Assembly (NCBI GenBank): GCA_009668925.1
Contig: SBEK01000017.1
Span: forward strand, 1 to 31,693
Origin: Deltaproteobacteria bacterium
Lineage (GTDB): Bacteria > Desulfobacterota > Syntrophia > Syntrophales > Smithellaceae
Reading direction: 5' to 3'
Length of the DNA: 31,693 nt
Position numbers and translations under genes: made by a program. Below the pieces are notes generated by a model, which made no database searches, was not told the DNA's origin, and was given only the letters and a program-made list of their open reading frames with translations. How positions within the stretch are numbered: position 1 is the first letter of the stretch; every line of letters starts with the position of its first letter. This document shows, in pieces, positions 1-31,693 of the stretch.

Positions 1-94
1 GGGCAGGGGGAGGTTCCTTTTGCCGGCATCTGATCCTCCTTTCGGCAAGGGGCGAAGGCGCGTCATAAAACAAAAAACAAGGAAGGGGAAATGA

Positions 95-1618
95 ATGATG
101 GCTTCCGGAAACATTCCCGTGATTATCGGCGCAGGCCAGGTTACGAAAAAAGAGGCGTCCGGTGTGATCGGCGGATCGCCTGTGGATCTGATGGCCGAGG
201 CGGTCACGGCTGCGGCCGAGGACGGAGGTTTGACGAGGCAGGACCTTCAAAAAGCCGACCTGCTTATCACCACATCGCTTTTTTCCGATGACGGCATTAT
301 CAACCCGCCGGGATGCGTGGTCGATCGGCTTGATCTCCCCGACGCGAGGTGCCTGGTGTCCGGATTCGGCGGCATCATGCCGCACGCCATGCTGCGCCAT
401 GCTCTGAAAGCGGTCGCCGAAAACAAAGCCGGCCTGGTTATTCTGACCGGGGCCGAGGCTCAGCACACCATGCAGCAGGCGAAAAATGCCAAGACGTTTG
501 CCGGTTGGAACCTCATTTCCGGTCGCCCCTGCCTTGGGCCACTGACGCCTCTGGGGTTGTTTGACGGAGCCTGCGAAACAGAACACATCCACGGTCTTTC
601 GCTTCCCGCGACCGTCTATCCCATGTTCGAAAATGCCCTTCGCCGGCGTTATGGGCGCACGATTGCGGATCATACGCGCAAGCTGGGCGAGTTGATGAGC
701 CGCTTTTCAGGCGTGGCGGCGCAAAACCCCCGTGCCTGGTTTCCCGAATCGCTCACGCCCGGGGAAATCATCACCGTTTCGGATGCCAACCGCAACACCG
801 CTTTCCCTTATACCAAGCGGATGAATGCCATGCTGGGGGTCGACCAGGCCGCCGCCCTGATTGTGACATCGGAGGCGCAGGCCCGGAAGATGGGCGGCGA
901 CCCGTCAACGTGGGTATATGTGCACGGCTATGCCGAAGCCAGCGATCACTGGCATATCCTGGAGCGGGAGACCTATGGATTTTCCCCGGCCATTGATATT
1001 GTCGGCCGGACCGCCCTCACGCAGGCCGGCGTGGCCCTCGACGATATCGATTTCTTCGATCTGTACAGCTGCTTTCCCGTCGCCGTGCAGGTGACCCGCG
1101 ACATGCTGGGCATTGCCGAAAACGATAGCCGGCCGCTGACCGTCACCGGAGGACTTCCTTATTTCGGCGGACCGGGAAACAACTACGTCATGCACTCCAT
1201 GGCGCAAATGGTTGAGGTTCTGCGTCAACACCCCGGGAAGACCGGCCTGGTCACCGGCAACTCTTTTTACATGACCAAGCATTCGGCGGCCGTATGCTCC
1301 ACCAGGCCGACTGAGGACAACGCGGCGGCCAGGGCCGACATAAGCCTTTGCCAGAAAGCCGTCGACCTGCGGCCCAAGCATAAGATGGCCCCCCGGCCTT
1401 CGGGCCGCGCTACGGTGGAGACCTATACCGTGATTTACGACCGGAGCAATTCGCCGGGCAAAGGCGTTGTCATCGGAAAAGAAGAAAACGGAAGGCGTTT
1501 CGCGGCGTATACGCCGCCCGACCAGCGTCTGCTTGCGGCAATGGTGGAAGAAGACTTTTGCGGTGTAACCGGGACGGTCGTTTCCCAAGACAACGTCAAC
1601 CTCTTCACCCCCGATTGA
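95..1618 (+). CDS. Thiolase-like protein, TLP1 type with C-terminal OB-fold extension
   Basis: A 507-residue protein of the thiolase superfamily. The length and the C-terminal extension after about residue 420 resemble the thiolase-like protein 1 group, which carries an extra OB-fold-like domain. Near residues 85-92 the segment RCLVSGFGG sits where thiolases have their Cys-Ala-Ser-Gly nucleophile motif. Aligned on the Ser-Gly pair, the cysteine position is occupied by Leu, so classical thiolase chemistry is doubtful. Later landmarks are FDLYSCFP (the NEAF/HDCF region), GGPGNN (the GHP-like loop) and GNSFYMTKHSA. The start was chosen at the ATG six bases after GGAAGGGG; an ATG at 91 is in another frame. 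Membership of an acyl-CoA pathway is inferred from the family and from the CoA genes elsewhere in the window. Substrate is unknown. Confidence 0.85.
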   Translation: MMASGNIPVIIGAGQVTKKEASGVIGGSPVDLMAEAVTAAAEDGGLTRQDLQKADLLITTSLFSDDGIINPPGCVVDRLDLPDARCLVSGFGGIMPHAMLRHALKAVAENKAGLVILTGAEAQHTMQQAKNAKTFAGWNLISGRPCLGPLTPLGLFDGACETEHIHGLSLPATVYPMFENALRRRYGRTIADHTRKLGELMSRFSGVAAQNPRAWFPESLTPGEIITVSDANRNTAFPYTKRMNAMLGVDQAAALIVTSEAQARKMGGDPSTWVYVHGYAEASDHWHILERETYGFSPAIDIVGRTALTQAGVALDDIDFFDLYSCFPVAVQVTRDMLGIAENDSRPLTVTGGLPYFGGPGNNYVMHSMAQMVEVLRQHPGKTGLVTGNSFYMTKHSAAVCSTRPTEDNAAARADISLCQKAVDLRPKHKMAPRPSGRATVETYTVIYDRSNSPGKGVVIGKEENGRRFAAYTPPDQRLLAAMVEEDFCGVTGTVVSQDNVNLFTPD

Positions 1619-1718
1619 CTAACGGTGAGACACGCATGAGGGAACGCACCGACAAGCGGAAGTTAAGGCAACAACATTCCGTTGTGCACTCATTTCTCCC
1701 AATGGGCCGCAGATTTCT

Positions 1719-2004
1719 TTATCGATTGGTTAAATTCGTGCTGAAGATTTCCTCATTCTCCGGATTTCTGACCGATAATTTCCCGCTGTCGCCGTTGATG
1801 AACACATCCGCAAATCCATACTGACCGGCCTTGTAGCAGATGCTTGCCGGGGAAATGTAATTCCTTCCTTCATCAAGACTGCCGCCCAACGAACCCAGGG
1901 CGGCGTAGGTCACTCCGTTCATCCGCAGGACTTCCGTATGATGCATATGGCCGGACAAGACCAGATCGACCCCGTATTTTTCGAAAAGCGGACAGCAGGG
2001 CGTG
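1719..2004 (-). pseudogene. C-terminal remnant of a metallophosphoesterase
   Basis: Read on the minus strand, about 95 codons match the end of a calcineurin-like phosphoesterase. The segment has PLFEKYGVDLVLSGHMHH, which contains the family's GHxH metal motif, then VTYAALGSLGGSLD and a natural C-terminus before the stop at 1719. The N-terminal two thirds, with the DxH and GDxxD metal sites, are absent. The reading frame runs into the dispersed repeat at about 2008, so the gene appears cut by repeat insertion or recombination. No start codon with a ribosome site is visible. Likely non-functional. Confidence 0.65.
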
Positions 2005-2007
2005 CTG

Positions 2008-2318
2008 AGCGATGGGATGCTCCGGTCCAGACAACTGTGGCTCCAATTCCGTCGCCAATTTAAGAGGTACCTTTGTTGGCGTCGTCGTCGGCTTCCTCAA
2101 CGTATATAAAATACGCCTCGTCACTTTCTCATAGTCGTCGCGGTATCATCATTAAATTGGCAACGGAATGCGGCTCATTGCGCGACAGCCGAAAACTCGC
2201 CCTTCGTGCTCAAACAGTTCGGCTGTCTGATGCTCCACATCGCCAAGAGCCACAACGTTTCGGGCATATTCGCTCACGGCAGGAACTCCGGCGCATGCCG
2301 GATGCCCCGGTTCAACTG
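2008..2318. repeat. Structured dispersed repeat, copy 1 (interrupted)
   Basis: The right 150 bases (about 2172-2321) match 28436-28583 at roughly 88%; 2281-2320 is identical. Inverted repeats mark the structure: 2184-2193 pairs perfectly with 2218-2227, 2288-2292 with 2297-2301 around a GCAT loop, and 2262-2267 with 2302-2307. An outer arm TGTGGCTC at 2036-2043 pairs with GAGCCACA at 2247-2254. It is separated from the rest by a 124-bp insertion at 2046-2169. The left edge is uncertain: 2008-2026 matches the reverse complement of copy 2's left end (17 of 19). A reading frame across it is likely fortuitous. Confidence 0.75.
2046..2169. mobile_element. Small palindromic-ended insertion inside repeat copy 1
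   Basis: A 124-bp segment is bounded by 18-base inverted repeats: ATTCCGTCGCCAATTTAA at 2046-2063 and TTAAATTGGCAACGGAAT at 2152-2169, matching at 17 of 18 positions. It separates the two halves of the dispersed repeat, which are contiguous in copy 2 near 28430. This looks like a MITE-type insertion or the collapsed remains of a larger element. No clear target-site duplication was found, and no transposase is encoded inside. Confidence 0.5.
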
Positions 2319-2368
2319 CTGTGCAGACCACCTCAAATCATTTGCTCCTTACACCCGTTCCTTTTTCC

Positions 2369-2396
2369 TTGCATTGTTCTTAGAATATTGTAGTAT
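2369..2396 (+). promoter_or_regulatory. Possible sigma-70 promoter
   Basis: TTGCAT at 2369-2374 and TAGTAT at 2391-2396 are separated by 16 bases, in an AT-rich stretch about 80 bases before the membrane gene at 2477. The match is fair; this could drive the two spermidine-synthase-like genes. Confidence 0.3.
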
Positions 2397-2476
2397 TCGC
2401 CGCGCCTCATGAATAATTATTTAACGTTTGCCTGTTTGTTCGGTTATGGGGAAATCAACGATTAGGGAGTGTCGCC

Positions 2477-3079
2477 ATTAATAGATTTTTGATATTTTTG
2501 ATTGCCGGCTGGTCTGGATTCAACGTCATGGCGATCGAGCTTTTAAGCGGGCGGATTCTTGCGCCTAACTTCGGCAACAGCATTTACGTCTGGGGCGGCG
2601 TCATAACCGTTTTCATGTTGGCATTATCCGTTGGCTATCTTTTGGGCGGCCGTTTTTCCGTCGGGCAGCCGTCGTTGAAAAAGTTGTCTTTGCTCTTGCT
2701 GGCCGTTGCCGTAGCCATCGTGCCGACGATCCTGATGGCCGAAGTCGCTATGGACCGGGTGTTTGCCCTCATCGAGGACCCCCGATACGGATCGCTTTTA
2801 TCGTCCGCCGTCCTTTTCTTTTTACCGACCTTGATTTCGGGAATGATCTCGCCTTATGCCGTCCGCCTTTTGGTCAGCGAATACAAAACGAGCGGCCATC
2901 ATGCAGGGTTGCTGTTCTTTGTTTCCACTTTCGGCAGTGCCGCCGGAACGATCCTTACCTCGTTTTATCTGGTCATGTATCTGGAGATTAATCAGATTTT
3001 CCTGCTCCTGATTGGAATCTCCACAGCCATCGGCCTGTTGTCGCTCGTTGCAGGAAGAAACTATGTTCCTCAGGCTTAG
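2477..3079 (+). CDS. Membrane protein resembling the N-terminal half of fused MFS/spermidine-synthase proteins
   Basis: About 200 residues with five or six hydrophobic segments. The N-terminal stretch with MAIELLSGRILAP and YVWGGVITVFMLALSVGYLLGGR is characteristic of the membrane part of SpeE-like fused proteins. The start is unusual. No ATG is in frame near the 5' end. A TTG at 2489 has no ribosome site, whereas an ATT at 2477 lies seven bases after AGGGAG and yields the natural N-terminus (M)NRFLIFLIAGW. The stop overlaps the next gene's start by 17 bases, so the two are translationally coupled. In many relatives this domain and the synthase domain are one polypeptide, so this is probably a split version. 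The molecular role is unknown. Confidence 0.75.
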   Translation: MNRFLIFLIAGWSGFNVMAIELLSGRILAPNFGNSIYVWGGVITVFMLALSVGYLLGGRFSVGQPSLKKLSLLLLAVAVAIVPTILMAEVAMDRVFALIEDPRYGSLLSSAVLFFLPTLISGMISPYAVRLLVSEYKTSGHHAGLLFFVSTFGSAAGTILTSFYLVMYLEINQIFLLLIGISTAIGLLSLVAGRNYVPQA

Positions 3080-3965
3080 ATTGTTGCTGATGATCATCCT
3101 GCTCTGCGGTGTTGCTCTGCCCGCTTGCGCGGAAAAAATTATTCACACTGAGCGATCCCTGTACCGTAACATCACCGTGTATGAAAGCGATAACGAACGC
3201 TGCATGCGATTTACAAAGATTACCTCTGCCCGGCAGTCCTGTTTTGCCGTGAATGATCCCGACTATCTGGTCTTCGACTATACCAAGATGATGATGGGTG
3301 CGCTGTACCTGAATCCGGAGCCGAAGAAAATTTTAATTATCGGTCTGGGCGGCGGTACGCTGCCGATGGCATTTTCCCGCCTCTTGCCTCAGGCGGAAAT
3401 CGACACGGTGGAAATCGATCCGGCGGTGACAAGGGTGGCCAGAAAATATTTCAATTTCCGGGAAACAGCGAAAAACAGAGTGACCGAAGGCGATGGCCGG
3501 GTGTTCGTGAAGCGCGCGATCTTAAAAAAGCTCAAATACGATTTAATCATTCTGGATGCCTACGATCATGAATACATTCCCGAGCACCTGCTGACACGCG
3601 AATATTTGAACGAGGTCAAAAAAATCATGACGCCGGACGCGATTCTGACGGCCAACACCTGGTCCGGCAGCCGTCTCTACGATCATGAGTCGGCAACTTA
3701 CGAGTCCGTATTCGGCAGATTTTTTAATCTGAAATACGAGAACAGGGTGATCATCGTCAAGCGCGGCGGCTTGCCGTCAATGGAGATCATCAGAGAAAAT
3801 GCCCGGCAACTGGAAAAGAAGTTAAATCCCCTCGGAGTGAAATCATCATTCCTTCAACCGTTATTTTCGACCGATCAGGACTGGCCGAAGAATGCCAGAG
3901 TCCTTACCGACCAGTATTCACCTTCCAACCTGCTGAATGCACCATCGAGCAGGAAGAAAAAGTAA
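3063..3965 (+). CDS. Secreted spermidine-synthase-like Rossmann protein
   Basis: A 300-residue protein. The ATG at 3063 follows GGAAGAA and gives a hydrophobic signal peptide (MFLRLRLLLMIILLCGVALPACA), so the product is probably exported, which is atypical for a polyamine synthase. The class I methyltransferase-type fold is clear: GLGGGTLP at residues 94-101 (nucleotide loop), VEIDP at 116-120, EGDGR at 142-146, and LDAYDHEYIPEHL near 164-176, where spermidine synthases carry catalytic aspartates. The C-terminal LTDQYSPSNLL is the usual end of the fold. It overlaps the membrane gene before it, suggesting the two work as a pair at the membrane. True aminopropyltransferase activity is not established; other SAM-type chemistry is possible. 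Confidence 0.8.
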   Translation: MFLRLRLLLMIILLCGVALPACAEKIIHTERSLYRNITVYESDNERCMRFTKITSARQSCFAVNDPDYLVFDYTKMMMGALYLNPEPKKILIIGLGGGTLPMAFSRLLPQAEIDTVEIDPAVTRVARKYFNFRETAKNRVTEGDGRVFVKRAILKKLKYDLIILDAYDHEYIPEHLLTREYLNEVKKIMTPDAILTANTWSGSRLYDHESATYESVFGRFFNLKYENRVIIVKRGGLPSMEIIRENARQLEKKLNPLGVKSSFLQPLFSTDQDWPKNARVLTDQYSPSNLLNAPSSRKKK

Positions 3966-4013
3966 TGGAAACAGAGGAACGCTGTGAACGTGTTACCTGA
4001 ATCTTGCACGCAT

Positions 4014-4453
4014 TCAGCATTTCAGAAGAAAAAAGGGCCGGTTGTATTTATTTCGTCTGCCCTGCGATTTTTTTATCCCTGGTTCAGGCTGGTCGCCCTT
4101 CGTGGATGACTGCGACAGCGTCGGTTTTAATAATATAACGCGTTCGGGAATTCTTTCCGTCGCCAGAACCCAGATTCTCTCGTTTTTTATTTCTCCGTAT
4201 TCATGGATCAGAATATTTCGCTGACCGATGATGTTTCTCCATGGAATCTGCGGGTGAGAATTTCGAAAACTTTCGGGAATGCGATTTGCCGCCTCACCGA
4301 TAATTTCCAAATTTCGTTCTACGGCGTTTCTGAGCATTCTCTCTTTTTGAAAGTGTGAAATGATCGCCCGGCAACAAATGTTGATATGGTTCCAGCCGCA
4401 TCCAGCATGTCCCACAAGTATGTTGCGGGATCGTGGCTTTCGCTATGCGGCAT
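4014..4453 (-). pseudogene. hepT: HepT-family toxin (DUF86), apparently frameshifted
   Basis: This is the toxin half of a type VII module: a HEPN ribonuclease whose RX4HXY motif is both catalytic and the antitoxin's AMPylation site. The first frame starts at the ATG at 4453, which overlaps the mntA stop, and reads through HDPATYLWDMLDAAGTIS to FHTFKK. The family sequence then continues in a different frame with MLRNAVERNLEIIGEAANRIPESF and RNILIHEY, which keeps the full RX4HXY motif. The junction is a run of five T on the plus strand (4344-4348). One extra base there would restore a single reading frame. This could be a true inactivating mutation, a phase-variable or slippage site, or a sequencing error. 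The C-terminal 30 or so residues are longer than usual. From 4415 the second part has no convincing ribosome site of its own. Confidence 0.8.
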
Positions 4454-4748
4454 AGAGCACCTCGTGCTCTGCCAGCATTGAATGCCGGCGATAGGGATTG
4501 CGGATGGCTTCTTTTTCTACAAGATCAACTTCTCGGCCAAAGATAGACCTAAGTTCATCTTTCATGTCGACAAAATCATACAGGCTCCATGCGGAATTAT
4601 CTTTAAAACTCAGCAACACGTCTATGTCGCTGTCCGGCCGGAAATCATCGCGCAGCACTGAACCGAACAACGAAAATTCCGCAATTTTCCATTTCACGCA
4701 AAAAGCCTTGATGCTTTCCATGGGGATGTTAATTCTGGGCTTCGCCAT
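4443..4748 (-). CDS. mntA: MntA-type nucleotidyltransferase antitoxin
   Basis: A 101-residue minimal nucleotidyltransferase. The signature GSX10DXD is complete: Gly29-Ser30, then Asp41 and Asp43 within PDSDIDVLL. In characterised MntA-HepT pairs this enzyme transfers AMP units to the toxin's tyrosine and so neutralises it. The start ATG is preceded by AGGTGAGG. The gene end overlaps the toxin start (ATGCCGCATAG contains both), the usual antitoxin-first arrangement here. A perfect 14-base palindrome lies 14-27 bases upstream of the start and may be an operator. The antitoxin looks intact even though the toxin is frameshifted. Confidence 0.88.
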   Translation of the reverse strand: MAKPRINIPMESIKAFCVKWKIAEFSLFGSVLRDDFRPDSDIDVLLSFKDNSAWSLYDFVDMKDELRSIFGREVDLVEKEAIRNPYRRHSMLAEHEVLYAA

Positions 4749-4761
4749 GCCTCACCTTTTT

Positions 4762-4775
4762 TGATTCATGAATCA
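4762..4775. promoter_or_regulatory. Perfect 14-bp palindrome upstream of mntA, candidate operator
   Basis: TGATTCATGAATCA is its own reverse complement and lies just before the mntA ribosome-binding site. The AT-rich sequence beyond it (TATATGATTC on the minus strand) could hold the -10 region. A binding site for autoregulation is plausible; the binding protein is not identified. Confidence 0.45.
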
Positions 4776-4862
4776 TATATTTCTTAATTGTGAGGATAAT
4801 ACTAGGAAAAAGCCTCCTTTGAAGTCTCGCGGTCCGCGGTGTCGGTGGAGGCGACCGGGCTT

Positions 4863-4887
4863 GCCGGGGAGGGGAAATATCCCCGGC
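4863..4887. terminator. Hairpin between the M48 protease gene and the toxin-antitoxin module
   Basis: GCCGGGG at 4863-4869 pairs with CCCCGGC at 4881-4887 around an 11-base loop. It is followed on the plus strand by CGGTTTTCTTT. It lies downstream of the minus-strand protease gene ending at 4923, but on that strand no U-tract follows, so efficient termination is uncertain. Confidence 0.35.
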
Positions 4888-4922
4888 CGGTTTTCTTTAC
4901 CGCCGCGATAAGAAAAATATCA

Positions 4923-5879
4923 TTAGATGTCGCCGAAGGTTTTCAGGAACCGGGCTTGCCGTTTTTCCGGCTTCTGCACCGGAGAAAAATTCTTGTTCTT
5001 CCCCAGGAGATTGTCAATGCGGTCTTTCGGGGAGGGATGGGTTTTCGCAAAACCGGTCTCCCCGGGTTTCAGGGTTTTTTCCATGACCTGCAGCATTTCC
5101 ACCAATCCGTTGGGGTCGTATCCCAGGCGTTGGAGAATTTTCCGCGCGGCGGCATCGGCCTCATATTCGAAAGAGCGGGAATAGCCGTTATTGATGGTAT
5201 TGGAGATATCGGAGACAACGCCGCCGAAGGTCTCCGTCAGTTTGCCTGCTTCGACCGGCGAAAGCACCTTGACGCTTTCGGTCGCCATAATCGAAACGGC
5301 GTCCGTGATCCGTGATTTCTTGATGGCCTGGATGCCGTGCCTGAGGTGAATATGCGCTATTTCGTGCGCGAGGATGGCCGCGACGGCGTCCTCATTGAGA
5401 CAGCAGCGCAACAGGCCTCTGGTGATGAAGACGTGGCCGCCCGGGGTGGCAAAGGCATTGATTTCGCCGGAATCCAGTACGAGAAAACGATACCCGCGGA
5501 ATATTTCCGGCATGTCGGAAACCTGCGCCAGCGTCTGCCCCAGGAGGTTGAGATAATCATTGGCCCGGGGGTTCCAGTAGGGCGGATACTTCGAGAGAAT
5601 GACGGCGGCGACGGATCGGCCGATGTAGTATTCCTGCTCCGGAGTGAAGTCCTGAAAGCTTTTTTGAACCGCGCCTTTTGTCTTGTCGAACGACTCCTTG
5701 GTGGTGCGCCCCTTCTCTTTGCCCGCCTCCTTAACGGCCTGCGCTCCGGACTGCCCGAGTTCGCCGATCTTGCTTGTTGTGTCGCCTAAGGTTTTTTTAT
5801 CCAGGGGCATCGACTGACAGCCGGCCAAGGAGATGAGAAACGGCAAAAATAGATATAAGCAAAGGAGTCTCCGTTTCAT
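4923..5879 (-). CDS. M48-family zinc metalloprotease, lipoprotein
   Basis: A 318-residue protein. The N-terminus has a signal peptide with lipobox LAGC (Cys21), so it is predicted to be lipid-anchored on the periplasmic side. A charged linker fills residues 25-75. The catalytic HExxH motif is HEIAH at 172-176 and the third zinc ligand is probably Glu240 in FEYEADAAARK. The GGHVFITRGLL stretch before HEIAH is typical of BepA/LoiP-like M48 proteases, which act in outer-membrane protein quality control. Its ATG overlaps the TGA of the SH3-domain gene (ATGA), so the two are co-translated. The exact substrate cannot be told from sequence. Confidence 0.9.
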   Translation of the reverse strand: MKRRLLCLYLFLPFLISLAGCQSMPLDKKTLGDTTSKIGELGQSGAQAVKEAGKEKGRTTKESFDKTKGAVQKSFQDFTPEQEYYIGRSVAAVILSKYPPYWNPRANDYLNLLGQTLAQVSDMPEIFRGYRFLVLDSGEINAFATPGGHVFITRGLLRCCLNEDAVAAILAHEIAHIHLRHGIQAIKKSRITDAVSIMATESVKVLSPVEAGKLTETFGGVVSDISNTINNGYSRSFEYEADAAARKILQRLGYDPNGLVEMLQVMEKTLKPGETGFAKTHPSPKDRIDNLLGKNKNFSPVQKPEKRQARFLKTFGDI

Positions 5880-6367
5880 GGAACAGTCTCCTGCGGTACG
5901 GCAACCTGCCCCTGCTTAAGAAAATTCTGCATCTGGGTCGGTTTTACCGACTGCGCTTCCATCTTGTCCACCCAGGTATAATACCGGCTGTTGTCCTTGC
6001 TCCTGAATTGGGCTTCCACTTTGGAATTAAATCCCTTGCCGGCCAGGACGATCTCACCCTGAGAGGCTTCCGTCGCGACATTTTCTTTCCCCGATCGCAT
6101 CACGATGGCTTTTGTGGTTAAAGCGGATTCGTGTATCCATCCCGTCGTGTTGCGGACGCTGACTTTTTTCCACGCGCCCTTATCTTCGACGACCTTGACT
6201 TTACTTCCATAGGTCAGGGTTGACGTGACGCGTCCCAGGAAAGACGGTGTGGAACGGAGTTGTCCCTGTTTGATCTGAAGCGTCAGAAACACCCCGTCGG
6301 CGGAAAACACAGGGCTGCTCACGCCGCAGAAAAGAATAAGGAAGAGAGCCATGCTGATCGTTTTCAT
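5876..6367 (-). CDS. Secreted SH3-domain (SH3b-type) protein
   Basis: A 163-residue protein. The ATG at 6367 follows GAGGG and gives a clear signal peptide (MKTISMALFLILFCGVSSPVFSA); upstream in-frame codons lack a ribosome site. Residues about 30-85 form an SH3b-like unit with LRSTPSFLGRV, YGSKVKVVEDKGAWKKV and TTGWIHESAL, the usual pattern for domains that bind cell-wall or protein ligands in the periplasm. The rest shows no recognised domain. It sits between DUF6125 and the M48 protease in one minus-strand unit, with an ATGA overlap into the protease gene. A role in envelope maintenance is an inference from that pairing. Confidence 0.82.
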   Translation of the reverse strand: MKTISMALFLILFCGVSSPVFSADGVFLTLQIKQGQLRSTPSFLGRVTSTLTYGSKVKVVEDKGAWKKVSVRNTTGWIHESALTTKAIVMRSGKENVATEASQGEIVLAGKGFNSKVEAQFRSKDNSRYYTWVDKMEAQSVKPTQMQNFLKQGQVAVPQETVP

Positions 6368-6390
6368 TTTTCCCTCGAATGATATCGTGA

Positions 6391-6912
6391 TTACGGAAAA
6401 AACAATTCGATATCGCCTTCGCATTCACCACTTGCGTGCATCAGGCATTGATCTATCTTGGGCGTTGTCGTGTGCCTGACGCCGAAGTGATCAAGCCAGC
6501 ATTCAATCCTGAAGATGACGCCGCATTCATACTTATCGATAACACCCAAGCGTCTCATTCCCTTAAAGGCAAAGCAGCTATTGGGTTCGAACGACCAGTG
6601 CAGGACGTTTTGCCGTGGAAAGCTCATCGTGGCCTTCATGAAAGGAGGGATGAAGAGCGCTTTGGCCATCGTAAAATAGGCTTTAAAGTCCTCGAAATTT
6701 TCCAATTTATCATTTCCGAAGGCGATGGCTTTTTTTGTCCGTTCAACTTCAAAGGGCGCCAGACTCCTGATGGCCGACTTGTTCAGCCTGTTTGTCGTCT
6801 CGATGCCGAGTTCTTTGAGACAACTATAAAACCACATGCCGTCGTGGGTCATCCAACAACTGTTTTCCAGGTCGATTAGTTCGGCTTGCGTAAGATTCTC
6901 TAAAGTCTTCAA
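6391..6912 (-). CDS. DUF6125-family protein
   Basis: A 173-residue cytosolic protein without signal peptide or membrane segment. The N-terminal pattern LTQAELIDLENSCWMTHDGMWF, followed by a helical region and a Cys-containing C-terminal half (YECGVIFRIECW, ASGECEGDIEL), matches DUF6125 as I know it; function is unknown. The start is a TTG preceded by AGGAGG, a strong site. The stop is 23 bases before the SH3-domain gene start, so it is probably the first cistron of a three-gene unit. The conserved cysteines could bind metal; this is inference only. Confidence 0.7.
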   Translation of the reverse strand: MKTLENLTQAELIDLENSCWMTHDGMWFYSCLKELGIETTNRLNKSAIRSLAPFEVERTKKAIAFGNDKLENFEDFKAYFTMAKALFIPPFMKATMSFPRQNVLHWSFEPNSCFAFKGMRRLGVIDKYECGVIFRIECWLDHFGVRHTTTPKIDQCLMHASGECEGDIELFFP

Positions 6913-6987
6913 GGTCTATCCTCCTGTCTTCAATATTTTGGCAGCGCGACCGGTGTTGCCGTCCCGAAGGGCAGGTCGCCGTCGCAT

Positions 6988-7004
6988 AATGATGCGTCAT
7001 CATT
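6988..7004. promoter_or_regulatory. Inverted repeat upstream of the DUF6125-SH3-M48 unit
   Basis: AATGATG (6988-6994) and CATCATT (6998-7004) form a perfect 7-bp inverted repeat around CGT, about 75 bases upstream of the DUF6125 start. It has the size of a dimeric-regulator site. The interval between that start and the fadH-like stop (6913-7120) shows no gene; a second small hairpin, CGGCC/GGCCG, lies at 7041-7054. Confidence 0.3.
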
Positions 7005-7120
7005 CTTTCATTTCGTGCGACGCCGAGTGCATACAGAGAACGGCCACGCGGCCGCTGTGGATGCAGACGGAGGAAAAAGCCGGGGGGGAGAGTCTGATCA
7101 GCAACCCTTAACAAGGATCA

Positions 7121-9046
7121 TCATAATTCCCTCCCCATGGCCGCCCCTTCCCAAATGGCATCCAGGGCTCTTCCGGCTTGCCGGGCATCACCGATCACGC
7201 GGCAGGGATAGCCTGCTTCTTTCGCTGCTTCCTCCGCGGCATGGTCCGGTTTCACACCCACGGCCACCACCACCGAATCGATATCGCCGATCGTCCGCGT
7301 TTCTCCGTTTTGCTCCACGATGACGCTCTGGTCTTTGATTTCCAGGCATTTCGCGTTGACCAGCACGGTGACGCCGTGATCCGCTAAAAATTTAACCGCC
7401 TGCGGTTTGCGGGTCAAACCCAGTCCGCCGGCAATATTCTTCAACATCTCGACGACGATCACTTTTTTCCCCTGCCAACACAGGAGTTCGGCGACTTCCA
7501 CGCCGATCAATCCCCCGCCCAGCACCACCACGGAGTTCCCGGTGGTTGCCCGGCCTTCCAGGACATCAGGGGCCGCCGCAACATGCGATTTATCGATGCC
7601 GGAAATGTCCGGAATGATGGGCCGCGAGCCCGTGGCCACGATGATTTCATCGGGATTCATTTCCGCGGCGAGTTTTTGGGTGAACATCGTGTCGAGTCTG
7701 ATCTCGACGCCCGCGCGCTCGGCGATTCTCCCCATCTGGAGGGCGGCATCCGCCATGGCTTGCTTCCGGGGCGCCGCTCCCGCCAGAAAGAACTGGCCTC
7801 CCAGGCGGCGGGCCTTTTCGATAAGGATGACCTGATGCCCTCTCTTCTGCAGCGTTGTCGCCGCTTCCAGGCCGGCCGGTCCGCCGCCCACCACCAGAAT
7901 CCGTTTCTTTCGCACCGCCTGCTTGAGTTCGCACGCACGCTCCTGACCCGTAGCCGGGTTCCGGAGACAGCGGACCGGCAGGCCCTGCATAAAGAGGCGG
8001 TCCACGCACCCCTGGTTGCAGCCGATGCATTTGAGAATCGAATCAAAATCACCGGCCAGCGCTTTATTGCAGAATTCAGGATCGGCGAGATGTCCTCTGC
8101 CGACCGCGACAAAATCCGCCTTTCCCTCCCCTAGGCTTTGGTCGGCCGCGACGGGATCGTTGAAGCGAATGGCGGCGATCACGGGGATGGAAGCGACCGA
8201 TTTCACGGCTGCGGCGTTTTCCAGAAAGGGATTTTCGGTCAAATCCAGGGGAGGGATGATTCTGGCCAGCGATCCGTAAACACCGGCGGAAACATGAACG
8301 GCGTCAATCCCGGCTTTCTCCAGCATCCGGACAATGCGCTTCGTCTCCTCCACGGTCAATCCGTTTTCCACATATTCATCGGCGGAGAGCCTGTATAATA
8401 CCGGAAAGCCGGGGCCTGTCTTACGGCGAATATCCCGGATGACTTCCAGGGCAAAGCGCGCCCGATTTTCGAGCGACCCGCCGTATTCGTCCTGACGGTG
8501 ATTGGAGTAAGCGCTCATAAATTGGGCAATCAGATAGCCGTGGGCGCCGTGCACTTCCACGGCGTCGAAACCGGCCTGCTTCGCCCTTACGGCCGCGTCT
8601 CCATAAGCCCCCGCCAATTCATGGATTTGATCGGCGGTGAGTTCGGCGGGCATTTCCCGGCACAGAGGGCAGGGAATCGGCGACGGGGCCACGATCGGCA
8701 TACCCGTTACGCGGCTGTTGGTCTGACGCCCGGCATGCCACAGTTGGATACAGGCCTTTCCCCCCGCACCCCGGATCGCCGCCGCGAGCTTCGTTAATCC
8801 GGGGATAAAGGAGTCGTCGTAGATGCCGATGGTCCGCGGGCCTTTGGTCGAAGGGTGAACCGCGGAGACCTCGATGATATTCATGCCGCAGCCGCCCTTC
8901 GCCCTGGCGACGTGGTAATCGATGAGTTCCCGGGAAATAAAGCCGCCCTCATCCGGGAGCATCGTACCCATGGGCGGGAAAATTACTCTGTTTTTCAACG
9001 TGAGGCCGCCTATTTTCCCTTCGCGGAACAGGTGATGTAAAGCCAA
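7121..9046 (-). CDS. FadH-like 2,4-dienoyl-CoA / enoate reductase (OYE + Fe-S + FAD/NAD domains)
   Basis: A 641-residue iron-sulfur flavoenzyme reducing activated C=C bonds, probably with NAD(P)H. The order is an old-yellow-enzyme TIM barrel (about 1-335; HGAHGYLIAQF with His167 and Tyr171, YGGSLENR), a 4Fe-4S motif (Cys340, 343, 347 and 360), then a glutathione-reductase-like part with VVGGGPAGLEAA at 385-396 and a second dinucleotide loop VVVLGGGLIGVEVAE. Length and layout fit 2,4-dienoyl-CoA reductase and clostridial enoate reductases. The TTG at 9046 was chosen because AGGAGGA precedes it and it gives the standard MALHHLFREGKIGGL start; the frame stays open up to 9253 without such a site. 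It is monocistronic here. Enoyl-CoA or aromatic-derived substrates are possible. Confidence 0.9.
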   Translation of the reverse strand: MALHHLFREGKIGGLTLKNRVIFPPMGTMLPDEGGFISRELIDYHVARAKGGCGMNIIEVSAVHPSTKGPRTIGIYDDSFIPGLTKLAAAIRGAGGKACIQLWHAGRQTNSRVTGMPIVAPSPIPCPLCREMPAELTADQIHELAGAYGDAAVRAKQAGFDAVEVHGAHGYLIAQFMSAYSNHRQDEYGGSLENRARFALEVIRDIRRKTGPGFPVLYRLSADEYVENGLTVEETKRIVRMLEKAGIDAVHVSAGVYGSLARIIPPLDLTENPFLENAAAVKSVASIPVIAAIRFNDPVAADQSLGEGKADFVAVGRGHLADPEFCNKALAGDFDSILKCIGCNQGCVDRLFMQGLPVRCLRNPATGQERACELKQAVRKKRILVVGGGPAGLEAATTLQKRGHQVILIEKARRLGGQFFLAGAAPRKQAMADAALQMGRIAERAGVEIRLDTMFTQKLAAEMNPDEIIVATGSRPIIPDISGIDKSHVAAAPDVLEGRATTGNSVVVLGGGLIGVEVAELLCWQGKKVIVVEMLKNIAGGLGLTRKPQAVKFLADHGVTVLVNAKCLEIKDQSVIVEQNGETRTIGDIDSVVVAVGVKPDHAAEEAAKEAGYPCRVIGDARQAGRALDAIWEGAAMGREL

Positions 9047-9201
9047 AATATTCCTCCTGATGATCCTGTGTTTTTGTCGGATCGGATAATTCGTTCCGGT
9101 TGCACATATAGAAAACTTCCCTTTCCACGTCAATTGAATAATGGGAACATCCCGGCGTCGCTTTCCATCATGCAATCGACTTCCAGGTTTCTTTCGAATG
9201 A

Positions 9202-9343
9202 GCCCGGTTATTAAAAAGATGGAACGGGGCCGGGATAGCCGTCTATCCGGCATCCCGCACCGGTGATTATGTGGTGGGCGTCACGGTTGCAGTGGATGGC
9301 GCTGTAGTCCTCATGACAGCCAAAGCCGACGCTTGAGACGAGA
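9202..9343 (+). pseudogene. Possible C-terminal scrap of a short-chain dehydrogenase
   Basis: An open frame of about 46 codons ends GDYVVGVTVAVDGAVVL. This resembles the last strand of short-chain dehydrogenases (YvtGvtlpVDGG). Nothing else of the enzyme is present and there is no start with a ribosome site. The rest of the interval 9047-9349 shows no gene. Weak evidence; chance similarity is possible. Confidence 0.25.
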
Positions 9344-9349
9344 GAAAAG

Positions 9350-9391
9350 GGGCAAGTCTCTTCCCGGCGTAAGCCGGGAGGCGACTTGCCC
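9350..9391 (-). terminator. Long hairpin terminator after the glycosyltransferase gene
   Basis: GGGCAAGTC (9350-9358) pairs with GACTTGCCC (9383-9391), and inside it CCCGGC (9363-9368) pairs with GCCGGG (9373-9378) around GTAA. Read on the minus strand it begins eight bases after the glycosyltransferase stop and is followed by CCTTTTCTC, a short U-rich tail. Confidence 0.7.
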
Positions 9392-9398
9392 TTATTCC

Positions 9399-10349
9399 CT
9401 ATTCCCACTTTGGTTTTATTTTGAGCGACGGGATTGAAGCGCGAAGGGAAGACCAATCACCTCGTATGAGCCGGCCAATAAGACGCAGGGGCATCATGAT
9501 ACTCCGCGAACGCTGTGATGTGATTTTATTTTGTTCCAGAGCGAGCAGCATTATCCGGCTTTCCAAATCTTTCACCGCCTGATTCAGGCGGGCAATCTCC
9601 CGGTCACGCGCGGACACTTCCTGTTGAAGTTGATCCCTTTGAACGATGAGCTCCTCCTTGGTCACATGATTGGCATTATTTAAAAATGCTATTCCGTCAT
9701 GATATCTGTATGAAATATTCGTTAACGGTCTAACCTCAAATTTGTGTTGCCATAGCACATAAGTCAGGCTGAGCTGGTCTCTTCTTGAATAATGTTCAAT
9801 CCACCACCACCAATCCTTCATAACGTTGATGACGCGATCATGGTGATGATGCCTGTAGATGATATTACTTTCAAACAGACCATTTCTTTCCGGGAAGCCC
9901 TCGCTTCTGATTAAATCCACCTGTTTTTTCATGACCGTTTCATCGTCTTTCCCTAACTTCACACAGGCCAGAAGTTCATCATAAATACAATTTCTGCCCG
10001 GATGCGGTGAGAGGGATATCAAACGGGATTCATCGATGGCCCTGTCCATGTCGGCAAACGGATCCTTATTTAAAATATCCATGTTGGCATCAAGCCAAAT
10101 ACTTTTTTCATGCTCGGGAAACAAGAGGTGCGGATGAATCTTATGCCATCTTTGGTTGCGGACATCATCAAGCTTGTCGAAAAGGAGAGGCCTGATTTGC
10201 CAGTGGGAATTAGCAGCCGTGCCGATGGATAAATCATCCGTAAAACAAACATAGTCCCAATCCGGATCCATATAGGTATGATTGATAAGCGTATCATAGC
10301 CGCCGGTTATGCAGGTGTATATCGCTCCTTTTTGTTTATTGTTTTTCAC
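9399..10349 (-). CDS. DUF616/TOD1-like glycosyltransferase with C-terminal coiled coil
   Basis: A 316-residue cytosolic protein. The start (KGAIYTCITGGYDTL), YVCFTDDL, the metal-binding-type SIWLDANMDI and the FESNIIYRHH segment match the DUF616 (TOD1/MUCI70-like) glycosyltransferase domain. Residues about 230-275 are heptad-rich (EELIVQRDQLQQEVSARDREIARLNQAVKDL split over the segment) and should form a coiled coil. The basic C-terminal tail resembles tails of bacterial polysaccharide glycosyltransferases. It lies 67 bases after the radical SAM/cupin gene on the same strand, so they probably form one unit. Donor and acceptor sugars are unknown; assignment to surface glycan synthesis is inferred. 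Confidence 0.8.
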   Translation of the reverse strand: MKNNKQKGAIYTCITGGYDTLINHTYMDPDWDYVCFTDDLSIGTAANSHWQIRPLLFDKLDDVRNQRWHKIHPHLLFPEHEKSIWLDANMDILNKDPFADMDRAIDESRLISLSPHPGRNCIYDELLACVKLGKDDETVMKKQVDLIRSEGFPERNGLFESNIIYRHHHHDRVINVMKDWWWWIEHYSRRDQLSLTYVLWQHKFEVRPLTNISYRYHDGIAFLNNANHVTKEELIVQRDQLQQEVSARDREIARLNQAVKDLESRIMLLALEQNKITSQRSRSIMMPLRLIGRLIRGDWSSLRASIPSLKIKPKWE

Positions 10350-10416
10350 AAGACTTGACCTTCCGCTGAATTGTAGGCGGGCTGTGTTAAGGACAGTTGC
10401 CGTTTCAGGAATATCA

Positions 10417-12573
10417 TCACGATTCTTTAAATAAGATCAATTTGTATATTTTTCCCGCCAATCTCTGCGCCGGAGCCGGCAGGAGAACTATCATTTTTCT
10501 GGCTTTATCTCCCGCAAATCTCAATGGTTTGGTCATTCGCCAGCTTGTCGAGTTGTAAAGGGCGGCGATCTGTGCATCACGCTCGAAAACGGCCTGCTCA
10601 CGGCTGGGAATCCCGCCCGGATTGCTTTCAACAAATATTTGCAGCGGACTCTTCTGCTTTGCTGCTTTTTCCTCCGGCGTCGACCCGAGCGACAAACGTT
10701 TCTTGACTTTGGTTCCGGCAATTCGCCATGGCCTGGTTATTCGCCAACTGGTGGAGTGATAAATGGCGGCAATCTGCGCATCACGCATCGCCAGTATATC
10801 GCAGGCAGGCGAAACACCCCTGGGCTTCACATACGTCCGCATGGTTTGATAGTAAATACATGTGCAGCATGGAATATCTGCGCGCGGAGGCGCCAGTCCC
10901 ATTAACATCTGACGCGCATAATTTATCTTTTCATTATTCAGGCAGGCCAATAATCCCTCTTCAAAAACATTTCCAAAATCCTGTTGATAATTGATGCTGC
11001 AACCCAGCAATCTTCCGTCTGCGTGGATCTGAGGGTTTTCCCAAAGCTGCAAACAGGAGACATTTTGCAGGTAGCGCTCGCCGTGCTTATCCAAATATTC
11101 CTGCCGGTCGGCGCAATCCAGTCCGCTTTCTCTTCGGATGAGGTCACGATTTTTAATGGGTGAGAATATTTCACCCGTATACAGACCTCCAAAAGATAAT
11201 TTTACATGGAAGTCCATTTCGAGTTCAGCGGCCATGCTTCTGGCCTTCTCAATTTCTTGTTCATTATGGCCAAAAGCGACAAACTGCCATTTCAGTTTGG
11301 GTAAATCTGTTTTGTAACGCTGCTTGAACGCGTTAATCGTGCGGATATGAGCAATGACTTTTTCAAAATCGCCGCCGACACGATATATTTTATAGGTCTC
11401 GTTGGATGCTCCGTCCACCGAAACGGTCATGCCGCGGAGTTGGTATTTTACCAGAGCCTCTAACAGGTCATCACTGACCGTGTTCAAATTTACGCCGCAG
11501 TTGGCCTGCAAGGCAACGTTCTTTTTAAAGCCATATTCGAGAATGGATATTATTTCCGGATTCAGAAAAATTTCTCCCCAATTAGACAGCTCAATGGTCT
11601 TGATCCACGGATTAGCGTCTATTAAGGCTTTGAAATCGGAAAATCTCAAAAACTTTGCCCCTAGAGTCTTTAATGTCATTCCCTGACCGGTGGGACAGGA
11701 AGGACATCTCAACTGACACGCTGAAGACGCGTCGAGCATAATGAATGACGGCTTAATCTCTTCATTTGGCTTGAAACCGGAGGTGTTCTTCAAGGGTTTT
11801 GGAGAATGCCGGTGAAATTCGAAAACGAGATATCTGGCCTCATTTTCCGCAGGGTTAAGCATTCCATGAGGCTTCCCGGCTTCGTAAAAAATAACGCCGG
11901 GAGCTTTGATGTTTTGGCCAAGCGTCTGCACTTCTCCTTCCAAAAGAAGAAGGGCCACGTCATGAGAATCAACGTGCGGTGAATAACCGGCGCCGGGGGC
12001 GAGACACGTTGTGTGACAGTGAAGCTTATCCAAATACCGGGTCGGTTTCTCAAACAGCGGTTGCATCGAAACACCCTGCCCGCCATCCGTCTCATCGCCG
12101 GCCGGCAAAGCATTAAAACGGCAAAAATCAAGCGTCTCGGCCTGATGGGAAGGCGCTCCCTGCCATCTGAACATGAGATAATTTGCCGGTTCTTCACTGA
12201 TCGTTTCGAGACTGTGGGCGAAGTTGGCCGGATAGTAGACAAACTGGTTTTTTTGCAAACGTTTCCGATAAAAGCAGGGTTGATCCGGCGCATGATCAGA
12301 TCTTAAAATAATATCCACCTCACCCGATAAAACAATTAAAATCTCTTCGTCGGTGTGCTCATGAGGGGAATGCGGACTGGCGCCGCAGACCAATGCGGAA
12401 ACATGACAGGAAAGATTATCCAGTATGGCTGTTTGGCCCTGGAAGATCGGATAAGGTTTCCATACTTCCCCGGCATCCGGATGCAGGGGAAGGATGAAGG
12501 GATAGCCTCCGCTTTTTATGACCGGTTGATGATGAATACGTAAAACTCCCTTCAAATGTGATCGCCGGCCCAA
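10417..12573 (-). CDS. Double-cupin radical SAM/SPASM protein with C-terminal STSWR repeats
   Basis: A 718-residue multidomain protein. Residues about 45-135 are a cupin (HSPHEHTDEEILIVLSGEVDI) and 180-255 a second one (GAGYSPHVDSHDVALLLLEGEV). A radical SAM domain follows, with its cluster motif at Cys286, Cys290 and Cys293 in ACQLRCPSCPTG. A SPASM-type region lies near 500-580, with CLQLW, GRLLGCSINY and PCCTCIYY for extra Fe-S clusters. The tail carries two similar units, DAQIAAIYHSTSWRITRPWR and DAQIAALYNSTSWRMTKPLR, a motif common at the ends of glycosyltransferases and sugar-modifying proteins. The start at a TTG is uncertain because no good ribosome site is seen. Pairing with a glycosyltransferase suggests modification of a sugar or glycan, but the reaction is unknown. 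Confidence 0.82.
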   Translation of the reverse strand: MGRRSHLKGVLRIHHQPVIKSGGYPFILPLHPDAGEVWKPYPIFQGQTAILDNLSCHVSALVCGASPHSPHEHTDEEILIVLSGEVDIILRSDHAPDQPCFYRKRLQKNQFVYYPANFAHSLETISEEPANYLMFRWQGAPSHQAETLDFCRFNALPAGDETDGGQGVSMQPLFEKPTRYLDKLHCHTTCLAPGAGYSPHVDSHDVALLLLEGEVQTLGQNIKAPGVIFYEAGKPHGMLNPAENEARYLVFEFHRHSPKPLKNTSGFKPNEEIKPSFIMLDASSACQLRCPSCPTGQGMTLKTLGAKFLRFSDFKALIDANPWIKTIELSNWGEIFLNPEIISILEYGFKKNVALQANCGVNLNTVSDDLLEALVKYQLRGMTVSVDGASNETYKIYRVGGDFEKVIAHIRTINAFKQRYKTDLPKLKWQFVAFGHNEQEIEKARSMAAELEMDFHVKLSFGGLYTGEIFSPIKNRDLIRRESGLDCADRQEYLDKHGERYLQNVSCLQLWENPQIHADGRLLGCSINYQQDFGNVFEEGLLACLNNEKINYARQMLMGLAPPRADIPCCTCIYYQTMRTYVKPRGVSPACDILAMRDAQIAAIYHSTSWRITRPWRIAGTKVKKRLSLGSTPEEKAAKQKSPLQIFVESNPGGIPSREQAVFERDAQIAALYNSTSWRMTKPLRFAGDKARKMIVLLPAPAQRLAGKIYKLILFKES

Positions 12574-13103
12574 AGCGGCTCCGCGGTATAGCGAATATGC
12601 AGCAGGCTCTCTGAATGCCTTACCGTTCCATTATGATGGTACATCATGACTTGGACCGACAAATTTTATGAGGTTGGACTTATTGGTTGGGATTTTTTAT
12701 CCTGCTGTGTTCTTTTTCGGCCAAAAAATCTTCCGATATCCCCACAAATTGTCCTGGAATTTCGGGGCATACTATACAAGGCAATGAAAATAATTCAAGA
12801 AATAATTCGCGAAAGGTGAATGGGGAAGGGTGAAGGAAAAAGGGATTGCCACGCGGAGCGGGGCTCTGCTCGCAATGACGGCGTGGAAAATTGAGATCAG
12901 GTCAATGAAGGGAAAGACATTGAGCCCGAATGACTCTTATAACAATTGGATATAGACAAACGACGTAAACCTGCTAAGCTTCTGTGAGCGGAGAGAAGCT
13001 GTGAGAAGATGTGCTCCAAAAATCAAAAGGCGGACGCCGGTTTTGGACAGGGATTGATTAGAAAAGCTTGGAAAAAATAAGAGAGATGCGACGGAGGGGA
13101 TCG
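12574..13103. other. Intergenic region with a TCATTGCGAG-type repeat
   Basis: No convincing gene is seen in these 530 bases, which separate divergently oriented genes. They must hold the promoters for the radical SAM gene (left) and the VOC gene (right), but none stands out. An inverted copy of the short palindromic repeat found at 28.2-28.35 kb lies at 12844-12879. Confidence 0.6.
12844..12879 (-). repeat. Short palindromic repeat (TCATTGCGAG...GTGGCAATC), inverted copy
   Basis: GATTGCCACGCGG...CGCAATGAC is the reverse complement of the units at 28265-28301 and 28315-28351. The ends ATTGC/GCAAT are mutually inverted, with a variable GC-rich centre. This is a dispersed intergenic repeat, not a gene. 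Confidence 0.7.
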
Positions 13104-13586
13104 ATGGCAAAAACAGTGGCTCATATCTGTATCCTGGTCGCCGATATCGACCGGGCGATCGCCGACTATAAAAAGATTTTCGAAGTGGTTTCCCCTGAGC
13201 TGGCCGGGCGGGAAGTCGTCAGACAGGAGCGGTGGGCGGACAACGAAAAATATATCACCGCTTTCTTCGGCGCGGTGGGCGACGCCTGCGATATCCAGTT
13301 GATTCAGGCGCCTGATGAGCATTCGCCGCTGCACAAACGATTGGCCGCGCACGGGGAAGGCGTCCACCATATCGCCTTTGTCTCGTCCCATCTCGAAGAC
13401 ACCTATCGTGAGCTCAAAGCTAAAGATATCGCCGTCAACGACCGGTTGATCCCTGAACGCCCCGAAGACCGCGACGCGCCGGACCTCCGGCATTTCTGGA
13501 TCATGCCCCGTTCGGCACATGGCGTCCTCATCGAAATGATCGACGATTACGGTCTGAAGGACGGATTGCTGAAGGGAAAAAGTTAG
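13104..13586 (+). CDS. VOC-family protein, methylmalonyl-CoA epimerase-like
   Basis: A 160-residue protein of the vicinal oxygen chelate fold, built of two beta-alpha-beta-beta-beta repeats. Candidate metal ligands sit at the family positions: His7 in AHICILV, a Gln in DIQLIQ near 65-68, His88/His89 in GVHHIAFV and Glu144 in VLIEM. This set (His, Gln, His, Glu) is that of methylmalonyl-CoA epimerases, which interconvert methylmalonyl-CoA stereoisomers in propionate and succinate metabolism. The ATG at 13104 has GGAGGGG four bases before it; an upstream ATG at 13068 lacks one. No mutase or carboxylase gene is adjacent, so another VOC activity such as lyase or isomerase is possible. Confidence 0.78.
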   Translation: MAKTVAHICILVADIDRAIADYKKIFEVVSPELAGREVVRQERWADNEKYITAFFGAVGDACDIQLIQAPDEHSPLHKRLAAHGEGVHHIAFVSSHLEDTYRELKAKDIAVNDRLIPERPEDRDAPDLRHFWIMPRSAHGVLIEMIDDYGLKDGLLKGKS

Positions 13587-13937
13587 GGCGAGCGGGACGG
13601 GCCTTCCTGATTGCGATTGTCTCTCGATTATCTGTGATGCCAGAGTGCCCGCGATCGCCGGAGGATGATCGACGGCAACACCGGCAACGCTGACGAGAAC
13701 GTCAAAAACCGCGTTTGTTTACGTTCATAAGCCCGGCGACTGGAACCCATTATCCGCCGGGTTTCCCCTAGGATGATTTTCCGTTCCGTGAGCAATACGT
13801 TAATACGTTAACAGCGTTCCCTCTGTCCCCAACCGTGCCCGGGGACATCGATGATAATTGATGTGGATTTCGCGCAGGGAATTGCAGTAAAATAAAAATC
13901 ATACGGAAGAAATCTTTTTGATCAGGCAGACGATGAA
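13587..13937. other. Intergenic region with inverted repeats before the regulator gene
   Basis: No gene is seen. GTTAA-TACG-TTAAC at 13799-13812 is an operator-like inverted repeat. GTCCCC at 13825-13830 pairs with GGGGAC at 13841-13846 around ten bases. The latter resembles the GGGGACTGTCCCC palindrome at 17298-17310 and may be a decayed copy of the same dispersed sequence. Confidence 0.45.
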
Positions 13938-15290
13938 ATGACCATTAAACGCAGAAATAAAATACAAAAGACACCCGTTTCCGGGACGGCAAGAAAACAG
14001 AGCCCCGTAAGTGGATTAAAATCCGACGCGGACGGGGTCGACCGCAAAGATGAAGTCTTTCTGAATCCCGAGGGAATGACTAGGCTGATGCTGGAAAACG
14101 CCAATGACGCTATTTATATCAACCAGGATCAATACCTCCAGTATGTCAATGCCAAAACGATTGAAATTACGGGCTATACGGAAGAAGAGCTTTTGACGCG
14201 CCCCGGCATGGACTTTATTCATCCCGACGATCGGGGTGTCATCTATGATCGCTATGTGAGGCGGTTTCGCGGCGAAATCATCCGCAGCGTGTATCCTCAC
14301 AGAATTATCTGTAAAAACGGCGATATTAAATGGATTGAAGTGAATACGGTGATGATCTCCTGGCGGGGCCGGCCGGCCGCCTTAAGTTTCATGAAGGACA
14401 TCACCGAGAAAAAGAAGGCGGAAGAAGCGCTTAAACAATCTGAGCGGGAGCTGGCCCAGATCATAGATTTTCTGCCGGACGCCACCTTTGCCATTAATAT
14501 CAGAGGCGAAGTCATTGCCTGGAATCGGGCGATCGAAAATCTGACCGGCATTGTTGCCCGGGATATATTGGGAAAAGGAAATTATGAATACGCTCGCGCT
14601 TTTTACGGAGAGAGAAATCCCATCCTGATTGACAGGGTTCTTCATCCGTCCATAGAGGTTGCCGAGGAATATCTTTTTTACGCCAATGAAAAGGACTCGC
14701 TCCTTGCCGAAACGCAGATATCAAAAAATGGAAAGACCATTTTTTTCTGGTGCAAGGCGAGCCCTATTTACGATCACCACGAAGCGGTCACCGGCGCCAT
14801 TGAATCTCTCAGAGATATATCCGCGTTAAAAAAAACGGAGGAGGAACTCAAGGCCAAGACCCGGAGTCTCGAGGAGATGAATACGGCCCTCAAGGTTTTA
14901 TTGAACCAGCGGCAAAATGACAGCCGTGAGATAGAAGAAAAACTGCTGCTCAATATCAAGGAATTGGTTCTGCCCCATATCGATAAACTGAAAGCCGCCG
15001 ATTTGGATTTTACTCTGGCCTCGCATTTGGATATTATCGAGAATAATTTGAAGGAGATTGTTTCTCCTTTTCTGATGAATATTACGGCGAAATATTCAAA
15101 TTTTACGGCCAGGGAAATACAGGTGGTCTGTCTTATTCGCGACGGCATGGGTACAAAAGAAATCGCCCGTGCGCTGAACATTTCAACAAACTCGGTGGAC
15201 ACATACCGGCAGACGATCCGGAAAAAGCTTGGATTAAATAAAAAGAAGGGCAATATCCGGTCCATTCTTCTATCCCTTGACAGACATTGA
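13938..15290 (+). CDS. PAS-PAS-LuxR transcriptional regulator
   Basis: A 450-residue soluble sensor-regulator. Residues about 48-160 form a PAS domain with its PAC end (LLTRPGMDFIHPDDRG, FMKDITEKKKAEEAL). Residues 165-295 form a second PAS domain (IIDFLPDATFAINIRGEVIAWNRA ... ESLRDIS). A coiled coil spans about 295-345, and a LuxR/GerE helix-turn-helix closes the protein (FTAREIQVVCLIRDGMGTKEIARALNIS, SVDTYRQTIRKKLGL). There is no kinase or receiver domain, so the PAS domains probably sense a small molecule or redox state directly. It lies immediately upstream of, and on the same strand as, the receptor and CoA-enzyme cluster and is the obvious candidate to control it. The ribosome site is weak (GGCAGACGATGAA). 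Confidence 0.88.
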   Translation: MTIKRRNKIQKTPVSGTARKQSPVSGLKSDADGVDRKDEVFLNPEGMTRLMLENANDAIYINQDQYLQYVNAKTIEITGYTEEELLTRPGMDFIHPDDRGVIYDRYVRRFRGEIIRSVYPHRIICKNGDIKWIEVNTVMISWRGRPAALSFMKDITEKKKAEEALKQSERELAQIIDFLPDATFAINIRGEVIAWNRAIENLTGIVARDILGKGNYEYARAFYGERNPILIDRVLHPSIEVAEEYLFYANEKDSLLAETQISKNGKTIFFWCKASPIYDHHEAVTGAIESLRDISALKKTEEELKAKTRSLEEMNTALKVLLNQRQNDSREIEEKLLLNIKELVLPHIDKLKAADLDFTLASHLDIIENNLKEIVSPFLMNITAKYSNFTAREIQVVCLIRDGMGTKEIARALNISTNSVDTYRQTIRKKLGLNKKKGNIRSILLSLDRH

Positions 15291-15499
15291 AGAATCGACT
15301 TTCGGCGTCCTGATGACCGGCTTCTTTCTCCCAATTTTCTTTCGGCGAATATGATAACAATACCATCATTTTTTCACTAGTTTTTCATCATTCCTTTCCG
15401 CCGAACCCTGTGTTTTATGATTATTCTTTGAACAAGAGGTCCGGAGATGCAGACGGACAAAGGACAACGGGAAATGGCAGCAAGCGGATACATCCCCGA

Positions 15500-15655
15500 A
15501 CGGTATTCGGAGTGGTTGAAGTGGCTTCGGTGGTGCCGGCGCCGGCAGCGGCCGTGATCCTGGCCGACTTAGGAGCCGCTGTGATCAAGGTGGAGGCTCC
15601 GGGCGGAGGTGATATTCATCGCGGGGGCCATCAGCTTCCGGCGTTGAGAAATTGA
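15500..15655 (+). pseudogene. N-terminal fragment of a CaiB/BaiF CoA-transferase
   Basis: About 51 codons read VVEVASVVPAPAAAVILADLGAAVIKVEAPGGGDIHR and then a HQLPALRN end. This is the first Rossmann segment of class III CoA-transferases (LEVA..VA.PAA..ILADLGADVIKVE). It stops at 15655 after roughly an eighth of a normal 400-residue enzyme. The frame is open from an ATG at 15410, but the first 30 residues do not look like the family. It differs in sequence from the full-length transferase at 17680, so it marks a different, lost copy next to receptor 1. Confidence 0.7.
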
Positions 15656-15750
15656 TGGAGGCGGGTGTAGTGTTTCAGCAGTAGCGAAACGGATGCTTAT
15701 TCACCCGGATCCCGGATCCGGTAATTTAAAAAAGAAGGAGGGAGACTGAC

Positions 15751-17226
15751 ATGAAATCAATGCTGAAGAAGATTTTGGCTTCTGTATGCGCGATTTCTTT
15801 TTTGCTGTTTATGGGTTTCGTCCCATCAACGGTCCATGCGGCCAAAGCAGAGAAACAGGACAAAGCTGTGAAAGCGGCGGTGAAGGGAGAGACTGCCAAT
15901 GCGGTTTTTGACGGCAAAAAAGTGTCGGATATGTCCGACTTTGACCCCAACAATCCGGTCATTCCCACAGGGGACACGATCAGGATAGCAGTTGTCATGC
16001 CCTTTTCGGGACCGGCGGCGCTGAACGGGGAAATGACTTTTCTTTATGTCCAATGGGTGGCTCACGATATCAACAAACGGGGAGGAATCTGGGTGGACGG
16101 TAAAAAGAAGCTGATTCAAGTGATCAAGGCCGATCACATGTCCAAACCCGACCAGGCCAAGAAGGTCTGCGAACGAATGATTCTCCAGGAGAAGGTTCAC
16201 GTCCTGTTCGGCACGGCCGGCAGCAACCTGATGAAGGTCATGATGGAGGTCGGCAACAAATACAAGACCATCGTCCACAACTTCGCCGCCCTGTCCGATG
16301 ATTTGATGGATGCCACGCAGTTTAACCGTTATACCTTCATGACCACCTATGACACCTCATCGCTCGGCCGCGGCATCGGTTATTATTTCGGGCAGATCCG
16401 AAAAAAGGAGAAAAAATTCTACATTCTCTGCCAGGACTATTCCTTCGGCCACGGCATGGCGGAAGGATTCAAGCAGGGCCTGAAAGAATATTATCCGGAA
16501 GCGCAGATCGTCGGCGAGGATTACCATAAACTATTTCTGACGGACTTTGCCCCTTACCTGACCAAGATCAAGGCCTCCGGGGCCGAAGCCGTTTATACGG
16601 GGGACTGGATTCCCGACCTCAGCAACCTCCTGAAGCAGGCGAGACAAAACGGGATTACAATCCCCTTTGCCAACAGAATCATGGACGACCCGGCTATGCT
16701 TTCGGAACTGGGCATCGAAGGTTCGAAAGGCCTGATCAACATCACTCAGGGAGAATACATCAACCCTCACTTCAGAACACCGGAGCAGATAAAGTTTCAC
16801 AAGGTGTGGACCGACCTGTGGAAAAATAAATGGACGAAGCCCTATAACAGCAGACTGATCGCCGATCCGGAGGGACAGATAGCCTCCTACCTGATGCAGC
16901 TTTACTGGCTCACGAGCGTTATCGAGCGGGCCAAGAGCACCGATCCGGAAAAGATCATCGCCGTCTGGGAGAATGACAGTTTCAAAACGCTGAGCGGCAA
17001 GGTTTTAAAAATGAGGTCCTGCGATCATAAGGTTATCCAGGATCTGTCCATCAGCGAGTTTGTGCCGCCGGATCAGCAGAAGGTTTCCTATAATATACCT
17101 CCTTATTACTGGTTCAATGATTGCTCCTATACGGGATATCTGCACGTCATCCCCGCGGCCAAAATCCTTCCGTGGATGGATCAGAAGCTGGACCGCTGTA
17201 AGGGAAAGAATGCGTGGGGGATGTAA
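15751..17226 (+). CDS. Periplasmic receptor 1, leucine-binding-protein family (ABC-type)
   Basis: A 491-residue exported type I periplasmic binding protein. A signal peptide (residues 1-30, cut after VHA) is followed by a Lys/Ala-rich stretch (31-58), then VSDMSDFDP and the binding fold from about 77: TIRIAVVMPFSGPAALNGEM, DINKRGGIWVDGKKK, and KKFYILCQDYSFG near 222-232. It ends in DRCKGKNAWGM. Cysteines near 140 (KKVCERM) and 227 and in RSCDHK, NDCSY and DRCKG recur in some or all relatives. The family normally serves LivHMGF-type importers of amino acids or aromatic acids, but no permease or ATPase is nearby. AAGGAGGGAG precedes the ATG. It is about half identical to receptors 2 and 3 by eye. 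Confidence 0.9.
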   Translation: MKSMLKKILASVCAISFLLFMGFVPSTVHAAKAEKQDKAVKAAVKGETANAVFDGKKVSDMSDFDPNNPVIPTGDTIRIAVVMPFSGPAALNGEMTFLYVQWVAHDINKRGGIWVDGKKKLIQVIKADHMSKPDQAKKVCERMILQEKVHVLFGTAGSNLMKVMMEVGNKYKTIVHNFAALSDDLMDATQFNRYTFMTTYDTSSLGRGIGYYFGQIRKKEKKFYILCQDYSFGHGMAEGFKQGLKEYYPEAQIVGEDYHKLFLTDFAPYLTKIKASGAEAVYTGDWIPDLSNLLKQARQNGITIPFANRIMDDPAMLSELGIEGSKGLINITQGEYINPHFRTPEQIKFHKVWTDLWKNKWTKPYNSRLIADPEGQIASYLMQLYWLTSVIERAKSTDPEKIIAVWENDSFKTLSGKVLKMRSCDHKVIQDLSISEFVPPDQQKVSYNIPPYYWFNDCSYTGYLHVIPAAKILPWMDQKLDRCKGKNAWGM

Positions 17227-17246
17227 AGACTATATTTAAGCCGGCA

Positions 17247-17283
17247 CGGCGCACCCGGAGTGATGATCACACCGGGTGCGCCG
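17247..17283 (+). terminator. Strong hairpin after receptor 1, no U-tract
   Basis: CGGCGCACCCGG (17247-17258) pairs perfectly with CCGGGTGCGCCG (17272-17283), and GTGAT pairs with ATCAC inside the loop. It begins 20 bases after the stop. It is followed by TAAGCAAGC rather than U's, so it may protect the 3' end or attenuate transcription rather than stop it fully. Confidence 0.6.
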
Positions 17284-17295
17284 TAAGCAAGCACG

Positions 17296-17568
17296 ATGGG
17301 GACTGTCCCCAATTTTCTGCAACACGGAAAAATGTCAGGACGATCGGAATCATTCCCCCCGGTAGGCACCTACCGTCGGAATAAAGAAGAATATCATGCG
17401 GCTCAACACATGTTCCGTTATGCCCCTGCGAATCGGCCGCAGATGAAACAAGCGGCCGAACGGATGGCCCATATCGGCGGTCGGCCCGGTGATCCCTTGT
17501 GCGGACCCATACCCGATGTCGCAGACGTTGCCACGATGCCGCCGATGGGTGAACCGTATGAACCGTAA
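17296..17568 (+). CDS. Doubtful small open frame, 90 codons
   Basis: The interval 17284-17679 has no recognised gene. This frame starts in the palindrome region and ends in a Met/Pro-rich stretch (MPPMGEPYEP). The part from about 17392 on has balanced codon use (HMFRYAPANRPQMKQAAERMAHIGGRPGDP) and might be a gene remnant. No ribosome site precedes the ATG and no family is recognised. Open frames also exist on the other strand here, so it may be chance. Confidence 0.2.
   Translation: MGTVPNFLQHGKMSGRSESFPPVGTYRRNKEEYHAAQHMFRYAPANRPQMKQAAERMAHIGGRPGDPLCGPIPDVADVATMPPMGEPYEP
17298..17310. repeat. GGGGACTGTCCCC palindrome
   Basis: A 13-base palindrome followed by AATTTTCTG. Similar GTCCCC/GGGGAC pairs lie at 13825-13846. 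The form suggests a dispersed intergenic repeat sequence. Confidence 0.4.
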
Positions 17569-17679
17569 CCGGGACGCAAACAGACATGATTCGGCAAATT
17601 GACTTGCTTTGTCGAGGAGAAGAGACAAGCCAGGGCGCCGTCAGAGTAAAACAATTAGAAGAACAGGAGATTATTTATA

Positions 17680-18963
17680 ATGGAAAGCATTAAACCGGGT
17701 CCTCTAGCCGATGTTACCGTACTGGACTTTACATGGGTGCTGGCGGGACCATACTGTACCAGGAATTTGACCGATATGGGCGCCAATGTGCTTAAAGTCG
17801 AAAAGTTCAAGATCGGAACCAATGAGCGTCATCAGGCGCGCCGCGTAGAAATAAACGGCGTGACGCAATGCTCGTATCACATTCACCAGAACCGCGGGAA
17901 GAAAAGCCTCTGCATCAATCTGAAGCACCCCCGGGGAATCCAGTTGATTCATGAGCTGATCAAGAAAAGCGATATCATTGTAGAAAATTTTGCCCCGGGC
18001 GTCATGGACCGGCTGGGTCTGGATTACGAGTCCGCGAAAAAAATCAAGCCTGATATTATCTACTGCTCCATTTCAGTCTTTGGACATTGGGGATACGACG
18101 TTAACCGGGCGGGCTATGACATCGTCGCTCAGGCGGCAAGCGGCTGGACCGCCGTGATGGAAGGCCATGAAATGGCACCCATGGCGATCGGCGATACAAC
18201 GGCCAGCATGCACGCCTGCACCGCCATTCTGGCCGCCCTGCATCACCGGGAGAAAACCGGCCAAGGGCAGAATATCGACATCTCCATGGTCGATTGCCTG
18301 TTCTCCATTCCCGAGACATCCTATCCCGCCTTCTGGATCAGCGAGGCCGCGGGCATCCCGCCTTTCAATTTCTCCGTCGCCCAGAAAAGCCCCACGTCTT
18401 CACCGTTCGGCATTTATAACGGTAAGAACGGCTGCATCGCCGTCGCCATGCTGACGGACAGCCGCTGGGCCGAGCTCGTGGACCTGTTCGGCCCCGGATA
18501 TGAATGGATGAAAACCGATCCCCGGACGCGGGACATTATCGGCCGCTGTGTTCCGGAAAATGCCCCTCTGGTGCATGAGGCCCTGGAATCCTGGGTCATG
18601 TCCCAGGATTCCGTCGAAGAAGCCGAACGCAAATTATTGAGCATCGGCGCGGCGGCCTGCCGCGTGAAGTCCATTGAGGAACTGGCCACGACGGACCCCT
18701 ACATCGGAGCACGGGAAATGAGGCTCAGGAAAGTGCAGCCTTTCATCGGGCCGATGACCATGGGAGGAAGCCCCCTGAAATTTTCGGAAACGCCGTCGAC
18801 CATCAGGGGCTATGCGCCGTTCCTGGGAGAGCATAACCGGCAGACCCTGCGAGGCGTCCTGGGGTATTCCGATGCACAGATTGATGAGTTCTACAAGGAA
18901 GATGTTATTTATCAGGATCCCGAGGTGGACGAGCTTCCCAATGAACTGAAAAAATATGAATAG
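17680..18963 (+). CDS. CaiB/BaiF-family (class III) CoA-transferase
   Basis: A 427-residue cytosolic enzyme of normal length. It moves CoA from an acyl-CoA donor to a carboxylic acid through a mixed anhydride on an aspartate. VTVLDFTWVLAGPYCTRNLTDMGANVLKVE (split over 12-41) is the N-terminal Rossmann start. NRGKKSLCINLKHPRG (71-86), IIVENFAPGVMDRLGLDY and GYDIVAQAASG follow. Asp172 in the MAIGDTTASMHACTAILAAL segment lies at the catalytic position of formyl-CoA transferase. The C-terminal part closes with FLGEHN, the usual signature. A modest AGAACAGGAGAT site precedes the ATG. Its stop is 27 bases before receptor 2, so they are co-transcribed. Candidate substrates are fatty, cyclic or aromatic acids; none can be fixed from sequence. 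Confidence 0.92.
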   Translation: MESIKPGPLADVTVLDFTWVLAGPYCTRNLTDMGANVLKVEKFKIGTNERHQARRVEINGVTQCSYHIHQNRGKKSLCINLKHPRGIQLIHELIKKSDIIVENFAPGVMDRLGLDYESAKKIKPDIIYCSISVFGHWGYDVNRAGYDIVAQAASGWTAVMEGHEMAPMAIGDTTASMHACTAILAALHHREKTGQGQNIDISMVDCLFSIPETSYPAFWISEAAGIPPFNFSVAQKSPTSSPFGIYNGKNGCIAVAMLTDSRWAELVDLFGPGYEWMKTDPRTRDIIGRCVPENAPLVHEALESWVMSQDSVEEAERKLLSIGAAACRVKSIEELATTDPYIGAREMRLRKVQPFIGPMTMGGSPLKFSETPSTIRGYAPFLGEHNRQTLRGVLGYSDAQIDEFYKEDVIYQDPEVDELPNELKKYE

Positions 18964-18990
18964 TGATTTCTAAATATAAGGAGGGAGTAA

Positions 18991-20466
18991 ATGAAACAAA
19001 GACACAGACAATGGATAAGTTTACTTGGTTTGGCAGCGCTCCTGCTCTGGACGGTGGTTAACGTTCCTTTGGCCCAGGCGGCCAAAGCCAAACCGGCCAA
19101 AGCCGTTTCCGGAACCATGGCCGAGAAGGTGGCCAAACCCCATGCGTTTTTGGATGTCAATAAGATGGGTGATATGTCCGATTTTGACCCGGCTACCTGG
19201 GTCAGCCCCACCGGCGATACAATCAAGATCGCCGTCTTCGGTCCCTTTTCAGGGCCGGCGGCGCTGAACGGTCAGATGTGCTGGCTCGAAACCAGCTGGG
19301 TGGCCCATGACATCAATAAGCGGGGCGGTCTCTGGGTGGACGGCAAGAAGAAGCTGATCGAGCTCATCAAGGCGGACACCATGTCCAAGCCGGATCAGTG
19401 CAAGAAGGTTGCCGAACGGATGGCCCTTCAGGAGAAAGTCCATATTTTCTGGGGAACCGTAGGCAGCAACATGACCAAGATCATCAACGAAGTGGGAAAT
19501 AAATACAAGATCATCGTGGCCAATCCCCTGGGGCTGGCCGATGAACTTCAGGATGCTGAAAATTTCTCGCGGTATGCGTTCATGACCGCGACGGCCACTT
19601 CTCAGATCGGCCGCGGTCTGGCGTACTACTACGGCCAGATCCGCAAGAAAGAGAAAAAATTCTATATCCTCTGCCAGGACTACAACTTCGGCCGTGAAAT
19701 CGCGGATGGTTTCAAACTGGGTCTGAAACAGTATTACCCCGAGGCGGAGATTGTCGGCGAAGACTACCACAAACTCTTCCTGACGGATTTTGCGCCCTAT
19801 CTGACCAAGATCAAGGCCTCCGGAGCCGAAGTCGTCTACAGCGGCGATTGGCCTCCCGATATCAGCAACCTGGTCAAGCAGGCCCGGCAGTTCGACATTA
19901 AAGTTCCGATTGCCAATGTTTACATGGATGACGCCAACATTTTGAATGAAATCGGCATCGAAGGCACGAAGGGATTGGTCCATTTCGATCAGTACAGTTT
20001 TCCGCCTCCGGTTTTCAACGCCCCGGCCTGGGCCAAGTTTCATAAAATCTGGAATGATCAGTGGAAGAAATGGAAGACTCCCCCATACAACAGCTTGAAT
20101 ACCATGCACGGCAGCCAGATCATGACCTTCGTCATGCAGACCTACTGGCTCATGAGCGTGATCGAGCGGGCGAAAAGCGTGGACCCCGAAAAGATCATCA
20201 AGGTCTGGGAAGGCGACACCTACCAGTACCCCAACGGCAAGATCGTTATGATGCGCCCCTGCGATCACCGGTCGATCCAGGACTTCAGCGTTGAAGAATA
20301 TGTTGAACCGGAAAAGCAGAAAGTGTCCTACAATATTCCTCCTTACTATTGGTTCAAAGGCTCATCGGCGCCAGGGCCGGCCTATTTGATTCCCGCAGCC
20401 AAAATATTTCCCCGCATGGATCCGAAATCTGATCGCTGCAAGGGAAAGAACGACTGGGGCGAATAA
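18991..20466 (+). CDS. Periplasmic receptor 2, leucine-binding-protein family
   Basis: A 491-residue paralogue of receptor 1. Signal peptide (cleavage after LAQA), a short Lys/Ala/Pro-rich stretch (AAKAKPAKAVSG), MGDMSDFDPATW, then the binding fold (TIKIAVFGPFSGPAALNGQM, DINKRGGLWVDGKKK, KKFYILCQDYNFGREIADG, GEDYHKLFLTDFAPYLTKIKASGAE). It has RPCDHR and the DRCKGKNDWGE tail, but the cysteine found in receptors 1 and 3 at the NDCSY/EGCSY position is replaced (KGSSAPG). The ligand-contacting stretches differ from receptor 1 (FDQYSFPPPVFNAP versus TQGEYINPHFRTP), which points to a different ligand. AAGGAGGGAG precedes the ATG. Confidence 0.9.
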   Translation: MKQRHRQWISLLGLAALLLWTVVNVPLAQAAKAKPAKAVSGTMAEKVAKPHAFLDVNKMGDMSDFDPATWVSPTGDTIKIAVFGPFSGPAALNGQMCWLETSWVAHDINKRGGLWVDGKKKLIELIKADTMSKPDQCKKVAERMALQEKVHIFWGTVGSNMTKIINEVGNKYKIIVANPLGLADELQDAENFSRYAFMTATATSQIGRGLAYYYGQIRKKEKKFYILCQDYNFGREIADGFKLGLKQYYPEAEIVGEDYHKLFLTDFAPYLTKIKASGAEVVYSGDWPPDISNLVKQARQFDIKVPIANVYMDDANILNEIGIEGTKGLVHFDQYSFPPPVFNAPAWAKFHKIWNDQWKKWKTPPYNSLNTMHGSQIMTFVMQTYWLMSVIERAKSVDPEKIIKVWEGDTYQYPNGKIVMMRPCDHRSIQDFSVEEYVEPEKQKVSYNIPPYYWFKGSSAPGPAYLIPAAKIFPRMDPKSDRCKGKNDWGE

Positions 20467-20515
20467 TATTTTTTTCGAAACGCGGCGGCAGGAAGCGTCT
20501 TGACCTCGGATAAAG

Positions 20516-20542
20516 AGCGGGAGCATTCCCCATGCTCCCGCT
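20516..20542 (+). terminator. Hairpin after receptor 2, no U-tract
   Basis: AGCGGGAGCAT (20516-20526) pairs perfectly with ATGCTCCCGCT (20532-20542) around TCCCC. It is followed by AAGAGAGATG, not U's. A second, weaker stem (AGGCCG 20661-20666 with CGGCCT 20685-20690) lies nearer the ligase start, so the ligase mRNA may have a structured leader. Confidence 0.55.
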
Positions 20543-20718
20543 AAGAGAGATGTATTGGGACATTCTCATAAGTCGCCCGCTTCTTTTGAATATATCCGGC
20601 AGCTCTGATGATGTTTGCCGCTGACGGATATTAGAATGAAACCGGGACTATACAACACAAAGGCCGGTCTTCGATCTTAGGGGTCGGCCTCTCCTCGATA
20701 GAAAGGATTTTTTTGCAA

Positions 20719-22380
20719 ATGGAAAAAAGAATCTGGCTTGACCGTTATGACAATGAAGTGCCGACCACACTCAGGTACCCGCGTCTGATCATTCCCGATG
20801 TGCTTCAGGTTCCGGCGAATGCTCTTCCCAACAAAAAAGCCATTATCTATGAAGGAACATCCCTGACCTTCTGGGAACTTCGGAAGCTCGTCTTAAAGAT
20901 GGCCAATTCCCTCACCGATCTCGGTGTGACCAAGGGAGAGCGCGTGGGGCTCCATTTGCCCACCTGCCCCCAGTACGTCATCGCCTTTCATGCCGTCCTG
21001 TCGCTCGGCGCGATCGTCGTCAATCTCAATCCCATCTATCCATCCGATGAGCTGGCCGTCATCGCGGAGCAATCCACCATTACAACGCTGATTACGATCG
21101 ACAAAGCTCTGCCCAATGTCCGAAGCCTCTGCGCGAAATTCCCCATTCCCCGCGTCATCGTTTCGGACTCCGATGATTTTACCAAGCCCGAACGGAATGT
21201 CCCGAAAGTGGCACTGGATAACGGATGGCACCATTTCCTGGATCTGCTGCCCGAAGGCAATACCGGTATGACCCGGGTGAAAGCGGACATCCGACCCGAA
21301 GACCCGGCGGTGATCCAATTTACGGGAGGGACGACGGGGATTCCCAAGGGCGCAGTGCTCACCCACAAAAATGCCATGGCCGCCATGGCCCAGACCACGG
21401 CCTGGAGCATGCCGAGGGTACGTCTGACGCCCATCGAGAGGCTCTCGACCCTGATCGTTTTGCCGCTTTACCATGTTTACGGGAATGTGGTTTCCACCTG
21501 GTCGCTTTACAACTGCGCGACTCAGATTCTGGTCCGGCAGTTTGAAATCGACAAGCTCATGGATCTGATCGAATCCATCGGTGAAATTACGTATTTTCCG
21601 GCCGTTCCCACCATGATCAGCGCCGTGATCAATCATCCCCGGGCCAGGGAGTTGGAAATCGGGAAGATGATCGGCTTCATGAATTCCGGCGCTGCGCCGT
21701 GTCCGGCGGAATTGATCGAGCAGGTCAGGGACGCCGGCATATTTCTCACGGAAGGATGGGGGATGAGCGAGACCACGGCCATCGGGATCAGCAATCCGAT
21801 CATGGGTGTAAAAAAGGTCGGCGGCATCGGCGTTCCCATCCCGGATACCGATATTAAACTGGTTGATCTGGAAACGGGCGAAACGGAAGTTCCCCAGGGG
21901 CAGCCCGGCGAGATCCTGATCAAAGGACCGCAGGTGATGAAGGAATACTGGATGAGACCGGAGGAGACGGCCGATCAGTTGAAAGAGGGATGGCTTTCCA
22001 CCGGCGACGTCGCCGTCATGGATGAAGAAGGGTACTTCTTTATCGTCGACCGGAAAAAAGACATGATCATTTCCGGCGGCTTCAATGTCTATCCCCGGGA
22101 AATCGACGAAGTGCTGCATCAGCATCCGAAGGTGGAAATGGCCGTCTCGGTCGGAGTTCCCGATGCTTACCGGGGAGAGTCCGTAAAGGCCTTTATTATT
22201 TTGAAGGAAGGGGAATCAGCGACGCCGGAGGAAATCATTGCTTTCTGCAAGGAAAAAATGGCGCCTTACAAAGTTCCCCGGTTCGTGGAGTTCAGAAAAT
22301 CTCTGCCTCAGTCCGCTGTCGGCAAGATCCTGCGCAAAACCTTGCGGGATGAAGAGGTGGCGAAGAATAAAGCATCCTGA
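20719..22380 (+). CDS. AMP-forming acyl-CoA ligase (FadD-like)
   Basis: A 553-residue member of the adenylate-forming superfamily that activates a carboxylic acid with ATP and joins it to CoA. The P-loop motif FTGGTTGIPKGA is near 201-212, the adenine motif GWGMSETTAIG near 346-356, and STGDVAVMDEEGYFFIVDRKKDMIISGGFNVYP (427-458) holds the hinge Asp and the A8 motif. The C-terminal catalytic Lys is in SAVGKILRKTLR. The length fits medium- to long-chain acyl-CoA ligases. The ATG at 20719 gives MEKRIWLDRY; a TTG two codons earlier is closer to AAGGA and cannot be excluded. It sits between receptors 2 and 3, 64 bases before receptor 3, and is a second, independent CoA-activation route beside the CaiB enzyme. 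Confidence 0.92.
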   Translation: MEKRIWLDRYDNEVPTTLRYPRLIIPDVLQVPANALPNKKAIIYEGTSLTFWELRKLVLKMANSLTDLGVTKGERVGLHLPTCPQYVIAFHAVLSLGAIVVNLNPIYPSDELAVIAEQSTITTLITIDKALPNVRSLCAKFPIPRVIVSDSDDFTKPERNVPKVALDNGWHHFLDLLPEGNTGMTRVKADIRPEDPAVIQFTGGTTGIPKGAVLTHKNAMAAMAQTTAWSMPRVRLTPIERLSTLIVLPLYHVYGNVVSTWSLYNCATQILVRQFEIDKLMDLIESIGEITYFPAVPTMISAVINHPRARELEIGKMIGFMNSGAAPCPAELIEQVRDAGIFLTEGWGMSETTAIGISNPIMGVKKVGGIGVPIPDTDIKLVDLETGETEVPQGQPGEILIKGPQVMKEYWMRPEETADQLKEGWLSTGDVAVMDEEGYFFIVDRKKDMIISGGFNVYPREIDEVLHQHPKVEMAVSVGVPDAYRGESVKAFIILKEGESATPEEIIAFCKEKMAPYKVPRFVEFRKSLPQSAVGKILRKTLRDEEVAKNKAS

Positions 22381-22444
22381 CTGCCGCCCCAGGGGAGGCA
22401 GAGGAATGAAACGATGAATGAACTTTTGAAAGGAGAGTTGGTAA

Positions 22445-23941
22445 ATGAAGAGTATCCGTAGTGTTGTTCTTTGTATCATGTGTTCTTTCTTAACGTTGTT
22501 CCTGGCGCTGCAAATTCCGCAGGCGGCCTTTGCCGCCAAGGCGGAGAAGAAGGCCAAAGTGGAAAAGGCGAAGGATGCCGTTCCCGGGTCCATGGAAGAA
22601 AAAGTAAAGAAAGCGATAGCGACGGTTGACTTCAGCAAAGTGAGCGATATGTCGGATTTTGATCCCGCCACGTGGGAGGGGCCGACCGGAGATGTCATCA
22701 AGATCGCCTACGTTAACGCCTTCTCCGGACCGGGCGCGCTGAATGGACAACTCCATGTGGCGCCGATCATGTTCGCCGTTCACGACATCAACAAGCGCGG
22801 CGGCATCTGGGTCGACGGCAAAAAGAAACTGATCACGGTCATCAAGGCGGACCACATGTCGAAAGCGGATCAATGCAAGAAGATCTGCGAGCGCATGGTC
22901 CTGCAGGAAAAAGTCCATATCCTGATGGGCACTTCCGGAAGCAACATGATGAAGATCATCAATGAGGTCGCCAACAAGTACAAAGTGATCGCCGTGAATG
23001 AGGGGGCGGTATCAGACGATCTGATGGATGCCACGAATTTCGGGCGTTATTCCTTTATGCCCTCCTTTTCGACCGAGCAGGTCGGACGCGGACTGGCTTA
23101 TTACTACGGCCAGATCCGGAAGAAAGAAAAGAAATTCTATATTCTGTGCCAGGATTATTCTTTCGGCCGCGGGATCGCCGACGGGTTCAAGAAGGGCTTG
23201 AAAGAATACTACCCGGAGGCGCAGGTTGTCGGAGAGGACTACCACAAGCTCTTCCTGACCGACTTTGCCCCTTATATGACCAAGATCAAGGCCTCCGGCG
23301 CGGAAGTCATTTACTCCGGCGACTGGACCCCCGACTCAGGGAATCTTCTGAAACAGGCGAGGCAGATGGGCATCAACATTCCCGTCGCCGATGTTTTTAT
23401 GAACGAGCCCAACGAACTGCATGATGTCGGGATCGAGGGAACGAAGGGGATTGTCAACATCGATCAGGCGGAGAGCTCACCCCGCTTCACCAATCCCGCT
23501 CAAATCAAGTTTTACAAGGCCTGGAACGACCAGTGGAAGAAATGGAAGAAAGCGCCTTACAACAGCCATCTCTTCGAGCATGCGGGCGGAAATCTCCAGG
23601 CGTATATGATGTATGCCTACTGGACCCTCAGCGTGATCGAGCGGGCCAAGAGCACCGACGCGGATAAGATCATACAAGTCTGGGAGAATGATACGTTCCG
23701 CCAGGCCAACGGCAAGATCGTCAAAATGAGAGCGTGCGATCACAAGGCGATTCAGGACATGTACGTGTTCGAGCTGGTTCCTCCGAAAGATCAAAAAATG
23801 AATTTCAATATTCCTCCCTATCACTGGTATGAAGGCTGCTCTTATTATGGACCCGGTTATCTGGTTCCGGCCGCGAAGGTTCTGCCGCAGATGGATCAGA
23901 AGTCGGACCGCTGCAAGGGAAAGAACGATTGGGGCGAATAA
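22445..23941 (+). CDS. Periplasmic receptor 3, leucine-binding-protein family
   Basis: A 498-residue paralogue with signal peptide (cleavage near AAFA), an extended Lys/Ala-rich stretch (AAKAEKKAKVEKAKDAVPG), VSDMSDFDPATW and the binding fold (DVIKIAYVNAFSGPGALNGQ, KKFYILCQDYSFGRGIADG, GEDYHKLFLTDFAPYMTKIK). Like receptor 1 it has RACDHK, EGCSYYG and DRCKGKNDWGE. The segment IDQAESSPRFTNPAQ differs from the equivalents in receptors 1 and 2, again suggesting a distinct ligand. GAAAGGAGAG precedes the ATG. It is 64 bases after the ligase, so it is probably expressed with it. No permease is adjacent. Confidence 0.9.
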   Translation: MKSIRSVVLCIMCSFLTLFLALQIPQAAFAAKAEKKAKVEKAKDAVPGSMEEKVKKAIATVDFSKVSDMSDFDPATWEGPTGDVIKIAYVNAFSGPGALNGQLHVAPIMFAVHDINKRGGIWVDGKKKLITVIKADHMSKADQCKKICERMVLQEKVHILMGTSGSNMMKIINEVANKYKVIAVNEGAVSDDLMDATNFGRYSFMPSFSTEQVGRGLAYYYGQIRKKEKKFYILCQDYSFGRGIADGFKKGLKEYYPEAQVVGEDYHKLFLTDFAPYMTKIKASGAEVIYSGDWTPDSGNLLKQARQMGINIPVADVFMNEPNELHDVGIEGTKGIVNIDQAESSPRFTNPAQIKFYKAWNDQWKKWKKAPYNSHLFEHAGGNLQAYMMYAYWTLSVIERAKSTDADKIIQVWENDTFRQANGKIVKMRACDHKAIQDMYVFELVPPKDQKMNFNIPPYHWYEGCSYYGPGYLVPAAKVLPQMDQKSDRCKGKNDWGE

Positions 23942-24031
23942 TCATCGCGTCTCCGGATCATGGAAAAACGCGGTGGGTATGGATAGACGGACAAAAACGT
24001 TTTGGACCTTAAACATGCAAGAGGTGAAGAA

Positions 24032-25366
24032 ATGAAAGTATCGCGGATGTCTCATCGACATGTAATGGTTTTTGCAGTTGCGTTGTTTTTTCTGTTGGCG
24101 TGCGGTCTGGGCGGGAGCACGGCCAATGCTTTCCAGCCGCTGAAGGGGGACATGTCCACCTTCATTCCGGGCAAATCGGATGTCCCCGTAACGGGGGACA
24201 CGATCAAACTGGGCGTCATCAATCCGTTCAGCGGACCGGGCGCCATCAGCGGTGAATTGTATTATCTGGCCGCGGCCTGGGTGGCCCATGATATCAACAG
24301 CCAGGGGGGGATTCTGGTCGACGGGAAAATGAAAAAAATCCAGATCCTCAAGGGCGATACGCAGACCAAACCCGATATCGCCAAAAAGGCGATCGAAAAA
24401 CTCGTCTTGCAAGACAATGTGGATGTGCTTGTGGGGACTTCCGGAACGCATATTACGCTCGTCGCCCAGATGATGGCCCGGGTGCACAAGAAGATCTTCA
24501 TGAACAACACCGCCTTTTCCGATCTGCTTCTGGACAAGGAAAACTGGAATCCCTACGTCTTCCAGGTGATGGCCCCCAATACGACGCAGTGGACTCTGGC
24601 CCTGGCCCAGTATTTCAAGAACCGCCCGGAAAAGAAGTTCTACATCCTGTGTCAGGATTATGCTTACGGCCATGCCTACGCCGAAACCTTCAAAGCCGCC
24701 ATCAAAAAGTACAAACCGGAAGCGCAGATCGTCGGCGAAGACTTCTTCCCTCTGTTCACGAAAGATTTTGCTCCGTACATTACCAAGGTTAAAGCAGCCG
24801 GCGCCGAGTTCATCATCACGCAGGCCTGGGCCGCGGATAATGAAAATCTGACGAAACAATCCCGGCAGCTGGGTTTGAAGATTCCCATTTCCAGCCTCTA
24901 TGTTGATGATACCCGAGGGCTGAGAGCGATCGGCGGTCCCGCCGGCGCCGGATTTGTCCTGGAGCAGTCGTATATTCCCACCATCAACACGCCGGCCAAC
25001 AAGAAGTTTGTCGAACTCTGGCATAAGCAATGGGGAAAGTGGTCGGCCCCCTACGATACGGATTTCTATAAATGGCCGGCCGGATTCGTGGGCAGCGGCG
25101 TCGTCAGTTTGTACTGTCTCTTCGACGTCATCCAGAAGGCCGGGACGACCAATCCGGACAAGATTATTAAGACGTGGGAAGGCCTGGAACAGCAATCCAT
25201 CATTGGTCCGATGTATATGCGGCCCCAGGATCATTTAATGCTCGGAGACATCTTCTTCAGTGAACTGGTCTTCCCCAACAAGTGGTTTGAACATAACGCC
25301 GGATGGGGCAGGACGATAACCATTCCCCGGGCCCTGTCCACTCCCCCGGTCATCAACGGGAGATAA
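24032..25366 (+). CDS. Periplasmic receptor 4, divergent leucine-binding-family protein
   Basis: A 444-residue, more distant paralogue. The ATG at 24032 has GAGGTG just before it; an upstream in-frame ATG at 24002 lacks a site. The signal region could be cut after STANA, or the LLAC at residues 21-24 could act as a lipobox and make it a lipoprotein. The Lys/Ala-rich stretch and the DRCKGKN tail of the other three are missing. A reduced form of the shared start remains (KGDMSTFIPGKSDVPVTGDTIKLGV), as do FSGPGAISGELYY and KKFYILCQDYAYGHAYAE. It is the last gene before a strong terminator and may bind another ligand or partner with a different complex. Confidence 0.88.
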   Translation: MKVSRMSHRHVMVFAVALFFLLACGLGGSTANAFQPLKGDMSTFIPGKSDVPVTGDTIKLGVINPFSGPGAISGELYYLAAAWVAHDINSQGGILVDGKMKKIQILKGDTQTKPDIAKKAIEKLVLQDNVDVLVGTSGTHITLVAQMMARVHKKIFMNNTAFSDLLLDKENWNPYVFQVMAPNTTQWTLALAQYFKNRPEKKFYILCQDYAYGHAYAETFKAAIKKYKPEAQIVGEDFFPLFTKDFAPYITKVKAAGAEFIITQAWAADNENLTKQSRQLGLKIPISSLYVDDTRGLRAIGGPAGAGFVLEQSYIPTINTPANKKFVELWHKQWGKWSAPYDTDFYKWPAGFVGSGVVSLYCLFDVIQKAGTTNPDKIIKTWEGLEQQSIIGPMYMRPQDHLMLGDIFFSELVFPNKWFEHNAGWGRTITIPRALSTPPVINGR

Positions 25367-25466
25367 ATAGAAGCCTGTAAAAGAAAAGTGAAGATGCCGC
25401 CGATCCGGTGAAGGACTTGGAAGCATCGGCAAGGCGGCAAAGAAATAAATCCTGTCGCAACGAAAG

Positions 25467-25497
25467 AGCCCGGGGATCATCTTCCCGGGCTTTTTTT
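25467..25497. terminator. Rho-independent terminator ending the receptor/CoA cluster
   Basis: AGCCCGGG (25467-25474) pairs with CCCGGGCT (25484-25491), and T's continue through 25497. It lies 100 bases after receptor 4 and just before the 3' end of the convergent hrpB gene. Confidence 0.9.
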
Positions 25498-25512
25498 ATC
25501 CGGGAGATCTTC

Positions 25513-28053
25513 TTACCGGCTGCGTCCCTTCGTCTTTCTTGTCGGAGGGGCGCTCCAGGGATCGTCGGGCCAGGGATGCTTCGGGTAGCGGCCCATGAGT
25601 TCTTTCTTGACCTGCGGGTAGACGGCGTTCCAGAATTGGCTCAGGTCCCGGGTGATCTGAACGGGCCGGCGGGCGGGCGAAAGAAGATGGAGAAGCAGTT
25701 TAATCCTTCCGCCGGCGATGGCCGGGGTGTCGGCAAGCCCGAACATCTCCTGGAGCTTGACGGCCAGGACCGGAATCTCGCCTGCAGCATAATCAATCGC
25801 GATGCTGGACCCGCTGGGGACGCCGATGGTCAGAGGCGCGCGCTCGGCTAGAAGGCGCCGCTGCTCCCAGGTGAGCTTCTCGGCGAGCGCGGGCAAAATG
25901 TTGAGGGCGGCAAGCTTCGCTTTGCTGCGGATTCCGGAGAGCCAGGGCAAAAGCCAGTCCTCGGGCGCCGCGAGAAGTGTCCGGGATGAGAGGTCCGGCC
26001 AGTCTTCTTCGGGAAAGGCTGTCCTCATCAGCCGCACACGGGCCTGAAACTGCAGGGCCTCGCGGCTGAAATGGACCCCGACGGCCTCCGACCGGATGGC
26101 GTCGCACAGAAGCGAAACGACTTCCTCGTCCTGCGGCTTTACGGGTCTTGCCGAAAGGATAATCGTTCCCACACGCTCTTCAACGGCGGCGGCAATGCGG
26201 TCTGCCTCTTTATCCCAGAAGACGCGCCGCCGGGTTTCGATTTGTTCACCCAGGGCTTCGCGGATGAGATCCTCTGTCAGCGGTTCAGCCATGTGCACCG
26301 TGCCTTCCGCCTTCTCGCCCTTGTCGACCACGGGAGCAATGATGTAGGGACTGCCGGCCGCGGGAATCCTGGCGGAGAGTCTCACCCCCCGGCCCTGCCG
26401 CAGAACATAGCGGCCGCCGTCTTCTTCGCGGCGCTTCGCGATGCGGTCGGGAAAGGCGAATAGAAGCAGGCGGGGGATCATGCCGCCTGCGGCATCGCCT
26501 GCCTTATCCTTTGTTTTGCCAATCAGGCTTTTCAGCTGGTTGGCTGTCGCCTCCACAGCGCGCAGGGCCCATGGGTCGGCCGCTCCGGCCGGCTTTTTGT
26601 CCCGCCGCCATTGTGTGAGCAGGTCGAGACGATCGCCAAGATCAAAGCCGCCAACCGGCTCCGCCGTTGCCGCGGGCCGCTGACGGATGATGTCCCGTTC
26701 GGATAGGAGCGCCGCGAGATCCGCTCCGAGCGACGGGCAGCGAAGCTCTGCCGCTTGCAAAAGCAGGCGGCCCAGGCGCGGATGAAGCGGCAGGCGCGCC
26801 AGGGAAACGCCGACAGGCGTAATCAAACCTTGGGCATCGAGCGCGCCCAGTTCTCCGAGCAGTTCCCCCGCCGCCCGCCAGGCCGCGGAGGGCGGCGGGT
26901 CCAGCCAGGAAAGTTCGCCCGGGTCTTTCACGCCCCAGGCGGCCAGATCCAGGACCAGTGACGATAAATCGGAAATAGCGATTTCCGGCGGGGCAAAAGG
27001 GATCAGGGATTGGAAGGTATGCCGGCTGTAAAGCCGATAGCAGACGCCGGGACCCAGGCGGCCCGCACGGCCCTGGCGCTGTATCGCCTGCGCCCGGGAA
27101 ACCGTGACCGTCACCAGGCGGTTCATGCCGGTTCCCGGATCGTACTTAAGCCTGCGGGTCAATCCGCCGTCAATCACCACGCGGACGCCTTCGATGGTCA
27201 GGCTGGTCTCCGCGATGTTCGTCGCGAGGACAATCTTTCGATGGGCTGCCGGCAGGATCGCCCGCTCCTGCTCGGCAAAAGGCAAATCGCCGTAAAGGGG
27301 ATGGAGCGATATGTCTCCCATGGCCCCGTCACGAAGCGTTTGGGCGAGGGCATCGTTTACGGCGCGGATTTCACCGGCCCCCGGCAAAAAGACGAGGATG
27401 TCGCCTTCCGTCTCTCCGAGCGCTTCTCGGACGACATCGGTTACGCGCGCCGTCAGGTGTTGATCGGGGTTGTCGCCGCAGTAGCGCTCCGCAACCGGGT
27501 AGGCTTGGCCCTGCGCGGTAATCACGGCCGCCCCGTCCAGAAGGGCCGCCACCGGCCCGCCGTCGAGGGTGGCGGACATGACGAGGATTTTCAGATCTTC
27601 GCGCAGGGCGCGGCGGATATCCAGGCAAAGAGCAAGCGCCAGGTCCGTCTGCAGGCTCCGCTCATGGAACTCGTCAAAAATAACCATGGCGACGCCCGGC
27701 AGATCAGGATTGGCCAGGATGCGCCGGGTCAGAATTCCCTCCGTCATCACTTCAATGCGGGTGCTAGGCGTTACCCGGGATTCAAACCGGATGGAATACC
27801 CCAGCGTCGCGCCGATCCCCTCGCCCAGGGTCTTCGCCATCCAGCGCGCGGCGGAGACGGCGGCAATCCGCCGGGGTTCCAGCATCAGGATGCGTCCTTC
27901 TTGAGGTTCCAGGTCATCGAGGAGCGCCAGAGGAACGCGCGTCGTCTTGCCGGAGCCGGGCGGGGCCTGAAGGACGCAGGCCCGATGCTCGCGAAGGGCC
28001 GCGCGCAGCTCCGGGAGAACGGGATCGATGGGGTAGGTTACATTCTTCGGCAT
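25513..28053 (-). CDS. hrpB: ATP-dependent RNA helicase HrpB
   Basis: An 846-residue DEAH-type helicase. Walker A APPGSGKTTR lies near 30-39, the DEAH-box equivalent IFDEFHERS near 125-132 (DEFH, as in HrpB), MSATLDG at 159-165, ATNIAETSLTIEGVRVVIDGG for motif V, and QRQGRAGRLGPG for motif VI. The long C-terminal half is the HrpB-specific region, ending in a basic tail (PTRKTKGRSR). The start ATG at 28053 gives MPKNVTYPIDPVLPELRAAL, which aligns with known HrpB starts; upstream in-frame codons to 28107 do not fit the family. No good ribosome site is visible. HrpB is a widespread helicase of poorly defined RNA role. It is convergent with the receptor cluster and monocistronic. Confidence 0.93.
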   Translation of the reverse strand: MPKNVTYPIDPVLPELRAALREHRACVLQAPPGSGKTTRVPLALLDDLEPQEGRILMLEPRRIAAVSAARWMAKTLGEGIGATLGYSIRFESRVTPSTRIEVMTEGILTRRILANPDLPGVAMVIFDEFHERSLQTDLALALCLDIRRALREDLKILVMSATLDGGPVAALLDGAAVITAQGQAYPVAERYCGDNPDQHLTARVTDVVREALGETEGDILVFLPGAGEIRAVNDALAQTLRDGAMGDISLHPLYGDLPFAEQERAILPAAHRKIVLATNIAETSLTIEGVRVVIDGGLTRRLKYDPGTGMNRLVTVTVSRAQAIQRQGRAGRLGPGVCYRLYSRHTFQSLIPFAPPEIAISDLSSLVLDLAAWGVKDPGELSWLDPPPSAAWRAAGELLGELGALDAQGLITPVGVSLARLPLHPRLGRLLLQAAELRCPSLGADLAALLSERDIIRQRPAATAEPVGGFDLGDRLDLLTQWRRDKKPAGAADPWALRAVEATANQLKSLIGKTKDKAGDAAGGMIPRLLLFAFPDRIAKRREEDGGRYVLRQGRGVRLSARIPAAGSPYIIAPVVDKGEKAEGTVHMAEPLTEDLIREALGEQIETRRRVFWDKEADRIAAAVEERVGTIILSARPVKPQDEEVVSLLCDAIRSEAVGVHFSREALQFQARVRLMRTAFPEEDWPDLSSRTLLAAPEDWLLPWLSGIRSKAKLAALNILPALAEKLTWEQRRLLAERAPLTIGVPSGSSIAIDYAAGEIPVLAVKLQEMFGLADTPAIAGGRIKLLLHLLSPARRPVQITRDLSQFWNAVYPQVKKELMGRYPKHPWPDDPWSAPPTRKTKGRSR

Positions 28054-28158
28054 GCGCGGAGTATAGAAGGCACAGCCGTTCGTGTCAACAGAATCAAAGC
28101 AACGCAACTTTTCTATTTAGCGAGGAGAAACATACAGCATGTGTCGCAATCCACTTTT

Positions 28159-28351
28159 GTCATTACGAGCACTCTCAGGCACAGCCTGCCCCGGCGAAGA
28201 TCGGGGGTGGTAATCTAACCCTCCATTCCTCCTCGCGAATGGCCGGGGCGGTAATCTTCTTTTCGTCATTGCGAGCGGACGCTCGGGCCGCGTGGGAATC
28301 TCTTTCCTTGCTTTGTCATTGCGAACCGCGCCTTGCGCGGTGTGGCAATCT
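28159..28351 (+). repeat. Tandem cluster of TCATTGCGAG...GTGGCAATCT palindromic repeats
   Basis: Three units are recognisable: 28159-28216 (diverged, TCATTACGAG...GTGGTAATCT), 28265-28301 and 28315-28351 (GTCATTGCGAACC...GTGTGGCAATCT). A partial unit lies at about 28231-28258. Each has ATTGC/GCAAT-type inverted ends and a variable GC-rich centre. An inverted copy occurs at 12844-12879. The spacing is irregular and the centres are not spacers, so this is not a CRISPR array. Confidence 0.7.
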
Positions 28352-28379
28352 AATTCTATTTCAAGATCTGAAAGGAACG

Positions 28380-28579
28380 CAGTTGCACCGGGGCATCCCA
28401 TTGCTTCGCATGCCCTGCAACTGTGGCTCTAAGGCTCATGGAGCGACAGCCAAGAACTCGCCCGATGGGCTCAAACAGTTTGGCTGTCTGATGCTCCATT
28501 TTGCCAAGAGCCACAACGCTTCAGGCATATTCGCTCACGGCAGGAACTCCGGCGCATGCCGGATGCCCCGGTTCAACTG
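28380..28579. repeat. Structured dispersed repeat, copy 2, complete with terminal inverted repeats
   Basis: A 200-bp element bounded by CAGTTGCACCGGGGCATC (28380-28397) and GATGCCCCGGTTCAACTG (28562-28579), inverted repeats matching at 17 of 18 positions. Inside are nested stems: TGTGGCTCT (28422-28430) with AGAGCCACA (28507-28515), ATGGAGC (28438-28444) with GCTCCAT (28493-28499), and GACAGCCAA (28445-28453) with TTGGCTGTC (28480-28488), topped by GCCC-GAT-GGGC. A separate stem CCGGC-GCAT-GCCGG lies near the right end. The right 150 bases match copy 1 at 2172-2321. It encodes no credible protein and resembles a MITE or REP-like element that forms a folded RNA or cruciform. Confidence 0.75.
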
Positions 28580-28678
28580 CTGTTTTCTCTTGCAATGCTT
28601 TTGAGAAGTTGTCTACTCTGTGTCCGTACTTAAGGACGTATGCCAGATTATCAATCCATCACTCTTTAACAAATCAAG

Positions 28679-28713
28679 AAACCCCCGCCGGATTGCAGTT
28701 CCGGCGGGGGTTT
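28679..28713 (-). terminator. Strong terminator for the epoxide-hydrolase-like gene
   Basis: A perfect 14-bp stem: AAACCCCCGCCGGA (28679-28692) with TCCGGCGGGGGTTT (28700-28713) around a 7-base loop. On the minus strand it follows the hydrolase stop by about 90 bases and is trailed by TTTCTTGATTTG. The repeat-rich gap 28580-28678 shows no gene. Confidence 0.85.
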
Positions 28714-28803
28714 AAGGCAGGTTTTAAATAATCACTATTGTGGAGAGAGGGCCGGGGCGCCGGTCCCTCTCTGTCTCATTCTCGTTGGCAGGTTCCGGTC
28801 GCG

Positions 28804-29664
28804 TCAGCCTTCCTTCAGGAATTCGTCAATCATCGGGTTGATGGCGGCGGCCTCTTCATGCTGGATCCAATGAGAGCATTCAGCGAATTTGACCAGGCGG
28901 CCGTTGTCGCAGAAGGGCATGGATTCATCGGTCGATTGCGGAATCTGGGCAATGTCATTCATTCCCCAGAGAATCAGAACGGGCATTTTAATCCGGTAAT
29001 CGGCGGGCGGCTCCGAAGGCGCCTGCAGAGCCGCGCGGTACCAGTTCACCATCGAAGAAAAAGCGTTCGGCTGCTTGAAGGCTTCGCGGTATTTCTCCAG
29101 TTCTTCTCCGGAAAAAACATTCGGCCGGGCGCTTTCGGCAATCAGATCGAGCGGCCACTGAAAATCGTTGGCGGAGGCAAAGGCTTCGACGGCTCCGGGA
29201 ATCTGGAAATAGAAAATGTACCAGCTCTTTTCCATCTGCTTCTGGGTGCCGAATAGGTGTTTGCGAAACACGAGGGTATGGGGAACATTCATGATGACGA
29301 GGCGCTCGATGCGCTCGGGGTATTTCATGGCGATCCACCAGGACACGGCGGCGCCCCAGTCATGCCCTACCAGGAAAATTTTATCCCGCTTGTAGAAGTC
29401 GATGAGACCGACGGCGTCTTTGGCCAGCTCGTCGATCTTGTATGGTGCTATGCCTTTTGGTTTCTCGCTTAGATTGTACCCGCGCTGATCGGGGACAACG
29501 ACCAGATAGCCTCTGTCGGCAAAGTAGCCGATCTGCTTGCGCCACGCATACCAGAATTCCGGAAAGCCGTGAAGAAACAAAATCATCGGACCATCCGCCG
29601 GTCCGGATTCCATCACGTGAAGTTTGACGCCGTTTGTTTCAATGTAACGTTCTCTTAAATCCAT
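28804..29664 (-). CDS. Alpha/beta hydrolase, epoxide-hydrolase-like
   Basis: A 286-residue cytosolic hydrolase of full family length. The oxyanion loop HGFPEFWYAW begins at 32, the nucleophile elbow is GHDWGAA with Asp102, and the catalytic His is in CSHWIQHE near 267. An Asp nucleophile and the HGFPE motif point to the epoxide hydrolase / haloalkane dehalogenase group. The lid has NWYRAAL, whose Tyr would assist epoxide opening, favouring an epoxide hydrolase. The catalytic acid is probably in LWGMNDIA. The minus-strand ATG at 29664 follows AAGGAGGATAGAG, a strong site. It is monocistronic, with its own terminator. Natural substrate unknown. Confidence 0.9.
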   Translation of the reverse strand: MDLRERYIETNGVKLHVMESGPADGPMILFLHGFPEFWYAWRKQIGYFADRGYLVVVPDQRGYNLSEKPKGIAPYKIDELAKDAVGLIDFYKRDKIFLVGHDWGAAVSWWIAMKYPERIERLVIMNVPHTLVFRKHLFGTQKQMEKSWYIFYFQIPGAVEAFASANDFQWPLDLIAESARPNVFSGEELEKYREAFKQPNAFSSMVNWYRAALQAPSEPPADYRIKMPVLILWGMNDIAQIPQSTDESMPFCDNGRLVKFAECSHWIQHEEAAAINPMIDEFLKEG

Positions 29665-30276
29665 TTAATCTCTATCCTCCTTAGTGATTGTTACAAAGCG
29701 GCGCGCGGCCGCTAATGTTCCACAAAAAATAGTTTCGGGTGCCTCAGCGGTCACCGGTCGCCCGGACCGCGTCCACGGCTCGCGGCCGCCGGATGAACGG
29801 CGCACGAATCCGGTTGAAAGCTTTCGCCGGCAATGGATTCACGGGTGTTGTCGGATGGGTCACTGTTGCCGCCCTTGCGAGGTGATTGATGGAGATGGAC
29901 TGCTATGAACTTCTTTGTTCCGGCTGGAGTATAGAGAGCGTTGTTTCGCGTGTCAAGGCAATTCGGGGTGACACGGCTCAAACGGCCATCTTACCGCACG
30001 TTGCGGATTAAGCGCCCGTTTATTCCGTCGGGCTTATCCGCATGGACTGTCCGTAAAATCCCGTTCATAAAATCCCGTTGACAATGTCTCGAAATTCCCT
30101 AGAATGCAACAACGGGAAAAGACAGGGGACGATTCTTATTTATTGCCGGCGGACGGCGTGAAACAGGATCGTTTCGTTTGCGGCAACGGCTTTGCAGGGG
30201 TCTTGAAGGATTTCCGGATAGATCCTGCACGGCAAAAAGATCGGGTCTGGGCAGTTTGATATGCCGGGAGGGGGTC
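29665..30276. other. Intergenic region between divergent genes
   Basis: No convincing gene is seen in these 612 bases; short open frames overlap one another on both strands. Two tandem copies of ATAAAATCCCGTT-like sequence lie at about 30053-30079, directly before a good promoter. The left end must also hold the promoter of the minus-strand hydrolase gene. Confidence 0.55.
30078..30105 (+). promoter_or_regulatory. Sigma-70 promoter for the TRL-like lipoprotein gene
   Basis: TTGACA (30078-30083), a 16-base spacer and TAGAAT (30100-30105) closely match the consensus. Transcription would begin near 30112, leaving a leader of about 165 bases before the ATG at 30277. Tandem TAAAATCCCGTT units abut the -35 box and could bind a regulator. 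Confidence 0.6.
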
Positions 30277-30588
30277 ATGAAAAAATTTCGGTTTGTTTTA
30301 GTATTGGGCGCGGCGGTTCTGCTCGCGGGATGCGCCATGCTGGTTCCCATGGGCAGTGTGTATACGGGCGTAAAATTACCCATGATGGCCACGGGCAACG
30401 GCAGTGCTTCCCCGAAGACGGGTGAAGCGACGTGCACGAGCGTGCTGGCCGTGGTTGCCGTCGGCGATTGCAGCATCGAAGCCGCCATGAAAAACGGCGG
30501 CATCACCAAAGTGAACCATGTGGATTGGCATGTCCAAAACATTCTGGGAATCTACGGAACTTACAAAGTGATCGTTTCCGGTGAATAG
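30277..30588 (+). CDS. TRL-like lipoprotein
   Basis: A 103-residue exported protein. The ATG at 30277 follows GGGAGGGGG; an upstream in-frame ATG at 30178 gives a Cys/Arg-rich leader without a site. The signal peptide ends in the lipobox LAGC (Cys19). The mature part, MGSVYTGVKLPMMATGN followed by GEATCTSVLAVVAVGDCSIEAAMKNGGITKVNHVD and GIYGTYKVIVSGE, matches the TRL-like small lipoprotein family: a repeated small-residue pattern with two cysteines that may pair. Function is unknown, probably envelope or stress related. It lies behind a good promoter and 89 bases before an acyl-CoA ligase. Confidence 0.78.
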   Translation: MKKFRFVLVLGAAVLLAGCAMLVPMGSVYTGVKLPMMATGNGSASPKTGEATCTSVLAVVAVGDCSIEAAMKNGGITKVNHVDWHVQNILGIYGTYKVIVSGE

Positions 30589-30677
30589 ACGGCTGCCGGA
30601 GGCCAAAAAATTGAACACAGGGCAGTGCGGATTCCCGGACGGGGCGATGCTCTATCAATCATCAGGGAGGCGGATAA

Positions 30678-31693
30678 ATGAACATTTCTCAACTGCTTAC
30701 AAACAGCGTCGCCGAGGGAGAACAGGTCAGCATCATTTACGAAGGCCGGGAGTTCACCAACAGTGAGATCGACCGGGCGGCAAAAAAATTGGGCAACGCG
30801 CTTTTGAAGCTGGGCGTGCAGCGCGGCGACCGGGTCATCATGCAGATGCCCAACTGCCCGGAGATCTTCCAGGCCTTCCAGGCCATCTGGAAGATCGGCG
30901 CGGTCAGCGTGCCCATCAATTATCAGGTGGGTGTGGACGAAACCCGCTACATCTATCAGGACTCCGAAGCCTCGACGGTCATCACCTCTCCGGAATACCT
31001 GGAAAAGGTCCGCGAGGCAAAAGCGGGCGCCCCGTCCATCAAAAACATCATTGTGGTTTCCGATCAGGCTTTCGAAGGCACCTACTCGTTTGCCGGACTT
31101 CTGACACAGAGTTCCGACGAACTCGAAACGGTGCAGACGGACGATGACGAAGTGGCCGCTCTGGTCTACACATCAGGCACCACGGGCCGGCCGAAAGGCG
31201 CGATGCACACACACTATGGTCTTTACTACTCGGTGGTCCACATCCAGAAAACCACGCATTATCCCATGGACATGATCAGCATTGCCGTCCTTCCGCTCTG
31301 CCATTCCTACGGCATTGCCTGCATGAACGGACAATTCCTGCGCTCCAAGAGCAAGACGGTCGTCCTGCGCCAGTTTAATCTTGAAAAATTATTTTCCGCC
31401 ATCGATACCTACAAAATTCAGTACCTGCCCGCCGTGCCCACGATGTATGTCTACATGCTGCAATACCCGGATTACAAGAAATACGACATCAGCTCCATCC
31501 GGTATTTCATCTGCGGTTCGGCGCCGCTCTCCATCGAGGTCTGGAAGCAATTCAAGGAAAAATTCGCAGGCGAGATCTGTGAAGGGTGGGGGCTTACGGA
31601 AGCCGCCGCCAATAACTCGGTCAATCCTGTGGACGGTCTGAAAAAAGTCGGGTCGATCGGTCTGCCCATGGCGGGCATGGAAATGAAAATCTT
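30678..31693 (+). CDS. AMP-forming acyl-CoA ligase, cut by the window edge
   Basis: The first 338 codons of a ligase of the adenylate-forming superfamily; the stop lies beyond the window. The ATG at 30678 follows GGGAGG. The N-terminus MNISQLLTNSVAEGEQVSIIYEGREFT and the motif LVYTSGTTGRPKGAMHTHYG are clear. VLPLCHSYGIACMNGQ, YLPAVPTMY, YFICGSAPL and EGWGLTEAAANNSVNP follow in family order, so all visible catalytic parts are intact. The C-terminal hinge and Lys domain are not covered. It differs substantially from the ligase at 20719, so it is not a recent duplicate. It may share the promoter of the TRL-like gene. Confidence 0.9.
   Translation, partial: MNISQLLTNSVAEGEQVSIIYEGREFTNSEIDRAAKKLGNALLKLGVQRGDRVIMQMPNCPEIFQAFQAIWKIGAVSVPINYQVGVDETRYIYQDSEASTVITSPEYLEKVREAKAGAPSIKNIIVVSDQAFEGTYSFAGLLTQSSDELETVQTDDDEVAALVYTSGTTGRPKGAMHTHYGLYYSVVHIQKTTHYPMDMISIAVLPLCHSYGIACMNGQFLRSKSKTVVLRQFNLEKLFSAIDTYKIQYLPAVPTMYVYMLQYPDYKKYDISSIRYFICGSAPLSIEVWKQFKEKFAGEICEGWGLTEAAANNSVNPVDGLKKVGSIGLPMAGMEMKI

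Follow-up and report, generated by a model that had tools for sequence, protein, structure and literature searches.

How does a solute receptor encoded apart from any permease find its transporter? This long-standing question is raised by the stretch of DNA analysed here (31,693 nucleotides, "the window"), in which four periplasmic receptor genes, R1 to R4, are interleaved with two kinds of CoA-activating enzyme. The host of the cluster is related to fatty-acid-degrading anaerobes. In a sequence-only reading of the window, the four receptors share a strand with a CaiB CoA-transferase and an acyl-CoA ligase; a PAS-LuxR gene precedes them, a terminator follows, and neither a permease nor an ATPase lies among the receptors. 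Our analysis confirmed this layout and its coordinates, the missing transporter genes by Liv HMMs and Pfam on the window ORFs:

13938..15290, + strand: PAS-PAS-LuxR regulator (Pfam PAS, PAS_9 and GerE)
15751..17226, + strand: R1, Peripla_BP_6 receptor (Pfam E 2e-52)
17680..18963, + strand: CaiB, class III CoA-transferase (Pfam CoA_transf_3, E 4e-89)
18991..20466, + strand: R2, Peripla_BP_6 receptor
20713..22380, + strand: AMP-forming acyl-CoA ligase, FadD-like (Pfam AMP-binding and AMP-binding_C); the start is probably ATG 20719
22445..23941, + strand: R3, Peripla_BP_6 receptor (Pfam)
24032..25366, + strand: R4, more distant Peripla_BP_6 receptor (Pfam E 8e-65, computed from 24002)
~25462..25497, + strand: terminator-like hairpin with a T-run (-24.7 kcal/mol, z -3.6 for 25455-25505)

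The start of R4 had been placed at TTG 24002; from our own reading of the sequence, ATG 24032 is more likely. That R1 to R4 belong to one binding-protein family held up: all four are Peripla_BP_6 proteins of a single subfamily. R1 to R3 are 61.7 to 65.6% identical pairwise, and R4 shares 39 to 42% with them. All are full-length with intact open reading frames, and a Peripla_BP_6 domain together with a LivK fold places them among the LivK-type (HAAT/COG0683) receptors. Pfam matched them to Peripla_BP_6, Peripla_BP_5 and ANF_receptor only and found no TctC, the domain of the Bug/TctC (TTT) receptors. The predicted structure of R2 has a confident fold (pLDDT 92), with an N-terminal helix at residues 2-23 followed by a low-confidence linker, a possible export signal; AxA-like sites were recognized by eye only. 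Recent tandem duplication was ruled out as the origin of R1 to R4, which form separate lineages in the tree. Identity among R1 to R3 is 0.54 in the binding loops versus 0.68 elsewhere, a weak result: the contact positions are partly assumed, and 121 of 2000 random block sets had an identity as low. Where the source names subfamily receptors in relatives, they are called only branched-chain or branched-subunit amino acid binders.

Loci of relatives counted as orphan if the contig reached 3.5 kb or more in both directions, which left 14 of 71 rows unlabelled as too short; L093 and L100 were moved by hand from liv to orphan, having a weak lone ATPase match only. R1 has an orphan orthologue that is 86% identical (L073:9686) and R3 one that is 70% identical (L017:7461, counted as orphan despite divergent Liv genes nearby). 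G003 and G008 have R4 orthologues (72-73%), in both cases on a short contig and with a ligase immediately following, and R2 has a 91% identical relative. Because the R1 and R3 orthologues are scored as having no Liv genes nearby and those of R4 lie on short contigs, the orphan state of R1, R3 and R4 looks inherited.

In the window, no ORF of at least 90 aa matched the Liv permease or ATPase HMMs at E 1e-8, and Pfam found no transporter among 28 ORFs. Hence no LivHMGF turned up in the 15.7 kb upstream or the 6.3 kb downstream, nor did the scanned ORFs include the LivHMGF genes that go with receptors of the LivK type. Relatives tell us where such genes may be. The receptor subfamily occurs in 17 of 155 genomes of the relatives' order, searches with R2 and R4 giving the same 17, and a dedicated clade of LivH occurs in exactly these 17, so that among the 155 the receptor is never without it. 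This co-occurrence is a raw count over mutually related receptor genomes, with no correction for ancestry. The LivH clade scores 384-656 bits and the next row 272; other LivH, at 272 bits or less, occur also in genomes without the receptor. In a tree that bears a long-branch warning, the LivH linked to the subfamily group in a single 35-row clade (97% SH-aLRT), and the 11 other LivH included, most of them from the same genomes, lie outside it. The 17 genomes hold 46 receptors versus 19 LivH of the clade, 8 of the 19 LivH matches having one or two stops within the matched interval. Seven receptor-rich genomes keep a single LivH, at ratios of 10:1, 8:1, 5:1, 4:1, 3:1, 2:1 and 2:1. LivH comes next after the receptor in 27 of 64 related loci, and the linkage of this home receptor to LivH accounts for part of the co-occurrence.

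We propose, with a probability of about 0.72 for the reading as a whole, that R1 to R4 are satellite receptors of one LivK-like subfamily and deliver carboxylic acids to one dedicated importer, a LivHMGF encoded elsewhere in the genome. Each receptor would have its own ligand. CaiB would trap the acid as a CoA thioester, with CoA taken from another thioester and no ATP spent; the AMP-forming ligase beside a receptor would be the alternative trap. The cluster itself would grow and decay by enzyme-plus-receptor cassettes. We infer the docking of R1 to R4 on this importer, and the dedicated LivHMGF, seen in relatives, is presumably present in the window's own genome as well. Carboxylic acids are likewise the presumed ligand class, and the substrates of receptor and neighbouring enzyme would match. 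Receptors sharing a distant transporter had been one suggestion of the sequence-only reading, and the relatives strongly support it, by the identical set of 17 of 155 genomes and the many receptors per LivH in seven. LivJ and LivK share one importer. Orphan substrate-binding proteins that share an importer are reportedly the subject of Thomas's 2010 "Homes for the orphans". As in those cases, the receptor genes here would lie apart from the transporter that they serve; the difference is that relatives reach ten receptors per dedicated LivH, many of them beside an acyl-CoA enzyme.

The receptors might instead dock promiscuously on several different permeases. Each of nine receptor-bearing genomes of the order (G001, G003-G005, G007-G009, G011 and G012) has 15-40 BPD_transp_2 matches, and passages of PMC5994714 describe some TTT receptors encoded beside TRAP subunits. 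However, the genomes with the receptor set and those with one LivH clade coincide exactly, while other LivH turn up in receptor-free genomes too, and we consider promiscuous docking quite unlikely.

In CaiB, CoA_transf_3 spans residues 9-386 of 427 and profile positions 1-366 of 366, as in class III CoA-transferases; PDB sequence matches are formyl-CoA, succinate-HMG and benzylsuccinate CoA-transferases, and all seven NCBIfam matches that could give a substrate equivalog fall below cut-off (best 204 vs 442 bits). The ligase carries the AMP-binding and C-terminal domains in Pfam and stays under the cut-off of each of the 25 NCBIfam models listed out of 106. In relatives, many satellite receptors adjoin acyl-CoA enzymes, and many further neighbours are unclassified; some satellites have neighbours of other kinds, such as a guanylate-cyclase-domain gene (L075), Band_7 (L089) and hrpB (L095). 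We counted CaiB or ligase genes around all 34 subfamily matches of at least 360 bits in six of ten genomes searched; two of the 34 (G009:C22 and C23) are incomplete pieces at contig ends, probably of a single gene. For the ligases, rows were entered by hand from 150 listed of 160, and five on receptor contigs at more than 2.5 kb were left out. An enzyme lies within 1 kb of 8 of the 34, versus 0.78 expected under uniform placement. The control was 39 listed non-subfamily Peripla_BP_6 genes of about 107 in the same genomes: 6/34 vs 0/39 within 500 bp (Fisher p 0.008), 8/34 vs 3/39 within 1 kb (p 0.10), and 8/34 vs 9/39, no difference, within 2.5 kb. A ligase neighbourhood specific to the subfamily holds only at 500 bp of the three distances tried.

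Conservation of the gene order, by which the sequence-only reading was to be checked, was partial. Receptor-ligase-receptor (L088), PAS-LuxR-ligase-receptor (L099, headed by a regulator 44% identical to ours) and receptor-CaiB (L085, L101) recur, but the exact order of the window was not seen elsewhere. Strict orthologous pairing of receptor with ligase, CaiB or regulator was rejected after a look at the surroundings of the top four CaiB, four ligase and six PAS-LuxR matches: the closest homologues in the order do not lie beside subfamily receptors, the nearest regulator (56%, G007:C84) included. The ligases, CaiB proteins and PAS-LuxR regulators found next to receptors belong to different subfamilies, so that strict conservation holds for no receptor-enzyme pair.

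The window genes form three blocks, R1, CaiB-R2 and ligase-R3-R4, separated by 453 and 246 bp; the gaps inside blocks are 27 bp (CaiB-R2), 64 bp (ligase-R3) and 90 bp (R3-R4). These two longer gaps and the one before R1 are not empty:

~15482..15610, + strand: decayed remnant of a CaiB-type CoA-transferase gene, N-terminal part (residues 5-47; best tblastn E 2e-6)
17244..17284, + strand: strong hairpin directly 3' of R1, without a T-run (-38.4 kcal/mol, z -6.2 for 17230-17300)
~17398..17562, + strand: decayed remnant of a gene of the HpaB family (PF11794/PF03241), C-terminal part (tblastn E 6e-14)
20516..20542, + strand: hairpin after R2 (-22 kcal/mol, z -3.9 for 20500-20550)

Because the two long gaps hold hairpins and decayed gene pieces remain, the cluster is probably not one operon. 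Consensus promoter and terminator scans came out little above shuffles (11 vs 9.2 and 19 vs 16.1). The gap before R1 gave 85 tblastn matches at E 1e-3 from 121 CaiB queries. The HpaB remnant was matched by two of six HpaB-family queries, one preceding an orphan receptor (L084) and one a receptor on a short contig (L081). The two remnants suggest that enzyme-receptor cassettes turn over: a CaiB cassette may have decayed before R1 and an HpaB-family one before CaiB-R2, with ligase-R3-R4 as a further unit. A matched locus in G012 and G007 (HpaB 92%, ligase 86%, NMO 92%, receptor 78% identical) has LivHMGF after the receptor in G012 and no Liv match in the gap at E 1 in G007; as orphan copies surround the liv-bearing one in the tree, loss in G007 and gain in G012 are both possible. 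A single same-strand run in each of L105 and L023 contains a receptor and a ligase together with ECH, HpaB and LivHM(G), L105 being counted as orphan despite LivHM about 7.6 kb downstream.

Decay of this kind could also mean that the receptors are debris of broken-up liv operons with no present role. The two decayed enzyme pieces fit this, as do an R2-like C-terminal fragment that precedes the R1 orthologue in L073, a subfamily copy interrupted by a stop (G005:C11) and a receptor fragment of 200 bits among the matches. But none of the four window receptors is truncated or interrupted, R1, R3 and R4 are kept elsewhere at 86, 70 and 73% and R2 has its relative at 91%, and the R2 model is confident (pLDDT 92), so debris is improbable in our view.

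Sensing or extracellular capture, the other suggestion of the sequence-only reading, found no support. If the receptors signalled a periplasmic ligand to a regulator rather than serving transport, the PAS-LuxR protein would be a candidate: its gene is directly upstream of the cluster, the arrangement recurs in L099, and orphan TTT receptors have been proposed as sensory in passages of PMC5994714. However, Pfam finds no membrane domain in this protein, and because it has PAS and GerE-type DNA-binding domains only, no route for a signal across the membrane is seen; nor is there a receptor-coupled membrane sensor among the scanned window ORFs. Homologues at E 1e-60 occur in 39 of the 155 genomes, and 36 of the 39 lack the receptor, which is itself never without the LivH clade. 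We consider a sensory role very unlikely. That the cluster belongs to a complete transporter operon just past the window, which stops 6.3 kb after R4, or uses an unrelated permease nearby is scarcely credible: the terminator-like hairpin between R4 and convergent hrpB closes the cluster, the larger Pfam-matched genes at ~4.9-12.6 kb are on the opposite strand, and neither the 28 scanned ORFs nor the Liv HMMs revealed a transporter.

The dedicated-importer reading has partial precedents. Passages of PMC3223731 describe Rhodopseudomonas palustris COG0683 receptors next to CoA ligases: RPA1789 (p-coumarate) adjoins p-coumarate-CoA ligase, and RPA3723-3725 (fatty and dicarboxylic acids) lie beside PimA in pimFABCDE, RPA3725 sharing 71 and 60% identity with its two companions. 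The likeness is in LivK-type receptors near AMP-forming CoA ligases, in one case three close ones, with aromatic, fatty or dicarboxylic acids as ligands. In R. palustris, however, ABC transporter genes adjoin these receptors or lie close by, whereas none was found in the window, which also interleaves CaiB with the ligase. The statement that receptors for solutes normally accompany their transporter was too strong, given published orphans and these receptors beside CoA ligases. Orphan receptors that far outnumber membrane components are described in parts of PMC5994714 and PMC5812351 for the Bug/TctC receptors of Bordetella, Cupriavidus and Rhodoplanes: up to 181 receptors versus at most four membrane components in Bordetella, and 434 SBPs with nine in full operons in Rhodoplanes. 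Those belong to another receptor family and transporter class (tripartite tricarboxylate transporter) than R1 to R4, and the terms CoA and CaiB are absent from the main text of both papers. A literature search gave no published description of the receptor/CoA-enzyme arrangement among the matches listed. Receptors of both sorts, orphan ones and those beside CoA ligases, have been described before, and the hub-and-satellite organisation would be a variation on them.

From genomes, one LivH clade is predicted to be the shared port for all subfamily receptors, and a receptor's neighbours would give a first guess at its ligand, an aid to annotating uptake in uncultured anaerobes of this group. More tentatively, at somewhat under even odds, one LivHMGF with up to ten diverged receptors may form a plug-in uptake platform. 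Cassettes of one receptor and one CoA-activating or acyl-CoA-processing enzyme would then add new carbon sources without any new membrane protein. LivHMGF operons of Syntrophales and Desulfobacterales relatives combine the same receptor subfamily with CoA-transferase A/B (PF01144) or a ligase; the window copy differs in having no transporter genes. Outside the 155 genomes, G002 also carries the receptor with LivHMGF.

The cluster lies on the plus strand behind a regulator gene and holds four receptors, R1 to R4:

13938-15290, plus strand, PAS-PAS-LuxR gene
15751-17226, plus strand, receptor R1 (Peripla_BP_6)
17680-18963, plus strand, CaiB-type CoA-transferase
18991-20466, plus strand, receptor R2 (Peripla_BP_6)
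20713-22380, plus strand, AMP-forming acyl-CoA ligase
22445-23941, plus strand, receptor R3 (Peripla_BP_6)
24032-25366, plus strand, receptor R4 (Peripla_BP_6)

The sequence-only reading had described four same-family receptors with a CaiB enzyme and a ligase on a single strand, lacking permease and ATPase. Pfam and Liv HMMs bore this out: no transporter family appeared among the 28 window ORFs scanned with Pfam, and HMMs for LivH, LivM, LivG and LivF, built on relatives' genes, had zero matches within the window. The PAS-LuxR gene ahead and the terminator behind were also confirmed, the latter as a terminator-like hairpin downstream of R4, followed by convergent hrpB. R1 to R3 are 61.7-65.6% identical to one another, and R4 shares 39-42% with them.

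We scanned genome contigs with R1-R4 and obtained 64 loci, by title mainly from Syntrophales, Smithella, Desulfobacterales and other deltaproteobacterial MAGs; the relatives place the window's organism near Syntrophales. A receptor is followed by LivH in 27 of them, Desulfobacterales loci included, usually together with M, G and F. In Syntrophales relatives, a home copy adjoins LivHMGF, and further copies are satellites with no Liv genes nearby. Six of the home loci (L078, L082, L086, L092, L098 and L102) have the order Liv genes, CoA-transferase A, CoA-transferase B (PF01144 twice), receptor. In ten genomes, 39 subfamily matches reach at least 360 bits, followed by one 200-bit fragment and the rest at or below 190 bits. 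Among 155 genomes of the order of relative G007, R2 matches 17 at E 1e-150 (44 matches), R4 matches the identical 17 at 1e-80 (46 matches), and the LivH clade linked to these receptors occurs in exactly the same 17, with 19 rows of 384-656 bits and the next at 272 bits, a coincidence uncorrected for kinship. The ratio of receptor to LivH is 1:1 in eight of the 17 and 2:2 in two; the other seven have 2-10 receptors per single LivH. In a tree of 46 LivH, subject to a long-branch warning, the receptor-linked ones form one clade apart from 11 others, most of them from the same genomes.

Among the neighboring genes that were classified, the satellites have the following:

L074: ligase, acyl-CoA dehydrogenase, enoyl-CoA hydratase, then three tandem receptors
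L083 (R4 lineage): acyl-CoA dehydrogenase, receptor, ligase
L084, L104: two HGD-D dehydratase subunits and HpaB
L085, L101: OYE, receptor, CaiB
L088: receptor, ligase, receptor
L099: PAS-LuxR, ligase, receptor
L100: ligase, HGD-D-like and BadF/G-type genes
L075, L089, L095: an upstream guanylate-cyclase-domain gene, a Band_7 gene and hrpB, respectively

Since acyl-CoA enzymes recur as receptor neighbors, carboxylic acids are the likeliest ligands of R1-R4. The R2 structure model (pLDDT 92.4) resembles LivK-type proteins in general, including binders of leucine, 4-hydroxybenzoate, vanillate and p-coumarate, of amides (AmiC) and, within Foldseek's first six rows, of urea (UrtA); the fold alone therefore cannot pick the ligand. 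The enzymes match formyl-CoA, succinate-HMG and benzylsuccinate CoA-transferases (CaiB, by sequence) and fatty-acyl and coumarate ligases (ligase), too distantly to name a substrate. We placed the expected binding cleft by alignment to LIVBP, with part of the positions presumed. Cleft loops of R1-R3 have an identity of 0.54 versus 0.68 for the remainder, with 121 of 2000 random block sets equally low; R1 and its orthologue share 0.91 in these loops. The same contrast runs through all liv-linked pairs (0.53 versus 0.64) and orphan pairs (0.53 versus 0.66).

The receptor tree (71 rows, quick search) strongly clusters liv-linked and orphan receptors: the 57 labelled rows need no more than four changes, and their group labels scatter less than in every one of 500 shuffles. 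R1 pairs with an orphan in a relative (L073:9686, 86%), R3 with L017:7461 (70%) and R4 with L079/L083 (73%); R2 stands alone in this tree, but a relative at 91% is found in the protein database. Protein relatives of R2 and CaiB recur on equal-sized contigs, such as 226,668 bases (91% both) and 14,921 bases (70 and 75%), suggesting that the two may be linked there. At L073:9339-9674, immediately 5' of the R1 orthologue (86%), lies a C-terminal receptor fragment resembling R2 (77%). In genome G003, the nearest relative of CaiB (L123, G003:C54:2860-4137; 72%) has two internal stops; G009, G008 and G001 contain stop-free relatives.

The cluster is probably not a single tight operon, given its gap sizes (R1-CaiB 453 bp, CaiB-R2 27 bp, R2-ligase 246 bp, ligase-R3 64 bp, R3-R4 90 bp) and very stable hairpins directly past R1 (17244-17284; -38.4 kcal/mol, z -6.2) and R2 (20516-20542; -22 kcal/mol, z -3.9). 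Both hairpins lack a T-run and are perhaps mRNA-stabilizing ends that raise receptor levels. Decayed gene pieces remain in two gaps: an N-terminus of CaiB ahead of R1 and, ahead of CaiB, the C-terminus of a gene from the HpaB family, matched by two of six HpaB-family queries (L084 and L081 genes, both directly upstream of a receptor). These remnants point to gain and loss of enzyme-receptor cassettes.

This kind of system is already known from published precedents. Passages of PMC3223731 give aromatic, fatty and dicarboxylic acids as ligands of LivK-type receptors adjoining CoA ligases, and call orphan receptors common; parts of PMC5994714 and PMC5812351 describe huge orphan sets in Bordetella and Rhodoplanes, but of a receptor class different from the LivK type. 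Among the best matches listed, no publication described, for Syntrophales relatives, a hub-and-satellite receptor set that includes CoA-activation cassettes.

G012 and G007 share one cluster: in G012, LivHMGF lies between the receptor and a gene corresponding to a 4HBT-thioesterase-like one in G007, and G007 has no Liv match in that interval. The slot beside hrpB is common to the window and G007 (hrpB 76%). Window positions 25513-31693, which hold hrpB and a ligase gene truncated at the window end, look like L095, whose slot beside hrpB is taken by a receptor from a different lineage. From L105:6244-8136 onward, a PAS sigma-54 activator is followed, without a change of strand, by receptor, ligase, NMO, SDR, ECH, HpaB and LivHM. 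A member of this receptor subfamily (55% identical) also accompanies Liv genes in L034, on a contig titled Candidatus Rokubacteria, which may reflect misbinning or a transfer across phyla. Elsewhere in the window, a HepT-like RNase gene adjoins a small nucleotidyltransferase gene (4014-4748, minus strand), matching the composition of a HepT/MNT toxin-antitoxin pair. The gene at 9399-10349, which resembles TOD1/MUCI70 glycosyltransferases, adjoins one for a 718-aa protein (10417-12573, minus strand) that has a cupin domain at its N-terminus, a radical SAM domain and a weak SPASM domain.
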